64,000 bases of DNA, taken from the NCBI RefSeq assembly GCF_009792795.1, contig NZ_VKHQ01000002.1, forward strand, positions 124,001 through 188,000, read 5' to 3'. Source of the DNA: Cognatiluteimonas profundi. Lineage in GTDB: Bacteria; Pseudomonadota; Gammaproteobacteria; Xanthomonadales; Xanthomonadaceae. The notes under the pieces were generated by a model that saw nothing but the letters and a program-made list of their open reading frames with translations, made no database searches and was not told where the DNA came from. Below are positions 1 to 64,000 of this stretch, one piece after another (positions within the stretch are counted from its first letter, which is position 1; each line of letters opens with the position of its first letter). The translations under genes were made by a program, and so were the position numbers.

Positions 1-1
1 G

Positions 2-451
2 CTGTCCCTGTCCGAGTTCCTGACGCCGGACCGCATCGTCGAGATGGACGATCCGGGCGACCGCAACGCCGTCATCGACGCAGCCGCAAGGCTGCTTGCG
101 GACGCCTCCCTGCAATCGGTATCGGCAGTCGTGGACAGCCTGCGCCAGCGCGAGCGCATGGGCAGCACCGCGATCGGCCATGGTGTTGCGATTCCGCACG
201 GTCGCAGCGATGTCTTTCCCGACACGCGCGCCGCATTCCTGCGCTTGCGGCCAGGGGTCGACTTCGAGTCCGGCGACGGCATGCCGGTCGACCTCGTATT
301 CGCCATGTCGGTGCCGGAGCATTTCACCCAGAGGCACCTGCAGTTGTTGTCCGACCTGGCGCAGCGATTCGGTGATGCCGACTTCCGCACCGCACTGCGC
401 CAGGCTCCCGATGCCGTCGCATTGCGACACATCCTGCTGGCGAGCGCATGA
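2..451 (+). CDS. ptsN: Nitrogen PTS EIIA component (PtsN), 5' end cut by window
   Basis: EIIA-Ntr domain protein of the nitrogen phosphotransferase branch, which accepts phosphate from HPr-type carriers and regulates rather than transporting sugar. The reading frame is open from base 2, so the start codon lies just before the window; the visible part (about 149 codons) nearly fills the usual ~150-residue length. The conserved active-site histidine lies in the motif AIPHGR (codon near base 197). It overlaps hprK by 4 bases (ATGA), so the two are translationally coupled. In related genomes rpoN and hpf lie upstream, but they are not visible here. The identity is secure; only the N-terminus is missing. 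Confidence 0.93.
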
Positions 452-1395
452 CCGCGCGCATCACGGCACGGGAACTGTTCGAACAGCAACGCGAACGCCT
501 GGACCTGCGTTGGCTGGCTGGCGAGGAAGGCGGCACCCGCGTGCTCGAGTCCGGGGACACCGTCTCCCGGCGCCCGTCACTGGCTGGATACCTCAACGCC
601 ATCTATCCCAACAAGGTGCAGATCCTCGGAACCGAGGAACTCGCCTGGCTGGATGGCCTTGACTCACGGCTGCGCTGGGAAACCATCGCCAAGATCGTCG
701 GCTTCGGCCCGCTGGCGCTGGTCATCAGCAAGGACCAGCCCTGCCCGGAGGACCTGCGCATCGCGGCCGAGGAATTCGGCACGCCGCTGTGGACGTCGCC
801 CAAGCGCGGCCATGAACTGCTCAACCACATCCAATACCATCTGGCGCGCACGCTCGCGCCACGCGTCACGCTGCACGGCGTCTTCATGGAGATCTATTCC
901 ATCGGCGTGCTGATCACGGGCGAATCGGGTTCGGGCAAGAGCGAGCTCGCGCTGGAACTGATCACCCGCGGCCATCGCCTGGTTGCCGACGACGCGCCCG
1001 AATTCACCCAGATCGCCCCGGACGTGCTCGATGGCACCAGCCCCGAGATGCTGCAGGACATGCTGGAAGTCCGCGGGCTTGGCGTGCTCGACATCCGGCA
1101 GATGTTCGGCGACACCGCGGTCAAGAAGAACAAATACCTGCGCCTGATCGTGCACCTGACCCAACCGCACCTGGACGTCGTCCCGGGCGGCATCGAGCGC
1201 ATCACCGGCGACCTGGGCGTGCGCCGCGTGCTGGACCTGGATGTTCCCAGGATCACGCTGCCGGTCATGCCCGGACGCAACCTCGCCGTGCTGACCGAAG
1301 CCGCCGCCCGCGCGCATATCCTGCGCGCCAAGGGCGTCGACCCGGCGGCGGCATTCATGGCCCGCCACAGCCACTTCCTCGAGCGATCCTCATGA
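448..1395 (+). CDS. hprK: HPr kinase/phosphorylase
   Basis: Bifunctional enzyme that phosphorylates and dephosphorylates HPr at Ser46. The 315 residues match the family length. The Walker A loop GESGSGKS is at residues 158-165, and the family signature [10 protein letters not shown] is at about 207-216, near the region that contacts HPr. The start overlaps the ptsN stop (ATGA), and the stop overlaps the rapZ start in the same way. HPr encoded downstream keeps Ser46, so its substrate is present in the same cluster. In proteobacteria HprK generally works in regulation rather than classical catabolite repression; that role is inferred from family knowledge. Confidence 0.95.
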
Positions 1396-2270
1396 CCGCC
1401 CAGGCAGCACCCACGCTCATCATCGTCAGCGGCATGTCCGGGTCCGGCAAGTCGGTCGCGCTGAACACGCTGGAAGACCTCGGCTTTTACTGCGTGGACA
1501 ACCTGCCGGCGGAACTGCTGCCGGACTTCGTGCGCAACGTCACGCGTGACGAAGGCGCGGCTCCGCAAAAACTGGCCGTCGGCATCGACGTGCGCAACCG
1601 CAACACCGACCTGTCGAACATCCCGGAATGGTTGTCGGCGGTCGGCGCCCTGGGCCTGGATCCGCGGCTGGTGTTTTTCGACACCGCCGACGCCGGCCTG
1701 CTCAAGCGTTACGCCGATACCCGGCGGCGGCACCCGCTCAGCCATCTCGGGCTGGCATTGGCGGATGCGATTTCGCTCGAGCGCCAGGTCCTCAAGCCGC
1801 TGCGGCAGATCGCCGACGCCGTCATCGACACCAGCGACCTCAACGTGCACCAGCTGCGGCGACAGGTGATCACGCAGTTCGGACTGACGACGGACGACTC
1901 GCTGTCGTTGCTGTTCGAGTCCTTCGCGTACCGCCGCGGGGTGCCGCCCGACGCCGATTTCGTGTTCGACGCGCGCGTGCTGCCCAACCCGCATTGGCAT
2001 CCGCAATTGCGTCCGCTGTCGGGTCGCGACGAATCCGTTCGCGCCTTCCTGGAAACGCAGGAGGATGTCTGCGCCTACGTCGCGCAGGTCCAGCAGTTCC
2101 TCGACAGCTGGCTGCCGCGCCTGCGCTCGGACACCCGCAGCTACGTCACCGTGGCTTTTGGCTGCACCGGTGGACGCCATCGCTCGGTCTACCTGGCCGA
2201 GCGCCTGGCCGAGCACTGCCGCGCGAACGACTGGGGCGAGGTCGCCGTCTACCACCGGGAACTGGACTAG
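1392..2270 (+). CDS. rapZ: RNase adapter protein RapZ
   Basis: ATP/GTP-binding RNA adapter protein. In enterobacteria RapZ binds small RNAs and guides RNase E to control GlmS and so amino-sugar synthesis. The 292-residue protein has the Walker A motif GMSGSGKS at residues 14-21 and the C-terminal family signature [10 protein letters not shown] near residue 256. The ATG overlaps the hprK stop by 4 bases. Clustering with PTS regulators is typical of the family. I see no GlmY/GlmZ-like RNA in the window, so the target in this organism is unknown. Confidence 0.95.
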
Positions 2271-2340
2271 CCAACGCACGGCGGCCGCGCGTCCCGCGCG
2301 TCGCAGGCAACAGCGCTTCCAGCCTGTCCCACGCGTCTGC

Positions 2341-2346
2341 TAACTT
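2341..2346 (+). promoter_or_regulatory. Possible -10 box of a leaderless EIIA transcript
   Basis: The hexamer TAACTT ends six bases before the ATG at 2353, and no Shine-Dalgarno lies in between. The match to TATAAT is weak and no -35 is evident. It is listed because the same spacing recurs at several other genes in the window. Confidence 0.25.
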
Positions 2347-2352
2347 GCCTGC

Positions 2353-2745
2353 ATGGCCGTCGGCATCCTCCTCGTGACCCATCCCGGAATCGGTCCTGCG
2401 CTGATCGCGTCGGCGACGCGCCTGTTGCGCCAGTTGCCATTGCGGACCGAGGCCTTCGAGGTCGCATACGACGCCGACGCCGACCTGCTGTTGCCCGAGG
2501 CGAGCGCGGCGCTGCGGCGCGTGGACGGCGGCGAGGGCGTGCTGGTATTGAGCGATCTCTACGGCGCGACGCCGAGCAACCTGGCCGCCCGGATCGCCCG
2601 CATCGGCACGCCGGTGCGTCGCGTGTCGGCGCTGAACCTGCCGATGCTGCTGCGGGTGATGAACTACGCGGACATGTCACTGGACGAACTTCCGGCGATT
2701 GCCGCCGCAGGCGCCCGCAACGGCGTCATTGTCGACGATGCCTGA
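2353..2745 (+). CDS. PTS EIIA component, fructose/mannose (EIIA-Man) family
   Basis: 130-residue single-domain EIIA of the mannose-type family. The phosphorylatable histidine is His10 in the motif VTHPGIG, and the conserved LSDLYGATPSN stretch lies near residue 67. There is no EIIB, EIIC or EIID gene nearby, so this is an orphan EIIA that probably signals rather than imports sugar. It sits 82 bases after rapZ and 12 bases before ptsH, on the same strand. Relatives in other proteobacteria have been called ManX or PtsL-like, but I leave the symbol blank. Confidence 0.9.
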   Translation: MAVGILLVTHPGIGPALIASATRLLRQLPLRTEAFEVAYDADADLLLPEASAALRRVDGGEGVLVLSDLYGATPSNLAARIARIGTPVRRVSALNLPMLLRVMNYADMSLDELPAIAAAGARNGVIVDDA

Positions 2746-2757
2746 GGAAGCCCGTCC

Positions 2758-3027
2758 ATGATCGAACGCGAACTGCTCGTCGGTAACCGCCTGGGCCTGC
2801 ACGCGCGTGCGACGGCGCGCCTGGTGCAGCTGCTCTCGGGTTACCGCTGCAATGCGACGCTCGCGGCGAAGGGGCGCGAGGTCAACGCCAAGAGCATCAT
2901 GGGCGTGATGCTGCTGGCGGCCGGCCCCGGCACCACGGTCGTGTTGCGCGTCGATGGCAGCGATGAAGCCGCCGCGGCCGACGCTGTCGCCGACCTGTTC
3001 GCGCGCAATTTCGACGAGGCGGCCTGA
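2758..3027 (+). CDS. ptsH: Phosphocarrier protein HPr
   Basis: 89-residue HPr, which passes phosphate from EI to EIIA proteins. The active-site His15 is in GLHARAT, and the regulatory Ser46 is in AKSIMGVM, so both EI- and HprK-dependent phosphorylation are possible. A good Shine-Dalgarno (GAGGAAG) precedes the ATG. The stop TGA overlaps the ptsI start as TGATG. It is one of three successive phosphocarrier genes with no permease. Confidence 0.96.
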   Translation: MIERELLVGNRLGLHARATARLVQLLSGYRCNATLAAKGREVNAKSIMGVMLLAAGPGTTVVLRVDGSDEAAAADAVADLFARNFDEAA

Positions 3028-4751
3028 TGCGGCTTGTGCTCAACGCAAATGGTGCATCGCGCGGAAGCGTGCTGGGCCGCGCGCGCGTCCGCTTGCCGCA
3101 TGTGCTGGAAGTCGCCGAGGCCCATGTCGAGGACGTCGACGCCGAACTCGCACGACTGCATGACGCCATCCATGTCGTGCGCGGGGAAATGCGCGTGCTG
3201 CAGGAGCGACTGCAAGGCGCGCTGGCATCAGAGGTCGGTGAGTTCCTGGACCTGCATGCGTTGCTGCTCGACGATCCCGAGTTGCTGCAGGGCCTGGACA
3301 CGCTGATCCGCAGCGGGCATTACACCGCGGACTACGCCTTGCGGCTGCAGCGCGACCGAATCGCCGGCGTCTTCGCCGGCATGGACGACGCCTACCTGCG
3401 CAGCCGGATCGACGACATCGATCAGGTGATCGGCAGGCTGCACGCGGCCCTGCACCGGCGCGAGGCCGACACCGGCGGTGTCGCCGGTGAAATCCTCGTC
3501 ACCGACAGCATTGCGCCCACCGAGTTGCTGCAATTGCAGGCGCAGGGCGTCATGGCCGTGGTCACCGCCGGCGGCAGCATGTTGTCGCACAGCGCGATCC
3601 TGGCGCGTAGCCTGCACCTGCCGCTGGTGGTCGGCGCCACGAAGGCGCTGCAGAAGATCAACGACGGCGACGTGCTGGTGGTCGATGGCGGGACCGGACT
3701 CATCATCCGCGAACCCGACGCCATCGACCTGCGCGCGCATCGCACGCGCGCCAGGGAATACGCGCGCGAGCGCAAGCAGCTCAACCGCCTGCGACGCGAG
3801 CCGTCGCGCACGCTCGATGGCGTCGACATCAAGTTGTGGGCGAATGCCGAGTCACGCGAGGACGTGGCCGAGGCCCATGCACTCGGGGCGGCAGGCGTCG
3901 GCTTGTACCGCACCGAATTCCTGTTCCTCAACAGCTCCCAGTTGCCGGACGAAGAAGCGCAATTCAGGGCGTACCGCGACGTGGTGCTGGGCATGACCGG
4001 CCGCACCGTGACCATCCGCACGCTCGACGTCGGCGCCGACAAGGCCGACCGGACCGGACTGGCGCTGCCCAATGAACCCAATCCCGCGCTCGGTGTCCGC
4101 GGCGTGCGACTGTCGCTGCTGCGCGACGCGCTGTTCGAGACGCAGCTGCGCGCCATGGTCCGCGCATCGGGCTACGGACCGGTCCGGATCCTCGTGCCGA
4201 TGGTGTCCTGTCGCGAGGAAATGATCGCCGTCCGGGCGATGCTCAAGCGTGTCGTCGCCGACCTGCAACGCGAAGGCCACGCCATGGCCGAGGGCATTCC
4301 GCTCGGCGCGATGATCGAGGTGCCATCAGCCGCCATCGCGCTGCCCGGGTTCATTGGCGTGCTCGACTTCCTGTCGATCGGAACCAACGACCTGGTGCAA
4401 TACCTGCTCGCGGTGGACCGCAACAACGAATCGCTCGGAGATCTATACACGCCACTGCATCCGGCCGTCCTGCGGATGCTGCATGGCATCGTCGCATTGG
4501 CGAACCGGCGCTCGAAATCGGTCTCCGTCTGCGGAGAAATGGCCGCCGACCCGGTACTCGTTCCGCTGTTGCTGGCCCTGGGACTCAACGAGCTGAGCCT
4601 GCATCCCGCGACGCTGCTGGAGGTGCGACGCGCGATCCGCGGATGCGACTTCGGCGCCCTTCGGGCCAATGTCCCCGCCTTGCTGCGTGCGCATGACCGC
4701 AAGAGCATCGCGAAGTGGATGCAGGCCTTCGGCAGCGTTCGCGCAGCCTGA
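3027..4751 (+). CDS. ptsI: Phosphoenolpyruvate-protein phosphotransferase (EI)
   Basis: Enzyme I, which takes phosphate from PEP and passes it to HPr. The length (574 residues) is normal. The catalytic histidine is at residue 188 in GGSMLSHSAILAR, close to His189 of E. coli EI, and the PEP-site cysteine is at residue 502 in VCGEMA. The N-terminal HPr-binding, swivelling-His and C-terminal TIM-barrel regions all appear intact. It overlaps ptsH and ends 150 bases before mgtE. Confidence 0.96.
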   Translation: MRLVLNANGASRGSVLGRARVRLPHVLEVAEAHVEDVDAELARLHDAIHVVRGEMRVLQERLQGALASEVGEFLDLHALLLDDPELLQGLDTLIRSGHYTADYALRLQRDRIAGVFAGMDDAYLRSRIDDIDQVIGRLHAALHRREADTGGVAGEILVTDSIAPTELLQLQAQGVMAVVTAGGSMLSHSAILARSLHLPLVVGATKALQKINDGDVLVVDGGTGLIIREPDAIDLRAHRTRAREYARERKQLNRLRREPSRTLDGVDIKLWANAESREDVAEAHALGAAGVGLYRTEFLFLNSSQLPDEEAQFRAYRDVVLGMTGRTVTIRTLDVGADKADRTGLALPNEPNPALGVRGVRLSLLRDALFETQLRAMVRASGYGPVRILVPMVSCREEMIAVRAMLKRVVADLQREGHAMAEGIPLGAMIEVPSAAIALPGFIGVLDFLSIGTNDLVQYLLAVDRNNESLGDLYTPLHPAVLRMLHGIVALANRRSKSVSVCGEMAADPVLVPLLLALGLNELSLHPATLLEVRRAIRGCDFGALRANVPALLRAHDRKSIAKWMQAFGSVRAA

Positions 4752-4828
4752 CACGCGCCACCAGCGCATCCCATGACGGGGTGCGGCAACCCGATGTCTG
4801 CGAGGGAACCGTGCAGGAGCCTGCGTGT

Positions 4829-4844
4829 CGGGCGATAATGCCCG
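4829..4844 (+). promoter_or_regulatory. -10 box inside a perfect inverted repeat upstream of mgtE
   Basis: GATAAT (4834-4839, five of six consensus bases) is flanked exactly by CGGGC (4829-4833) and GCCCG (4840-4844). No clear -35 is seen. Transcription would begin close to 4846, well upstream of the mgtE start at 4902. The base identities are certain; the promoter function is inference. Confidence 0.45.
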
Positions 4845-4845
4845 C

Positions 4846-4857
4846 ATGAACGCCTGA
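4846..4857 (+). CDS. Possible leaderless three-codon mini-ORF before mgtE
   Basis: ATG AAC GCC TGA (Met-Asn-Ala-stop) begins six bases after the GATAAT hexamer, where a transcript would be expected to start. It ends 44 bases before the mgtE ATG. Some Mg2+ transporter genes carry translated leader peptides, so a translational role is conceivable, but an ORF this short can easily arise by chance. Confidence 0.2.
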   Translation: MNA

Positions 4858-4901
4858 TCACGGTCGCGCCCTCGTGGATGCGACGCATACCGGAGGCCCG
4901 A

Positions 4902-6263
4902 ATGGCCGAAGCCGTCCGCCACGACAAGACCGCGCGCCAGCTGCGTCTGCTCTCCGACGCGCTCGACAGCGGTCGCCTCGGCCCGGTGCGTCGGCTGGTC
5001 AACACGCTCTCGCCGGCCGAGATCGGCAACCTGCTCGAGTCCCTGCCGCCTGGCGAGCGCACCGTCGTATGGGGACTGGTCGATCCCGAGGACGACGGCG
5101 AGGTGCTGCTGCATGTCGGCGACGACGTGCGCGAGGGCCTGCTCGCGGACATGGATCCGGACGAGATCGTGGCTGCCGTCGAGGATCTCGACATCGACGA
5201 CCTCGCCGACCTGGTGGAGGATCTCCCCGACACCGTCATCGACGAAGTCCTCAAGTCGATGGACCGCGAGAATCGCGAGCGGCTCGAGCAGGTGCTGTCG
5301 TATCCGGAGGACAGCGCCGGCCGACTGATGAATCCCGACGTGGTCACCGTGCGCGCCGACACCACGGTCGACGTCGTGCTGCGCTACCTACGCCTGCGCG
5401 GCGAGCTTCCCGATCACACCGACCACATCTACGTCGTCAGCCGCCGCCACCAGTACCTGGGCCGCATCGCACTGCAGTCGCTGCTAACGCACGAGGCCAG
5501 CACCCCGATCAACGAACTGATCGACGGCGAGCAGCCGGCGATCGATGTCGAGGAGTCGTCGGGCAGCGTCGCGCGCGGGTTTTCCGACCACGACTGGATC
5601 TCCGCGCCGGTCGTCGACGACAACAACATCCTGCTCGGGCGCATCACCATCGACGACGTCGTCGACATCATCCGCGAGCAGGCGGAGCACCAGGCATTGG
5701 GCGCCGCCGGCCTGGACGAGGACGAAGACCTCTTCAGCCCGGTCAGGCGCGCGACCAAGCGCCGCCTGCTATGGCTGACGATCAACCTGGGCACCGCGTT
5801 CCTTGCCTCGGCGGTCGTCGGCCAATTCCAGGGCACCATTTCGCACATCGTCGCACTGGCGGTGCTGATGCCGATCGTGGCAGGCATGGGGGGAAACGCC
5901 GGCACCCAGGTGCTGGCGCTGGTGATCCGCGGCCTGGCACTGGGTCAGCTCGGCGCCACCAACGTGCAGATCCTCATCTGGAAGGAAATCCGCGTGGCAC
6001 TGCTCAACGGCCTTGCGCTGGGCCTGCTGCTCGGGGTGATCGTCTGGGCGTGGTTTGGCGAATGGCCATTGGCACTCGTGATCGCCAGCGCACTGACGAT
6101 CAACCTGTTTTCGGCCGCGCTGGCAGGCGTGCTGGTGCCGGTGACGCTCAAACGCCTGGGATTCGATCCGGCGCTGGCGGGCGGCGTGATCCTGACCACC
6201 GTCACCGACGTGATGGGATTCCTGAGTTTCCTCGGGCTGGCGACGCTGGTGTTGTTACGCTGA
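4902..6263 (+). CDS. mgtE: Magnesium transporter MgtE
   Basis: Mg2+-gated channel/transporter of the inner membrane. I choose the ATG at 4902 because GGAGG (4892-4896) sits at ideal spacing; an in-frame ATG at 4878 lacks such a site. The 453-residue protein has the acidic superhelical N domain (rich in D/E, about residues 20-125), two CBS domains (about 130-250), a linker helix and five C-terminal membrane helices from about residue 290. The Gly-rich MPIVAGMGGNAGTQ stretch of the pore helix is present. It follows ptsI on the same strand, but with its own candidate promoter. Confidence 0.95.
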   Translation: MAEAVRHDKTARQLRLLSDALDSGRLGPVRRLVNTLSPAEIGNLLESLPPGERTVVWGLVDPEDDGEVLLHVGDDVREGLLADMDPDEIVAAVEDLDIDDLADLVEDLPDTVIDEVLKSMDRENRERLEQVLSYPEDSAGRLMNPDVVTVRADTTVDVVLRYLRLRGELPDHTDHIYVVSRRHQYLGRIALQSLLTHEASTPINELIDGEQPAIDVEESSGSVARGFSDHDWISAPVVDDNNILLGRITIDDVVDIIREQAEHQALGAAGLDEDEDLFSPVRRATKRRLLWLTINLGTAFLASAVVGQFQGTISHIVALAVLMPIVAGMGGNAGTQVLALVIRGLALGQLGATNVQILIWKEIRVALLNGLALGLLLGVIVWAWFGEWPLALVIASALTINLFSAALAGVLVPVTLKRLGFDPALAGGVILTTVTDVMGFLSFLGLATLVLLR

Positions 6264-6291
6264 AGCCAACCTTGATTCCACGGAGGCGCCG

Positions 6292-7077
6292 ATGTTCCGC
6301 ACAGGCATGGCCTTGGTCGCGATGACCCTCGCCTGCTGCACATGCAGCATCGCGCCCGCGCGACCGGACAGTGGACGCTTCGTCCAGCACGATCTCGTGA
6401 TGGCGGGAACCACCTATCGCTACCAGGTGTTCGTGCCCTCGCGGGCGGCGGGTGGCGAGCATCCTCCCGTGATCCTGTTCCTGCATGGATCCGGCGAACG
6501 CGGCGATGACGGCGACAAACCGGTCGCGGTCGGGATCGGCCCCTACGTGCGTGCACACGTGGATGACTTCCCGGCGATCGTGGTCTTCCCGCAAGCCCGC
6601 GAACAGTGGGAATGGTCGGGCCCTGGCGCCGTGCTCGCCATGCAGGCGCTGGACGCGGCGAGCCGGGAATTCCACGGCGATGCACGCCGCACTTACCTCA
6701 CTGGCCTGTCGATGGGCGGCTATGGCGTCTGGGAACTGGCACTGCTGCACCCGCAACGATTCGCGGCGCTGGTGCCGATTTCAGGTGCGATCCGGCCGCC
6801 GAGCGACGAGCGCGATTTGTTCGTCACCCCCGTCGCCAATGAATCAGACCCCTACGGCGCCCTGGCCCGTCGCCTGCGCACGGTGCCGATATGGATCTTC
6901 CATGGTGCGAAGGATGACGTCGTGCCGCTGGAGGACGATCGGCGCACCGCCGCCGCGCTGGAAGCCGTCGGCAATGGCGTGCGTTACACGGAATTCCCCG
7001 ATGCGAACCACAACGCCTGGGATCCCGCCTACACCAGTCCACAGCTGTGGACCTGGCTGTTTGCCCAGCACCGGTAA
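6292..7077 (+). CDS. Secreted alpha/beta hydrolase (esterase/peptidase-like)
   Basis: 261-residue alpha/beta-hydrolase of the predicted-peptidase/PHB-depolymerase-like group. An N-terminal hydrophobic segment (residues 5-22, ending in a Cys-rich ACCTC) suggests export; a lipobox is possible but poor. FLHGSGERGDDG (about 63-74) is the oxyanion-hole region. The nucleophile is Ser140 in GLSMGG, the acid is Asp208 or Asp209, and the base is His240 in DANHNAW. All triad residues are present. Its substrate is unknown; the gene is separate from mgtE by 28 bases and convergent with pyrB. Confidence 0.8.
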   Translation: MFRTGMALVAMTLACCTCSIAPARPDSGRFVQHDLVMAGTTYRYQVFVPSRAAGGEHPPVILFLHGSGERGDDGDKPVAVGIGPYVRAHVDDFPAIVVFPQAREQWEWSGPGAVLAMQALDAASREFHGDARRTYLTGLSMGGYGVWELALLHPQRFAALVPISGAIRPPSDERDLFVTPVANESDPYGALARRLRTVPIWIFHGAKDDVVPLEDDRRTAAALEAVGNGVRYTEFPDANHNAWDPAYTSPQLWTWLFAQHR

Positions 7078-7108
7078 AGGCATCTGGCGGGCAGGCGAAC
7101 TTATGCGC

Positions 7109-8053
7109 TCAGCCCAGTAATTCCTCGAGCACGGCCATCCGCACGGCGACGCCATTGGACACCTGGCGCAGGATCAGCGATTGCGCGCCATCGGCAACGG
7201 CATCGTCGATTTCGACGCCACGATTCATCGGGCCCGGATGCAGCACGACGGCGTCACGGGCGGCGCGACGCAGGCGTTCCGCGGTCAGGCCGTAATCGCG
7301 GTGGTAATCGTCGATGGAGCTGATCAGGCCTTCCTGCATGCGCTCGCGCTGCAGGCGCAACATCATCACGGCATCGACGCCGTCCAGCGCCGCGTCCAGG
7401 TCCGCTGTCACCTGGCAGCCCTGCAAGGTCGCGTCATCGGGCAACAATGCATCCGGCCCGCAGATGCGGATGTTGCGTGCCCCCAGCGTCCGCAACGCCT
7501 GCAGGTCGGAACGTGCGACGCGCGAGTGCCGCACGTCTCCGACGATCAGGACCTTGATTGCCGCGAAGTCATCGCCCTTGGCCTGGCGCAGGGTCAGCAT
7601 GTCGAGCAGGCCCTGCGTGGGATGGGATTTTCGGCCATCGCCGGCATTGACCAGGGCCGTCCCCACGTTGGCATCCTGGGCCAGCGCCGCAACCGCGCCG
7701 TCGGCCTGGTGGCGGACCACGAATCCCCGCACGCCCATGGCCTCGATGTTCTTGAGGGTGTCGATCGCGGTTTCGCCCTTCGTCGTCGACGAAGCCGATG
7801 CGTCGAAGTTCAGCACGTCAGCGCCCAGCCGCATGGCGGCCAGCTGGAAGCTCGATCGGGTGCGCGTGGACGGCTCGAAGAACAACGTGCAGATCGCCTT
7901 GCCTGCCAGCACGCCGCGCATGCTGGCCCCGGCGTTGCCCTGCTCCTGCAACTGCTGTGCGCGATCGAGCAGCCGCACCAGCACGTCGCGCGGCAAGCCC
8001 TCGAGCGTGGTGAGGTGTCGGAGACGGCCGGTGGTATCGAGTTGCTCGGTCAT
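7109..8053 (-). CDS. pyrB: Aspartate carbamoyltransferase catalytic subunit
   Basis: Joins carbamoyl phosphate and aspartate, the committed step of pyrimidine synthesis. Carbamoyl-phosphate binding is marked by FFEPSTRTRSSF, with HSRVARSD and HPGPMNRGVE further on. I choose the ATG at 8053 (MTEQLDTTGRLRH), giving 314 residues like xanthomonad homologues; the frame stays open to in-frame ATGs at 8077 and 8116. It is the last gene of a yqgE-ruvX-pyrB unit on the minus strand. No pyrR or pyrI is seen between or after, although pyrR commonly sits there in pseudomonads. Confidence 0.95.
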   Translation of the reverse strand: MTEQLDTTGRLRHLTTLEGLPRDVLVRLLDRAQQLQEQGNAGASMRGVLAGKAICTLFFEPSTRTRSSFQLAAMRLGADVLNFDASASSTTKGETAIDTLKNIEAMGVRGFVVRHQADGAVAALAQDANVGTALVNAGDGRKSHPTQGLLDMLTLRQAKGDDFAAIKVLIVGDVRHSRVARSDLQALRTLGARNIRICGPDALLPDDATLQGCQVTADLDAALDGVDAVMMLRLQRERMQEGLISSIDDYHRDYGLTAERLRRAARDAVVLHPGPMNRGVEIDDAVADGAQSLILRQVSNGVAVRMAVLEELLG

Positions 8054-8121
8054 CGATGCATCCTGGGTGGCATTCATGGTGCGCCCGGTTTCGCCCGGGT
8101 CGATTGGAAGATCCATGCCGG

Positions 8122-8610
8122 CTACGCCACCGGCTTCGCATCGTCGGGCGCAGCCAGCCAGCGTTCGACGATGACGGCAGCGGCGACCGCGTCCAGGACG
8201 GCCGCATCGCGACGCCGCTTGCGACCAACGGCGCGATCGGCCGCGAAACGCTGCGCGGCATCGATCGAGCTCGCGCGCTCATCGACCAGCACCACCGGCA
8301 ATGAGAAACGGGCCCGCAGGTCGCTGGCGAACGCATGCGCGAACGTGCGGATCGGCTGGTCGCCGCCATCGAGCGTCATCGGATCCCCGACGATGAACCC
8401 ATCCGGCCGCCATTCCTTGTGCAGGCGATCGATGGCGGTCCAGTCCGGGCGCTGTCCATGGACGTCGACCACCGCCAACGCGCGGGCGCCATGGCCGAAG
8501 GCGCTGCCGACCGCCACGCCGATCCTGCGGGTTCCCACGTCGAAGCCCAGCACCGTGCCATCACGGCGGATCGTACCGACCGGGGGCTGGCCGCCGCTGG
8601 CCTCAGGCAT
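8122..8610 (-). CDS. ruvX: Holliday junction resolvase-like nuclease RuvX/YqgF
   Basis: 162-residue RNase H-fold nuclease of the YqgF family, implicated in pre-16S rRNA 5'-end maturation and formerly proposed as a resolvase. The first acidic residue is in [15 protein letters not shown] (about residues 21-35); LVDERASS near 107 and [15 protein letters not shown] near 133 complete the active site. It overlaps the 3' end of yqgE by 8 bases and precedes pyrB, suggesting one transcript. Confidence 0.93.
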
Positions 8611-9208
8611 GTCCGCTGTAGTCGGCCATGCGACTCATGTCGACGCCAATCCGTGCGGCTGCCGCCTGCCAGCGGTCGCCCAGCGGCACTCCAAACAGGA
8701 TTCCGGCATCGGCCGGCGCGGTCAGCCAGCTGTTTTCGGTCAGCTCGTGTTCCAGTTGCCCGGCGCCCCACCCCGCGCAACCCAGCGCGACGGTGACGTG
8801 CCTGGGACCTTCGCCGCGGGCCATGGCCTCGAGGATGTCGCGGGACGTCGTCACCGAGAGTCCGTCGGCAATGGCCAGGCTTGAATCCCACTGTTCAGTG
8901 CCGTCATGCAGGACGAATCCCCGCTCCGGGTGCACCGGCCCGCCAGCCAGGACCGGTTGCGCGCACAGCGCCTCGTCATGGCTGGCGATGCCCATCTGCT
9001 CGAACACCTCACCCAGGGTGTACTCGGCGGCACGATTGACCACGACACCCATCGCGCCGTCGTCGTCGTGCTGGCAGATCAGGGTGACGGTGCGCGCGAA
9101 TGGCGAGTCCGCCAATGCCGGCAGTGCGATCAGCAGCTGGCACGCCAGCGAGCCGCCGGTGTCGGCAGCCACCAGGGGCTGGTTTGCCGCGGAAGTCGCG
9201 TCGCTCAT
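8603..9208 (-). CDS. yqgE: YqgE/AlgH family protein
   Basis: 201-residue UPF0301 (YqgE/AlgH) protein, named for an effect on alginate genes in Pseudomonas; the biochemical role is unresolved. Family landmarks are [18 protein letters not shown] (about residues 37-54), VLAGGPV and [13 protein letters not shown]. It is the first gene of the yqgE-ruvX-pyrB unit. A TAGAAT hexamer ends six bases before the ATG with no Shine-Dalgarno, so it is probably translated from a leaderless mRNA. Confidence 0.93.
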
Positions 9209-9209
9209 T

Positions 9210-9224
9210 GCGTGATTCTAACGC
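9210..9224 (-). promoter_or_regulatory. Leaderless-type -10 box for yqgE within inverted arms
   Basis: Read on the minus strand the site is GCGT-TAGAAT-C-ACGC: the -10 hexamer (9220-9215) lies between complementary four-base arms (9224-9221 and 9213-9210). The hexamer ends six bases before the yqgE ATG, and no ribosome-binding sequence is visible. Confidence 0.5.
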
Positions 9225-9331
9225 GCCGGCCGTCATGGGATCGTGGCTCTCCCGCCGCGCCGAGCGTGATCGGAGCATGGACGCCTGCCAGCTCACGCCA
9301 CTGCAACCGGGGTCCGGACAGGATTGGAAAG

Positions 9332-10345
9332 GTGACGATCCGCATCGGCATCTCCGGCTGGCGCTACGCCCCCTGGCGCGGCGTCTTCTATCCCAAGGGA
9401 CTGCCACAACGCGATGAGCTTGCGTTCGCCTCGCGTTGTTTCGACAGCATCGAGATCAACGGCTCGTTCCATTCGCTGCAGACTCCGGCGAGCTATTCCA
9501 CCTGGCACGACGCGTCTGCCTGCGATTTCGTATTCGCGGTCAAGGGGCCGCGCTACATCACGCACATGCTGCGGTTGCGCGATGTGCAGAAACCGCTGGC
9601 GAACTTCCTTGCTTCGGGCGTCCTGCGATTGGGCCGCAAGCTGGGCCCGATCCTGTGGCAGCTGCCACCGACGCTGCGTTACGACTTCGACCGTGTGGAG
9701 GCATTCCTGTCGCTGCTGCCATCGGACACGGAACAGGCGTTGGCGCTTGCACGACGGAGGGACATCGACCGCATGCGCGGCCGCTGCGCACTGGCAATCG
9801 ACGCCAGCCGTCCATTGCGGCACGCGATGGAGGTGCGCCACGAGAGTTTCTGCAATCCGCTGTTCATCGCCCAGCTGCGTCGCCACGCAGTCGCATGGGT
9901 GGTGGCGGACACCGCCGGCAAGTGGCCGTATGCCGAGGACGTCACCAGCGATTTCGTCTATGTGCGCCTGCACGGCGACACCGAGTTGTACGCCAGCGGC
10001 TATTCCGACCGGGTGCTGGGGCGATGGAGCCGCCGGATCCGGCAATGGGCCGGCGGCAGCGAGCCGCGGGATGCTCGCCGGATCGACGGCATGGCCGCGG
10101 CCCGAACGCACCGCGACGTGTATTGCTACCTCGACAACGACGCCAAGGTGCACGCGCCATTCGACGCACTCGCGCTGATGCGCAAGCTCGGGCTATCGGA
10201 CGAGGCTGCGGCCACAGGTTTGCAGCCGGGCCTGCCGGCACCCCCTGCACGGGGGCGGGCCGGAGTGCTTAGCGCGCTTCCGCAACCTCGACGCCATCCA
10301 GCCCCTGGGACAGGGTCCGCGCGTCACCGCCCTGCGCCAGCTTGA
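9332..10345 (+). CDS. DUF72 family protein (YecE-like TIM barrel)
   Basis: DUF72 protein with a predicted TIM-barrel fold and unknown function. The GTG at 9332 starts the domain (MTIRIGISGWRY); the frame is open further upstream but there it is antisense to yqgE. The 337 residues include the characteristic GWRYAPWRGVFYP, FDSIEINGSFHS (about 32-43) and FAVKGPRYITH motifs, and a YVRLHGD stretch near 210. The last ~25 codons are Pro/Arg-rich, run antisense through the end of pilU and look like a tail outside the domain. Confidence 0.85.
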   Translation: MTIRIGISGWRYAPWRGVFYPKGLPQRDELAFASRCFDSIEINGSFHSLQTPASYSTWHDASACDFVFAVKGPRYITHMLRLRDVQKPLANFLASGVLRLGRKLGPILWQLPPTLRYDFDRVEAFLSLLPSDTEQALALARRRDIDRMRGRCALAIDASRPLRHAMEVRHESFCNPLFIAQLRRHAVAWVVADTAGKWPYAEDVTSDFVYVRLHGDTELYASGYSDRVLGRWSRRIRQWAGGSEPRDARRIDGMAAARTHRDVYCYLDNDAKVHAPFDALALMRKLGLSDEAAATGLQPGLPAPPARGRAGVLSALPQPRRHPAPGTGSARHRPAPA

Positions 10346-11399
10346 TGCGCAGGCGCACCTCGTTCGCGGAGTCGGCATAACGCAGCGCGTCCTCGTAGGA
10401 GATCTCGCCCGCCTGGTACAACTCGAACAAGGCCTGGTCGAAGGTCTTCATCCCAAGGTTGATGGATTCCTTCATCACGTCCTTGAGTTTGTGGATCTCG
10501 CCTTCGCGGATGTAGTCCTGGACCAGCGGCGTCCCCAGGAGGATCTCCATCGCCACGCGCCGCGTCTTGCCATCGGGACTCGGGATCAGCTGCTGCGCGA
10601 CGACGCCCTTGAGGTTCAGCGACAGGTCCATCAGCAACTGGCCGCGGCGGTCCTCGGGGAAGAAGTTGATGATGCGGTCCATGGCCTGGTTGGCATTGTT
10701 GGCGTGCAGCGTGCACAGCACCAGGTGGCCGGTTTCGGCGAATGCGATCGCGTGGTCCATGCCTTCGCGCGTGCGGACCTCGCCGATCATGATCACGTCC
10801 GGGGCCTGTCGCAGCGTGTTGCGCAGCGCCGCGTCCCAGCTGTCGGTGTCGATGCCGACCTCGCGCTGCGTGATGATGCAGCCCTCGTGCTTGTGCACGA
10901 ACTCGATCGGATCCTCGATCGTGATGATGTGGCCGGTGGAATTCTGGTTGCGGTAGCCGATCATGGCCGCGAGCGACGTCGACTTGCCGGTGCCGGTCGC
11001 GCCGACGAAGATGATGATGCCGCGCTTGGTCATCGCCAGCGTCTTGATGATCGGCGGGAGGCTCAACTCCTCGACCGTCGGGATCTTGGTCTCGATGCGA
11101 CGCAGGACCATGCCAACCTGGTTGCGCTGGTAGAAACAGCTGACGCGGAAGCGGCCGACACCGGACACGCCGATCGCGAAGTTGCACTCGTGGGTCCGCT
11201 CGAATTCCTCGCGCTGCGGCGGCGACATCACATTGAGCACCAGGTCGCGGCTCTGCTGCGGCGTCAGCGGATTCTGCGTGATGGGCGCGATCTTGCCGTT
11301 GACCTTCATCGATGGCGGCATGCCGGCCGTGATGAAAAGGTCGGACGCCTTCTGGTGCGCCATCAGCTTGAGGAACGAGGTGAAATCGATGGTGCTCAT
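10269..11399 (-). CDS. pilU: Type IV pilus retraction ATPase PilU
   Basis: PilT-like hexameric ATPase that assists pilus retraction in twitching motility. The Walker A motif GATGTGKST is at residues 133-141, with ITIEDPIEFVH (Asp box) and VRTREGMDHAIAFAETGHL following. Its 376 residues are longer than PilT, as usual for PilU. It lies 82 bases downstream of pilT on the same strand. The C-terminal codons overlap the end of the convergent DUF72 gene by 77 bases. Confidence 0.95.
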   Translation of the reverse strand: MSTIDFTSFLKLMAHQKASDLFITAGMPPSMKVNGKIAPITQNPLTPQQSRDLVLNVMSPPQREEFERTHECNFAIGVSGVGRFRVSCFYQRNQVGMVLRRIETKIPTVEELSLPPIIKTLAMTKRGIIIFVGATGTGKSTSLAAMIGYRNQNSTGHIITIEDPIEFVHKHEGCIITQREVGIDTDSWDAALRNTLRQAPDVIMIGEVRTREGMDHAIAFAETGHLVLCTLHANNANQAMDRIINFFPEDRRGQLLMDLSLNLKGVVAQQLIPSPDGKTRRVAMEILLGTPLVQDYIREGEIHKLKDVMKESINLGMKTFDQALFELYQAGEISYEDALRYADSANEVRLRIKLAQGGDARTLSQGLDGVEVAEAR

Positions 11400-11481
11400 T
11401 GCATGGCTCCAATAACCGGCAGCCGGTCATCGGCGGCCGGAACACACAGGTATTTTTGCCGCAGCTGTCCTGCTGCAACCC

Positions 11482-12519
11482 TCAATCGAACAGGCGCTTG
11501 TCCTTGGCGTAGTCGCGCGCCTGCTGCTTGGTGACCATGGAGCGCTTCACCAGGTCCTGCAGGTGCTGGTCGAGGGTCATCATCCCGTACTGCTGGCCGG
11601 TCTGGATCGACGAATACATCTGCGCGACCTTGTCCTCGCGGATCAGGTTCCGGATCGCCGGAGTGCCGACCATGATTTCCCAGGCCGCCGTCCGGCCGCC
11701 ACCGACCTTCTTCAGCAGCGCCTGCGAAATCACCGCGCGCAACGACTCGGACAACATGCTGCGGACCATCGGCTTCTCGCCGGCCGGGAACACGTCGATG
11801 ATGCGGTCGATGGTCTTGGCCGCCGACGACGTATGCAGCGTCGCGAACACAAGGTGTCCGGTTTCGGCCGCGGTGAGTGCCAGCCGGATGGTCTCGATAT
11901 CGCGCATTTCGCCGACCAGGATGTAGTCGGGGTCTTCGCGCAATGCCGAACGCAGCGCCTCGTTGAAGCCGTGGGTATCGCGATGCACTTCGCGCTGGTT
12001 GATCAGGCACTTCTGCGCGGTGTGCACGAATTCGATCGGATCCTCGACGCTGAGGATGTGGCCGTACTCGTTCTTGTTGATGTGGTCGACCATCGCGGCC
12101 AGCGTGGTCGACTTGCCCGACCCGGTCGGACCGGTGACCAGGATCAGCCCCTGCGGCTGGTCGATCAGGTCCTGGAAGATCTTCGGGCAGCCGAGGTCTT
12201 CCAGCGTCAGCACCTCGGAGGGCACCGTGCGGAAGACGGCGCCGGCGCCGCGATTCTGGTTGAAGGCGTTGACGCGGAACCGCGCCAGGCCCGGGATCTC
12301 GAAGGAGAAGTCGACCTCGAGGAATTCCTCGTAGTCGCGCCGCTGCTTGTCCGACATGATGTCGTAGACAAGCGCGTGCACCTGCTTGTGGTCGAGCGCC
12401 GGGATGTTGATGCGTCGCACGTCGCCGTCGACGCGGATCATCGGTGGCAGGCCCGCCGACAGATGCAGGTCGGATGCTTTGTTCTTGACTGAGAATGCCA
12501 GTAATTCGGCGATATCCAT
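11482..12519 (-). CDS. pilT: Type IV pilus retraction ATPase PilT
   Basis: Twitching-motility motor that depolymerises type IV pili. The start at 12519 (MDIAELLAFSVKNKASDLHL) matches PilT N-termini; the frame extends upstream without family similarity. The 345 residues carry Walker A GPTGSGKST (130-138), the Asp box SVEDPIEFVH, the His box ETGHLVFATLHT and the retraction-ATPase signature AIRNLIRE near 275. It is first of the pilT-pilU pair, with a candidate promoter about 85 bases upstream. Confidence 0.96.
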   Translation of the reverse strand: MDIAELLAFSVKNKASDLHLSAGLPPMIRVDGDVRRINIPALDHKQVHALVYDIMSDKQRRDYEEFLEVDFSFEIPGLARFRVNAFNQNRGAGAVFRTVPSEVLTLEDLGCPKIFQDLIDQPQGLILVTGPTGSGKSTTLAAMVDHINKNEYGHILSVEDPIEFVHTAQKCLINQREVHRDTHGFNEALRSALREDPDYILVGEMRDIETIRLALTAAETGHLVFATLHTSSAAKTIDRIIDVFPAGEKPMVRSMLSESLRAVISQALLKKVGGGRTAAWEIMVGTPAIRNLIREDKVAQMYSSIQTGQQYGMMTLDQHLQDLVKRSMVTKQQARDYAKDKRLFD

Positions 12520-12603
12520 GCGTGCTCCCCGGCACTCTGTCCACACCATGACCCGTGACGCGATCCGCGGAAGCCCGGGTGGAAACGATGGCTCCCGCGC
12601 CGC

Positions 12604-12630
12604 AGTATAGGCACAAATTCCGGGGTTCAA
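12604..12630 (-). promoter_or_regulatory. Candidate sigma-70 promoter for pilT
   Basis: On the minus strand TATACT (12609-12604, five of six) is preceded by TTGAAC (12630-12625) with a 15-base spacer, slightly shorter than ideal. A transcript would carry a leader of about 80 bases before the pilT ATG. Confidence 0.4.
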
Positions 12631-12654
12631 CCTCCTACCCCGACAGGATCACAC

Positions 12655-13386
12655 GTGCCCGTGCAGGCGCTCCAATCAGTCCTTCAAACCATTGGAAACG
12701 CGGCGCGACGCGCGGGTCGGCCACTCCCGCGATTATTGGCGGTCTCCAAACGACAGCCTGCGACGGCGATCGCGGAACTGGCTGCGGCAATGCGGGCCTT
12801 GCACCGGGATGTGACCGGCGCTGCAGGTGAACAGGCGCCGGCGTTCGGCGAGAACTACGTACAGGAAGCGCGCGCAAAGCGCGTCGCCCTCGCCGACCTG
12901 GGACTGGAATGGCACCTGATCGGCCACCTGCAATCCAACAAGGCCGCCGACGCGGCGACACTCTTCGACTGGGTGCAGACGGTGGACCGCCCCTCCCTGG
13001 TGCAGGCATTGGGCCGTCATCGTCCCGCCAACCTGCCTCCGCTCCAGGTGCTGGTCCAGGTCAACATCGATGATGAAGACAGCAAGCATGGCTGTGCCGC
13101 CGGCGATGTCATGCCGCTGGCGGCAGCGATCGCGGCGACGCCGAACCTGGTGCTGCGCGGACTGATGACCATCCCCGCTCCCCTGCCGGATCTCGAGCAA
13201 CGGCGCTCGGCGTTCCGGCGGGCGAGACTGCTGTTCGACTCACTGCGGCAGGCGCATCCGCAGGCGGATACGCTGTCGATGGGAATGAGCGAGGATTTCG
13301 CCATCGCCATCGAAGAGGGAGCGACGATGATCCGGCTCGGCACCATCCTGTTCGGCCCACGCCCACCGAAGGAAACGGGCGCATGA
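12655..13386 (+). CDS. yggS: YggS family PLP homeostasis protein
   Basis: Pyridoxal-phosphate-binding protein (PLPBP family) that maintains free PLP and amino/keto-acid balance; it has no known catalytic activity. The start is GTG at 12655. The 243 residues contain the PLP lysine (Lys32 in LLAVSKRQP), FGENYVQEA, WHLIGHLQSNK and the C-terminal phosphate-binding EGATMIRLGTILFG. The proC start overlaps its stop (ATGA), an arrangement common across bacteria. The region between it and pilT carries divergent transcription starts. Confidence 0.94.
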   Translation: MPVQALQSVLQTIGNAARRAGRPLPRLLAVSKRQPATAIAELAAAMRALHRDVTGAAGEQAPAFGENYVQEARAKRVALADLGLEWHLIGHLQSNKAADAATLFDWVQTVDRPSLVQALGRHRPANLPPLQVLVQVNIDDEDSKHGCAAGDVMPLAAAIAATPNLVLRGLMTIPAPLPDLEQRRSAFRRARLLFDSLRQAHPQADTLSMGMSEDFAIAIEEGATMIRLGTILFGPRPPKETGA

Positions 13387-14207
13387 CCGGGCACGAAACC
13401 ATCGCCTTTATTGGTGGCGGAAACGTCACGCGCATGCTGGTGACGGGCCTCGTGGCCGCCGGCGTCGATCCGGACACCATCCGCGTGGCCGAACCCGTTG
13501 CCAAGGTGCGGGCCGCCTTGCACGGGGACTTCGGCGTGCGGGTCTTTGCCGGCAGCCCGGCGGCCGTTGCCGGAGCGGATGCCTGGATCCTCTGCGTCAA
13601 GCCGCAGCTGATCCGCGGCGTCTGCGAAGGCCTCGCTGCGCAGACCCAGCTTGCACGACCGCTGGTGTTGTCGGTGGCCGCCGGCGTCACCACGCTGCAG
13701 CTCGATCGCTGGATGGGCGGCGACATCGCAATCGTGCGTGCCATGCCCAATGCCGCCGCCGTGCTGGGGGCGGGCGTCACCGGGCTCTATGCCAATCCGC
13801 AGGTGGACGCCGCAGGCTGCCGGCGTGCCGAACGTCTGATGTGGGCCAGCGGGGAAACCGTCTGGGTGACCGACGAGGAGAAGATGGACGCGGTGACGGC
13901 CGTATCCGGCAGTGGTCCGGCGTATGCCTTCCTGTTGGCCGAGGCGATGATTGACGCCGCGCTGGCCGAAGGCCTGTCGGACGACGTTGCTCGCAGCCTG
14001 GTCGCGCAGACGCTGCTGGGCGCAGCCAGGATGATGACCGAAGAAGTGGCCACGCCGGTCGAATTACGGCGCCGCGTCACGTCCCCCGATGGCACCACCC
14101 AGGCTGCGGTTGAAGTGCTGCTCGACGGCGGATTCCAAGACCTTGTCGCGCGCGCGATCCATGCAGCCAGGATCCGCGGCAGGCAGCTTTCCACCGACCT
14201 CGACTGA
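13383..14207 (+). CDS. proC: Pyrroline-5-carboxylate reductase
   Basis: Final step of proline synthesis: NAD(P)H-dependent reduction of pyrroline-5-carboxylate. The Rossmann motif IAFIGGGNVTRMLV opens the protein and VRAMPNAAAVLGAG lies near 118. The C-terminal signature, with SGSGPAYAFLLAEAM and RRRVTSPDGTTQAA, is complete. Its 274 residues match the family. It is coupled to yggS by a 4-base overlap and followed after 6 bases by a DUF4426 gene. Confidence 0.95.
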   Translation: MTGHETIAFIGGGNVTRMLVTGLVAAGVDPDTIRVAEPVAKVRAALHGDFGVRVFAGSPAAVAGADAWILCVKPQLIRGVCEGLAAQTQLARPLVLSVAAGVTTLQLDRWMGGDIAIVRAMPNAAAVLGAGVTGLYANPQVDAAGCRRAERLMWASGETVWVTDEEKMDAVTAVSGSGPAYAFLLAEAMIDAALAEGLSDDVARSLVAQTLLGAARMMTEEVATPVELRRRVTSPDGTTQAAVEVLLDGGFQDLVARAIHAARIRGRQLSTDLD

Positions 14208-14213
14208 GCGACC

Positions 14214-14708
14214 ATGACGACTTCCCGCAGACACATGCTTGCCTTCGCCGTGCTCGCGCTGCTGGCCACCGGTGGCTGCGCGGATCCGCAATCGCCATCG
14301 GGGCCCGGGGAGGCCCAGCCCGCCACCGATCAGCGTGGCGATGCCGTGGCCGACATTGGCGACGTCAGCGTGCGCGCCAGTGCCACGCAGACCTCGATGC
14401 TGCCCGAGTCGGTCGCACGCGAGTACGGCCTCGACCGCTCGCCGCGGACGATCCTGCTGCTGGTCAACCTTCGGGGCGTTGGCAGTGCGCCGGCGCCCGT
14501 GATTTCCGCCACCGTCACCGACCTGCTGGGGCACGCGACGCCGGTGTCGTTGCGCGCGGCGCACATCGCGCAGGCCGATGCCGGCACCGTCGATTACGTC
14601 GGTACCGTTGATGCAACGCTGCCGGACACCCTGCGCTTCACCGTCGTCGCCAGGCGTGGCGACGCGACGGCGACGCTGGAGGTCAGCCGGGATTACTACC
14701 CGCAGTAA
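14214..14708 (+). CDS. DUF4426 domain secreted protein (probable lipoprotein)
   Basis: 164-residue exported protein with an Arg-containing N-terminus, a hydrophobic segment (about 8-20) and Cys22 in ATGGC; the lipobox is imperfect, so lipidation is likely but not certain. The mature part resembles DUF4426 proteins, which often follow yggS-proC in gammaproteobacteria and have no established function. It is probably the third gene of that operon (6-base gap after proC). Confidence 0.75.
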   Translation: MTTSRRHMLAFAVLALLATGGCADPQSPSGPGEAQPATDQRGDAVADIGDVSVRASATQTSMLPESVAREYGLDRSPRTILLLVNLRGVGSAPAPVISATVTDLLGHATPVSLRAAHIAQADAGTVDYVGTVDATLPDTLRFTVVARRGDATATLEVSRDYYPQ

Positions 14709-14750
14709 TCGGCTGGTCGTCGAAGCGCCTGGCGGCGGCTCTTCGCGCAC

Positions 14751-15056
14751 TCAATCCATCCGCTCCCACTTCAGTTTGTCAGCGTTTCTCGTGACCAGGA
14801 TGTGTGGAATCCCGGCCTTGCACGCGTCAGTCACCGCCGAAATCAACTGCCTGCGCAGGCGGCGGGTCAGGTTGGAGTCCTGGATGGAGAGCACGCGTTC
14901 GACATCCTCCGATTTGACGGAAGCGGGGTTGGCACAGGAAACATCCACCGACTCGCGTGTATCGGCGCGCACCTCGACGGTGGGAAGGCTGGACTGTGCG
15001 GACGCCACGCCCCAGACCAGCAGCGATGCAAGCGCGACAAACAATTGTGTACGCAT
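14751..15056 (-). CDS. Small secreted hypothetical protein
   Basis: 101-residue protein with a clear signal peptide (MRTQLFVALASLLVWGVASA, cleavage about residue 20). I chose the ATG at 15056 because AGGAG stands just before it; a longer frame upstream would bury the signal sequence. The mature region has two cysteines (SCANP and DACKAG) that could form a disulfide. I recognise no family. It converges with the DUF4426 gene. Confidence 0.65.
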   Translation of the reverse strand: MRTQLFVALASLLVWGVASAQSSLPTVEVRADTRESVDVSCANPASVKSEDVERVLSIQDSNLTRRLRRQLISAVTDACKAGIPHILVTRNADKLKWERMD

Positions 15057-15171
15057 GGCAGTTCTCCTGTTCACGGCGGGCGGCGCCATTGCCACCCGTG
15101 CCGAAGCGGCATTTCCCCGTGCCAAACAAGACAACGTCGTTCGCGATGAGAGCGGCCGGCGGAGGCGACTT

Positions 15172-15975
15172 TCACCTCGTCTTATCAATGCCATCCCATG
15201 CGCGGATGATCCTCGCGATCTCAGCGACCCCGTCGGTCAGCGCCGCCGGCCCCGGCTGCAGGATCAACGGCGACTTGATCTCGTGCAGTTCCCCATCGCG
15301 CACCGCCGGGATGTCGCCCCAACCCGGGCGCGCGGCAACGCGTTCTGGCTGGAATTTCTTTCCGCACCATGAGCCGATGATGATGTCGGGGGCGCGTCGG
15401 ATCACTTCATCCGGGTCCTCGAGGATGCGTTGCTTCGCAAGCGGTTCGGCTGCGCGTTCTGGAAAGATGTCGTCGCCGCCGGCAATGCGGATGAGTTCCG
15501 CCACCCACTGGATGCCGCTGATCAGCGGTTCATCCCATTCCTCGAAATACACCTTGGGGCGTCGGGGCCGCCGGGCCGCCTCGCCCGCGATCGCGTCGAG
15601 GCCGCGACGCAGGCCATCGGCGTAGGCGGTGGCCTTGTCGCCGGCGCCCACCAGCGCGCCGAGACGGACGATGTAATCCAGGATCCCGTCCACGCTGCGA
15701 TGGTTGCTGATCCAGACCTCCACGCCGCTGCGGATGAGCTCGGCGGCGATATCGGCCTGGATGTCGGAGAACCCGACGACGAAATCCGGACGCAGCGCCA
15801 GGATCCGGTCGATTTTCGCCGACGTGAATGCACTGACCTTCGGCTTCTCCTGCCGGGCCCGCGGCGGTCGCACGGTGAAGCCGCTGATGCCGACGATCCG
15901 CGCCTGCTCGCCGAGGGCGTACAGGGTTTCCGTCGGTTCCTCGGTCAGGCACACGATGCGGACTGGACCGGTCAT
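15172..15975 (-). CDS. BtuF-like cobalamin/periplasmic-binding-fold protein without signal peptide
   Basis: 267-residue protein of the class III periplasmic-binding (BtuF/FhuD/TroA-like) fold. Typical features are RIVCLTEEPTETLYALG at the N-terminus, ALRPDFVVGFSD near 60, and GADDIFPE-like GGDDIFPERAAEP near 172. The protein starts directly with the domain, and no signal peptide is encoded at this or nearby upstream starts, so it would stay cytoplasmic. No BtuC/BtuD transporter genes are adjacent. It is often annotated as a cobalamin-binding protein; the ligand here is unproven. Confidence 0.75.
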   Translation of the reverse strand: MTGPVRIVCLTEEPTETLYALGEQARIVGISGFTVRPPRARQEKPKVSAFTSAKIDRILALRPDFVVGFSDIQADIAAELIRSGVEVWISNHRSVDGILDYIVRLGALVGAGDKATAYADGLRRGLDAIAGEAARRPRRPKVYFEEWDEPLISGIQWVAELIRIAGGDDIFPERAAEPLAKQRILEDPDEVIRRAPDIIIGSWCGKKFQPERVAARPGWGDIPAVRDGELHEIKSPLILQPGPAALTDGVAEIARIIRAWDGIDKTR

Positions 15976-16009
15976 GGCCTGTCCATCCCTGTGGGCATGC
16001 AGGGATCGC

Positions 16010-16612
16010 TCACGGATACAGCATGCGTTTGCCCCATTCGCCTTGCGCGTCGCATTCGTAAACGTCGCGCTCGTGCAGGCGGAATTCGGCGCCCATCCAG
16101 AATTCAATCACCTCCGGCCTGACCCGGAAGCCGGTCCATCGCGGTGGCCTGGGGACATCGCGACCGGCGAACTCGTGCTCCGCCCGGGCCAGACTGTCCT
16201 CGAAGACGTCACGCGACTCCAGCGTCTCCGACTGCCGCGACGCCCACGCACCGAGCTGGCTCACCCGCGGTCGCGAGGCGAAATACGCATCGGCCTCGAC
16301 CTCGGACACCTGCTCCACGCTGCCTTCGACCCGCACCTGCACACCCTGTCGCACGCGCGGCCAGTGGAACAGAAGCGCCGCATGCGGGTTGGCCTGCAGT
16401 TCGCGCCCCTTGCGGCCATCCAGGTGCGTGTAGAACACGAAACCGCGCGCGTCGTGCGCCTTCAGCAACACCGTCCGCGCGGATGGCCGTGCATCCGGCG
16501 TCGCGGTGGCAACGACCATCGCCGTGCGATCGGGCTCGCCGGCGGCGAGCGCTTCGTCGAACAGTTCCTGGAAGCGGGACAGGGCCTGGAGATACAAAGG
16601 GTGTGCGGTCAT
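16010..16612 (-). CDS. pdxH: Pyridoxamine 5'-phosphate oxidase
   Basis: FMN enzyme that makes pyridoxal phosphate from PNP/PMP. The 200-residue protein has the FMN/substrate motif [51 protein letters not shown] and the C-terminal RLHERDVYE. It ends with an RMLYP-type tail typical of the family. The start codon is only 17 bases from that of the divergent glycerate kinase gene, and no Shine-Dalgarno is visible. PLP made here would feed the YggS-type homeostasis system about 3 kb away. Confidence 0.95.
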
Positions 16613-16629
16613 TGCGTTATTGTCGCGCG
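16613..16629 (+). promoter_or_regulatory. 17-base divergent start region with a central AT-rich hexamer
   Basis: Only 17 bases separate the pdxH ATG (minus strand) from the glycerate kinase ATG (plus strand). The single AT-rich patch TATTGT (16618-16623) ends six bases before the plus-strand ATG; its complement ends five bases before the minus-strand ATG. It could serve as a -10 box in both directions for two leaderless transcripts. The geometry is seen directly; the function is inferred. Confidence 0.4.
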
Positions 16630-17457
16630 ATGCCAACGACTTCGCATTCACCCGCATCCGCCGGCTATCCGGACCCCTTCGTCGCCGACATCCTCGCCGA
16701 CGCGCGCGGCCACGATTGCCGCACCTATGCCATTGCCGGGCTGCAGGGGACCGGCAAGTCCACCCTGTCGGCGCAGATGGCGGACATGGCGGCCAGCCTC
16801 GGTCGCCGGGTCGTCGCCTTGTCCATCGACGACTTCTACCTCGGACATGCCGCGCGACAGGAACTCGGGCATCGCGTGCACCCGCTGTGCGCCACCCGCG
16901 GTGCGCCCGGCACGCACGACGTGGCCCTTGCCTGCGAGGTGCTGGATTCACTGCGCGCGCAGCGTCCCACCGCATTGCCACGATTCGACAAGATCGCCGA
17001 CGACCGCCTTCCGGAATCGCAATGGCCGACCGTGCAGCGGGCGGACATGGTCATCCTGGAGGGCTGGTTCCTCAAGGTCCCGCCGCAATCCGATGCGGAA
17101 TTGCGGGAGCCGCTCAACGCGCTGGAGCGCGACGAGGATCCCGACGGCGTCTGGCGCAGCTGGAGCAACGAGGCGCTTGCCCGTGACTACCCGCCGCTGT
17201 GGTCGCGGCTGGACCGCCTGCTGTTCCTGCAGGGGCCCGGCTTCGAAATCGTCCCGCAATGGCGATGGCAGCAGGAACAGACGTTGCAGGCCGCCCACCC
17301 CGACCGGCAGGCCATGAGCCGCGAACAGGTCGAGCGTTTCGTGCAGTTCTTCGAGCGCGTCAGCCGCCAGGCCATGCGGACGCTGCCCGGCATCGCCGAT
17401 CGCACCATCCGGCTGGATGCGCAGCGACATCCGATCGGCGCCACGTCGCACGCCTGA
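16630..17457 (+). CDS. Glycerate 3-kinase family P-loop kinase
   Basis: 275-residue P-loop kinase resembling plant/cyanobacterial-type D-glycerate 3-kinase (PRK/uridine-kinase superfamily), which would form 3-phosphoglycerate. Walker [10 protein letters not shown] is at residues 37-45, LSIDDFYLG near 68 is the Asp-containing motif, and [11 protein letters not shown] near 140 is Walker B-like. I place the start at 16630; the frame is open upstream but there it is antisense to pdxH. Assignment to glycerate rather than another small polyol is from family resemblance. Confidence 0.8.
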
Positions 17458-17526
17458 GACAGCTCGACACGCATCCCGCACCGCCGCATTGCCGACCGTG
17501 CTGCGACATGCAGGCCGCTGCGCTGC

Positions 17527-17532
17527 TAGCAT
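17527..17532 (+). promoter_or_regulatory. Possible leaderless -10 box for aroK
   Basis: TAGCAT ends seven bases before the aroK ATG at 17540, with no Shine-Dalgarno between. Four of six bases match consensus, and no -35 is evident. Confidence 0.3.
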
Positions 17533-17539
17533 CCGCGGC

Positions 17540-18082
17540 ATGAATTCCGCCAGCAACCTGATCCTCGTGGGCCCGATGGGCGCCGGCAAGACGTCGATCG
17601 GCCGGCGGCTCGCCGAGCAGCTGCAGCTTGCATTCGTCGATGCCGATCGCGACATCGAACTGCGCACCGGCGCCGCGGTCGGCACCATCTTCGAGTGCGA
17701 GGGCGAAGCCGGTTTCCGGGCCCGTGAGCGCGCGGCTTTGGCCGAACTGTTCGCTGGCGACGGACAGGTGATCGCGACCGGTGGTGGCGCCGTGCTCGAC
17801 CCGGCCAACCGTGAACGCATGCGCCAGCGCGGTTTCGTCGTGCACCTCGATGTCGGTGTCGACGCACAGCTGCAGCGCCTGGCGCGCGATCGCACGCGCC
17901 CGCTGTTGCAGCGCGACGACCACGAGCAGGTGTTGCGTGGGCTCAGCGCTGCGCGCGCATCGCTGTACGCCGACGTCGCCGACCTGCATTTCGACACCGA
18001 TGGCCTGACCGCGGCCGACGCTGCCTGCGCATTGCTGGGCATGCTGGAAGGACGCTGGCGGCGCGGCGGCGTCGCGGCATGA
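17540..18082 (+). CDS. aroK: Shikimate kinase
   Basis: Phosphorylates shikimate with ATP in aromatic amino acid synthesis. The 180-residue protein has Walker A GPMGAGKT (11-18), the Asp-rich VDADRDIE (about 33-40), [10 protein letters not shown] near 59 and TGGGAVL near 80. I use the ATG at 17540; the upstream in-frame extension lacks family similarity. The stop overlaps the aroB start (ATGA), the standard aroK-aroB arrangement. Confidence 0.95.
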
Positions 18083-19161
18083 CGATGCGCACCGTGGAGG
18101 CCGGCGGACCCCGTCCCTACTCCATCCACATTGGTGCCGGATTGCTCGACGACGGCGCCGCACTCGCCGCGCACGTACGCGGTCGCCACGTGCTGGTCGT
18201 CAGCGACAGCAACGTCGGGCCACTGCATGCGCCTCGCGTCGCGACGGCCATCCAGCGCCAGCTGCCGCATGCCCAGGTGATTGTCTCCTGCATTGCCGCG
18301 GGCGAATCTGCCAAGTCACTCGATGGCTTCGCCGAACTCCTGCGCGAGCTCGCCGACCTGGGCGCGACGCGCGACGCCTGTGTCTTCGCGCTCGGCGGCG
18401 GTGTCGTCGGCGACCTGGCCGGCTTCGCCGCCGCCTGCTGGATGCGCGGCATCGATGTCGTGCAGTTGCCGACGTCATTGCTTGCGATGGTCGATTCCTC
18501 TGTCGGTGGCAAGACCGCGGTGGACCTGCCGCAGGGAAAGAACCTCGTTGGCGCGTTCCACCCGCCGCGCGCGGTTTTCGTCGACACCTCGACACTGCGC
18601 ACGCTCCCGGACCGGGAACTGCGTGCCGGCCTTGCGGAGGTCGTGAAATACGGCGCCATCGCCGACCCGGGATTCTTCGCGTGGCTGGAAGACCATGTCG
18701 ACGCATTGATCGCGCGCGACGATGGCGTACTCGCCGAAGCCATCGCCCGCAGCTGCGAGCACAAAGCGGCCATCGTTGCGCGCGATCCGCGCGAACAGGG
18801 CGAGCGCGCGCTGCTGAACTTCGGCCATACGTTCGCCCACGCCATCGAAGCCGAACAGGCGTACGACGGCCTCAACCACGGCGAAGCCGTCGCGGTCGGC
18901 ATGGTCCTGGCGGCGCGTCTGTCGACCGTCGCGGGCATGGCGCCACCGGCGGATGCCGAGCGGCTTCGCGACCTGCTGGTCCGGCTGGGCCTGCCGGTGA
19001 CGCGACCGGCGGGGCTGCAGCCCCAGGCGTTGCTCGCGCGCATGCGGCTGGACAAGAAGGCCGATGCGGCGGGCCTGCGCTTCATCCTGTGGGACGCGCT
19101 GGGCGCGGCGCGCATCGTCGGCGACATCCGCGACGAGGACGTCCTGCAAGTGCTGCAATAG
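18079..19161 (+). CDS. aroB: 3-dehydroquinate synthase
   Basis: NAD- and metal-dependent enzyme that converts DAHP to 3-dehydroquinate. The 360 residues contain the NAD-binding [46 protein letters not shown] and metal-binding histidines in [11 protein letters not shown] and [11 protein letters not shown]. Translation is coupled to aroK. A second in-frame ATG lies two codons downstream of the chosen start. A WGR gene and hemE follow on the same strand. Confidence 0.96.
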
Positions 19162-19190
19162 CAGGTGCTGCAATGGCCGGCCTCCGCCGC

Positions 19191-19205
19191 CCGGTACAAT
19201 TCCGG
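19191..19205 (+). promoter_or_regulatory. Leaderless-type -10 box for the WGR gene within CCGG arms
   Basis: TACAAT (19195-19200, five of six consensus) lies between CCGG (19191-19194) and CCGG (19202-19205). It ends seven bases before the ATG at 19208, and there is no Shine-Dalgarno. Confidence 0.45.
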
Positions 19206-19207
19206 CC

Positions 19208-19462
19208 ATGCGCCTGCTCCTGCAACAACGTGCCGAGGGCCGCGAGGCCCCACGCTTCGTGCAACTGATGCTCGAACCCGACCTGCTCGGGGGCTGGGCG
19301 CTGGTGCGCGAGACCGGGCAGATCGGCGGGCGCAGCCAGCTCAAGCGCGAGCAGTTCCTGGACCAGGCGAGCGCGCAGGCGGCCTTCGAGCATGCGCGCG
19401 ACGCGCAACTCAGGAAGGGCTTCCAGCTCATGTTCGCCCAGGGTGCGGAAGCGCCGCGATAG
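19208..19462 (+). CDS. Small stand-alone WGR-domain protein with altered motif
   Basis: 84-residue protein consisting only of a WGR-like domain, a fold named for a conserved Trp-Gly-Arg and implicated in nucleic-acid contact in PARPs. Here the core reads [19 protein letters not shown], so the WGR triplet is replaced by TGQ while the surrounding pattern is kept. C-terminal acidic and basic residues follow in [16 protein letters not shown]. Its role is unknown. It sits between aroB and hemE on the same strand. Confidence 0.75.
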
Positions 19463-19496
19463 CCTCCCCAGACGAGAATCCTGCTTGCACGCTCCC

Positions 19497-20558
19497 ATGA
19501 AGAACGACCGCCTGCTGCGCGCGCTGCGCCGCGAACCCGTCGATTGCACGCCGGTCTGGCTGATGCGCCAGGCGGGCCGCTATCTGCCCGAATACCGGGC
19601 GACGCGTGCCCGTGCGGGCAGCTTCCTTGCCATGGCCAAGACGCCGGAACTGGCCTGCGAAGTCACCCTGCAGCCGCTGGCACGGTTTCCGCTGGATGCG
19701 GCGATCCTGTTTTCCGACATCCTGACGATTCCCGACGCGATGGGCCTGGGCCTGTACTTCGTCGACGGCGAGGGCCCGAAATTCGAACGGACGGTGCGCA
19801 CCGCCGCCGACGTCGACCGGCTGTCGGTTCCCGACATGGAAACCAGCCTGCGCTACGTGATGGATGCCGTGCGACTGATCCGACGCGAACTCGATGGCAG
19901 CGTTCCCCTGATCGGTTTTTCCGGAAGCCCGTGGACGTTGGCCTGCTACATGGTCGAAGGCGGCGGCAGCGACAACTTCGCCCGCATCAAGGCACTGGCG
20001 CTGAACGACCCGGCAACCCTGCATCGCCTGCTGGCGGTCAACACCGATGCGGTGGTCGCCTATCTGTCGGCGCAGCGCGCCGCCGGCGCGCAGGTGCTGC
20101 AGGTGTTCGATACCTGGGGCGGCGTGCTGTCGCCAGCGATGTACCGGGAGTTCTCCCTGCCCTATCTCGTCCGCATCGCGCGCGAGCTCGAGCGCGGCGA
20201 TGGCGTCGCCCGCACGCCACTGATCCTGTTCGGCAAGGGCAATGCGCCCTACCTGGATGCGCTCGCCGCCAGCGGTTGCGAAGGCCTCGGCGTGGACTGG
20301 ACGGTGTCGCTCGAGGATGCGGCCCTGCGTACGCAGGGTCGGGTCGCGCTGCAGGGCAACCTCGACCCGGCGACGTTGTATGCGTCGCCCGCTGCCATCA
20401 GCGAGCAGGTCCGCCTGGTCCTGGACAGCTACCAGGCGGGCAACGGCGGATCACGCGAGGGGCATGTCTTCAACCTGGGCCACGGACTGTCGCCCGACAT
20501 GAGCCCCGGCCACGTCGCCGCGCTGGTCGACGCCGTGCACATCCACAGCGCGCGCTAG
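19497..20558 (+). CDS. hemE: Uroporphyrinogen decarboxylase
   Basis: Cofactor-free decarboxylation of uroporphyrinogen III to coproporphyrinogen III in haem synthesis. The 353-residue protein has the signature [27 protein letters not shown] with the key Asp near residue 78, [17 protein letters not shown], and [10 protein letters not shown] near the end. The start at 19497 fits homologues. Its TAG stop shares the tetranucleotide CTAG (20555-20558) with the stop of the convergent M28 peptidase gene. Confidence 0.96.
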
Positions 20559-21991
20559 CGCGACTGCGGCGCAATTGCCGGCGCGGCGGGGGCGGAATAG
20601 CCCCCAAAGCTTCCAGCCGCTCCGGGAAACACCACCGGACTTTCGAAACCGTCCTTCGATACGGCCGCCACGCCGAAGAAGTAGTTGTCGATGATCACGT
20701 TGGACAAGGTGTGGTCGGTGCTGTCGCCGACATATACCCCATGCGTCCATTGCGGATCGGTGGTCAGCCGCCAATACACCTTGTAGCCGGCGAGGTCCGG
20801 GGCCTGCGCCGCGCCCGGGCGCGTCCAGTGCAGGATCGTGTCGGCCGTGACCGCGCCATCGATGCGGACGTCGGCCGGCGGCGGTGGCGCCGATGCCATC
20901 GCCGCCAGGCTGACCGCGTTGAGTGCGGTCAACTTCGCCGCGTAGGGGAAGTCCACGCCGTCGATCGTGTCGCCATAGGCGATGCCGTTCTCCTTGCGGA
21001 CGTCCTGGTGCTGGCGGTTGTAGTTCTCGTAGGTTTCCATCACCCGCACGGCCGGATAGCCGGCGTCGTTGAATGGACGCTGGTGCCCGCCACGGTCGAA
21101 GCGGTCGAGCCGGTAGACCATCATCACGTCCAGGCCCGGCACGTACAGGTCGGCCATGCGTGCGATGTAGCGGGCCAGGTTGCGCGATGGCGAATCGAGT
21201 TCGCCACCGGTGAAGCGCCGCTCGCGCGCCTCGGCGGCTGTCTCGGTGACGCGGGTACCTTCGGAGAACACGCGCGCGACGGTGTTGTCGACGACGCCGG
21301 TGATGCCGGCCGTGTTGCCGATCATGTCGTTGTTGAGCATCGCCTCGATGCGCCAGCCTTCGCGTTTTGCCTTGGCCGCCAGCGTGCGGCCGCCGTACAG
21401 GCCCTGCTCCTCGCCGGACAGCGCGGCGTAGACGATCGACCCGGCGAACTTGTGTTTCGACAGGATGCGGGCGGCTTCCAGCGTGCCCGCGAGTCCGGAT
21501 GCATTGTCGTTGGCGCCCGGCGCATCGGAAGTCGAATTCATCACGTCAGAGACGCGCGAGTCGATGTCGCCGCTCATGATGACGTAGCGACCCGGATCGC
21601 TGGTTCCGCGCTGGATCGCGATGACATTGACGACTTCGGTCGGATTGGGGATGCGCTTTTCGCCGGAGATCGTCTCGCTGACGTCGATCACCTGCAGGCA
21701 GCCGCCGCACTGGGCCGAGATGCGTTCGAACTCGGCATGCACCCAGCGCCGCGCCGCGCCGATGCCGCGGGTGTTGGACTTCGTTTCGGACAGCGTGTGC
21801 CGGGTGCCGAAGCCAACGAGCTTGCGCACGTCGGCCTCGATCCGCACGGCCGAGGGCGCACGGCCGATGGCCTCGAGCAGCGGCTGCGTCGAAGGTGGCA
21901 CGACAGTCGACGCCGGCGTTGCCGCGCGCAGCGACGACGGGGCCAGGACGGCCATTCCCAACAACAATCCAGCAACCAGGTCTGTGCGCAT
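20555..21991 (-). CDS. Secreted M28-family zinc peptidase with C-terminal FN3-like domain
   Basis: 478-residue exported metallopeptidase. A signal peptide covers residues 1-23. The M28 core is at about 55-370: GANDNASG (Asp162), [10 protein letters not shown] (catalytic Glu194 and ligand Glu195) and NNDMIGN (Asp222). At the first ligand position the usual GHxD motif reads GDID (residues 141-144), an Asp in place of His. A C-terminal beta-rich segment (about 390-470) with YKVYWR and [13 protein letters not shown] looks like fibronectin type III. The start follows GGGAAG. It may be an aminopeptidase; the specificity is unknown. Confidence 0.85.
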
Positions 21992-22147
21992 CGACGCTTC
22001 CCGTGTTCGTGATGGAGCGAGCGGCGCGCGCAATGGAGCACGACCGCGGAGGCGATCGCGAGCTTACAGCCGATCCATGCTGCCGGCCCCGGCCATCCGT
22101 CACACCTGGGGAATCGGCATCGACGCTGGCGAACGGGCGGCGCGCTG

Positions 22148-22162
22148 GCCGCTATAGTCGGC
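22148..22162 (+). promoter_or_regulatory. -10 box between GCCG/CGGC arms upstream of MFS gene
   Basis: TATAGT (22153-22158, five of six consensus) is flanked by GCCG (22148-22151, then one C) and CGGC (22159-22162). It lies 28 bases before the MFS ATG. No good -35 is visible. Confidence 0.45.
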
Positions 22163-22186
22163 GCGACGCCCGCGATTGTTGACCCG

Positions 22187-23401
22187 ATGACACCACCCGC
22201 CGCGCCAGCCGTTCCCAGGATTCCGCGCACGATCTGGGCCCTGGGCTTCGTCAGCCTGTTCACCGACATGGGCTCGGAGATGGTGCACAGCGTGCTGCCT
22301 GTGCTGCTGACCGGGCTTGGCGCCACTGCATTGACGATCGGCCTGATCGAAGGCACGGCCGAAGCACTGGTGCTCGTCACCAAGGTATTCTCGGGTTACA
22401 TCAGCGACGCCATCGGGCGCCGCAAACCGCTGGTGCTGCTCGGCTACGGACTGGCGACCGCGGTCAAACCCTTGTTCCCGCTGGCCACCAGCGTCGAGAT
22501 GGTGGTGGTCGCGCGCCTTCTGGATCGCTTCGGCAAGGGCATCCGCGGCGCGCCACGCGACGCCTTGGTCGGCGACCTGGCACCACCGGAGATCCGCGGC
22601 GCCTGCTTCGGCCTGCGCCAGTCGATGGACACCGTCGGTGCGGTGCTGGGTCCATTGATCGCGGTTGCGCTGCTCTGGGGTTTCGCCAGCAACCTGCACA
22701 CGGTGCTGTGGGTTGCGGTGGTGCCGGGAATCGCGGCGGTGCTGCTGCTGTTGAAGGTTCCGGAACCCGCGGACACCGCTCGCCGCACCGCGCGCCTGCC
22801 GCTCAGTCGTGAAGGCATGTCGCGCCTGGGCCCACGCTTCTGGCGATTGTCCCTGCTCGGCGTGCTGGTCGCCCTGGCCCGATTCAGCGAGGCGTTCCTG
22901 GTGCTGCGCGCATCCGACCGGCATGTGCCGCTGATGTTCATCCCGATGGTGCTGGTGGTGATGAGCGTCGTCTACACCTTGACGGCCTACCCCGTGGGCC
23001 GGCTGTCCGATCGGGTGTCGCGACCGACATTGCTCGCCATCGGCATGCTGGTACTGGTTGGCGCCGACGTCGCATTGGCATCGACCGACGGCTATTGGCT
23101 GCTGTTCATCGGCATTGCGCTTTGGGGGCTGCACATGGGCATGACCCAGGGCATCCTGGCGACGCTCATCGCCGACGTCTCGCCCGCCGCCTATCGCGGT
23201 ACGGCATTCGGCGTGTTCAACCTGCTGTCCGGCGCCGGGTTGCTGGCGGCCAGTGCACTGGCCGGCTGGTTGTGGGATCGCCATGGCCCGCCCGCGACAT
23301 TCTGGACCGGTGCGCTGCTGGCCCTGCTGGCCGCGGGATGGATCGTGGTGTCCCGGCGCTCCCTGCTGCCCGAAGCCGCTGCGAAAATGCCGGCAGCCTG
23401 A
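22187..23401 (+). CDS. MFS transporter
   Basis: 404-residue major facilitator superfamily protein with about 12 hydrophobic helices. The cytoplasmic loop motif between helices 2 and 3 (SDAIGRRKPLVLLG, about 65-78) and its second-half counterpart (LSDRVSRPTLLAIG, near 270) are clear. Low-specificity exporters of this group often confer tolerance to drugs or metals, but no substrate can be assigned. It is divergent from the M28 peptidase gene, with 195 bases between the starts, and converges with the sensor kinase gene. Confidence 0.85.
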   Translation: MTPPAAPAVPRIPRTIWALGFVSLFTDMGSEMVHSVLPVLLTGLGATALTIGLIEGTAEALVLVTKVFSGYISDAIGRRKPLVLLGYGLATAVKPLFPLATSVEMVVVARLLDRFGKGIRGAPRDALVGDLAPPEIRGACFGLRQSMDTVGAVLGPLIAVALLWGFASNLHTVLWVAVVPGIAAVLLLLKVPEPADTARRTARLPLSREGMSRLGPRFWRLSLLGVLVALARFSEAFLVLRASDRHVPLMFIPMVLVVMSVVYTLTAYPVGRLSDRVSRPTLLAIGMLVLVGADVALASTDGYWLLFIGIALWGLHMGMTQGILATLIADVSPAAYRGTAFGVFNLLSGAGLLAASALAGWLWDRHGPPATFWTGALLALLAAGWIVVSRRSLLPEAAAKMPAA

Positions 23402-23501
23402 GCGAAACCAGGCCCAGGCGCAGCGGGCTTGCGCAGGAGTCGACCGGAACCCGACACCGCCATCCAGGGACGCTTCGCGACCAGTGTCGATGAATCGGGC
23501 G

Positions 23502-26500
23502 TCAGGCCATTTCCAGCGGCGCCTGGCCGACCAGCGCCTGGATGGCGTCGGCCAGCATCTGCCCGGTCACCGGTTTGCGCACGAAGCCATTGAAGCCCGC
23601 CGCGCGTGCCAGCGGCTCGGCGTCGGCATCGGCGCGCGCGGTCACCGCGAGCAAGGGCGCCTTGAAACCCTGCGCGCGCAACTGCCGCGCCAGCGCCATG
23701 CCATCCATGCCGGGCAGGTCGAGATCGAGCAAGGCGATGTCGAAGCGCGCGCGGCTGCTTTGCGCCAGTGCCGCCAGCCCGTGCGCGACATGCACGACGT
23801 GATGTCCTTGCACCTGCAACAACCCGCGCAGGACTTCGGCGACGGTGGCGTCGTCCTCGACGAGCAACAGCTCGAGCGGGCGCAACGGCTGTGTATCGGG
23901 CGACGTCACCCGGACGACATTACCGTCGTGCATCGAGCCTTCCGGCAACGGCATTTCCACGGCGAAGCGCGTGCCCTTGCCAGGCGTGCTGTCGACCTCG
24001 ATGCGCCCGCCCATGGCCGAGGCCAATTCCTGGCTGATCGCCAGGCCCAGGCCGCTGCCACCGTAGCGCGCGGCCGTGCGCGCTCCATCGGCCTGCTCGA
24101 ATCGCTGGAACAAACGCGACGTCTGCTCCGCATTGAGGCCGGGCCCCGTGTCGCTGACCGTGAACCGGACATGCCCGGCGCCAACCGTGCGCACGTCGAG
24201 TCCGATCTCGCCGTCCTCGGTGAACTTGATGGCATTGCCGAGCAGGTTCAGCAGGATCTGCCGGATGCGCGTCGGATCGCCCTGCACCACCGCCGGCACG
24301 TCCGCTGCAATCGAATCGTGGAACTCCAGGCCGCGATGCCGGGCCAGCGGCCGCATCAGTTCGACCACGTCGGCGAGCATCGTGCGCAAGGCGAACGGTT
24401 GGTGTTCGAGTTGGAGCTTGCCTGATTCGATGCGCGCCAGGTCCAGGGCGTCGTTCATGAGCCGCAGCAGGTGCTCCCCCGCGCGACGGATGGATTCGGT
24501 GTAGCTGCGCTGGGTCTTGTCCAGCGCGGTCGCCAGCAGCAATTCGCTCATTCCCATCACGCCGGTCATCGGCGTGCGGATCTCGTGCCCGAGCGTGGCC
24601 AGGAACCGCGTCTTCGCCAGCGAGGCCTGCTCGGCGACGGCATGCTTGTGCTCGACGAGCTGCATTTCGTTGCGCTGGCGCAAGCGCGCGCGGTAGGCGC
24701 TGGCGAGCCACCATACCAACAGCGCCGCGGCCACCAGGAAGCCCGCCAGCGCCCATGGTGTGCGCCACCACGGCGGGTCGACGCGGAACGACAGCAGGTG
24801 CACCGCCGACCAGACGTTGTCGGCGGTCTTCGCCTTCACCTGCAAGGTGTAGCGTCCTGGTGGCAGTTGCGAAAAAATGCGCTCGCCGCTGGCGTCGGTT
24901 TCGACCCACTGCGGGTCGTAATGGTCCAGGCGAAATCGATAGCGACTGGATGCGGCGTTGTCGAAGGTGAGCAGCCGGGCAACGATGCGCAGGTCGCGAT
25001 CGCCGTGCAGGATGGTCACGTTGCGTTCCTGCCCCAACTCCACCCTGCGGTCACCGCGGCGCACGCTGGCCGATTCGACGACCAGCGCCGGCACGTTGGC
25101 CGACGGATGCACCACGGCCGGGTCGAACAGCACCAGTCCTTCGGGCGTGGCCGCGGCGATGCGGCCGTCCTGCACGCGCGCCACCGGCCTCTCGCCGAAC
25201 TCCTGGCTCGGCAGCCCATCGCGCACGCCATAGACGCGCGCCGATTGCGTGGCCGGATCGAAGCGGATCAACCCCCGAACGCTGGTCAGCCAGACGATGC
25301 CGGCACTGTCGACGGTCATGCCCTCGCTGGCCAGCGCCGGCACTCCCTGCCGCTGGTCGTAACGTGCAAGCAATCGCAGGCCGCCGCCATCCCAGCGGTA
25401 GGTTTCGAGCACGCCAAAGCGCGCCAGCCACACGGTGTTGTCGTCGCCGGAAGCAAAGCTGTCGATCATCCCGCGCGGTGCGCCCGGTACGGGTTCTAGG
25501 CGATGGCTGCCGTCGTTCCAGACCGACAGTCCCTGCGATCCGGCGATCCATGGCGCGCCGTCGGGACCCAGCCCGGCTTGCGAGACGTGCGTTCCACGCG
25601 GCAAGCCACTGGGGTCGCCCGGTTGCGAGGACTGCAGTACATGGCCCTCGCCATCGCGTTGCTGCACCCCACCCGCCTCGGAGACGATCCACAGGCTGCC
25701 GTCCGATGTTTCGTCGAGCCAGGCACGCTCACCCGGAAGCGCGGCATCCACTGCATCCTGCGAGGACCATCGTGTCGTCGCTCCGGTCTCCGGATCGAAT
25801 CGCGCCAGGCCGTCGTAGTAGCTGATCCACACCTTGCCGTCGTGATCCTCGCGCACCTCCATCGGCATGTAGCCCGCGCCGGCGTCGGTGAGTGCGTGGC
25901 GGATGTCGCCGGTTTCCGGATCCAGGCGATCGAGCACGCCGCCGCTGCCGACGAGCCACATGTCGCCGCTGCGCGATGGCGCGATTCCGTGCACGAAGGC
26001 GTTGCCCGGCGAGCCCGGATCCCCTGCCTGGCGGGACAGTACCGAGAAGCGTCGCCAGTTCGGCCGCAGGTACCACAGGCCGCTGTCGCTGCTGGCAAAC
26101 CAGAGTCCGCCTTCGCGATCCTCGTACGCACGCGACCACGACGGCTTGACCGCGCCGTGCGCGGAGTTGCTGTACAGCGGCACGTTGCGCACCGTGCCTT
26201 CGCTGTCGCGCCCGAGGCCGTCGAAGGTATCGAGCCAGTCGATGCCCTCGCGATCGCGCAGCAACATGTGGAACAGGGTCTTGTCGTATTCCGGCCAGGG
26301 CGAGAGCGAGACGCTGCCGTCCGGGTAACGGACACTGACGCCGCGCGGCGTGCCGATCCAGAGCGCGCCATCGGCGTCGATCGTCAGGCCATTGACGGCA
26401 GGCGCATGCAGCGCCGATCCGGGCAGCCGATCGAAATCGCGCCCGGTCCAGCGGGCGACACCGTTCTTGGTGCCGATCCAGAGTGTTCCGTCCGGTGCGA

Positions 26501-27077
26501 CTGCAAGCTGGCCGACCGCGGCGTCGGGAAGACTGCGCGGATCGCCCGGGCGCGGCATGTAACGGACGATGCTTCCGTCCGGCGCCAATCGATGCAATCC
26601 GCCATCCGCCGTGCCGAACCAGAGCATGCCGTCGGCAGTGGATTCGATCGACCAGACATCGTTGCTGCCGATCGTCGGGTTCGAGGCGTGATCGTAATAG
26701 CGGAATGTCTCGCGGCGCACGTCGAGCATCGCCAATCCGGCCTTGCCGGTTCCCACCCAGACGCGGTTGCGCGCATCCACGTGCACGGCCCAGACCGTGT
26801 TGTCGCGAAGCCCCTGTCCCACGCGCCACGTGCGGAAACCGATGCCGTCGTAACGCGCCAGGCCATCGCTGGTCGCGATCCACAGGTAACCGTAGGCGTC
26901 TTCGGCGATGTCGTTGATGCGGTTGGACGGCAGCCCGTCCACGACCGTCAACTGCTGGGGTTGCGGGGTTTCCGGAAGGCCTGCATGAACCGGAAGGCCC
27001 ATTGGCAGCCACAGACACAGCAACAAGGCTGCGGCCCGCAGTCGCGCGTGGAGACCTCTTTCATGCGGTGTCTTCAA
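23502..27077 (-). CDS. Hybrid histidine kinase with periplasmic two-component-regulator propeller
   Basis: Giant one-protein signalling relay of about 1,191 residues. The likely start is a TTG at 27077, because AGGGGG precedes it at ideal spacing; an in-frame ATG at 27131 would add 18 residues. After a signal peptide come Reg_prop repeats (about 40-670, many WIGT/WLGT-like blades), a Y_Y_Y domain (about 690-760) and one membrane helix (near 770-790). Then come HisKA (His831 in ATLGHEIRTP), HATPase_c (NLLGNAIKF, GGSGLGLAIS) and a C-terminal receiver (DIALLDLDLPGMDG). No DNA-binding or HPt domain is present, so an unlinked partner must complete the relay. Confidence 0.9.
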   Translation of the reverse strand: MKTPHERGLHARLRAAALLLCLWLPMGLPVHAGLPETPQPQQLTVVDGLPSNRINDIAEDAYGYLWIATSDGLARYDGIGFRTWRVGQGLRDNTVWAVHVDARNRVWVGTGKAGLAMLDVRRETFRYYDHASNPTIGSNDVWSIESTADGMLWFGTADGGLHRLAPDGSIVRYMPRPGDPRSLPDAAVGQLAVAPDGTLWIGTKNGVARWTGRDFDRLPGSALHAPAVNGLTIDADGALWIGTPRGVSVRYPDGSVSLSPWPEYDKTLFHMLLRDREGIDWLDTFDGLGRDSEGTVRNVPLYSNSAHGAVKPSWSRAYEDREGGLWFASSDSGLWYLRPNWRRFSVLSRQAGDPGSPGNAFVHGIAPSRSGDMWLVGSGGVLDRLDPETGDIRHALTDAGAGYMPMEVREDHDGKVWISYYDGLARFDPETGATTRWSSQDAVDAALPGERAWLDETSDGSLWIVSEAGGVQQRDGEGHVLQSSQPGDPSGLPRGTHVSQAGLGPDGAPWIAGSQGLSVWNDGSHRLEPVPGAPRGMIDSFASGDDNTVWLARFGVLETYRWDGGGLRLLARYDQRQGVPALASEGMTVDSAGIVWLTSVRGLIRFDPATQSARVYGVRDGLPSQEFGERPVARVQDGRIAAATPEGLVLFDPAVVHPSANVPALVVESASVRRGDRRVELGQERNVTILHGDRDLRIVARLLTFDNAASSRYRFRLDHYDPQWVETDASGERIFSQLPPGRYTLQVKAKTADNVWSAVHLLSFRVDPPWWRTPWALAGFLVAAALLVWWLASAYRARLRQRNEMQLVEHKHAVAEQASLAKTRFLATLGHEIRTPMTGVMGMSELLLATALDKTQRSYTESIRRAGEHLLRLMNDALDLARIESGKLQLEHQPFALRTMLADVVELMRPLARHRGLEFHDSIAADVPAVVQGDPTRIRQILLNLLGNAIKFTEDGEIGLDVRTVGAGHVRFTVSDTGPGLNAEQTSRLFQRFEQADGARTAARYGGSGLGLAISQELASAMGGRIEVDSTPGKGTRFAVEMPLPEGSMHDGNVVRVTSPDTQPLRPLELLLVEDDATVAEVLRGLLQVQGHHVVHVAHGLAALAQSSRARFDIALLDLDLPGMDGMALARQLRAQGFKAPLLAVTARADADAEPLARAAGFNGFVRKPVTGQMLADAIQALVGQAPLEMA

Positions 27078-27164
27078 TGAACGCCCCCTGCGGACTGCCC
27101 TGTCACCGCCTGCGGCATGGTCGCAATGCACCGCAGCGCCCGCAAGCGTTCATTGAATGGGGCC

Positions 27165-27170
27165 TAGAAT
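27165..27170 (+). promoter_or_regulatory. Candidate -10 box for the YceI/b561 operon
   Basis: TAGAAT stands 23 bases before the ATG of the first YceI gene, in the short divergent region shared with the sensor kinase. Five of six bases match consensus. No convincing -35 is seen. Confidence 0.35.
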
Positions 27171-27193
27171 CGCGAACCTGCCGAGGATTGCCG

Positions 27194-27829
27194 ATGAAGC
27201 GATATTCCCCCGTGCTCTGGTGCTTGCTGGCATTGCCATTGGGCGCAATCGCGCAACCGGCCAGCTATCAACTGGACCCGGTCCACACGCGGGTGCTGTT
27301 CCTGGTCAGCCATGCCGGTTATTCGCAGGCGATGGGTACTGTGTCCGGCAGTACCGGCACGGTCACGTTCGATCCGGACGACTGGTCGAGCGCCAGGCTG
27401 TCGGTGTCGGTGCCGATGACGCGGCTGGACATGGGTGATGCGGGCTGGAATCGCGCGGTCGACGCGCCCGCCCTGCTCGACGTGGCCGCCCATCCGGTGG
27501 CGACGTTCGTGTCCACCCGGGTCACGCCGAAGGACCACGATCACGCGCTCGTCTGCGGAACCCTCTCGCTGCGCGGGATTGCGCGGGACACCTGCCTGGA
27601 TGTCACCTTCAACCAGCTCAAGCGCCTGTCGCTGCCGCCGTTCCGGCGCACCGCGGGGTTTTCGGCCACGGCCACGCTCAGCCGCAAGGACTTCGGCATC
27701 GCTGCCTGGCCCGGCGTGATCGGCGACGCGGTGCAGCTGCGAATCGAAGCCGAAGCGGAAGCGGCTCGCGGTCCACCGGCACCGGCCGCTCCGGTCACCC
27801 CGCCCGACGCGCAACCGCCGCAGCCATGA
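27194..27829 (+). CDS. YceI family periplasmic lipid-binding-like protein (first copy)
   Basis: 211-residue exported protein: signal peptide to about residue 20, then a YceI lipocalin-like barrel (YQLDPVHTRVLFLVSH to about 185). YceI proteins bind isoprenoid or polyprenyl-type ligands and often accompany cytochrome b561. A Pro/Ala-rich tail (about 190-211) extends beyond the domain. The ATG follows GAGG. The stop overlaps the start of the b561 gene (ATGA), so the two are coupled. Confidence 0.9.
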   Translation: MKRYSPVLWCLLALPLGAIAQPASYQLDPVHTRVLFLVSHAGYSQAMGTVSGSTGTVTFDPDDWSSARLSVSVPMTRLDMGDAGWNRAVDAPALLDVAAHPVATFVSTRVTPKDHDHALVCGTLSLRGIARDTCLDVTFNQLKRLSLPPFRRTAGFSATATLSRKDFGIAAWPGVIGDAVQLRIEAEAEAARGPPAPAAPVTPPDAQPPQP

Positions 27830-28431
27830 GCTGGAAGAATCCCGCGGATCGTTGGGGCTCGGTGAGCCAGGCCTTCCACTGGCTGGTCGTGGTCCTGGTC
27901 CTGGTCATGGCCTACCTCGGCCTGACCATGACCGACCTGCCCAACAGTCCGCACAAGATCCGGCTGTACGCACTGCACAAGTCGATCGGCCTGACCATCC
28001 TGGCCCTGGTCGCGCTGCGGCTGCTGTGGCGCTGGTACGCCGGCACGCCACGCCCGCTGGACGGCGTGCCGCGCTGGCAGTCGCGCGTGGCGACCGCAAC
28101 GCATTGGGCCTTGTATGGGTTGTTGTTCGCGATGCCGGTCAGTGGCTGGCTGGTCAATTCGACGGCTGGCTTTCCATTGCAGTGGTTTGGCCTGTTCAAC
28201 CTGCCGCCGATCGCGGGCAAGGACGAGGCGATGCGCGCGTTGACCCGCTCCACCCATGAGTTGCTGTTCTGGACGCTGGTCGCGACGGTGCTGCTGCATG
28301 CGGGTGCCGCCGCGTACCACCACTTCATGCGGCGCGATGCAACACTCCTGCGCATGTTGCCGCATCGCCGGACGCGCACCGACTCACTGATTGCACGTCG
28401 CCCCGACCAGGATGTCCACCATGTCCGTTAG
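27826..28431 (+). CDS. Cytochrome b561
   Basis: 201-residue inner-membrane dihaem b-type cytochrome of the bacterial b561 family, which passes electrons between quinol and periplasmic partners. Four membrane helices are evident. Candidate haem ligands are His18, His51, His144 and His158. The WHWL-like FHWLVVV and LHKSIGL motifs are typical. It is translationally coupled to the YceI gene upstream, and overlaps the second YceI gene by about 10 bases. Confidence 0.9.
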   Translation: MSWKNPADRWGSVSQAFHWLVVVLVLVMAYLGLTMTDLPNSPHKIRLYALHKSIGLTILALVALRLLWRWYAGTPRPLDGVPRWQSRVATATHWALYGLLFAMPVSGWLVNSTAGFPLQWFGLFNLPPIAGKDEAMRALTRSTHELLFWTLVATVLLHAGAAAYHHFMRRDATLLRMLPHRRTRTDSLIARRPDQDVHHVR

Positions 28432-28972
28432 ATGGCCGCTGTTCGCAAGCCTGATCGCCCTGTCCACGCCTGCGTGGGCGCTGGACTATGTGCAGGCGCC
28501 GGGTTCGACGCTGGCGTTCGCCGGCACCTACCAGGGCGAAGTGTTCACCGGACGCTTTCCCGGATTCGACACCCGCTTGACGTTCGATCCGGCCCACCTG
28601 GACCAGGCGTCGCTCAAGGTCGCCATTCCATTGGCGTCAGCCACCACGGCCAATGCCGATTACGACGGCGAAATGCGCGGTTCCTCGTTCTTCGACGCCG
28701 GACGTTTCCCGCAGGCGCAGTACACCGCGACCGCGTTCCGCAAGCTGGGTGGCGATCGCTACGCCGCCGATGGCGTCCTGTCGCTGCATGGCGTCAGCAA
28801 ACCGGTGACGCTGCAATTCACCTGGACGCCGGGTCCGCGCCCGGTCCTGTCGGGCAAGGCGACGGTCCGCCGCCTGGATTTCGGCATCGGCGGTGGTGAC
28901 TGGGCCGACACCAGCCTGATCCCCGACGACATCGCGATCAGCACCAGGGTGCTGCTGCAGCCCGCGCGGTGA
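28421..28972 (+). CDS. YceI family periplasmic protein (second copy)
   Basis: 183-residue exported YceI protein. The ATG at 28421 is preferred because AGGA lies about eight bases upstream; another ATG is at 28412. The signal peptide ends near ALSTPAWA, and the barrel runs from DYVQAPGSTLAFAGTYQG to the C-terminus. It diverges strongly from the first copy, so it is not a recent duplication. It completes a YceI-b561-YceI unit, probably one operon for a periplasmic redox or quinone-related function. Confidence 0.88.
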   Translation: MSVRWPLFASLIALSTPAWALDYVQAPGSTLAFAGTYQGEVFTGRFPGFDTRLTFDPAHLDQASLKVAIPLASATTANADYDGEMRGSSFFDAGRFPQAQYTATAFRKLGGDRYAADGVLSLHGVSKPVTLQFTWTPGPRPVLSGKATVRRLDFGIGGGDWADTSLIPDDIAISTRVLLQPAR

Positions 28973-28986
28973 CCGGTGCGGGCCTG

Positions 28987-29010
28987 GTCGCGACTGGTGA
29001 GCATCGCGAC
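28987..29010. terminator. Hairpin between convergent YceI and glutaredoxin-like genes
   Basis: GTCGCGA (28987-28993) pairs with TCGCGAC (29004-29010) across a ten-base loop, in the 46-base gap between two convergent stop codons. There is no T-run, so it is at best a weak or Rho-assisted terminator. Confidence 0.3.
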
Positions 29011-29018
29011 GCTGGCCT

Positions 29019-29249
29019 TCAGGCCGCTTCCATCCAGGCGCGAAGGCTGTCCACGTCGAATGGCCATGCGAGTTCGCGGCCGTGCACATCATCGCGCAGC
29101 ACCGGTACGCGCTCACCGTAGGCGGCTTCCAGCGTCGCGTCGTCGTCGATGAACACACTGGCGAAATCCGGAACACGCGCCTGCGCGAGCAGGTCCAGCG
29201 CGAGGTCGCACAGGTGGCAGCTGTCGCGCTGGTAGAGGACCAATCGCAT
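29019..29249 (-). CDS. Glutaredoxin-like (DUF836) thiol protein
   Basis: 76-residue thioredoxin-fold protein of the glutaredoxin-like DUF836 group. The redox motif is Cys11-His-Leu-Cys14 near the N-terminus (LVLYQRDSCHLCDLAL), and cis-proline is provided by RVPVLRDD. The start at 29249 matches homologues; the upstream in-frame extension is unlikely. It is divergent from sdaA, with 62 bases between start codons. The physiological partner is unknown. Confidence 0.8.
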   Translation of the reverse strand: MRLVLYQRDSCHLCDLALDLLAQARVPDFASVFIDDDATLEAAYGERVPVLRDDVHGRELAWPFDVDSLRAWMEAA

Positions 29250-29276
29250 CGCAAAGTGGAGCCCGGGCAGGAGGCA

Positions 29277-29282
29277 TAGAAT
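29277..29282 (+). promoter_or_regulatory. Candidate -10 box for sdaA
   Basis: TAGAAT lies 29 bases before the sdaA ATG, within the divergent region shared with the glutaredoxin-like gene. The reverse strand of the same patch reads TATTCT and could serve that gene. AGGC and GCCT flank it as short inverted arms. Confidence 0.35.
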
Positions 29283-29311
29283 AACGGCCTGCCCCATCGA
29301 TACCACCGCGC

Positions 29312-30709
29312 ATGGCCGTCAGCACCTTCGACCTTTACAAGATCGGCATCGGCCCGAGCTCGTCGCATACGGTCGGGCCGATGCGGGCAGCGGCGCGCTT
29401 CGTGACCCGCTGGCTGGCCGAGTCCGGCGCGCTGGAGCGGACCGCACGGGTGCGCGTGGAGGTGTTCGGTTCGCTGGCGATGACCGGCCGCGGACACGGC
29501 ACCGACAAGGCCGTGCTGATGGGACTGGAAGGACACTGGCCCAACCAGATCGACCCGGACATGATCCCCGCCGCGCTCGAGCGCATCCGTGGCGAGAAAA
29601 CCGTCCGCCTGCTGGGCACGCACCCGATCGCGTTCGACGAAAAACGCGACCTGGTCATGAACAAGCGCCAGAAGCTGCCCTTCCATACCAACGGCATGCG
29701 CTTCAGTGCGCACGACGCCGCCGGCAACGAGATCGCGACGCGCGATTACTACTCCGTTGGCGGCGGCTTCGTCGTCAACGAGGATGAGGCCGCGGAAGAC
29801 CGCATCGTTGCCGACACGACGCCATTGCCCTATCCGTTCCATAGCGGGGATGAACTGCTGGCGCAGGTCGAGCGCAGCGGGCTGTCGATCGCGCAGCTGA
29901 TGTTCGAGAACGAGAAGGCCTGGCGCAGCGAAGCGGAGATCCTTGCCGGGCTGCGCGAGCTGTGGGTGGCGATGCAGAGCTGCGTCGCGCGGGGCATCCG
30001 CCAGAACGGCACGCTGCCGGGCGGGTTGCACGTGCAGCGACGCGCACCACTGCTGTTCGCCGAGCTGTCCTCGCAACCCGAGGTCGCGATGCGCGATCCG
30101 TTGACGGTGCTGGACTGGGTCAACCTGTATGCGCTGGCGGTCAACGAGGAAAACGCCGCTGGCGGCCGCGTCGTCACCGCGCCGACCAACGGCGCTGCCG
30201 GCATCCTGCCTGCGGTCCTGCACTACTACGAGCGCTTCTGCGCCAACGCGCGCGATCCGGCCGCACTGGAAAAAGGCCTGTTCGATTTCCTGCTGACGGC
30301 ATCGGCGATCGGCATTCTTTACAAGGAAAACGCATCGATCAGCGGGGCCGAAGTCGGCTGCCAGGGCGAAGTCGGCGTCGCCTGTTCGATGGCCGCCGCC
30401 GGCCTCACCGCTGCGCTTGGCGGCACGCCCGGCCAGATCGAGAATGCCGCCGAGATCGGCATGGAACACAACCTCGGCCTGACCTGCGACCCGATCGGCG
30501 GACTGGTGCAGATTCCGTGCATCGAGCGCAACGCGATGGGCGCCGTCAAGGCGATCAATGCCTCGCGCATGGCCCTGCGTGGCGACGGCAAGCACAAGGT
30601 CAGCCTGGACAAGGTCATCAAGACAATGCGTGACACCGGTCGCGACATGCAGGACAAGTACAAGGAAACCAGCCGGGGCGGGCTGGCGGTCAACGTCATC
30701 GAATGCTGA
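29312..30709 (+). CDS. sdaA: L-serine ammonia-lyase (iron-sulfur L-serine dehydratase)
   Basis: Deaminates L-serine to pyruvate using a [4Fe-4S] cluster. The 465-residue single-chain form begins with the beta-like domain ([19 protein letters not shown]). The alpha domain has [14 protein letters not shown]-like [14 protein letters not shown] near 290, and cysteines in [14 protein letters not shown] and [14 protein letters not shown] that include the cluster ligands. The length and both domains are normal. It stands alone as a transcription unit. Confidence 0.95.
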
Positions 30710-30812
30710 TCCGGCCGGGGGGCCGGCAGCGCCGCGTTGACTGATTGCGAGGGACCGCGCGCAGGACGCGCCCACCGGCTTACTATCGTCGGGGGCAGGG
30801 GAGTCTCTGATC

Positions 30813-33800
30813 GTGAAGCCGTTGCGTCGCCCGTTGCACTGGCTGTCCGCCGTGTTGTTGCCGGCGCTGCTGTTGTGCGCGGGTCCGGTGCTGGCACTCA
30901 AGCCGGACAAGGCATTCACCCATTTCGTCATCGACCAGTGGTCCATCCACGACGGGCTGCCGCAGATCAGCGGCCTGAGCCTGGCCCAGGACCGGACGGG
31001 CTATCTGTGGGTCGGCACCCAGAGCGGGCTGGCACGCTTCGATGGCGTGCGCTTCGTGACGTTCGATCCCGAAACCGTGCCGGCATTGCCGGGCATCTGG
31101 ATCCGCGCATTGCTGGCCGACCGGCAGGGACGCCTGTGGATCGGCACCTACAAGGGCCTGGCCGTCTATGAGGACGGGCGCTTCCGGCAGGTTCCCGCCC
31201 GGGATGCCGCGCGCTTTGCCTCGCTGGATATCTTTTCGCTGGTCGAGCGCGTCGATGGCGCGATCCTGGCAGGGACTTCCCACGGCGTTTTCGAGGTCTC
31301 CGGCGATCGCCTGGTCAAACGCCCCGGCCCATCCCCCGCACTGAGCCTGCTGTCGCGACCCGATGGCCTGTGGGTGGGGACCACCGGCGCGGTGGAGCGC
31401 ATTGCCGGCAACAGCGAGGCAAATCTTCCGCTCCCCACCGGCACGGGCAGCGCGGCGGTGGTGCGCCTGGTCGATACGCAGGGACAACTGTGGGCCGGCA
31501 CCTCCCAGGGTCTGTACGTGCTGGCGGCCGATGGCTGGAAAGCGCTACGGGCCCACCCGGTATTCGACGGTTCTCCCGTCACTGCCATGCTCGCCGACCG
31601 CGACGGCAACCTCTGGGTCGGCAGCAACGCCGGCCTTGGCCGCTTCCGCGATGGTGCGCTGACGGAGTTCGTCCCGGATACCAATCCACGCGCCTATCCG
31701 CAGGTGACCGCGGCACTGGAAGATCGCGAAGGCAACCTGTGGCTGGGCAGCCAGCTCAACGGAATCGCCCGCCTCTGGAACGGCTGGACCCGCCGTTACA
31801 GCGTCGGCGAGGGCCTGGACGACCCGATCGTCTGGTCGCTGTCGCCGGCGCCCGACGCCGGCTCCGCCGATCGCATCTGGGTCGGCAGCAACGACGGGCT
31901 GAGCCTGTTCGACAACGGCCATTTCAAGCTGGTCATCCCGGGCAAGGCTTTGCCGCATCCGCATGCCTACAACCTGCTGGCGGAAGCCGACCGCGTCTGG
32001 ATCGGAACCCGCCGCGGGCTGGTGATCTGGCGCAACGGCCACCTGGAAACGCCCCCCGAAGTGGCGCCGATGGCGAGCGCACAGATCAACGGGATCGTGC
32101 GCGACAACGACGGCAGCGTGTGGTTTCCCACCAGCAACGGGCTGTTCCATCTCGTCGGCAAGACACTCAAGCGATTCGGCCCGGCCGAAGGGCTGGTCGA
32201 CCCACGGGTTCGCGTGATCGCGTTCGACCGCGAGCATCGTCTGTTGCTGGGCACGCAGTCGGGTTTGTGGCAGCTGCGCGATGGCCGCGTGCAGCGCTAC
32301 GGCAGGGCGGGCGCGATGACAGACGACATCGACATTTCCGCCATGCTGCCGTTGCAGGACGGCCGGCTGGTGGTCGGATCGCTGGCCGGTCGCCTGCTGG
32401 TCCAGGCCGGGAACCGCTGGCATTCCCTGGGCCCTGACAACGGCCTGCCGGGCAATTCGCCGTTCTTCCTCAGCGAAGGTCCATCGACCGGCCCCGGCAA
32501 GGAGTGGCTGTGGATCGCCGGCATCCGCGGCATCAGTCGCGTCCGCCTGTCGGAATTGCCGACGGCGGCCGACACCGTCACCCGCAGTGTCCACGGCGAG
32601 ATGATTCTCAACGAGCGTGGCGATCCGAATTCCGGACAGCAGGGTTATTGCTGCAATGGCGCGGGAATGTCGAAGGGTTTCCGCAAGGATGGCGTGCTGT
32701 GGCTGCCATCGCGCGACGGCGTCGTCGCGCTCGACATGCGCGACATCGTCAAGAACCCGATGCCGCCGTCGCTTGTGATCGAGCGCGTCGGTACGCCCGA
32801 CGGCTGGCGGGCGCCCTCCGCGACCCCGGGCAAACGCCTGGTGTTGCCCGCCTCTGCCCGCGACCTGAACTTCGAGTTCACCGCGCTGAGCTTCCAGGAT
32901 CCGGCCAGCATCCAGTTGCGCTATCGGCTGCAGGGGTACGACCGCAACTGGCACCAGCTGGATGACGCGCGCAGGCGCAGCGCCAATTACACCAACCTGC
33001 CGCCGGGCAACTACACCTTCGAGCTGATCGGGGCCAACAACGCCGGCGTCTGGAGCCGGCAACCTGCCCTGCTGGGCTTCCGCATCCAGCCGCTTTTCCA
33101 CGAAACCTGGCTGTTCCGGCTGCTGCTGGCGTCGCTGCTGGGGATGCTGGTTTATTCCGGCTACCGGTTCCAGCTGCAACGCCACGCGCAGCAGCGCAGC
33201 GCATTGGAGGACCAGGTGCAGTCGCGCACGCGGGAGCTGCATGCGGCCAATGCGCGGCTGGAGAAGGCCAGCCAGACCGATCCGCTGACCGGCCTGCGCA
33301 ATCGGCGCTACCTGGCCAACCAGATACCAGCGGATCTTGCCTATTACGATCGCGAGCGCAAGCGCAGCGGCGAATACGACCAGGTGTTGGTGTTCGCGCT
33401 TGTCGACCTGGACTTCTTCAAGCACATCAATGATATGCACGGACATCGCGCCGGCGACCAGGTGTTGCTGCAGGTGTCGCAGGTACTGGGTTCGCTTGCG
33501 CGCAGCAGCGATTACCTGGCCCGCTGGGGCGGGGAGGAGTTCCTGCTGGTGTTCCGGCCCATGGCCGGCCGGCACCTGGAAACCATCGGCTCACGCATCC
33601 GCTCGGCGATTTCCAACCACGCGTTCGACGTCGGCCTGTCGCAGCCCCTGCGCATCACCTGCTCCATCGGCCTGTCGGAATACCCGCTGTTCCGCGATGC
33701 GCAGCACGGCCTTGGCTGGGAGCAGATGGTCGAGCTGGCCGACGCCGCGCTGTACTGGGTGAAGCAGAACGGACGCGATGGTTGGGCCGCATTCCGGCCC

Positions 33801-33920
33801 ACAATGCTCACCGACGTCGCCAACCTGATGCGCGACCTGCAGCAAGGGGCCGATCTGATGCAAGCCGACCACCTGCAACTGCTGACGTCGCGCAGCACGG
33901 ACGGGCAGTCGCGCCCATGA
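30813..33920 (+). CDS. Propeller-type diguanylate cyclase sensor
   Basis: 1,035-residue sensor starting at GTG 30813 after a purine-rich GGGGAG. Signal peptide to about residue 28, Reg_prop propeller blades (about 40-650), Y_Y_Y domain (about 670-755), one membrane helix near 767-785, a short coiled coil, then a GGDEF domain (about 820-985). The active loop reads GGEEF near 905. An RSSD motif five residues upstream forms an intact I-site for c-di-GMP feedback, so an active cyclase is expected. A TACTAT hexamer at 30781-30786 may be its -10. The next gene overlaps its stop (ATGA). Confidence 0.9.
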   Translation: MKPLRRPLHWLSAVLLPALLLCAGPVLALKPDKAFTHFVIDQWSIHDGLPQISGLSLAQDRTGYLWVGTQSGLARFDGVRFVTFDPETVPALPGIWIRALLADRQGRLWIGTYKGLAVYEDGRFRQVPARDAARFASLDIFSLVERVDGAILAGTSHGVFEVSGDRLVKRPGPSPALSLLSRPDGLWVGTTGAVERIAGNSEANLPLPTGTGSAAVVRLVDTQGQLWAGTSQGLYVLAADGWKALRAHPVFDGSPVTAMLADRDGNLWVGSNAGLGRFRDGALTEFVPDTNPRAYPQVTAALEDREGNLWLGSQLNGIARLWNGWTRRYSVGEGLDDPIVWSLSPAPDAGSADRIWVGSNDGLSLFDNGHFKLVIPGKALPHPHAYNLLAEADRVWIGTRRGLVIWRNGHLETPPEVAPMASAQINGIVRDNDGSVWFPTSNGLFHLVGKTLKRFGPAEGLVDPRVRVIAFDREHRLLLGTQSGLWQLRDGRVQRYGRAGAMTDDIDISAMLPLQDGRLVVGSLAGRLLVQAGNRWHSLGPDNGLPGNSPFFLSEGPSTGPGKEWLWIAGIRGISRVRLSELPTAADTVTRSVHGEMILNERGDPNSGQQGYCCNGAGMSKGFRKDGVLWLPSRDGVVALDMRDIVKNPMPPSLVIERVGTPDGWRAPSATPGKRLVLPASARDLNFEFTALSFQDPASIQLRYRLQGYDRNWHQLDDARRRSANYTNLPPGNYTFELIGANNAGVWSRQPALLGFRIQPLFHETWLFRLLLASLLGMLVYSGYRFQLQRHAQQRSALEDQVQSRTRELHAANARLEKASQTDPLTGLRNRRYLANQIPADLAYYDRERKRSGEYDQVLVFALVDLDFFKHINDMHGHRAGDQVLLQVSQVLGSLARSSDYLARWGGEEFLLVFRPMAGRHLETIGSRIRSAISNHAFDVGLSQPLRITCSIGLSEYPLFRDAQHGLGWEQMVELADAALYWVKQNGRDGWAAFRPTMLTDVANLMRDLQQGADLMQADHLQLLTSRSTDGQSRP

Positions 33921-36142
33921 ACGTGACCCGGACGCCATTCGCGAGGGGTGCGATCCGGGCCCTGGCCTTCGTTGCCGGCTATATCGCATGCGTTGCCTAT
34001 GCGTGGCAGTTCATCGCCAGTCCCGGCGACATCGCGTTGTATTGGCCGGCCTCCGGCGTGGCGCTCGCGTGGGTGGTCCTGCGTGGCGCGCGATGGAGCG
34101 TGCTGGTTCCAGTCGCCATGTGGATCGCGCATGCGGGATTCCAGCCGGGCCGTGATGCCCTGCTTCCCTACGCGCTGGTGTCCGGATTCGCCGGTGCGCT
34201 CGCTGGTGGCTGGATGGCTTGCCGCAAGCCGGTCCTGCGCCCGGGAACCGTCGTCTACGGCTTCCGTATCCTGCAGGGCGGTGCGGTCATGGCGGTCGTC
34301 AGCGCGATCATCGGCGGATTCGGCATGTGGCGTGTGCAGCTCGTGCCCGCCCCCGACCTGATGGCGACACAGCTGCGTTGGGCGCTTGGGGACCTGCTGG
34401 GCATTGCCAGCATCACGCCGGCCCTGCTGCTGGCGGCGGATTGGTGGCAGCGACGCCCGCATGAGCGCCGGGATTATCCAGGTGGCGTCGGCGAGAGCCT
34501 GCTCTGGAATATCGCGCTGGTGGGCAGCTTCCTGCTCATGGCCTGGGGCATGAGCCTCAGCCACGACTTCGCGCTCGGCCTGTCCAGCCTTCCACTGGCC
34601 GTGGCCCTCTGGAGCGCCCTGCGATTCACGCCGCTGCGCACGGCGGTCTCGGTGTTGCTGACCGTTGCGTTGATCGCCGGGTTCGCCGGCCTCGGGCTGG
34701 CCGGTTTCCGCCCCGCGCAAGGCACGCTCGAAGTCGCGATCCTGCTGGTCTACCTGTGCCTGCTGGCGATCCTGCCGATGGTGCTGGCGATGACCGTCAA
34801 TGAGCATCGGGCGGTCGCCCGCAGCCTGCTGCGTCGCGCCACCACCGATGCGCTCAGCGGACTACCCAATCGCGGCGCCTTCGAGACGCAGGTGCGCATG
34901 GCGCTACGCGATCCGGCCAATGTCCCGCTGGCCCTGGCGTACATCGACCTCGACAACCTGAAGCTCGTCAACGACACCGCCAGCCACCAGGTCGGCGACC
35001 AGCTGGTCAAGGCCGTCGCGGAATCGCTGCGCACGCAGATGCGCAGCGGGGACGTGCTGGGACATCTCGGCGGCGACGAGTTCGTCGTCCTCTTCCACAA
35101 CGCGACGCCGACCATCGCGCGCGAACGCGCCCAACGCCTGCTGCACGCCGTCGACAACAGTCGCCATCGCGTTGGCGAGGAACAATATGGCACGACCGCC
35201 AGCATCGGCCTGGTGCCTTTCCAGCCCGAGCAGGTGGAATTCGCCGAAGTGCTGTCGCAGGCCGATGCCGCCTGTTTCAACGCCAAGGAACTCGGCGGCG
35301 ACCGCGTCAGCATGGCCGGGGCGATGGCCGGCTCGGCGTCCGATCCGACATCGGGGATGCGCTGGACGGTCCGCATCCGCGAAGCCCTGAAGCAACAGGG
35401 CTTCCTGCTCTACGCACAATCCATCGCGCCATTGCATGCATCCATGGACGACGGCGCGCACTTCGAACTGCTGCTGCGGATGCGCGACAGCCGCGGCGGC
35501 ACGCCACACCTGCCGGACCGCTTCATCCCGGCCGCCGAGCGTTTCCAGCTGGCCGTGAAGATCGACCGTGAGGTCGTGCGCCTGGCGCTGGAGCGGCTCG
35601 AGGCATTCCCGGAAGCGGCGACCGCCGTTTCCCTGTGCGCCATCAACCTGTCGGCGGCCGCGATGATGGACGAAGGCTTCGTCGGCTTCGTTGCCGAGCG
35701 CCTGCACCGCAGCTCGTTCCCTGCCAACCGGTTGTGCTTCGAGATCACCGAGACCAGCGCCATGCGCGATCCCGCGCGTGCGCAACGCGTCATCGACGAC
35801 CTGCGCAGCCTGGGCTGCCGCTTCGCGCTGGACGATTTCGGCACGGGCTTCTGCTCCTTCGGCCACCTGCGCGCGCTGGACGTCGACTTCATCAAGATCG
35901 ACGGCAGCTTCGTGCGCGACATGGAAACCTCGCCGCTGGCGGCCGAGGTCGTGAGCTCGATCACGCGCATCGCCCACCTGCTGAACAAGCGGACCATCGC
36001 TGAACATACCGAAACCGAATCGGTGCGCTCGGCGTTGTCCGCGCTTGGAGTCGACTACGCGCAAGGCTTCGCCATCGACCGTCCGCAGCCGTTCGACGCT
36101 TACCTGGCGGCGATCGCGGAGGTCCGCGCCAGCGTCGACTGA
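33917..36142 (+). CDS. MASE1-GGDEF-EAL c-di-GMP enzyme
   Basis: 741-residue membrane protein: an N-terminal MASE1 region of about eight helices (residues 10-290, with the YWPASGVALAW signature), a GGDEF domain (about 305-465) and an EAL domain (about 480-735). The cyclase loop GGDEF is intact and preceded by an RSGD I-site. The EAL motif reads ELL (FELLLRM), while NLSAA, ITETS, DDFGTG, KIDGSF and AEHTE are kept, so phosphodiesterase activity is plausible. It is coupled by ATGA to the propeller cyclase gene, suggesting joint control of c-di-GMP. Confidence 0.92.
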   Translation: MNVTRTPFARGAIRALAFVAGYIACVAYAWQFIASPGDIALYWPASGVALAWVVLRGARWSVLVPVAMWIAHAGFQPGRDALLPYALVSGFAGALAGGWMACRKPVLRPGTVVYGFRILQGGAVMAVVSAIIGGFGMWRVQLVPAPDLMATQLRWALGDLLGIASITPALLLAADWWQRRPHERRDYPGGVGESLLWNIALVGSFLLMAWGMSLSHDFALGLSSLPLAVALWSALRFTPLRTAVSVLLTVALIAGFAGLGLAGFRPAQGTLEVAILLVYLCLLAILPMVLAMTVNEHRAVARSLLRRATTDALSGLPNRGAFETQVRMALRDPANVPLALAYIDLDNLKLVNDTASHQVGDQLVKAVAESLRTQMRSGDVLGHLGGDEFVVLFHNATPTIARERAQRLLHAVDNSRHRVGEEQYGTTASIGLVPFQPEQVEFAEVLSQADAACFNAKELGGDRVSMAGAMAGSASDPTSGMRWTVRIREALKQQGFLLYAQSIAPLHASMDDGAHFELLLRMRDSRGGTPHLPDRFIPAAERFQLAVKIDREVVRLALERLEAFPEAATAVSLCAINLSAAAMMDEGFVGFVAERLHRSSFPANRLCFEITETSAMRDPARAQRVIDDLRSLGCRFALDDFGTGFCSFGHLRALDVDFIKIDGSFVRDMETSPLAAEVVSSITRIAHLLNKRTIAEHTETESVRSALSALGVDYAQGFAIDRPQPFDAYLAAIAEVRASVD

Positions 36143-36262
36143 ACAGGCCTCCGACCATCGCGCGTCCCGTGCGACTGGCGTCTGGTGATGGGCGGGCAAC
36201 AGCCCGCACGGACGCCGTCGCGACCGATTGCATGATCTGTGATCGATGGCCGTGACGGGGCG

Positions 36263-36292
36263 TTGTTGACGCCGCCTTCACCTGCGCATACT
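36263..36292 (+). promoter_or_regulatory. Candidate promoter of the M23 peptidase gene
   Basis: TTGTTG (36263-36268) with an 18-base spacer precedes CATACT (36287-36292); an overlapping TTGACG (36266-36271) gives a 15-base spacer. The -10 ends six bases before the GTG at 36299, another leaderless geometry. Confidence 0.4.
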
Positions 36293-36298
36293 CGACAG

Positions 36299-37255
36299 GT
36301 GGCTCGATATCGCTCACCCATTGCCTTCTGCTGGCGGCCAGCCTTGGTGCTTGTCGTACTGGCGACGGCATTGCTGCTGTCCGCGGGCGCACAGGCGGCC
36401 AAGGTCTACCGCTGGACCGACGCCAATGGCATCACCCATTACGGCGACCGCGCACCCGACAAGCTCCAACGCGCCTCGTCCGGGCATGTGCGGGTCATCC
36501 CGGTACGCGCCGAACCCGGCGCCATGGTCCGGCTACGGGTCCAGGGCGACCCGGGCAGCTACCAGGCATGGGCCGACAACACGCTGGCCGGACCGATCGA
36601 GGTGATGTTGCGGTTCGACCATTCCGAGAACGTGGCAGGCGACCCGATCCTGCCGGCACGGGCGACGGTTCCCGCGCACGGCAGCGTGCTGGTCGCGCGG
36701 ATCGGCATGCTGGACGGCACGCATTCCGGACAGTTCGAACTGCGCCTGGACGGGATTCCCGGTGACCCGAACGCACGGCCGCAGGATGTCGACTACCAGA
36801 TGCCCCTGCGCCAGCGCCAACAGCGCGTCGACCAGGGCTTTGGTGGCAGCTTCAGCCACAGCGACCCGCAGAATTTCTACGCCGTGGATTTCGCGGCCGA
36901 TATCGGTACCCCCGTGCTTGCGGCGCGCGATGGCGTGGTGATGCAGGTCGAGAGCGATTTCGACAAGGCCGGCCTGGACCTGGAGAAATACGGTGGCCGC
37001 GCCAATTACGTCCGCATCCTGCACGCGGACGGCACGATGGGCCTCTACGCGCACCTCGAGGAAGGCGGCGTGCTGGTGCAGGTCGGGCAGCACGTCCGTG
37101 CCGGGCAGCAGATCGGCCTGTCCGGAAACACCGGTTTCACCACCGGCCCGCACCTGCACTTCGCCGTCCAGGTCAATCGCGGGATGCGGCTGGAGTCGAT
37201 CCCCTTCCGCATGAGCGGCCCGCAGGGCGCACTGAGCTTCGCCAGCCGGCGTTAG
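36299..37255 (+). CDS. M23 family peptidase with DUF4124 domain
   Basis: Exported LytM-type zinc endopeptidase or amidase activator acting on peptidoglycan. I prefer the GTG at 36299, which puts a good signal peptide (to about residue 34, ending SAGAQA) at the N-terminus; an in-frame ATG at 36239 is an alternative. A DUF4124 segment (KVYRWTDANGITHYGDRAP, about 35-55) precedes a beta region. The M23 domain (about 195-305) has Zn ligands in HSDPQNFYAVDF (H...D) and HLHFAVQ. Catalytic residues appear complete; the target bond is unknown. Confidence 0.88.
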   Translation: MARYRSPIAFCWRPALVLVVLATALLLSAGAQAAKVYRWTDANGITHYGDRAPDKLQRASSGHVRVIPVRAEPGAMVRLRVQGDPGSYQAWADNTLAGPIEVMLRFDHSENVAGDPILPARATVPAHGSVLVARIGMLDGTHSGQFELRLDGIPGDPNARPQDVDYQMPLRQRQQRVDQGFGGSFSHSDPQNFYAVDFAADIGTPVLAARDGVVMQVESDFDKAGLDLEKYGGRANYVRILHADGTMGLYAHLEEGGVLVQVGQHVRAGQQIGLSGNTGFTTGPHLHFAVQVNRGMRLESIPFRMSGPQGALSFASRR

Positions 37256-37262
37256 GCCAGCG

Positions 37263-37277
37263 GCCGCTATAATCGGC
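37263..37277 (+). promoter_or_regulatory. Consensus -10 box between GCCG/CGGC arms upstream of prfC
   Basis: A perfect TATAAT (37268-37273) is flanked by GCCG (37263-37266, then one C) and CGGC (37274-37277). It starts 12 bases after the M23 gene stop and 45 bases before the prfC ATG. No -35 is recognisable. Confidence 0.5.
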
Positions 37278-37318
37278 GGCCTTCCCTGCCCGTCCACGCG
37301 CAACCGCGCGTCGTTCCC

Positions 37319-38923
37319 ATGTCCGATGTCTCCACCGAAGCCGCGCGCCGTCGCACCTTCGCGATCATTTCGCACCCCGACGCCGGCAAGACCACGCTGA
37401 CGGAAAAGCTGCTGCTGTTCGGCGGCGCGATCCAGATGGCGGGCAGCGTCAAGGGCCGCAAGGCCGCGCGCCACGCCACGTCCGACTGGATGGCGCTGGA
37501 AAAGGAACGCGGCATCTCGGTCACCTCGTCGGTGATGCAGTTCCCGTACGAGGGGCGCATCGTCAACCTGCTCGACACGCCCGGCCACGCCGACTTCGGC
37601 GAGGACACCTATCGCGTGCTGACCGCCGTGGACTCGGCGTTGATGGTCATCGACGTCGCCAAGGGCGTCGAGGAACGCACGATCAAGCTGATGGATGTCT
37701 GCCGCCTGCGCGACACGCCGATCATGACCTTCATCAACAAGCTCGATCGCGAAGGCAGGAATCCCATCGACCTGCTCGACGAGGTCGAATCGGTGCTGCA
37801 GATCCAGTGCGCGCCCGTCACCTGGCCGATCGGCATGGGCCAGCGGCTGAAGGGCGTCGTGCACCTGGTCTCCGGGGAGGTGCACCTGTACGAGCAGGGA
37901 CGCAACTTCACCCGCCAGGATTCCACCATCTTCGGCTCCATCGACGATCCCGCGCTGGAGGCGCGCATCGGTGCCGACATGCTGCGCGAGGTGCGCGAGG
38001 AACTCGAACTCGTCCAGGGCGCGTCGCAACCGTTCGATGTCGCCGCCTATCGCGCCGGCAGGCAGACGCCGGTGTTCTTCGGCTCGGCGGTCAACAACTT
38101 CGGCGTGCAGCTGCTGCTCGACTTTTTCGTCGAGCACGCGCCGCCGCCGCAGCCGCGCGAAACCACCACGCGCGTGGTCCTGCCGGACGAGGCGCAGCTG
38201 ACGGGATTCGTGTTCAAGATCCAGGCCAACATGGATCCGCAGCACCGCGATCGCGTTGCCTTCCTGCGCGTGTGCTCGGGTACGTTCCGGGCCGGCATGA
38301 AAGCGCTGCAGTCGCGCACCGGCAAGGAACTGAAACTGGCCAACGCGCTGACCTTCATGGCCAGCGACCGCGAGATCGTGGAGACGGCCTATCCCGGCGA
38401 CGTGATCGGCATCCACAACCACGGCACGATCTCGATCGGCGACAGCTTCACCGAAGGCGAGCCGCTGTCCTTCACCGGCATCCCGAATTTCGCGCCGGAG
38501 CTGTTCCGTCGCGCGCGCCTGCGCGATCCGCTCAAGCTCAAGCAGCTGCAGAAAGGCCTGGCGCAATTGAGCGAGGAAGGCGCCACGCAGTTCTTCCGCC
38601 CGCTGATGTCCAACGACCTCATCCTCGGCGCCGTCGGTACGCTGCAGTTCGACGTCGTCGCCTATCGACTCAAGGACGAATACGGCGTCGACGCCGCCTT
38701 CGAACCCGTGCAGGTCACGACGGCACGCTGGATCAAGTGCGCGGACAACCGCAAGCTGGAGGAGTTCCGCGAGAAGAACGCGATGAACCTCGCCCTGGAT
38801 GCCGCGGGCGAACTGGTCTACCTGGCGCCGACGCGCGTCAACCTGCAACTCGCCCAGGAGCGCGCGCCCGCGGTGACGTTCGCCGCGACCCGCGAACACG
38901 CCCATGCCGCCGTGGTGGCCTGA
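37319..38923 (+). CDS. prfC: Peptide chain release factor 3
   Basis: Ribosomal GTPase that recycles RF1/RF2 after termination. The 534-residue protein has G1 [10 protein letters not shown]3 DTPGHADF, G4 NKLDRE and the switch-I region around [14 protein letters not shown]. Length and domain order (G, II, III) match RF3. It has its own -10 box. No Shine-Dalgarno is obvious before the ATG. Confidence 0.96.
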
Positions 38924-39130
38924 ACGCCAGCAGTTCGCCAGGCAATCAATTCACCACCGCTTGACCACCCACTGCCGATGGTGCGGTGTCGATTGGCTTC
39001 TGCCAGTCCGCCTCGCGGCCGGTGCTGGAGATGTTCCAGTCGCCCGATCCGCTTTCGACCTCTGATTGCAACCTGGGCCCGCAAGGACGCAACCGATGAC
39101 AGCGCACCATTCCATTCCAGGGCAGCACGG

Positions 39131-41089
39131 ATGACCAGCGGCATCGACAGCAAGGCATCCCCGGCATCGCCGCTGGCACCGATCGCACGCCATCCGTGGC
39201 TGACCGCGCTCGCGGTGTTGCTGGTGGCCTTGGCGGTTCTGCTGGCGCTGTGGGACTGGAACTGGTTCAAGGGCCCGGTGGAGCGCTATGTGCATGCCAA
39301 GACCGGCCGGCAGCTTGTGATCGGCGGCAATCTCGACGTCGATCTCGGGCGCACGACCATCATCCGCGCCGATGCGCTCTCCTTCTCGAATGCGCCCTGG
39401 TCGAAGGTGCCGACGATGGCCAGCACGGATCGCCTGGAGTTCGGCATCCGCACATGGCCGTTGCTCCTGCACCGCGATGTGGAGATCCCGGACATCCGAC
39501 TGACCCGTCCGCAGCTGCTGCTGGAAACCGGACCGAGGGATGTCGGCAACTGGGTGTTGCCCAATGCCGGGGGCCAAGGCCCGCAGTTCAACCAGGTGTG
39601 GATCGATCGCGGCCACCTGAAGGTCGTCAACGTCGCCAACCGCACTGGCCTGGACGTGGACATCAGCAGCCGCAAGACCAGCGGAAGCCAGACGCAGACG
39701 ATCGACGTCGCTGGAAAGGGCTTGTGGAAGGGCAGCGACTTCAGCCTGCAAGGCATGGCGGAAAGTCCGCTGGCGCTGCGCGACACCGATCGCCCCTATC
39801 GCATCGACATGCGCATGTCCGCGGGCGCCACCCATGCGCATGCACGCGGCCGGCTGCTGGATCCGCTGCGCCTGCGCGACTTCGACCTGAAGCTGGCGAT
39901 CACCGGCAGGAACATGGCCGACCTCTATCCGCTGATCGGAGTCGCCACGCCACCGACGCCGGCTTACCAGCTGGACGGCCGGCTGGGACGCTCCGGGAAT
40001 GTCTGGAAATACGACGACTTCAGCGGCAAGGTCGGCACCAGCGACCTCGCCGGATCCGCCAGCATCGACCACGGGCGCGACCGGCCCAAGCTCACCGCGA
40101 GCCTGGCATCGCGACACATGGACATCGTCGACCTTGGTGGTTTCCTGGGCGTCACGCCGGGCAGCGCCGCCAAGGGTACGGCTGCACCGAGCACCGAAGC
40201 GCATGCGCCGCCTGCTGGCAGACTGCTGCCGGATACCGCGTACAACCTCGCCAAGCTGCGCGCGATGGACGCCGATGTGCGCCTCAAGGTCCACGACCTG
40301 GCAGCAACGGCTGTCCCCATGGAGAACATGGATGCGCACCTGCTGCTGGACGCCGGCGTGCTGCGCCTGGATCCGTTGAACTTCGGCGTCGCCGGCGGCT
40401 CCGTGCGCAGCAACATCAAGATGGACGCGCGCGAGAAGAACCTCGGCACCACCGCCAGCATCCAGGCGCGCAGCCTCGACCTGTCCAAGCTGATTCCGTC
40501 GGTGAAGTTCGGCAAGACGACGATCGGACGGGTCAGCGGCGATGTCGCGCTTCGCGGCACGGGCAATTCAATTGCGGCGATGCTCGCCAGCGCCAATGGC
40601 GATGCGGGGCTGGGCATGGGGCAAGGCGAAGTCAGCAAGCTGCTGATGAAACTGTCCGGCCTGGACATCGGCGGTGCGGCAAAGGTGATGATCACCGGCG
40701 ACCAGCAGATCCCGATCCGCTGCGGCATGGGCGACTTCAGCGTGCGCGACGGCATCATGACCACGCAAAACCTGGTCGTCGACACCAGCGACAACACGAT
40801 CCACGGCGTGGGCAGCATCAACCTCAAGGACGAGAGCCTGGCGCTGCAACTGATGTCCAGGTCCAAGCGTTTCAGCCTGGTGTCCTTGCGCGGGCCGCTG
40901 GTGGTCAGCGGCACCCTGCGCGATCCAGCCATCCGGCCCGATTACAAACGCGTCGGACTGCGGGCCGCGGCCGCTGCCGCGATCGGTGTCATCGCCGCCC
41001 CGATCGCGGCATTGGCGGCAACCGTCCAGCGCGGGCGCGAGCAGGAAATCCAGTGCGGGAAATACGGCGGCGCGGCGCCGGCACGCTGA
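39131..41089 (+). CDS. AsmA family inner-membrane protein
   Basis: 652-residue AsmA-like protein: cytoplasmic N-terminus, one membrane helix (about residues 20-39), then a large periplasmic beta-rich region with the AsmA N-terminal pattern GRQLVIGGNLDVDLG and a C-terminal AsmA_2-like domain (about 460-600). Family members are linked to phospholipid transport and outer-membrane assembly. The ATG at 39131 was chosen because the upstream open frame has no domain similarity. It ends with a soluble tail after a second hydrophobic stretch (about 610-635). The 207 bases before it hold no other gene that I can see. Confidence 0.85.
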   Translation: MTSGIDSKASPASPLAPIARHPWLTALAVLLVALAVLLALWDWNWFKGPVERYVHAKTGRQLVIGGNLDVDLGRTTIIRADALSFSNAPWSKVPTMASTDRLEFGIRTWPLLLHRDVEIPDIRLTRPQLLLETGPRDVGNWVLPNAGGQGPQFNQVWIDRGHLKVVNVANRTGLDVDISSRKTSGSQTQTIDVAGKGLWKGSDFSLQGMAESPLALRDTDRPYRIDMRMSAGATHAHARGRLLDPLRLRDFDLKLAITGRNMADLYPLIGVATPPTPAYQLDGRLGRSGNVWKYDDFSGKVGTSDLAGSASIDHGRDRPKLTASLASRHMDIVDLGGFLGVTPGSAAKGTAAPSTEAHAPPAGRLLPDTAYNLAKLRAMDADVRLKVHDLAATAVPMENMDAHLLLDAGVLRLDPLNFGVAGGSVRSNIKMDAREKNLGTTASIQARSLDLSKLIPSVKFGKTTIGRVSGDVALRGTGNSIAAMLASANGDAGLGMGQGEVSKLLMKLSGLDIGGAAKVMITGDQQIPIRCGMGDFSVRDGIMTTQNLVVDTSDNTIHGVGSINLKDESLALQLMSRSKRFSLVSLRGPLVVSGTLRDPAIRPDYKRVGLRAAAAAAIGVIAAPIAALAATVQRGREQEIQCGKYGGAAPAR

Positions 41090-41108
41090 TCGACGATCGC
41101 AACCGACC

Positions 41109-41122
41109 GGCCGCGTGCGGCC
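41109..41122. terminator. Short hairpin between convergent AsmA-like and CBS genes
   Basis: GGCCG (41109-41113) pairs with CGGCC (41118-41122) across a four-base loop, in the 34-base gap between two convergent genes. Only two T residues follow on the plus strand, so termination strength is doubtful. Confidence 0.3.
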
Positions 41123-41123
41123 T

Positions 41124-41552
41124 TCAACTGGCGATATAGCGTTGCAGCTGATCCAGTTCGAGTTGCTGGTCCTCGATCACGGCCTTCACCAGGTCGCCGA
41201 TCGACACGACGCCGAGGACGACATCCTCGTCGACGACCGGCAGGTGACGGATGCGTCGCTCCGTCACCACCTGCATGCAGTGGTCGGTCGTGTCGGTCGG
41301 ACCGACCGTCACCACCTTGGACGTCATGATGTCGCGCACCGGCGTGTCGCCTGACGATCGACCCTGCAGCACGATCTTCCTTGCGTAGTCGCGCTCGGAC
41401 ACGATGCCGACCAGCGCGCCGGCATCCATCACCAGCAACGCGCCGACATGTTTTTCGGCCATCTGCCTGATGGCGTCCAGGACCGGCGCATCGGGCCGGA
41501 TGGCATGGATCTCAGGCGCCTTGGCCTCGAGCAAATGACGGACCGTCCGCAT
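41124..41552 (-). CDS. Tandem CBS-domain protein
   Basis: 142-residue protein made of two CBS domains (about 8-63 and 73-130), a Bateman module that usually binds adenine nucleotides. Typical strands are GALLVMDAGALVGIVSERDYARKI and RIRHLPVVDEDVVLGVVSIGDLV; I quote them only to show the repeated V-G-I/V-x-S pattern. A strong AAGGAG precedes the ATG at 41552. The gene start lies inside the 3' end of the glycosyltransferase gene (41-base overlap), so the two are probably co-transcribed. Its partner is unknown. Confidence 0.9.
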   Translation of the reverse strand: MRTVRHLLEAKAPEIHAIRPDAPVLDAIRQMAEKHVGALLVMDAGALVGIVSERDYARKIVLQGRSSGDTPVRDIMTSKVVTVGPTDTTDHCMQVVTERRIRHLPVVDEDVVLGVVSIGDLVKAVIEDQQLELDQLQRYIAS

Positions 41553-42537
41553 GGCTGTCTCCTTCCCGGATGCCTGCGGGCGAGGATACTCCGCCCGCCG
41601 GGTGCCACGTGTCGACGAGGTACAGCGGCCGCTGCTTGGATTCGGTGTACAGGCGACCCAGGTATTCACCGATCAGTCCGAGGGCGATCAGCTGGACACC
41701 GCCAAGGAACAGGATCACCGCCATCATCGATGGCCAGCCGGCGACCGGATCGCCCCACAGCAGCGACCGGACCACGACCCAGACGCCATAGGCGAAGGCA
41801 ACCAACGCCGTGACCACGCCCAGGTAGGTCGCCAGGCGCAGCGGCGCGGTGGTGAAGCTGGTGATGCCCTCGATGGCGAAATTCCACAGCTTCCAGAAGT
41901 TGAACTTGGTCTTCCCCGCCAGGCGCGGCGCGCGCTCGTAGGCGATGGCCACCTGCTCGTAACCGATCCAGCCGAACAGTCCCTTCATGAATCGATGGCG
42001 CTCGCGCAGCTGTCGCAGCGCCGCCAGCGATCGCGGCGAGAGCAGTCGGAAGTCACCCGTGTCCTGCGGGATCGGCGTCTTCGACAGCCGTCCGATCAAC
42101 CGGTAGAAGCCGTGCGCGGTGAATTTCTTCAGCCAGCCTTCGCCTTCACGGACGGTGCGCGTGCCATGGACGTCGTCGAATCCCTCGCGCCATTTGGCGA
42201 CGAACTGCGGGATCAATTCCGGCGGATCCTGGCCGTCAGCATCCAGGACGAGCGCTGCACCGGCTTCGATGCGATCCAGTCCGGCGGTCAGCGCCGCCTC
42301 CTTGCCGAAATTGCGTGACAGGCGCAGCAGCGCGACGCGCGGATCGCGTGCCGCGATGCCCTGCATCACCTGCCAGCTGTCGTCATTGCTGCCATCGTCC
42401 ACGTAGAGCACGCGGCCGTCGACGCGTGCATTCGCGGCAAGATCGTCGAGCACCGCCGACAGCCGCGGCTGCAGCAGCGGGAGGGTCTCGGCCTCGTTGA
42501 ACACGGCGATGACGATCGTCAGCAAGTCTCGGGGCAT
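41512..42537 (-). CDS. Family 2 glycosyltransferase (polyprenyl-phosphate type)
   Basis: 341-residue membrane glycosyltransferase of the DPM1/GtrB/ArnC-like group, which transfers a sugar from a nucleotide donor to undecaprenyl phosphate. The GT-A domain has IVIAVFNEAETLPLL, VDDGSNDDSW and LVLDADGQDPPEL (DxD). Two C-terminal membrane helices lie near 230-252 and 265-287. I place the start at 42537 (MPRDLLTIVIAVFNE). It is downstream of mtgA and overlaps the CBS gene. No GtrA flippase or dedicated acceptor enzyme is adjacent, so the sugar is unknown. Confidence 0.9.
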   Translation of the reverse strand: MPRDLLTIVIAVFNEAETLPLLQPRLSAVLDDLAANARVDGRVLYVDDGSNDDSWQVMQGIAARDPRVALLRLSRNFGKEAALTAGLDRIEAGAALVLDADGQDPPELIPQFVAKWREGFDDVHGTRTVREGEGWLKKFTAHGFYRLIGRLSKTPIPQDTGDFRLLSPRSLAALRQLRERHRFMKGLFGWIGYEQVAIAYERAPRLAGKTKFNFWKLWNFAIEGITSFTTAPLRLATYLGVVTALVAFAYGVWVVVRSLLWGDPVAGWPSMMAVILFLGGVQLIALGLIGEYLGRLYTESKQRPLYLVDTWHPAGGVSSPAGIREGDSHADGPSFARGQGA

Positions 42538-42590
42538 GTCGCGTCCTGGTGCATTGCCGGCAACGCGTGCCGGATCGAGGCTGCGCGTGC

Positions 42591-43382
42591 TCACGGCAGG
42601 TCGCCGCCCGGACCCAGATGGCGCATCTGCCGCTGGATGCCGTTGCTGCGGCGTTGCACGTACGGGCCCGGTCGCCGCGCATCGTAGCGCCTGGGACTCG
42701 GCAGCACGGCGGCAAGCCGTGCGCTCTGCGCAGGCGTCAGGTGGCTGGCATCGACCCGGAAGAAACGCCGCGCCGCCGCCTGCGCACCGTATACGCCATC
42801 GCCGAACTCGGCGATGTTGACGTACATCTCCAGGATGCGGTGCTTGGGCCAGAAGGCCTCGATCAACACCGTGTACCAGACCTCGATACCCTTGCGGACC
42901 CAGCTTCGGCCGCTCCACAGGAAGAGGTTCTTGGCGACCTGCTGGCTGATCGTGCTGGCACCACGCACCTTGTGTCCGCGTGCATTGCTGGCACGCGCCT
43001 TCTCGATCGCCTTGAAGTCGAAGCCGTTGTGGGTCGGAAAATTCTGGTCCTCGGCCGCGACGACCGCCAGGGGCAGGCTCGGTGCGATGGCATCGAGGTC
43101 GCGCCAGTCGTAGGCGAATCCCGAATTCCAGTCGCCCTTCGCCCAGGCCGACAGCTGCCGCTGCACCATGAATGCCGAGAACGGCGGATCGACCACGCGC
43201 AGCACCAGCACCTGCAGCACCGACAGCCCGACGCAGGCGAGCAGGGCCATCAGCACCCAGCGCAGCCAGCGTCGCCGCCGCGAACCGCCGCGCCGCTTCG
43301 TCACGGCTTGCACACGCACCCCTGCGTCCCCATCCATTGTCCCTGCATGCCCGACAGGCATGTCCTCTTCATGACTCGACAT
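42591..43382 (-). CDS. mtgA: Monofunctional peptidoglycan glycosyltransferase
   Basis: Polymerises lipid II into glycan strands without transpeptidase activity. A basic N-terminus and one membrane helix (about 40-62) precede the GT51 domain, with the catalytic Glu in [31 protein letters not shown], and [18 protein letters not shown]. The ATG at 43382 has a GGTGA ribosome site; ATGs at 43361 and 43337 are alternatives. It is divergent from hslO, 37 bases away, and upstream of the glycosyltransferase gene. Confidence 0.94.
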
Positions 43383-43419
43383 GCATTATCACCATGCTGC
43401 GCCCGAGGGACGAAACGCG

Positions 43420-44349
43420 ATGACCCAGGTCCATATCCCCGCAGTCCAGGCCGCGCACGGCCTGATCGACGACGACAGCCTGACACGCTTCCTGTTGCGG
43501 CACGCCGGGGTCCGCGGGGTCCGCGTCCACCTGGATGCCACCTGGCTGCAGATCCGCTCGCGTGCCGAATATCCGATCGCGATATCCGAACTGCTGGGCG
43601 AAGCGTCGGCCGCCTCGGCGCTGTTCACCGCGCATGCCAAGGTCGACGGTCGCCTGTCGGTGCAGCTGCGCGGCGATGGCCCGCTGCGGACGCTGTTCGC
43701 CGAGTGCACCGCGGCGGGAACGCTGCGGGCGATCGCGCAGCTGGATAAGGATGCTGCGCTGCCGCGCGACCTGCGCGTGCTCGGCAACAACGCCGTGCTG
43801 GCGATCACCATCGAGAATCCCGGGGCCGAGGGACGCGAGCCCACCCGCTACCAGGGCATGGTCGCGTTGGAATCCGATTCGCTGGCTGGGGCGTTCGAAG
43901 GCTATTTCCGGCAATCCGAGCAGTTGCCAACGCGGCTGCTGCTCGCGGCCGACGACACCCGCGCGGCCGGGCTGATGCTGCAGAAGCTGCCCGGCGACAG
44001 CGGCGACGACGATGGCTGGAACCGGGCGACGGCGTTGTTCGAGACGCTGTCGTCGCAGGAACTGCTGGATTGGCCGGCCGAACTGCTGCTGCAGCGGCTG
44101 TTCCACGAGGAGGAAGCCCAACTCCTGGATGTCAGGCCGCTGCGGTTTGCCTGTTCCTGCTCACGGGAGCGGGTCGCCTCGATGCTGGACGCACTGGGAC
44201 AGGACGAGGCCCAGGCCGCGGCTGCCGAGGGAGTTGCCCAGATCCGCTGCGAATTCTGTGGCCAGCAGTACCTCTTCGACGCCGATGAGATCGCAGGAAT
44301 CTTCCAGTCCCACCCGCCTGCCCAGCCAGCCCCGGAGCGGCTGCAATAG
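43420..44349 (+). CDS. hslO: Hsp33 redox-regulated chaperone
   Basis: Holdase chaperone switched on by oxidation and unfolding. The 309-residue protein ends with the zinc-binding redox centre: Cys-Ser-Cys in RFACSCSRER and Cys-x-x-Cys in RCEFCGQQY, the full four-cysteine set. The ATG at 43420 is chosen after GAGGGACG; the frame opens 13 codons earlier. It is not part of an evident operon. Confidence 0.95.
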   Translation: MTQVHIPAVQAAHGLIDDDSLTRFLLRHAGVRGVRVHLDATWLQIRSRAEYPIAISELLGEASAASALFTAHAKVDGRLSVQLRGDGPLRTLFAECTAAGTLRAIAQLDKDAALPRDLRVLGNNAVLAITIENPGAEGREPTRYQGMVALESDSLAGAFEGYFRQSEQLPTRLLLAADDTRAAGLMLQKLPGDSGDDDGWNRATALFETLSSQELLDWPAELLLQRLFHEEEAQLLDVRPLRFACSCSRERVASMLDALGQDEAQAAAAEGVAQIRCEFCGQQYLFDADEIAGIFQSHPPAQPAPERLQ

Positions 44350-44370
44350 CTGGACAGGCACTCCCGGCGA

Positions 44371-44399
44371 TTGTTAAATAAACATAAATCCAGTAGATT
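44371..44399 (+). promoter_or_regulatory. Well-formed sigma-70 promoter before the unknown secreted protein
   Basis: TTGTTA (44371-44376), a 17-base spacer, and TAGATT (44394-44399), inside a strikingly AT-rich patch of about 30 bases in otherwise GC-rich DNA. Each hexamer matches four of six consensus bases with ideal spacing. The expected transcript has a leader of about 45 bases before the ATG at 44451. Confidence 0.6.
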
Positions 44400-44450
44400 G
44401 AGGCCTTGATCCAAGGGAACTCGACCAGACACCCACGGTCACACGCAGCC

Positions 44451-45323
44451 ATGTCAGCCCGCCTCCTGCAATTGCCACTCGCCCTGATGCTTGCCCTCGC
44501 CGGCACGTCGGGCGCTGCTGCGCAATCGCTGGGCAACAAGGCGACTGGCACCGTGAGCGACCAGACGATCCTGCCGGTCTGGAACAACGCCAGCGGCAAG
44601 CTTGAGGCGCTGCTGGTCCTCGAGCCCATGGGGGGCGCCCAGGCAGGCACGCGCTGGCGCTTTGGCAACGCGGCGCTGGACACCACTTTCGGGCTTGAAG
44701 CCGGCCACTCGCTCGGGCTGCTCTGCGATCGCAAAAAGGGCCTGGGCGCACTCGGGAGCCTGTCCAACAACTGCATGCTGGCGACGCTGGGAGACGGGCT
44801 GGACGACAACGGCAGCCGGCGCACCAGTGCCAATGCGGCCATCACCCGCAATGGCGGCAAGCTTGGGCTGTCGCTCGGCAGCGGCCACGACACGCTGCCG
44901 GCCTGGCTCACCCCGGGAGCAGCGGGCGGGCGCGTGGATGTCAATGACCTCACCGTCTTCGCCCAGAAAAACCTCAGCCGGCAGGGTTACGTGTCCATCG
45001 CGGGCACCATGGCCAAGGCACGCTTGATCTCACCGTCCGAAGCCCCCGCCCTGGCGGACCGCTGGAGCAGCAAGACCCTCAGCGTGGGCGGCGGATTTGG
45101 CGCCTTCGGGGCCAACATCATCGGCCATGTGGTCGACACCCCCGGCCAGCCGAAATGGGAAGGCCTGGGTCTGGGCCTCACCTGGCGGACCCCTTGGAGC
45201 GGCCAGCTCACCGTGGGCGCGGACAACGTCATCACACGGGGCAAGAACCCCTTCACCCCGGCCAGCGACGGTACGGAAGACGAGGGCACCGTGCCCTACG
45301 TGCGTTACCAGCAGGATCTCTGA
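44451..45323 (+). CDS. Unrecognised secreted, possibly outer-membrane beta-barrel protein
   Basis: 290-residue protein with a textbook signal peptide (cleavage after GTSGAAA, about residue 24). I recognise no family. The mature protein is rich in Gly and alternating hydrophobic/polar segments (for example WEGLGLGLTWRTPWSGQLTV), as in beta-barrels, and has only two cysteines (Cys92, Cys108) that may form a disulfide. It does not end in the C-terminal Phe typical of BAM substrates. It lies behind a good promoter and 161 bases before the TonB-dependent receptor, on the same strand, so the two may be functionally linked. Confidence 0.75.
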   Translation: MSARLLQLPLALMLALAGTSGAAAQSLGNKATGTVSDQTILPVWNNASGKLEALLVLEPMGGAQAGTRWRFGNAALDTTFGLEAGHSLGLLCDRKKGLGALGSLSNNCMLATLGDGLDDNGSRRTSANAAITRNGGKLGLSLGSGHDTLPAWLTPGAAGGRVDVNDLTVFAQKNLSRQGYVSIAGTMAKARLISPSEAPALADRWSSKTLSVGGGFGAFGANIIGHVVDTPGQPKWEGLGLGLTWRTPWSGQLTVGADNVITRGKNPFTPASDGTEDEGTVPYVRYQQDL

Positions 45324-45384
45324 GACCTGCGTTCCCGGCGGCTTTCAGCCCGCCACTTAACGACACTTTAATTTTTGGCCAAGG

Positions 45385-45402
45385 GGGGCTACTATCGGCC
45401 CC
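45385..45402 (+). promoter_or_regulatory. -10 box in GC stem upstream of TonB-dependent receptor
   Basis: TACTAT (45390-45395) is flanked by GGGGC (45385-45389) and GCCCC (45398-45402). A TTTAAT at 45367-45372 gives a 17-base spacer but is a poor -35. The leader to the ATG at 45485 would be about 85 bases. Confidence 0.4.
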
Positions 45403-45484
45403 GGCCTTGCCGGCATTGGCGTCTTTCTTGACTCCACCGGGGAGGTTCCCATGGGAAATACCCAAGAACGACTTGGAGAGAGAG

Positions 45485-48367
45485 ATGACCTTGAAGACCA
45501 CAAAGCTCCGCGACGCGATCACCTTCGCGCTCGCCGTGGGCGCTACCGCCGTCGCCGGCACGGGCGTTGCATTCGCCCAGGACACCACGACGACGACCAC
45601 CACCACGACGACCGCCCCGGCCGAACAGCAAGCCACGACCCTCGATCGCATCGAAGTCACTGGTTCGCGCATTCGCCGTGTCGACGCTGAAAACGCCAGC
45701 CCCGTCGTCACCATCGATCGCGCCGCGATCGAGAAGACCGGCAAGCTGACCCTCGGCGACCTGATCCAGGAACTGCCGAACATGGCCGGCGCGCCGACCA
45801 ACCCGCAGGTCAACAACGGCGGTGGTACCGGTGCCTCGACGATCGATCTGCGCGGCATGGGCTCGGCCCGCACGCTGACCCTGATCGACGGCCACCGCAT
45901 CATCAACGGCGACGTCAACGCCATCCCGGCCTCGGCCGTGGAGCGCATCGAAGTCCTGACCGTCGGCGCCTCGTCGGTGTACGGCTCGGACGCCATCGCG
46001 GGCGTCGTCAACTTCATCATGCGCAAGGACTTCCAGGGCATGGAAGCGTCGCTCAACTACGGCCTTTCCAGCCGTGGCGATGGCGAGCGCACCGGTGGAT
46101 CGGTGACCTTTGGCCAGACCGGCGAAAAGGGCAACGTCATCGCCGGCATCGACTACAACAAGTTCAAGGCGATCTCCGCCGCGGACCGTGACTTCTCCAA
46201 GGATGCGACCTACCTGTACTACGGTTCGTCGTTCGTCGCCGGCTCCAGCCGCAATCCCTTCGGCCGCATCTTCCTGCCGTCAGGCGATCCGGTGCGGACC
46301 GCGCTGGGCTGCTCCAGCGTCACCCGCATCGCCGGTGCGCCGGGCAACAGCACCGCCGACTACCGCTGCTACAGCGGCGCGACCGATGCGTACAACTACC
46401 AGCGCACCAACCTGATCCTGACCCCGCAGGAGCGCACCAATGCGTTCTTCCTGGGCAACTATCAGATCACCGACGACGTCAGCGCCTACCTGCAGGTCTA
46501 TCACAACAAGACCTCGTCCGGTTTCGCCATCGCGGCACTGCCGTTCGACGCCAACTCCGACGGCGTGCTGATTTCCAAGGACAATTACTACAACCCCTTC
46601 GGCATCGACTTCGGCGCCGGCACCAACCAGTTCATGACCCGCTTCACCTCGCTGGGTCAGCGCATGTCGTTCAACGCGACCACGACCGACCAGGTGTTCG
46701 CTGGCGTCACCGGCTTCCTGGGTGACACCTGGAAGTGGGACTTCGGCGTCAACTACGGCCACGTCACGCAGGACAGCGAGACCCACGGCTACGTGTATTA
46801 CGAAGGCCTGCGTGCGGCCCTCGGCCCGTCGTTCCTCGACCCGGCCACCAACACCGTGACCTGCGGCACCGCGACTGCGCCGATCGCCAACTGCACCCCG
46901 TTGAACATCTTCAACATCAACGACCCGCAGACCATCGCGACCCTGCAGCAGTACGCAGTGAACCCGATGTACCGCCTGATGAACGACCAGAAGGGCTTCG
47001 AGGCCAATGCCTCCGGCGAACTGTTCAACCTGCCGGCCGGTGCCGTGCAGCTGGCGTTCGGTGGTGCATGGCATCGTGACTACCTGCGCACCACGGTCGA
47101 CTACGTCGCAGTGGCTGGCGCCGATGGCACCTGCTTCATCTCGCAGGAAGCCTGCGGTTCGGCCCTGTCCGGCAGCTTCAGCGTCGGTGAGCTCTACGGC
47201 GAAATGTTCGTTCCGATCCTGAAGGACGTGCCGTTCGCCAAGGCCCTGAACGTGACCTTCGGTTCGCGCTTCTCGAACTACAGCGACTTCGGCAACACCG
47301 TCAACAACAAGCTGCAGGTCGAATGGCGTCCGTTCAACGACCTGCTGGTGCGTGGCACCGTTGCCGACGTGTTCCGGGCACCGACCATCAGTGACCTGTA
47401 CGCCGGCCCGCAGGGCAACGCTCCACAGGCGCAGGATCCATGCGCGGGTTACACCAATGATCCGGCCCATGCCGGCGCATGCGGCGCGGGCACTGGCGCC
47501 ACCGCGATCGATCCGGTCAACGGCATTGGCCCACAGGCCAACTCGCAGCTGACGGGCGTCATCTCCGGCGCGCGTTACGCCGGCTACCAGCTCAAGCCCG
47601 AGCAGGGTCGTTCGTACGACTGGGGCATGGTGTATGACCCGAGCTGGCTGTCGGGTGCGTCGATGAGCCTGGATTACTGGCGTCTGACGCTGGGCGACAA
47701 CATCAGCACGATCGGTGCACAGACCGTTCTGACGCAGTGCTACAACGACAACAACAGCCCGTACTGCCCGTTCATCCATCGCTTCGCCAATGGTGACGTG
47801 TCGTACATCTCGCAGCCGACGGTCAACCTCGGCCGCCTGGACGCGACTGGCTGGGATCTGGCACTGCGCTACAAGATGCCGTCCACCGCGTTCGGTTCGT
47901 TCAACTTCGGCTTCGATGGCACCTACATCGCGAAGTGGGACAACGACGTCGACACCACCACCAATGCTGATCCGATCGTGCACCTGGCCGGCAACTACAA
48001 CAAGGACTACGGCATGTACTCGCGTGTCCGTGGTCGCCTGTTCGCCGACTGGAGCCTGGGTGACTGGTCCGCCAGCTGGCGTACCCGTTACATCGGCGCG
48101 TTCGATATCCCGAGCGGCGATGGTGCCTGCGCTTACACCGGCAATTTCTGCGACCCGCTGTCCTACAGCAGCTACGTGACCCATGCCCTCCAGGTGGGTT
48201 ATGCACTGCCGTCGATCAACTCGCGCCTGGAAGTCGGCGTGGACAACGTGTTCGACAAGCAGCCGCCGGTGCTGTACCAGAACAACGTGCTCAACGCCAA
48301 CACGGACGTGAACACGTTTGACACGATCGGCCGCTACTACTGGGCTCGTTACACCGTCAAGTTCTGA
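45485..48367 (+). CDS. TonB-dependent outer-membrane receptor
   Basis: 960-residue TonB-dependent receptor/transporter, starting after a GGAGAG ribosome site. Signal peptide to about residue 31, an unusual run of ten threonines right after the cleavage site, a TonB-box-like LDRIEVTGSRI (about 51-61), a plug domain (about 70-180: GDLIQELPNM, SSVYGSDAIAGVVNF) and a 22-strand barrel ending in the BAM signature YTVKF. It has no FecA-type signalling extension. Specificity is unknown; related xanthomonad receptors import glycans, peptides or metal chelates. A strong terminator follows, then a sulfotransferase gene. Confidence 0.92.
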   Translation: MTLKTTKLRDAITFALAVGATAVAGTGVAFAQDTTTTTTTTTTAPAEQQATTLDRIEVTGSRIRRVDAENASPVVTIDRAAIEKTGKLTLGDLIQELPNMAGAPTNPQVNNGGGTGASTIDLRGMGSARTLTLIDGHRIINGDVNAIPASAVERIEVLTVGASSVYGSDAIAGVVNFIMRKDFQGMEASLNYGLSSRGDGERTGGSVTFGQTGEKGNVIAGIDYNKFKAISAADRDFSKDATYLYYGSSFVAGSSRNPFGRIFLPSGDPVRTALGCSSVTRIAGAPGNSTADYRCYSGATDAYNYQRTNLILTPQERTNAFFLGNYQITDDVSAYLQVYHNKTSSGFAIAALPFDANSDGVLISKDNYYNPFGIDFGAGTNQFMTRFTSLGQRMSFNATTTDQVFAGVTGFLGDTWKWDFGVNYGHVTQDSETHGYVYYEGLRAALGPSFLDPATNTVTCGTATAPIANCTPLNIFNINDPQTIATLQQYAVNPMYRLMNDQKGFEANASGELFNLPAGAVQLAFGGAWHRDYLRTTVDYVAVAGADGTCFISQEACGSALSGSFSVGELYGEMFVPILKDVPFAKALNVTFGSRFSNYSDFGNTVNNKLQVEWRPFNDLLVRGTVADVFRAPTISDLYAGPQGNAPQAQDPCAGYTNDPAHAGACGAGTGATAIDPVNGIGPQANSQLTGVISGARYAGYQLKPEQGRSYDWGMVYDPSWLSGASMSLDYWRLTLGDNISTIGAQTVLTQCYNDNNSPYCPFIHRFANGDVSYISQPTVNLGRLDATGWDLALRYKMPSTAFGSFNFGFDGTYIAKWDNDVDTTTNADPIVHLAGNYNKDYGMYSRVRGRLFADWSLGDWSASWRTRYIGAFDIPSGDGACAYTGNFCDPLSYSSYVTHALQVGYALPSINSRLEVGVDNVFDKQPPVLYQNNVLNANTDVNTFDTIGRYYWARYTVKF

Positions 48368-48392
48368 TCCAACTGTAGATTGCTAGACTTGG

Positions 48393-48427
48393 GGGCCGCG
48401 CGGCATGCCGCGCGGCCCTTTTTCTTT
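48393..48427 (+). terminator. Rho-independent terminator after the TonB-dependent receptor
   Basis: A perfect 26-base palindrome (48393-48418) folds into an 11-bp GC stem with a CATG loop and is followed at once by TTTTT, C, TTT. It is the clearest intrinsic terminator in the window. It ends ten bases before the sulfotransferase ATG, so that gene needs read-through or its own start signal. Confidence 0.85.
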
Positions 48428-48436
48428 GGGACCCCG

Positions 48437-50278
48437 ATGAGCCAGCTTCTCTTCAACGCAGCCGTCGCCGAATTCGAGGCCGGTCGATTCGAGTCCAGTG
48501 CCCGCCTGAGCAGGTCGGCACTGGAGTCGAATCCCGGAAATGAAAACGTCCTGACGCTGCTCGCCATCTCGTTGCAGGCCATCGGTCAATTCGCGGGCGC
48601 CGCGGATGCATTCGCGGCGCTGGCGCAGGCGAGGCCGGATGTCGGCGAATATCGGGCCAACCGCGGCGTGATGCTGCGGCATCTCAAGCGATACGACGAG
48701 GCGGAGGCGGAGTTCAAGCAGGCGTTGACGTTGCCGCATGCCGTCGATGGGACCCTGATCAATTACGGATTGCTGCTGCTGGACATGGGTCGCGTGGCCG
48801 AAGCCAGGCATTGCTTCCTGGATGCCTGCGAGCTGGGCGACCTGCCCGAAGCCCGCATCTACGCCGCCCTGGCCTGCATCGACTGCGGCGATACGCGTCG
48901 CGCGCAATCGCTGATCCCACCACATGCCTGGTGGCCGGCGCTTGATCCGTCGCTGCGACGCGACCTGACCAAGGCCCTCATCCAGCTGGGCCAGGTTGAG
49001 GATGCGGAGAACCTGCTGACAGCCGACGCGCGAACCGGCGATCCACTCGCTATCCTTCGCCTGGCCACATTGCATGAACGCACCAACCGGATCGACAGCG
49101 CCCGCTCGCTGCTCGAGCAGGTGCGGACCGAGGTCGCGACAGACGCGGAGATGGAGGCGGAATTCCTCAGCCTTGATTCCGCGCTGGCCTTGCGGGCGAA
49201 GGACTACGACCGAGCGCGCCGATCCACCCGCGCCCTGCTGCAGCTATCGGGGTTGCCGCCCGCGGCCAAGGCCAATGCCCACTTCGTCATGGCGAAGGTG
49301 GCCGACAAGCAGGGAGCCGTCGACGAGGCCATGGCCGAGCTCGCGCAGGCCCATGCCATCCAGTTCGCACTGGCCTCGGCCAGCCTGCCCGAGGTCGCCG
49401 AATCGCCGGACGAACCACTGCGCATTGCCTCCAGATGGATGACGCCGGAGCAGACGGTCTTTGCCGTCTCCCCCAACGCTCCATCCAGGGCCGAGTCGCC
49501 CGTTTTCATCGTCGGATTCCCAAGATCGGGCACGACCATGCTCGAACAGATGCTGGACGCGCATCCCGCGTTCGTCTCCATGGATGAGCGGATCATCATC
49601 CAGTACTGCGTCGAGTGCATGGAATCGAAAGGCCTGACCTATCCCCATGAACTCGACCGTCTGTCCGATGCCGACCTGGCGGAATTGCGCGAGCTCTACT
49701 GGGCTGAATCCAGCAAGGTCGCCGACATCGCGCCGGGCAGCACGCTGGTCGACAAGAATCCCCTGAACCTGTTGCGGCTGCCGATGATCCGCCGGCTCTT
49801 CCCCGACGCCCGCGTCATCCTGGCGTTGCGCCATCCCTGCGATGTCATCCTGAGTTGCTACATGCAGAACTTCCGCTCACCGGCCTTCATGGTGCTGTGC
49901 TCGACGCTGGAGCGGCTGGCGAAGAGCTACGTGAACGCCATGCGCTTCTGGATCCACCACCAGCCACTGCTGTGCCCCGATGCCCTGCTGCTGCGCTATG
50001 AGGAGACCGTGTCGGACTTCGCCAGCCAGGTGGATGTCATCGCCGATTACCTCGGGATCGCCGACCGCGCGCCGCTGTCCGATTTCGCCGCGCACGCCGC
50101 GGGAAAGAAATACATCAGCACTCCCAGCTACGCGCAGGTGATCGAGCCGGTGAACGCGCGCGCGGTCGCGCGCTGGCAGCCTTACCGGGCGTATTTCGAA
50201 CCCCTGTTCCCGCTGCTGGAACCGATCGCCAGCCATTGGGGATACGCCCTGGACGGAGGCGAGCCATGCACGCGCTGA
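48437..50278 (+). CDS. TPR-containing sulfotransferase
   Basis: 613-residue cytoplasmic protein without signal peptide: tetratricopeptide-like helices (about residues 1-310), then a PAPS-dependent sulfotransferase domain (about 350-600). The 5'-phosphosulfate loop is FPRSGTTMLEQML (361-373), and the 3'-phosphate loop is LALRHPCDVILSCY (near 460). TPR-sulfotransferases act on proteins, peptides or small molecules in different systems; the substrate here is unknown. The 2OG dioxygenase gene overlaps its end by 13 bases, so the two enzymes are made together. Confidence 0.88.
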   Translation: MSQLLFNAAVAEFEAGRFESSARLSRSALESNPGNENVLTLLAISLQAIGQFAGAADAFAALAQARPDVGEYRANRGVMLRHLKRYDEAEAEFKQALTLPHAVDGTLINYGLLLLDMGRVAEARHCFLDACELGDLPEARIYAALACIDCGDTRRAQSLIPPHAWWPALDPSLRRDLTKALIQLGQVEDAENLLTADARTGDPLAILRLATLHERTNRIDSARSLLEQVRTEVATDAEMEAEFLSLDSALALRAKDYDRARRSTRALLQLSGLPPAAKANAHFVMAKVADKQGAVDEAMAELAQAHAIQFALASASLPEVAESPDEPLRIASRWMTPEQTVFAVSPNAPSRAESPVFIVGFPRSGTTMLEQMLDAHPAFVSMDERIIIQYCVECMESKGLTYPHELDRLSDADLAELRELYWAESSKVADIAPGSTLVDKNPLNLLRLPMIRRLFPDARVILALRHPCDVILSCYMQNFRSPAFMVLCSTLERLAKSYVNAMRFWIHHQPLLCPDALLLRYEETVSDFASQVDVIADYLGIADRAPLSDFAAHAAGKKYISTPSYAQVIEPVNARAVARWQPYRAYFEPLFPLLEPIASHWGYALDGGEPCTR

Positions 50279-50823
50279 AGGACTACATCCGGGTTTACGA
50301 CAATGCCCTGGAGGACGGCTTCTGCGCCAACCTCGTTGCCGGTTTCGAACAGATGACCGAACTGCAGCGGCGCAACGGGCGTGGCATCCGCCCCGGTCTC
50401 GACAACAGCGCCTGGACCGAAATGAACATCGGCACGCAGGCCGACAAGGCATTCCTGGGATTCTTTTTGGCCCAGGTCGACACCTACCTTGCCCGCTACA
50501 ACAGCGAGGTTCCGCTGACCATTCCGGTTCCGCTGCGACCAAAGACGGACCGGCTGACACTCAAGCGCTACCACCCGCAGGTGGAAGGCTTCGAACCGCA
50601 TTTCGATTCGATCGACGACTACAGCAGCCGATACATGGTCTTCCTCTGGTACCTGAACACCGTCGAGGAAGGTGGCGAGACGGAGTTCTGCGACCTCGGC
50701 ATCAAGGTCGCTCCGAAGGCGGGCCGGCTGCTGATGTTCCCGCCGTACTGGATGTTCCAGCATGCCGGGCGGCCGCCGATCAGCGGCGACAAGTACATCC
50801 TGTCGACCTATCTGATGTTCTGA
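50266..50823 (+). CDS. 2OG-Fe(II) dioxygenase, prolyl-4-hydroxylase-like
   Basis: 185-residue iron/2-oxoglutarate oxygenase with no signal peptide. The facial triad is His112-x-Asp114 (EPHFDSID) and His166 (WMFQHAGRP), and Lys176 (SGDKYIL) sits where prolyl 4-hydroxylases bind 2-oxoglutarate. The set is complete, so activity is expected, probably hydroxylation of a peptide or protein side chain. It overlaps the sulfotransferase gene and converges, 22 bases away, with a second 2OG-dependent hydroxylase gene. Confidence 0.85.
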   Translation: MHALKDYIRVYDNALEDGFCANLVAGFEQMTELQRRNGRGIRPGLDNSAWTEMNIGTQADKAFLGFFLAQVDTYLARYNSEVPLTIPVPLRPKTDRLTLKRYHPQVEGFEPHFDSIDDYSSRYMVFLWYLNTVEEGGETEFCDLGIKVAPKAGRLLMFPPYWMFQHAGRPPISGDKYILSTYLMF

Positions 50824-50845
50824 AGCGCCGCCGGCTGCCGGGGGA

Positions 50846-52120
50846 TCAGCTGATCCCGGCGCCCAGGTTGAATTCGCCGATCTTCTCCACCAGGTCGCGG
50901 AGCGCGATGCGCTCGGGCTCGGTGGTGTCCGGGTTCCACGTGTCCACGACCAGCACGACCCGCTGCTGGCTGCTGCGATTCCACGCTTCATGCAAAAGCG
51001 TGTCGTCGAAGGTGACGCACCGACCCTCCTGCCACGCACGCGCCTCGCCACCGACGACGAGCCTGCAGTCACCTTGCGGCACGATCAGCGGCAGGTGCGT
51101 GACCACGCGGGTGTTGGTGATCCCGTGACGCGGCTTGACGTGGGTGCCGGGCGCCAACACGGAGAACATCACCTCGGGCGCGTGGTTTGCGATCTGCCTG
51201 AGTGGAACGCCAGCGAGTGCGGCTGCGGTCCTTGGACAGGCTGCAAGATGTTCCGCGAAGTCCTTGCCGCGCCGATGGAAGGAATAGGCATCGCCTGCCC
51301 CGGCCCCGGGATCGCTTTCAGGACCTGCCGTGTCGCCGCCGGAGCCGAGCAACGGCGCCACGTTGGAAAACTCGTCACGGATGTCGGCTGTCGCGGCTTC
51401 GAGTGCGTCGTACCAGTCGAACCGCTCGCGCGGATAGAAGGGTGTCGGTGGCAGTGCTGGCATCCACAGGAACGAGGGCCGCTGGCGCGGATCGGGATTG
51501 ACCGGTGCATGGGTCTGCAGGTACACGCCCAGCGCGGCGGCGACACGTTGCATGCCGGTCGCGCCGAATGCCGCGATATGTGGCTGGAGTACCGCCTCGA
51601 ACAGCGACTGCCGGCCCTGGTCGATCATCGCCATGGCCCGCTTGACGCGCTCGCGCATGGGCGGCGGCGTGGACGCGTCATCCAGCCAACCCCCTTGCGC
51701 CTGGGCATCGTGCACTGCACGAAAGGCCTGCTGCACGGCATCGGTCCGATTGCCCTGGTGCTGGAGGCACTCGGAATACATGAGCCGGAGCGCAGACTCT
51801 TGCGGATGCTGGGCCAGCGCCCGGCGGAAACTCTCGATCGCGGATGCGGGATCGCCGGCAGCGACCTGGCAGATCGCCAGCCCGGAGGTGATCGCGTAGG
51901 GAGCGTCGGCTGCGCGTGCCGCGACCGACAACACGTCGACCGCCGCCTGCGGCTTTCCATTCGCCAGCAACGTCGCGCCATGCAATGCGACGAACTCCGG
52001 GTTTCCCGGATCACTGTCGAGCAATGCGGTGCTGTCGCTCAGCGCACGCGCGAGGTTGCCGGCGGACAGGGAATTCTCGACATCCTGGCGTGAGGGCAGA
52101 CCGGACACCGGGCCGGTCAT
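50846..52120 (-). CDS. TPR/aspartyl-asparaginyl beta-hydroxylase-like protein
   Basis: 424-residue protein: N-terminal TPR-like helices (about 12-140) and a C-terminal aspartyl/asparaginyl beta-hydroxylase domain (about 225-400). Fe ligands are His332 in KPRHGITNTR and His377 in LLHEAWN, and Arg387 likely holds 2-oxoglutarate. This mirrors the helical-repeat-plus-catalytic layout of animal ASPH. No signal peptide is seen. Its ATG overlaps the pckG stop by four bases (ATGA), so it is translated in coupling with a gluconeogenic gene. Confidence 0.87.
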   Translation of the reverse strand: MTGPVSGLPSRQDVENSLSAGNLARALSDSTALLDSDPGNPEFVALHGATLLANGKPQAAVDVLSVAARAADAPYAITSGLAICQVAAGDPASAIESFRRALAQHPQESALRLMYSECLQHQGNRTDAVQQAFRAVHDAQAQGGWLDDASTPPPMRERVKRAMAMIDQGRQSLFEAVLQPHIAAFGATGMQRVAAALGVYLQTHAPVNPDPRQRPSFLWMPALPPTPFYPRERFDWYDALEAATADIRDEFSNVAPLLGSGGDTAGPESDPGAGAGDAYSFHRRGKDFAEHLAACPRTAAALAGVPLRQIANHAPEVMFSVLAPGTHVKPRHGITNTRVVTHLPLIVPQGDCRLVVGGEARAWQEGRCVTFDDTLLHEAWNRSSQQRVVLVVDTWNPDTTEPERIALRDLVEKIGEFNLGAGIS

Positions 52121-53943
52121 GCCGTCGTCCGTGCAAGTGCGACGGCGATGCGCTGCTGCTCGCTTCGCAATGCGGCGGGCATGCGCGGACCGTATTCGTC
52201 CAGGTAGCTGCCGATGCCGTCGAGCTCGGCCAACCAGGCCTGTCGATCGAAACCGAACAGCTTGTCGCGCGCCTCGGCGGTCAGCGGCACGCCGTCGAGG
52301 TTGACGTCCTCCACTCGCGGCAGCGCACCGATCGGCGTGTCGACCGCGCCGGCCCTGCCTTCGACGCGCTTGATCATCCACTCGAGCACGCGCAGGTTGT
52401 CGCCAAATCCGGGCCACAGGAATTTGCCGTCATCACCCTTGCGGAACCAGTTGACGTGGAAGATCTTCGGCAGCCTTGCGCCTTCGCTGTCGAAGGACAG
52501 CCAGTGCGCGAAGTAGTCGGCGAAGTTGTAGCCGCAGAATGGCTTCATCGCCATCGGATCGCGACGCATCACGCCGACGGCACCGGTTGCCGCAGCGGTG
52601 GTTTCCGAACCCATCGCCGCGCCGACCAGCACGCCATGCGCCCAGTCGCGGGCCTCGAACACCAGCGGCACCAGCGATGCCCTGCGGCCGCCGAACACGA
52701 TCGCCGAGATCGGCACGCCGGCCGGATTCTCCGCTTCGGCCGAGTAACTGGGGCATTGCCGGGCTGAAACCGTGAATCGCGAGTTTGGATGCGCCGCCGG
52801 ACCGGCATTGCAATCGTATGCATTTCCACGCCAGTCAAAAGCGGGTTCGCCGACACCCAATCCCTCCCACCACGGCTGGTTGTCGGCCGTCAGTCCGACG
52901 TTGGTGAAGATGGTGTCGCGCTGGATGGAAGCCAACGCGTTGGGATTGGACGCCATGCTCGTGCCCGGCGCGACGCCGAAGAAACCAGCTTCCGGGTTGA
53001 TCGCGTACAGGCGGCCATCGCTGCCCGGGCGCATCCAGCAGATATCGTCGCCGACGGTCCACACCTTCCAGCCGTCCTGGCGGTAACCCTCGGGCGGGAT
53101 CAGCATCGCCAGGTTGGTCTTGCCGCAGGCACTGGGGAATGCGGCGGCGATGTAATGCGTCTCGCCCTCGGGATTTTCCAGGCCCAGGATCAGCATGTGT
53201 TCGGCAAGCCAGCCTTCCGTCCGCGCCTGGTGCGATGCGATGCGCAGGGCATGGCACTTCTTGCCGAGCAGCGCATTGCCACCGTAGCCCGATCCGAAGG
53301 ACTTGATGGTGAGTTCTTCGGGGAAATGCATGATGAAGCGGCGATCCGGGTCGAGCTCACCGACCGAATGCAGTCCGCGCACGAAGCTCCCCTCGCGCTC
53401 GATCCGCGCCAGCGCCGCCGCGCCCATGCGCGTCATGATGCGCATGTTGGCGACGACGTATGGCGAATCGGTGATCTCGACGCCGCAACGCGACAGCGGC
53501 GAATCGATCGGTCCCATGCAGTACGGGATGACATACATCGTGCGGCCGCGCATGCAGCCGTCGAACAACCCGTCCATGCGCGCATGGCCGTCGGCCGGCG
53601 CCATCCAGTGGTTGTTGGGACCGGCATCGTCGCGCTCGCTGGTGCAGACGAAGGTCAGGTGCTCCACGCGCGCGACGTCTTCCGGATGCGAGCGATGCAG
53701 CCAGCTGCGCGGATGCGTGTCCGGGTTCAACGGCAGCAACGTGCCGTCGGCTTCCATGCGCTCGACGAGCGCCTCGAATTCGCTGTCGCTGCCGTCGCAC
53801 CACTGGATGCGCTCAGGCCGGGTCAGGCGCGCGACTTCCAGCACCCACTGGTTCAGGGCATCCAGCCGGCTGCCTGCCGACTCGGGGGCGACAGCCATGC
53901 CGGGGTGGACGCGTTCCTGGCCGGATGCGCTTTTGCGATCCAT
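52117..53943 (-). CDS. pckG: GTP-dependent phosphoenolpyruvate carboxykinase
   Basis: Converts oxaloacetate and GTP to PEP in gluconeogenesis. The 608 residues (start at 53943; a GTG at 53973 with AGAGAG nearby is an alternative) carry the substrate-binding FGSGYGGNALLGKKC, the kinase loop FPSACGKTNLAM with its reactive Cys, and GFGDNLRVLEWM. It fits the PTS cluster and serine/glycerate enzymes as part of three-carbon metabolism. The next gene, a hydroxylase, is coupled to it. Confidence 0.95.
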   Translation of the reverse strand: MDRKSASGQERVHPGMAVAPESAGSRLDALNQWVLEVARLTRPERIQWCDGSDSEFEALVERMEADGTLLPLNPDTHPRSWLHRSHPEDVARVEHLTFVCTSERDDAGPNNHWMAPADGHARMDGLFDGCMRGRTMYVIPYCMGPIDSPLSRCGVEITDSPYVVANMRIMTRMGAAALARIEREGSFVRGLHSVGELDPDRRFIMHFPEELTIKSFGSGYGGNALLGKKCHALRIASHQARTEGWLAEHMLILGLENPEGETHYIAAAFPSACGKTNLAMLIPPEGYRQDGWKVWTVGDDICWMRPGSDGRLYAINPEAGFFGVAPGTSMASNPNALASIQRDTIFTNVGLTADNQPWWEGLGVGEPAFDWRGNAYDCNAGPAAHPNSRFTVSARQCPSYSAEAENPAGVPISAIVFGGRRASLVPLVFEARDWAHGVLVGAAMGSETTAAATGAVGVMRRDPMAMKPFCGYNFADYFAHWLSFDSEGARLPKIFHVNWFRKGDDGKFLWPGFGDNLRVLEWMIKRVEGRAGAVDTPIGALPRVEDVNLDGVPLTAEARDKLFGFDRQAWLAELDGIGSYLDEYGPRMPAALRSEQQRIAVALARTTA

Positions 53944-54007
53944 GCTCGAGTTTGCTTCGTTCAAGACAATCACCTCTCTGACTTCAATTCGATTGGCTTC
54001 CCGCGCC

Positions 54008-54610
54008 TCACGGTGCCGGGATCAGCGTCGCCATCACGTGTTCGACGTAAGCCTCGAACTCATCGTGCTGCAGGCGCGGCTGGTGCAGCTGCAGGTTCAA
54101 CTGCAGGAAACCGACATAGGCGGCGTAGGCCAGGCGGGCCCGATGCTGGGCATCCGCCCGTCCCATCCCGGCCTGGCGCAGGGACGCGGTGAGGTAGTCC
54201 AGGCGGCGGCCCGAGACGCGCTCGATGACCGGCTTGACCGTCGGATGATCGAGCGCCTTCAGCAGCTCGCTATAGATGGTGTGCAACTTGACCTGGTGCG
54301 CGACCACCAGGAACAGCGCGCGCAATCGCTCGCGTGGGTCGGGCACCGCTTCGACCGAGCCGAACACGGTTTCCTGCTCGACCTGTTCCCAACGCTCCAG
54401 CGCCGCTTGCAGCAAGGCATCGCGCGATGGGAAATGCCAGTAGAAGCTGCCCTTGGTCACGCCAAGGCGGCGGGCCAGCGGTTCGACGGCAACAGCGGCG
54501 ACGCCTTGCTCGGCGATCACGTCCAGCGCTGCCTGCGCCCAGTCTTCCGCACTCAGGCGACCGCTGCGCTCGGCGACCCTGGTCACTGCACCTGTGCTCG
54601 CCGATACCAT
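54008..54610 (-). CDS. TetR family transcriptional regulator
   Basis: 200-residue repressor-type regulator. The N-terminal helix-turn-helix (about 38-62: EPLARRLGVTKGSFYWHF) is canonical. The C-terminal ligand domain is unclassified. The start at 54610 is chosen over an upstream in-frame extension. It is divergent from fadE, and a palindrome overlaps the fadE -10 box; by analogy with other TetR regulators of fatty-acid genes the ligand may be an acyl-CoA, which is inference. Confidence 0.88.
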   Translation of the reverse strand: MVSASTGAVTRVAERSGRLSAEDWAQAALDVIAEQGVAAVAVEPLARRLGVTKGSFYWHFPSRDALLQAALERWEQVEQETVFGSVEAVPDPRERLRALFLVVAHQVKLHTIYSELLKALDHPTVKPVIERVSGRRLDYLTASLRQAGMGRADAQHRARLAYAAYVGFLQLNLQLHQPRLQHDEFEAYVEHVMATLIPAP

Positions 54611-54624
54611 GTGAACAGTGTATC

Positions 54625-54650
54625 CATACGCCAGCGTCCCGAACAGTATG
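54625..54650. promoter_or_regulatory. Second CATAC/GTATG pair near the tetR start
   Basis: CATAC (54625-54629) and GTATG (54646-54650) are the same half-sites as in the main operator, but 16 rather than 6 bases apart, a difference of one helical turn. Located 15-40 bases upstream of the tetR ATG, it could allow autoregulation. Confidence 0.3.
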
Positions 54651-54666
54651 TATGCGCCGACTGTGG

Positions 54667-54696
54667 TTGACAGCCTCGCGAAGTGAATTCCATACT
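54667..54696 (+). promoter_or_regulatory. fadE promoter with consensus -35
   Basis: A perfect TTGACA (54667-54672), an 18-base spacer and CATACT (54691-54696). This is the best -35 box in the window and points toward fadE. Confidence 0.6.
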
Positions 54697-54707
54697 TGTC
54701 CGTATGG
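54690..54707. promoter_or_regulatory. Palindromic TetR operator candidate over the fadE -10
   Basis: CCATAC (54690-54695) and GTATGG (54702-54707) form a perfect inverted repeat with a six-base spacer, covering the -10 hexamer. TetR/AcrR-family operators commonly use this kind of CATAC-N-GTATG design, so bound regulator would block RNA polymerase. Confidence 0.6.
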
Positions 54708-54773
54708 TGGTGACGCAAGCCCGCCATGGCCAGCTAACCTGTCCACCACGGCCGCATTGCGCTGGAGCGAACG

Positions 54774-57269
54774 ATGAGCGTGTTACTGCCTTTCCTTGCC
54801 GTGTTGTTCGCCGGCGCATTCGCCGCTTACCACCGCTATCGGCTCACCACCTGGGTGGCGATCGTCGCCGTCCTGCTGCTTGCCTGCTGGCTGGGCGGCG
54901 CAAGCCATGTCGCCACCGGCATCGCGGCGCTGCTGGTGCTGCTGGTCGCCGTTCCGCTGCTGGTTCCCGGATTCCGCAAGCAGCGCATCACCGCGCCTTT
55001 ACTCACCTTCTACACAAGGATCCTGCCGCCGCTGTCGGACACCGAACGCACGGCGATCGAGGCCGGAACGGTCGGTTTCGAGGGCCAGCTGTTTTCGGGC
55101 AGGCCCGACTGGAACCAGCTGCTGTCGCAGCCCGCGCCCGTGCTCACCGCCGCCGAGCAGGCCTTCCTCGACGGGCCGTGCGAAACGCTGTGCCGGATGA
55201 GCGACGACTGGGACATCAGCCACGTGCGCGCCGACCTGCCGCCCGAGATCTGGGACTACCTGAAGCACAACAAGTTCTTCGGGCTGAACATCCCCGCGCA
55301 GTACGGCGGCCTGGGTTTCAGCGCACTGATGAACCACAAGGTCATCCAGAAGCTGTCGTCGATCTCGTCCACCGTCAGCACGACGGTCGGCGTGCCCAAT
55401 TCTCTGGGGCCGGCCGAACTGCTGATGCATTACGGCACCGATGAGCAGAAGCAGTACTACCTGCCGCGCTTGGCGGACGGACGCGAGGTGCCGTGCTTCG
55501 CCCTGACCGGCCCCTTCGCCGGTTCCGACGCGACCTCGATCCCGGACTACGGCATCGTCGCGATGGGCGAATGGAACGGCGCGCAGGTGCTCGGCATCCG
55601 GCTGACGATGGACAAGCGCTACATCACGCTCGCCCCGGTCGCGACGCTGATCGGTGTCGCCTTCCGCATGTACGACCCCGACGGCCTGCTTGGCGACAAG
55701 AAGGACATCGGCATCTCGCTGGCACTGGTGCCGCGCGAGACGCCTGGACTGGACATCGGCCGTCGGCATTTCCCGCTCAACAATCCCTTCCAGAACGGTC
55801 CGATCCGCGGCGATGGCGTGTTCGTGCCGCTGTCGCAGCTGATCGGTGGCGAGGACTACGCCGGCCGCGGCTGGCAGATGCTGATGGAGTGCCTGTCGAT
55901 CGGGCGGTCGATCACCCTGCCCTCCATCGCCAGCGGCGGCGCCAAGATGAGCGCCTGCGTGACCGGTGCCTATGCGCGCATCCGAAAGCAGTTCGGTTTG
56001 TCGGTGGGGCGCTTCGAGGGCGTGGAGGAAGGCCTCGCGCGCATTGCCGGCAAGGCCTATGCGATCAGCGCGTTGGCCCAGGCCACGGCCGCCGCCGTCT
56101 CGCGCGGTGAAAACCCGGCGGTCCCGTCGACCATCGCCAAGTACCACTGCACCGAGATGGGTCGGGAAGTCATCCGCGATGCCATGGATATCCATGGCGG
56201 CAAGGGCATCATCCTCGGCCCGCGCAATTACCTGGGTCGCGCGTGGCAGGCGCTGCCGATCAGCATCACGGTCGAAGGCGCGAACATCATGACGCGCAGC
56301 CTGATGATCTTCGGCCAGGGCGCGATCCTCTGCCATCCCTGGGTGATGAAGGAGATGAAGGCGGCCGCACTGACCGACCCGCGGGAGCGCATCGATGCGT
56401 TCGACAGCAGCCTGTTCGGCCACATCGGCTCGGCCATCTCCAATGCCGTGCGCGCTTTCTGGTTCGGCCTGACCTCCTCGCGGTTCGGCCGCGCCCCGGG
56501 CGACGATTACACCCGCCGCTTCTATCGCAAGCTCAACCGTTACTCGGCGGTGCTGGCGGTGATGGCCGATACCTCCATGCTGCTGCTGGGCGGCAAGCTG
56601 AAGTTCAAGGAGTCGCTCTCCGGCCGCCTGGGCGACGTGCTCAGCAACCTCTACATCGCCAGCGCCATGCTCAAGCGTTACGAGGACGAAGGTCGCCCGG
56701 TCGGGGACCAGCCATTGCTCGCGTGGGCCTTCCACGATGCCGTACACAAGATGGAACTGTCCCTGTCGGGTGCCTTGCGGAATTTCCCCATTCGTCCGGT
56801 CGGCTGGTTGCTGTGGCTGCTGGTGTTCCCACTGGGGCGTCGCGCGACGCCGCCCAGCGATCGCCTGGGCCATCGCGCGGCGTCGTTGCTGATGGCGCCG
56901 TGCGACGCCCGGTCACGACTCGCGCAAGGTGTGTTCCTCACGCCCTGCGACAACAATCCGGCTGGTCGCATCGACAGTTACCTGCCCAAGGTCATCCTTG
57001 CCGAGCCCGTGGAGCGCAAGTTCCTCAAGGCACTCAAGAACAGCGACATCGAGGCGCTGGACTTCCCCGCGCAACTGGACGAAGGCGTTCGCGAAGGCTG
57101 GATCACCGCGGCCGAACGCGCGCAACTGGAGGAGTTGCGGACGATGACGCTGGACGCGATCACCGTCGACGATTTCGAACCATGGGAATTGCGGGCGGCG
57201 TCCTACTACGTTGATTTTTCCGACGACGCCAAAGCGCAGTCCGACAGCAGCAATCGTGCTGCGGCCTGA
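54774..57269 (+). CDS. fadE: Acyl-CoA dehydrogenase (FadE type)
   Basis: 831-residue membrane-associated acyl-CoA dehydrogenase catalysing the first step of fatty-acid beta-oxidation; E. coli FadE is of similar length. Two N-terminal hydrophobic segments (residues 3-20 and 26-65) precede the flavoprotein core, with FALTGPFAGSD near 242, the mid-domain, and GGKGIILGPRNYLGRAW near 470; a C-terminal DUF1974-like region completes it. A GGAG ribosome site precedes the ATG. The divergent TetR gene and the operator over its promoter suggest control by fatty-acid availability. Confidence 0.94.
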   Translation: MSVLLPFLAVLFAGAFAAYHRYRLTTWVAIVAVLLLACWLGGASHVATGIAALLVLLVAVPLLVPGFRKQRITAPLLTFYTRILPPLSDTERTAIEAGTVGFEGQLFSGRPDWNQLLSQPAPVLTAAEQAFLDGPCETLCRMSDDWDISHVRADLPPEIWDYLKHNKFFGLNIPAQYGGLGFSALMNHKVIQKLSSISSTVSTTVGVPNSLGPAELLMHYGTDEQKQYYLPRLADGREVPCFALTGPFAGSDATSIPDYGIVAMGEWNGAQVLGIRLTMDKRYITLAPVATLIGVAFRMYDPDGLLGDKKDIGISLALVPRETPGLDIGRRHFPLNNPFQNGPIRGDGVFVPLSQLIGGEDYAGRGWQMLMECLSIGRSITLPSIASGGAKMSACVTGAYARIRKQFGLSVGRFEGVEEGLARIAGKAYAISALAQATAAAVSRGENPAVPSTIAKYHCTEMGREVIRDAMDIHGGKGIILGPRNYLGRAWQALPISITVEGANIMTRSLMIFGQGAILCHPWVMKEMKAAALTDPRERIDAFDSSLFGHIGSAISNAVRAFWFGLTSSRFGRAPGDDYTRRFYRKLNRYSAVLAVMADTSMLLLGGKLKFKESLSGRLGDVLSNLYIASAMLKRYEDEGRPVGDQPLLAWAFHDAVHKMELSLSGALRNFPIRPVGWLLWLLVFPLGRRATPPSDRLGHRAASLLMAPCDARSRLAQGVFLTPCDNNPAGRIDSYLPKVILAEPVERKFLKALKNSDIEALDFPAQLDEGVREGWITAAERAQLEELRTMTLDAITVDDFEPWELRAASYYVDFSDDAKAQSDSSNRAAA

Positions 57270-57307
57270 TCCGGGCAGGACCGGCCGCGGCTGAAGTCGC
57301 TGTCGCG

Positions 57308-57334
57308 CGCATGGCGGCATTGCGCCGCCATGCG
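57308..57334. terminator. Perfect 11-bp hairpin between convergent fadE and DUF4097 genes
   Basis: CGCATGGCGGC (57308-57318) pairs exactly with GCCGCCATGCG (57324-57334) around a five-base loop, in the 79-base gap between convergent stops. No T-run follows on either strand, so it may stop transcription with Rho or protect 3' ends rather than be a classical terminator. Confidence 0.4.
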
Positions 57335-57348
57335 AACCCGTCGGAACC

Positions 57349-58266
57349 TCATTCCAGCGTCAGCTCCGCATCGCCGGAAAAGGTCTCCATCCGGACATCG
57401 CCCGAGCCGTTGCCGTAACGCTGGTCAAAGCTCGAGCCAGGACCGAACTCTTCCTTCTTCACGTCCGCTCCGGGCGCCTTCAGCGAGCCGCTGAAGCTCT
57501 CGCCGCTGACGCGCGCGGACAGCGCCCGCGGCATGTGCAGGCGGATGTCGCCGCTGACTGTCTCGGCCTTGATGTGGCCGCCTTCCGCCACTGCGACATG
57601 CGCGTCGACCGCGCCCGACACCGTCCCGGCCTGCAGCCGTTGCAGGCGCTCGCCGGTCGTATCGATCGACAGCTTTCCCGAAACGGTCTCCGCATGCACC
57701 TGGCCGTTGAGGCGCCCGCGCAACTGGATCGCGCCACTGACGGATTCCACCTTGACGTCGTCGCTGTTGATGGTCACCCGCTGGCTGCCGCTGACGCTAT
57801 TGATGTCCGCATGCTGCGGCGCGGCGGCCGCGACGATATCGCCGCTCACCGTATCGATGCCCAGGTCACCCGGCGCCACGCCATCGACATCGACGTCCGC
57901 CGATACCGACTGGATATCCAGCGATGCACGCAGCGGTACCTGCAGCTGCAGGTCGGTCGGCCCGCTGCGGTCGCCGCGCCACGCGCCGAGCTGCTTGGGA
58001 TATTGCACGCGCACGACAAGGTGGTCGCCACTCCCCTCGACGACGAGCTTCTCCACACCGGTGCCGAGCGAACCGGTCACGTGGACCTCGTTGCGGTCCC
58101 ATGCACGGACCTTGATGTGGCCTTTGAGATTGTCGATCTCGATGCGGCCGCGCGCGTCCAGCGGCCGCGTCTGGTCGATTGGCGTCGCCGCCCACGCGCT
58201 GGCGCTGCCGAGGCAGGCGAACAGGGCGAAGGCAAGAACGCGTGGATGCAGGGTCGTGCGTGTCAT
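57349..58266 (-). CDS. DUF4097 secreted beta-helix protein
   Basis: 305-residue exported protein: signal peptide to about residue 27, then a DUF4097/adhesin-like repeat region. The triplet VSG, VSA or FSG recurs nine times (near residues 121, 140, 158, 176, 195, 216, 238, 258 and 296), about every 18-22 residues, as expected for turns of a right-handed beta-helix. It follows the anti-sigma gene by 26 bases on the same strand, so it may be a target or partner of the ECF sigma system. Function unknown. Confidence 0.8.
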   Translation of the reverse strand: MTRTTLHPRVLAFALFACLGSASAWAATPIDQTRPLDARGRIEIDNLKGHIKVRAWDRNEVHVTGSLGTGVEKLVVEGSGDHLVVRVQYPKQLGAWRGDRSGPTDLQLQVPLRASLDIQSVSADVDVDGVAPGDLGIDTVSGDIVAAAAPQHADINSVSGSQRVTINSDDVKVESVSGAIQLRGRLNGQVHAETVSGKLSIDTTGERLQRLQAGTVSGAVDAHVAVAEGGHIKAETVSGDIRLHMPRALSARVSGESFSGSLKAPGADVKKEEFGPGSSFDQRYGNGSGDVRMETFSGDAELTLE

Positions 58267-58292
58267 GGCGGGCTCCAGGAACATCGAGGTTG

Positions 58293-58790
58293 TCAGCTCA
58301 TCGCGGCGCGCTGCGTCAGCGCCAGCCGCAATGCGTAGGTGTGTTGCAGTCGATCGAGCAGGAAGCGGGCATCCGGATCGCGAACCAACGCGGCCTGGAT
58401 CTGCGCGGCACTGCGATCAAGATCGCGCAGCGCCTGGGTGTCGGCGACATCGCCCTGGGCGCTGGCGGTGATCACCTGCAGCGCGCCGCGGTATTCGCGT
58501 GTCATGCCTTGGGCCTCGCGTGCGATCAGCTTGTCGCTGCCGCCACGCGGAGACGTGGCGTTGTGCTGCCAGGCCAGGAACACCGCCAGCACCACGGCTG
58601 CCGCCATCGCCCAAGGTGTCGCAGTGCGCCAACGGTTGCGCCCGAAGTGCATGGCGGGTGGTGTCTGCGCGATCCTGGCGGCGATCCCCGGCCACAGGTC
58701 GTGTTCGGGGGGCAGGTCGGTTCGCAGCGCGCGCAAGCGGACGCGCAGCGGATCGTCCATCCATCCGGTCGTGTCGCCGGTGTCAGTCAT
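58293..58790 (-). CDS. Putative membrane anti-sigma factor
   Basis: 165-residue single-pass protein: a cytoplasmic N-terminal part (1-57), one membrane helix (58-74) and a helical periplasmic part with heptad-like leucines. There is no zinc HxxxCxxC motif. It overlaps the ECF sigma gene by 8 bases, the classic position for an anti-sigma factor. Assignment rests on position and topology rather than on clear sequence similarity. Confidence 0.65.
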   Translation of the reverse strand: MTDTGDTTGWMDDPLRVRLRALRTDLPPEHDLWPGIAARIAQTPPAMHFGRNRWRTATPWAMAAAVVLAVFLAWQHNATSPRGGSDKLIAREAQGMTREYRGALQVITASAQGDVADTQALRDLDRSAAQIQAALVRDPDARFLLDRLQHTYALRLALTQRAAMS

Positions 58791-59376
58791 GGGTACCTCC
58801 GAGTCGTGTGCGCAGCAGGCCGCGGGCCCGGTGCAACTGGGCCTTGGAGCTGCCGACTGCCATGCCAAGTGCGTCCGCGATTTCCTCGTGCTTCCAGCCT
58901 TCCACGTCGAACAGCACCAGCACGGCGCGTGCGCGGGGCGGAAGGCTGGCGACAGCGCGTTCCAGGTCCAGCGTCAGTGCCGTCGCATGGCCAGCCGAAT
59001 CCGGGGTGCCGATGTCCTCCAGCGCGGCATCGCCATCCGTGCTCGGCCGGCTGCGGCGCGCGCGCAGCTCCATCAGCGCCGTGTTGGCGGCCAGCCGGTA
59101 CAGCCAGGTCCCGAAGGCGCTTTCGAATCGATAGCCCGGCAGTGCCTGCCAGGCGCGCACGAAGGTTTCCTGGGTCAGGTCCTCGGCGCGGGCGCCGTGG
59201 TAGCCGACCAGGCGCGTGATCACGCCATGCACGCGTGCGGCGTGGCGACGGTACAGCGCCTCGAATGCCTTGACGTCGCCATCCACCGCCGATCGCACCA
59301 ATGCGCGGTCGATGTCGACCGGCTGGGCGGTTTGCGGCGGGCCGGACAGGCAGTCGGTCATGGTGGCGGCGAGCAT
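58783..59376 (-). CDS. ECF-type RNA polymerase sigma factor
   Basis: 197-residue extracytoplasmic-function sigma factor. Region 2 contains DLTQETFVRAWQ and FGTWLYRLAANTALMELR (about 68-110), and region 4 contains LPPRARAVLVLFDVEGWKHEEIADAL (about 142-167, quoted in part only to show the HEEIA turn). The start may be 59376 or the ATG at 59361. It is the first gene of a sigma/anti-sigma/DUF4097 unit, which may be autoregulated. Confidence 0.9.
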   Translation of the reverse strand: MLAATMTDCLSGPPQTAQPVDIDRALVRSAVDGDVKAFEALYRRHAARVHGVITRLVGYHGARAEDLTQETFVRAWQALPGYRFESAFGTWLYRLAANTALMELRARRSRPSTDGDAALEDIGTPDSAGHATALTLDLERAVASLPPRARAVLVLFDVEGWKHEEIADALGMAVGSSKAQLHRARGLLRTRLGGTHD

Positions 59377-59419
59377 ACCCAGTCCGATGCGCCGCGGACC
59401 CTGGTGGTTTAAGGCCGGG

Positions 59420-60310
59420 CTACTGCGGCCTCGCCGCGCTGCGCAGGGTCAGGCGTGAGATCTCCGGCGGCACCCGGAACCGGAACGGGAGGATGCTGGT
59501 GCCGATGCCCGGGGTCACGAACAACAGCCGGCCGTGGTCGATGATGGGGCCGGCGATGAAATGTCCGAAGCGGACCGACGGCTGTCCGGGCAGCAGGTTC
59601 ACCTGGCCGCCATGCGTGTGTCCGGCGATCACCAGCGACGCGCGTCCCGGCATCTTCGTGAACAGGTCGGGGTTGTGGGTGATCGCGATCACCGGCATGT
59701 CGTCGTTGACCGCGGAAAACGCGCGCCGGATATCGGGATGGCCTTCCCAGAGATCACCGACCCCGACGAGCCACAGCCGGCATTGCCCCAGGGAGATTTC
59801 AGCGCCCCGGTTCTCCAGCACGGTGATGCCGTCCGACTCCAGCGCCCGGCGCACGCGCGCGCCGTTCTTCCACCAGTCGTGGTTGCCCAGCACCGCATAC
59901 ACCCGCTTCTTCGCCAGCAGCGGCTTGAGGTGCGCCGCCACCACTTCCGGGTTGACGTACTTGCCCAGCAGCACCTTCAGGATGACGTAGTCGCCCGCCA
60001 TGATGACGACGTCGCTGTCGCTCGAACCCAGCTCCGACACGACGCGGTCGAGCTTGTCGACCCCATTGCGCGGAGAACCCGTGTGCAGGTCAGCGACGAC
60101 GTCAACGCGCAGGCCGTCGCATTGCGGCGTCCAGTGCGGCAGCGCGATGGTGTAGTCGCGCTCGACCAGGCGGCCTGGCTCCCAGACGAATCCCCATGCC
60201 AGGAAGACGAAAACGAATACCGCGACCGCCCATGCCGCGCGCTGCAGCAGGCGCCGCGCACGGCGGTCGGCATGTGCGGTGTCCAGCGGCCTTGGCTTGC
60301 GGCGAAACAT
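59420..60310 (-). CDS. Membrane-anchored metallophosphoesterase
   Basis: 296-residue protein with an N-terminal membrane helix (about 25-43) and a calcineurin-like phosphoesterase domain. Metal-binding motifs appear in order: DVVADLHTG, MAGDYV, LGNHDWW, and AGHTHGGQV. It resembles YkuE/YaeI-type enzymes, some of which act on lipid A precursors or other phosphoesters, but the substrate is unknown. The ATG at 60310 is preferred to a TTG at 60316. It follows the amidohydrolase gene by 10 bases on the same strand. Confidence 0.88.
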   Translation of the reverse strand: MFRRKPRPLDTAHADRRARRLLQRAAWAVAVFVFVFLAWGFVWEPGRLVERDYTIALPHWTPQCDGLRVDVVADLHTGSPRNGVDKLDRVVSELGSSDSDVVIMAGDYVILKVLLGKYVNPEVVAAHLKPLLAKKRVYAVLGNHDWWKNGARVRRALESDGITVLENRGAEISLGQCRLWLVGVGDLWEGHPDIRRAFSAVNDDMPVIAITHNPDLFTKMPGRASLVIAGHTHGGQVNLLPGQPSVRFGHFIAGPIIDHGRLLFVTPGIGTSILPFRFRVPPEISRLTLRSAARPQ

Positions 60311-60320
60311 TGCCAACGCG

Positions 60321-61646
60321 TTATGGCGTCGCGCCGTGCACCACGCGTCCGCCCTTCATCACGAAGCCGACGTGCTCCAGCACGCTGACGTCGGCCAGTG
60401 GATCGCCGCTGACAGCGACCATGTCGGCGTAATAGCCGGGCTTGATCGCGCCGACCTTGTCCTTCCAGCCGAGAAGATCCGCGGCATCCACCGTCGCCGA
60501 GCGGATCGCCTGCAAGGGCGTCATGCCCCACTTGACCATCGTGGCGAACTGCTTCGCGTTCCAGCCGTGCGGATAGACGCCCGCGTCGGTGGCGAAGGCC
60601 ATCTTCTCGCCGGCGCGCACGGCCCTGCGGAAGTTCTCGCGCTGGGTGCGCCCGACCAGCCGCTCCTTGGCGAGCTGCTCCTCCGGCACGCCGAGCTTGC
60701 CGTATTCGGCGAGGATGTAATCGTCGTTGTAGACGTCGAAATCGAGCCACGTGCCGTGTTGCTTCGCAAGCTTCAGGCCTTCGTCGTCGATGAAGCTGCA
60801 ATGCTCGACCGAGTCGACACCGGCGCGGATCGCCATCTTGATCGCTTCGGCCCCATGCGCGTGCGCGGCGACCTTCTTGCCCCAGCGATGCGCCTCGTCG
60901 ACGATCGCATCCATCTCGGCCTGCGAGTACTGGGGCGCGCCAACCGATGTCTCGTTGCTGAGCACGCCGGCGCTTGCCATGAACTTGATGACGTCGGCGC
61001 CGCGCTTGACGTTTTCGCGGACGCGCTCGCGCACGCCCTCGACGCCGTTGGCGACGCCCGTCTCGCCGTGGAATTCGATGTTGGGCGCGAAGCCCGTGGT
61101 GTCGTCGGCGTGTCCGCCGGTCGATCCGAGCGCCACGGTCGCGGCGAGGATGCGCGGTCCTTCGATCTGCCCGCGGTTGATGGCGTTGCGCAGCGCGATG
61201 TCGACATAGTCGTCCGCACCGACGTTGCGCACCGTGGTGAATCCGGCGTCGAGCGTGCGCTTGGCGAGCGTCGGCGCGACCACTGCGTAGTCCATCGACC
61301 CCAGCGTGAGCGCGTCCTTGTAGTAGTTGCCGGTGCTGACCGTCGGGTCGGATGTCAGGTGCACGTGCACGTCGATCAGGCCGGGCAGCAGGGTGACATC
61401 GCCCAGCTCGATCACCTGCATGCCGGCCGGCGCGCTGCCGCCAGCGGTGACCGAAACGACCTTGTCGCCTTCGACCAGGACCAGCGGATCGGCGACGACG
61501 CGGCCGGTGTCGACATCCAGCAGGCGCGCCGCATGGACGGCGATGCGCGCCGGCGGCACCACCGAAGCGGAATTCTGCGCCTGGGCGTCGGCGGTCGAGG
61601 CAACCGCCAGTGTCAACAGCGTGGCGAACAGGGCAGCAAGGCGCAT
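60321..61646 (-). CDS. Exported amidohydrolase (imidazolonepropionase-like)
   Basis: 441-residue secreted metal-dependent hydrolase. Signal peptide to about residue 22, then an amidohydrolase TIM barrel with HVHL (metal-binding, near 92), FMASAG (Lys position is Met-Ala-Ser in this group) and HAHGAEAIK, HCSFID further on. Many relatives are annotated as Xaa-Pro dipeptidase or imidazolonepropionase-like hydrolases acting on peptide-like amides; the substrate is undetermined. It is divergent from the GMC oxidoreductase gene. Confidence 0.85.
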   Translation of the reverse strand: MRLAALFATLLTLAVASTADAQAQNSASVVPPARIAVHAARLLDVDTGRVVADPLVLVEGDKVVSVTAGGSAPAGMQVIELGDVTLLPGLIDVHVHLTSDPTVSTGNYYKDALTLGSMDYAVVAPTLAKRTLDAGFTTVRNVGADDYVDIALRNAINRGQIEGPRILAATVALGSTGGHADDTTGFAPNIEFHGETGVANGVEGVRERVRENVKRGADVIKFMASAGVLSNETSVGAPQYSQAEMDAIVDEAHRWGKKVAAHAHGAEAIKMAIRAGVDSVEHCSFIDDEGLKLAKQHGTWLDFDVYNDDYILAEYGKLGVPEEQLAKERLVGRTQRENFRRAVRAGEKMAFATDAGVYPHGWNAKQFATMVKWGMTPLQAIRSATVDAADLLGWKDKVGAIKPGYYADMVAVSGDPLADVSVLEHVGFVMKGGRVVHGATP

Positions 61647-61813
61647 GCGTGGAATCCCACCGGAAGGAGGCCGCATGATCGCATGGAGGCCCGAATGCGT
61701 CTGCGGACGGCGTCGCACGAAGGCATGGAAGCATCCGTCCATCCAACCGCCCCGCGACGACACCCGGAAGCCTGCGGCATAGTGGGGGCGATCGCCGCCC
61801 AGGACACGCCACC

Positions 61814-63436
61814 GTGTACGACTACATCATCATCGGGGCCGGCTCGGCCGGCTGCGTGCTCGCCAACCGCCTCACCCAGGACAGCTCGGTATCGGTGCTG
61901 TTGCTCGAGGCCGGACCCGCGGACTGGAACCCATTCATCCACATGCCCGCGGGCTTGTCCAAGCTCGCGGGCAACCGGCGGATCAACTGGAACTACAGCA
62001 CCGCCCCGGAGCCGGCGCTGGACAACCGCGCGCTGTGGTGGCCACGCGGGAAGGTGCTGGGCGGATCCAGCTCCATCAATGCCATGTGCTACATCCGGGG
62101 CGTGCCCGCTGACTACGACGCCTGGGCCGAAGATGGCGCCGAAGGCTGGGACTGGCACTCGGTCCTGCCCTACTTCCTGCGGGCCGAATGCAACTCGCGT
62201 GGCGGCGATTCGCTGCATGGCGACGCGGGTCCGCTATCCGTATCGGACCTGCGTCATGTGAATCCGCTGTCGCACGCATTCGTACAGGCGGGCCGACAGG
62301 CCGGTCATGCCGCCAACAACGACTTCAACGGGCCGAATCAGGATGGTTTCGGCCTGTACCAGGTCACGCAGCGCGACGGCGCCCGCTGCTCGGCCGCAGT
62401 CGCCTACCTGCACCCTGCGCGGCCGCGGCCCAACCTCACCGTGCAGACGGGCGCCCTGGTGTCGCGGATTACCTTCGATGCCTCGCCGCGACCGCGTGCC
62501 AACGGCGTCGTCTATTCGGTGCACGGCAAGGGATTCCACCAGCCCGCGGCGAGGGAAGTGCTGCTGTGCGGCGGCGCGGTGAATTCGCCGCAGCTGCTGA
62601 TGCTGTCCGGCATCGGACCGGGGGATGCACTGCGACGGCTTGGAATCCCCGTCGTCGCCGACGTACCGGGCGTCGGCGAGAACCTGCAGGACCACCTGGA
62701 CATCTGCACGCTGCAGCACTGCACGCAGCCGGTCACCTACGACCGCCTTGGCGACCTGCGCGTCGCCTTCGACTATTACCTGCGTGGACACCGGGGCGCC
62801 GGCACCAGCAACATCGCCGAGGCGGGTGCATTCGTGCGCTCGCGCTTCGCCCCGGACGATCGCGCGGACATCCAGTTCCACTTCATCCCGGCGATGCTCG
62901 ACGACCATGGTCGCCATCGGCTCAAGGGCGACGGTTACACGGTGCACGCGTGTTTCCTGCATCCGCGCAGCCGCGGCCGCATCACGCTGGCGAGCAACCG
63001 CGTCGCCGACAAGCCGCGCATCCAGGCCAACTACATGAGCGATGCCGATGGCTTCGACCTGAAGATGATGGTGGAGTGCGCCAGGATGTCGCTCGAATTG
63101 CTGGCGCAGCCCGCCTTCGATGCGTATCGCGGGGCGCCGATCTACCCGGCGGCGAACGAACTCAGCGACAGCGACCTGGTCGCCTTCGTCAGGGCCAAGG
63201 CGGAAACCGTCTACCACCCCGTGGGGACGTGCCGCATGGGCAGCGATGACCAGGCCGTCGTCGATCCCGCGCTGCGCGTGCACGGCGTCGCGGGCTTGCG
63301 CGTGGTGGACGCAGCGGCGATGCCGCGCCTGCCGACCGGCAACACCAATGCGCCGACCATCATGATCGCCGAGCGCGCGGCGGACCTGATTCGCGGCAGC
63401 ACCGTGCCAGCCCGGGACAATCCGGCGAAACGCTAG
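61814..63436 (+). CDS. GMC family FAD-dependent oxidoreductase
   Basis: 540-residue glucose-methanol-choline oxidoreductase, choline-dehydrogenase-like, starting at a GTG. The FAD-binding [16 protein letters not shown] opens the protein, [14 protein letters not shown] lies near 90, the GMC signature near 250-265 contains [16 protein letters not shown], and the catalytic His is in [10 protein letters not shown] near 470. It has no signal peptide. The alcohol substrate cannot be told. Its stop shares the bases CTAG with the stop of the convergent EAL gene. Confidence 0.92.
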
Positions 63437-64000
63437 CTTGCCGATCCCGGCGCGACGCCGCCGCAGGCGCGCCACAGGCGCTCCAGCTCGTCCGCCGGCA
63501 TCGGTCGCGCCAGGAAGTAGCCCTGGGCCTGGTCGCAGCCGTGCGCGCGCAGGAAATCCAGCTGCTCGGCTGTCTCCACGCACTCGGCGATCACCTGCAG
63601 GTTGAGCCGGTGCGCCAGGTCGATGATGGTCAGCGTGATCGATGCATCCTCGGCATTGGTGGTGACGTCGCGGATGAAACTGCCATCGATCTTGACCGCG
63701 TCCAGCGGGAAGCGGCGCAGGTAGGCCAGGCTGGAATACCCGGTGCCAAAGTCATCCACGGAAATATGGATGCCGGACCCCTGGAGCCGCCGCAGCATGT
63801 CGATGCTGTACTCGGCATCGGACATCAGCGCGCTTTCCGTCAGCTCGAATTCCAGCAGCCCCGCAGGCACCTCGTGTCGCTGCAGGCAGGCGGCAGTCAT
63901 CGACCACAATTCGCGCGCGCCGGCGTCCGTGCGCGCAAGACCACGCGGGGCCGTTGGCGATGCCGGCGTTTCCCCGGCCATCTGCTGCGCCGAGACGTTG
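63433..64000 (-). CDS. EAL-domain protein, N-terminal part outside window
   Basis: C-terminal ~190 codons of a larger minus-strand protein; the frame stays open to the window edge, and the codons before the first internal ATG encode NVSAQQ, a conserved part of the EAL fold, so the gene continues beyond base 64000. Visible catalytic motifs are FELTES, VDDFGTGYSSLAYL, KIDGSFI, AECVET and the C-terminal QGYFLARP. The EAL triplet itself lies outside. It is probably an active c-di-GMP phosphodiesterase; sensor and GGDEF domains cannot be judged. Confidence 0.9.
   Translation of the reverse strand, partial: NVSAQQMAGETPASPTAPRGLARTDAGARELWSMTAACLQRHEVPAGLLEFELTESALMSDAEYSIDMLRRLQGSGIHISVDDFGTGYSSLAYLRRFPLDAVKIDGSFIRDVTTNAEDASITLTIIDLAHRLNLQVIAECVETAEQLDFLRAHGCDQAQGYFLARPMPADELERLWRACGGVAPGSAS

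Follow-up and report, generated by a model that had tools for sequence, protein, structure and literature searches.

We found that a TonB-dependent receptor (TBDR) gene of Cognatiluteimonas profundi belongs to a cassette that also encodes a TPR-sulfotransferase, a prolyl-4-hydroxylase-like (P4H-like) dioxygenase, and a TPR-ASPH-like dioxygenase. Comparison of genomes from Xanthomonadales and from the Steroidobacter/Hydrocarboniphaga group supports the view that in both these predicted sulfation and 2OG-hydroxylation genes were kept beside the receptor as one unit, and the cassette points to an undescribed system that would decorate the receptor or the receptor's ligand. No description of a receptor-linked sulfotransferase–hydroxylase cassette was found in the literature searched, in keeping with an earlier note on this DNA that could put no name to such a system; nor was any description of TPR-sulfotransferases found there.

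Gene Content of the Locus

In the window (the whole 64,000-nucleotide stretch that was analyzed), the TBDR gene (45485-48367, forward strand, 960 aa; Pfam PF07715 and PF00593) is followed by the genes for the TPR-sulfotransferase (48437-50278, forward, 613 aa; PF13469, E 2e-31, plus TPR) and the P4H-like Fe(II)/2OG dioxygenase (50266-50823, forward, 185 aa; PF13640, E 3e-11), which overlap by 13 bases. The gene for the TPR-ASPH-like dioxygenase (50846-52120, reverse, 424 aa; PF05118, E 3e-38, plus TPR) converges on the P4H-like gene, ending 22 bases from its stop, and its start overlaps by 4 bases the stop of a PEP carboxykinase (GTP) gene (PEPCK; 52117-53973, reverse; PF00821/PF17297), a neighbor outside the cassette. 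Coordinates and Pfam matches thus bear out the gene set described earlier. Inspection by eye showed no hydrophobic N-terminus in any of the three enzymes, in line with the earlier claim that they lack signal peptides.

The secreted protein encoded upstream (44451-45323, forward), previously taken to be unrecognized and to have a good promoter, was assigned by NCBIfam to the XOO1806 family (NF052276, E 4e-119), and a sigma-70 consensus scan of 44300-52300 listed no promoter, the average in shuffles being 1.2. A feature absent from the earlier note is a terminator-like hairpin (48391-48420, forward; 13 pairs and a T run) that separates the TBDR gene from the sulfotransferase gene. The terminator scan as a whole gave 5 sites versus 4.8 in shuffles. 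In eight hand-picked loci sharing the same gene order, the hairpin was maintained with compensatory changes, 6 of 12 pairs being altered on both sides and 95.8% of the cells pairing. The hairpin may keep expression of the enzymes well under that of the receptor.

Conservation of the Cassette as a Unit

The census of P4H loci is incomplete because, of the 122 stretches that matched, the best 80 were kept. Six known duplicates were dropped before counting, together with L064 (a distant P4H without cassette neighbors) and L065 (no P4H locus). Full flanks, meaning 8 kb or more on each side, were available for 62 loci, the window included. The counts were taken from profile searches because our own gene calls had strand errors (L047, L048, L052, and L063) and missed weak genes. 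Among these best 80 of 122 stretches, both a TBDR and a TPR-sulfotransferase lay within 8 kb of the P4H gene in 55 of the 62 full-flank loci (54 of 61 after removal of one residual duplicate, the pair L053/L097), and ASPH did so in 39 of 62. The linkage that the earlier note had proposed to look for in relatives is therefore conserved. The seven exceptions comprised five loci that had an ASPH neighbor but no cassette-type receptor and no TPR-sulfotransferase (one of the five, L122, with a distant receptor 8 kb off), and two without the receptor. One matching contig labeled Edaphobacter (L104) is only 5.6 kb long and may be mis-binned.

All 21 close P4H copies fetched from genomes of the family had TBDR and TPR-sulfotransferase neighbors, and in two genomes (G085 and G009) that lack the P4H gene a cassette-type TPR-sulfotransferase still stands beside a cassette-type TBDR. 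The cassette genes also diverged together: rho was 0.81-0.91 among them, versus 0.28-0.30 against the adjacent core gene. Within the conserved unit the receptor is the sole nonenzyme member. Class-wide, 3 of 369 sampled genomes, that of C. profundi included, gave matches at E 1e-30, and a search of plasmids returned just distant P4H relatives (26-33% identity) in five plasmid records.

A Variable Slot and Its Sister Modules

The secreted protein had also been put forward as a candidate substrate. The XOO1806-family gene occurs in 127 of 149 genomes of the family, with or without the cassette, as a core gene of the Hsp33 flank, and it was not found at cassettes located elsewhere in genomes; the protein is therefore unlikely to be a substrate. 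The gene marks the edge of a variable slot and lies outside the system. PEPCK, at the other slot edge, keeps its position in congeners with differing slot content. In comparisons that included 20 hand-picked slots, one per genus label, the interval between XOO1806 and PEPCK/TetR was highly variable, and where it lacked the cassette it nearly always held another receptor, often with other TPR-sulfotransferases. On these comparisons the slot is evidently a hot spot. Such variability would suit an explanation in which the neighborhood consists of unrelated accessory genes gathered at an integration hot spot. That account is already contradicted and scarcely credible: the same genes recur outside the slot and in five core gene orders (among the best 80 of 122 stretches), they co-diverge, a natural ASPH-sulfotransferase fusion exists, and a single receptor clade is involved.

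TPR-sulfotransferases adjoin other kinds of receptors as well, including Oar-like ones, a pair in the C. profundi genome itself (C12:55-60 kb), one in a congener (G108), and a receptor in G037 (L241) that has diverged. The slot module of this congener combines a receptor and a TPR-sulfotransferase with a homologue of protein lysine methyltransferases (PKMT1, 5dnk, E 4e-70). Members of this family methylate outer-membrane proteins (OmpB and AtaA), and the rickettsial PKMT1/2 and Acinetobacter KmtA are bacterial enzymes that modify outer-membrane proteins with no clear consensus motif (PMC11784438). The resemblance of our system to these enzymes lies in the presence of a PKMT homologue inside a sister module in the same slot; they differ in that PKMTs are single enzymes methylating autotransporters, whereas the cassette is multienzyme and is proposed to sulfate and hydroxylate a TBDR. 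In profile searches, a TPR-sulfotransferase and a receptor adjoined PKMT in only one of seven loci over the cut-off; at the other six neither a TPR-sulfotransferase nor a receptor was found.

Predicted Activities of the Enzymes

The TPR-sulfotransferase scored 110 bits against PF13469 (cut-off 27) and is predicted to consist of a TPR superhelix, whose arms resemble those of OGT, followed by a PAPS sulfotransferase domain with the TPST fold (model pLDDT 92.5). The PRSGTT loop, which we take to bind PAPS, was invariant across 29 homologues. Tyrosylprotein sulfotransferases (TPSTs) were the only sulfotransferases among the 60 of 415 PDB matches listed for its profile, and in fold comparison human TPST1 reached Z 22.7 versus 18.7 for the next kind, the curacin sulfotransferase. 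Among solved sulfotransferases, the catalytic fold is thus nearest to TPST1/2 by both sequence profile (among the matches listed) and structure, with 21-23% identity in the structural alignment, and the aligned stretch takes in the TPST Glu that follows the HP motif, presumably the catalytic residue. TPSTs differ in being Golgi membrane proteins that are not known to carry TPR arms. Tyrosine sulfation is known in Xanthomonas from RaxST/RaxX, which likewise involves a PAPS sulfotransferase in Xanthomonadales; compared with RaxST as described, the cassette has TPR arms, dioxygenases, and a receptor, and a search that could overlook a fast-changing peptide found no RaxX-like conserved small ORF in it. 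The C. profundi genome encodes an APS kinase for PAPS supply, and two to six TPR-sulfotransferases were present per genome in six genomes examined.

For the P4H-like protein, the best PDB profile match was a bacterial prolyl-4-hydroxylase, at E 8e-10 only. Its H112, D114, H166, and K176 were invariant across 22 sequences and fit the HxD...H...K pattern that we take to be the active site of 2OG-Fe(II) prolyl-4-hydroxylases. A PF13640-type dioxygenase adjoining a siderophore-type TBDR is also known from PiuA/PiuC, which the locus resembles in this respect, and we know of no TPR-sulfotransferase or ASPH in PiuC-type systems. The TPR-ASPH protein matched human ASPH over the catalytic domain (E 2e-22), with its TPR region N-terminal, and its His/Arg positions align with the human active site, presumably as the active-site pattern. 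The earlier statement that all three enzymes retain their cofactor-binding residues therefore stands.

In the Steroidobacter/Hydrocarboniphaga group, the cassette ASPH has an ASPH-sulfotransferase fusion next to it in 12 loci, and because of this hydroxylation and sulfation probably take place on one substrate. ASPH-sulfotransferase pairs were also seen without a noticed receptor neighbor, one of them in the C. profundi genome (L066); the pairing of these enzymes is therefore not receptor-bound.

Lipids or small molecules can also be the substrates of enzymes with these folds, and many bacterial sulfotransferases act on carbohydrates. It could be, then, that the enzymes modify a nonprotein envelope molecule (lipid A, ornithine lipid, or polysaccharide) and that the receptor is merely co-expressed. 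PF05118 covers the lipid hydroxylases OlsC and LpxO, and a family-2 glycosyltransferase gene (41512-42537) lies in the core flank. The NCBIfam models of OlsC and LpxO matched the ASPH protein weakly (E 3e-19 and E 3e-14), far under their equivalog cut-offs (69 bits vs. 450 and 53 vs. 500, respectively), whereas the human ASPH match spans the catalytic domain and TPR arms are present; the glycosyltransferase is a gene of the Hsp33 flank and is not part of cassettes elsewhere, and this explanation gives no reason to expect one specific clade of receptors. We therefore regard this explanation as quite improbable.

The Receptor and the Candidate Substrate

The AlphaFold model of the TBDR (pLDDT 83) has 22 strands and 11 outer loops by our own reading of its secondary structure, and a signal peptide was recognized by eye. 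The nearest solved folds are PirA, PfeA, FepA, BtuB, and Cir. Cassette TBDRs form a single clade (SH-aLRT 99) in a quick tree that has several long branches and includes a subset of the listed orphan receptors. The ten orphan TBDRs that fall within this clade require two events; one occurred in G037, where the cassette sits elsewhere in the same genome.

The reading that we favor, tentatively and as quite possible rather than probable, is that the co-encoded receptor is modified in the cytoplasm before export. The receptor would be made in bulk, and the conserved hairpin would pass only part of the transcription to the enzyme genes. The sulfotransferase, with PAPS as donor, and the two dioxygenases would work in the cytoplasm, where TPR arms may grip a protein chain; hydroxyls would be added to it, and O-sulfation could fall on tyrosine and/or the new hydroxyls. 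The likeliest substrate would be the unfolded TBDR precursor, modified ahead of Sec export, so that the outer loops would end up with sulfate and hydroxyl groups that may adjust how the receptor binds its ligand or mask it from phages and bacteriocins. We counted in favor of this model the co-occurrence, the single TBDR clade, the co-divergence, the TPR arms, and the receptor's place as sole nonenzyme; the nearest relatives of the enzymes (prolyl hydroxylases, ASPH, and, among the matches listed, TPSTs); and the TPR-sulfotransferases beside other receptors, the PKMT module of the congener, and the APS kinase. Counted against it were the receptor-free ASPH-sulfotransferase pairs, the OlsC/LpxO matches under cut-offs, the seven exception loci, and the single PKMT locus out of seven.

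A signature of the receptor as substrate was also sought in its residues, and neither a residue contrast nor loop composition gave support. The alignment of 76 cassette TBDRs has 156 columns that are at least 93% conserved; the nine-member orphan clade has lost none of the Tyr, Pro, Asn, Ser, or Thr residues among them, D355 being the only plausible target residue lost there. Loop tyrosines failed to separate cassette from orphan receptors (19.0 vs. 20.4 per protein); 12 other slot receptors had 12.4.

The main rival is that the receptor's ligand is a peptide or small protein (self-made, encoded elsewhere, or imported) and that this ligand is what the enzymes modify, in the manner of a RiPP with a dedicated TBDR. 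TPST-like and P4H-like folds suit peptides, and many outer-loop columns of the TBDR are conserved, as for a fixed ligand. In addition, a Pontixanthobacter table lists a lasso-peptide B2 protein, a sulfotransferase, an aspartyl beta-hydroxylase, a sulfotransferase, and PqqD under near-consecutive cluster numbers, gene adjacency being unstated in it, and from these numbers ASPH and sulfotransferase may belong to a RiPP-like set (PMC10040529). The two enzyme classes listed close together recall our cassette; the B2 protein, PqqD, and an asparagine-synthase-like protein of that table (PMC10040529) were not seen beside the window's cassette. At the window's locus (41124-58284), no lasso- or PqqD-type RiPP genes (precursor, B1/B2, or C), ABC-export genes, or inner-membrane transporter genes were seen. 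Nor did a search inside cassettes, which could miss a fast-changing peptide, find a convincing conserved small ORF, RaxX-like or other: among 2484 small ORFs from 95 loci, the 12 largest clusters looked like shadows of neighboring genes, lying antisense or out of frame to them (judged by position and eye, not individually). A modified peptide ligand seems somewhat unlikely.

Returning to the receptor as substrate, a further-reaching version, somewhat unlikely as a whole, is that these bacteria sulfate and hydroxylate their own TBDRs in the cytoplasm by a relay in which the hydroxylases would install OH groups and the sulfotransferase would cap them, giving outer loops that would be acidic, resistant to phages or bacteriocins, or tuned to a ligand. 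Tyrosine sulfation tunes chemokine receptors, which offers an analogy. The XOO1806-PEPCK slot would then be an exchange site at which modules of decorated receptors (by sulfation, hydroxylation, or methylation) are swapped.

To our knowledge, very few substrates of bacterial protein sulfation have been described. If the proposed modification is true, a role would be assigned to TPR-sulfotransferases, and a conserved multienzyme cassette linked with a single receptor clade would open post-translational modification in the outer membrane to direct testing. TBDRs could then diversify without sequence change, which would bear on nutrient uptake, on phage and bacteriocin sensitivity, and on TBDRs as routes of drug entry.

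Conservation of the Cassette

The gene set that the earlier note had described is present at 45485-52120, where Pfam assigned a TonB-dependent receptor (TBDR), a TPR-sulfotransferase, a small P4H-like 2OG dioxygenase whose gene overlaps that of the sulfotransferase, and a TPR-ASPH dioxygenase convergent to the others. Hsp33 and a secreted protein of the XOO1806 family are encoded upstream, and on the far side of the ASPH gene are those for PEP carboxykinase (PEPCK), a TetR regulator, and an acyl-CoA dehydrogenase. The source genome (2.71 Mb) is 99.98% complete. Full-length P4H-like orthologues (at least 52% identity) were found in 18 of 149 family genomes, this one included, and four genomes carried two copies. 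Matching TBDR and TPR-sulfotransferase genes adjoined all 21 P4H copies fetched from family genomes, and ASPH was also present in 13 of them; a distant P4H homologue (L064, 36%) had none of these neighbours.

A wider scan covered one genome per species (84,980 species), and the best 80 of 122 matching stretches were kept, giving 79 named loci. They came from Lysobacteraceae, Rhodanobacteraceae, Steroidobacteraceae, Hydrocarboniphaga, unclassified MAGs, and one Edaphobacter-labelled contig. When all loci were combined, 62 had flanks of 8 kb or more on each side (one residual duplicate included); among these, TBDR and TPR-sulfotransferase (each >300 bits) both lay within 8 kb of P4H in 55, and ASPH (>60 bits) did so in 39. 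Co-occurrence in related genomes had been set beforehand as the test of the proposed system, and the conservation found exceeds what had been claimed. The core three genes (TBDR, TPR-sulfotransferase, and P4H) appeared in five orders or orientations, and therefore their linkage is not a single frozen synteny block. Five of the seven exceptions were ASPH-P4H pairs lacking a cassette-type receptor or TPR-sulfotransferase, and for four of these the same genome or MAG has another listed locus with both (L134/L101, L122/L106, L143/L112, and L115/L107); the remaining two (L099 and L105) had the TPR-sulfotransferase and no receptor.

Inheritance of the Cassette and Its Slot

A quick tree covering 106 receptors grouped the TBDRs of the cassettes into one clade (support 99), which also contained ten orphans, that is, cassette-type receptors without enzyme genes beside them, arising from two events. 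Among 18 loci sharing the Hsp33-XOO1806 slot, the distances of TBDR, TPR-sulfotransferase, and P4H intercorrelated at 0.81-0.91, while those of XOO1806 correlated at 0.28-0.30 with the cassette genes and at 0.88 with Hsp33; Hsp33 against TBDR gave 0.40. These weak cassette-flank correlations were above nil, being matched by 0, 6, and 4 of 500 permutations. Therefore, the cassette seems to be inherited and exchanged mostly as one unit, separately from its flanks.

The slot itself (44451-52120, from XOO1806 to PEPCK/TetR) is a hot spot at which receptors, both TonB-dependent and Oar-like, are exchanged across the family. These receptors were often accompanied by TPR-sulfotransferases and sometimes by ASPH or protein lysine methyltransferase (PKMT) genes. 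Cassette-free congeners carried Oar-like receptors (PF25183, with the carboxypeptidase-regulatory domain slightly under its cut-off) together with one or two other TPR-sulfotransferases. The slot of genome G108 held a different TBDR alongside two TPR-sulfotransferases, between which lay a homologue of the rickettsial outer-membrane PKMT1 (L229:6403-8007, E 4e-70), and three Xanthomonas-type genomes had a TBDR and none of these enzymes. Twenty further slots were chosen by hand, 19 of them long enough to judge (L285 was cut). Profile searches found a receptor in 18 of the 19, a TPR-sulfotransferase in 10 (two of them about 13 kb from XOO1806), and neither in L291.

In six genomes, 13 of 22 TPR-sulfotransferases lay within 3 kb of a receptor, compared with 0 of 12 other PF13469 loci, fetched from 24 remaining listed (Fisher p 5e-4, the loci being phylogenetically non-independent). 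Both TPR-sulfotransferases found in the C. profundi genome adjoin receptors. The second pair (L065:5363-9899, contig C12; same strand, about 73 bases apart) is kept in three relatives (L237-L239).

Enzyme Folds and Hydroxylase-Sulfotransferase Pairing

In its predicted model (pLDDT 92.5), the TPR-sulfotransferase shows a TPR superhelix like that of OGT. The top structural matches of its catalytic domain were human and tick tyrosylprotein sulfotransferases (Z 22.7-21.9), the next kind of sulfotransferase reaching Z 18.7, and the profile search concurred. The P4H-like family is closest to bacterial prolyl-4-hydroxylase and the cassette ASPH to human ASPH. These nearest relatives act on proteins, but a shared fold is no proof of the substrate. 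PAPS supply is plausible because the genome encodes an APS kinase.

Hydroxylation and sulfation go together. A PF05118 hydroxylase-PF13469 sulfotransferase fusion (L138:6838-8769, the copy run against Pfam) directly adjoined the cassette ASPH in 12 Steroidobacter/Hydrocarboniphaga-group loci (L138, L109, L117, L126-L129, L132, L139, L141, L142, and L146), and L108 carried another, farther from it. Among 250 genomes of the order, seven contained nine further full-length matches between them, and 17, including C. profundi (contig C14, 70.5-72.4 kb), had the two halves close together. The adjacent ASPH-like and sulfotransferase genes of C. profundi (L066:8496-10321) are a split form of the fusion; no receptor or TPR-sulfotransferase was found beside them, and thus the pairing is not confined to receptors. 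By eye, the gene next to this pair resembles inorganic pyrophosphatase. Methyltransferases accompanied 8 of 95 loci, apparently fused to ASPH in L058-L061, and one MAG locus (L114) had a TPR-PF13759 dioxygenase. Loci of Rudaea, Rhodanobacter, and Dyella had additional sulfotransferases, with the L078 copy matching PF00685. Rudaea-type cassettes (L078, L085, L086, L091, and L095) were expanded by several sulfotransferases of at least two families.

Expression and Possible Substrates

A terminator-like hairpin of 12-13 pairs lies between the receptor and sulfotransferase genes. Eight hand-picked loci with the same gene order, drawn from several genera, kept it through compensatory changes. It would leave the receptor abundant and the enzymes scarce. 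A substrate and the enzymes that modify it would be expected to show such a ratio, though other models would fit it too. In the window, the ASPH gene may be driven by the PEPCK gene because its start overlaps the PEPCK stop.

The receptor is the sole non-enzyme of the conserved unit, and the enzymes, in which no signal peptide is seen by eye, would meet it prior to export. PKMT/KmtA offers a precedent for modified outer-membrane proteins, for which no consensus motif was found (PMC11784438). Counting against the receptor as substrate, conserved receptor columns did not change in orphans in the way that modification at fixed Tyr, Pro, or Asn sites would predict, and loop tyrosines per receptor were alike in cassette receptors and orphans (19.0 against 20.4); 12 other slot receptors had fewer (12.4). 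The enzymes may instead act on a peptide ligand of the receptor: a table in PMC10040529 gives what looks like a RiPP set containing ASPH and sulfotransferases, but a small-ORF search of the cassette loci found no precursor ORF. The candidates named in the earlier note (the receptor, a nearby secreted protein, or an imported peptide) drew weaker support than it had given them.

RaxST/RaxX, PiuC, TPST, and Pfam biology served as background. Literature in which P4H or ASPH is combined with TPR-sulfotransferase, TBDR, or tyrosine sulfation, drawn from a collection with few subscription journals, gave no description of this system, as judged by titles, abstract starts, and selected passages. The finding is real: a conserved receptor-linked sulfotransferase-hydroxylase cassette for which we found no earlier description. 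The cassette receptor also has a conserved clade of orphans, with the enzymes not beside them, at L213-L215, L217-L221, and L224, and this clade constitutes a natural control for experiments.
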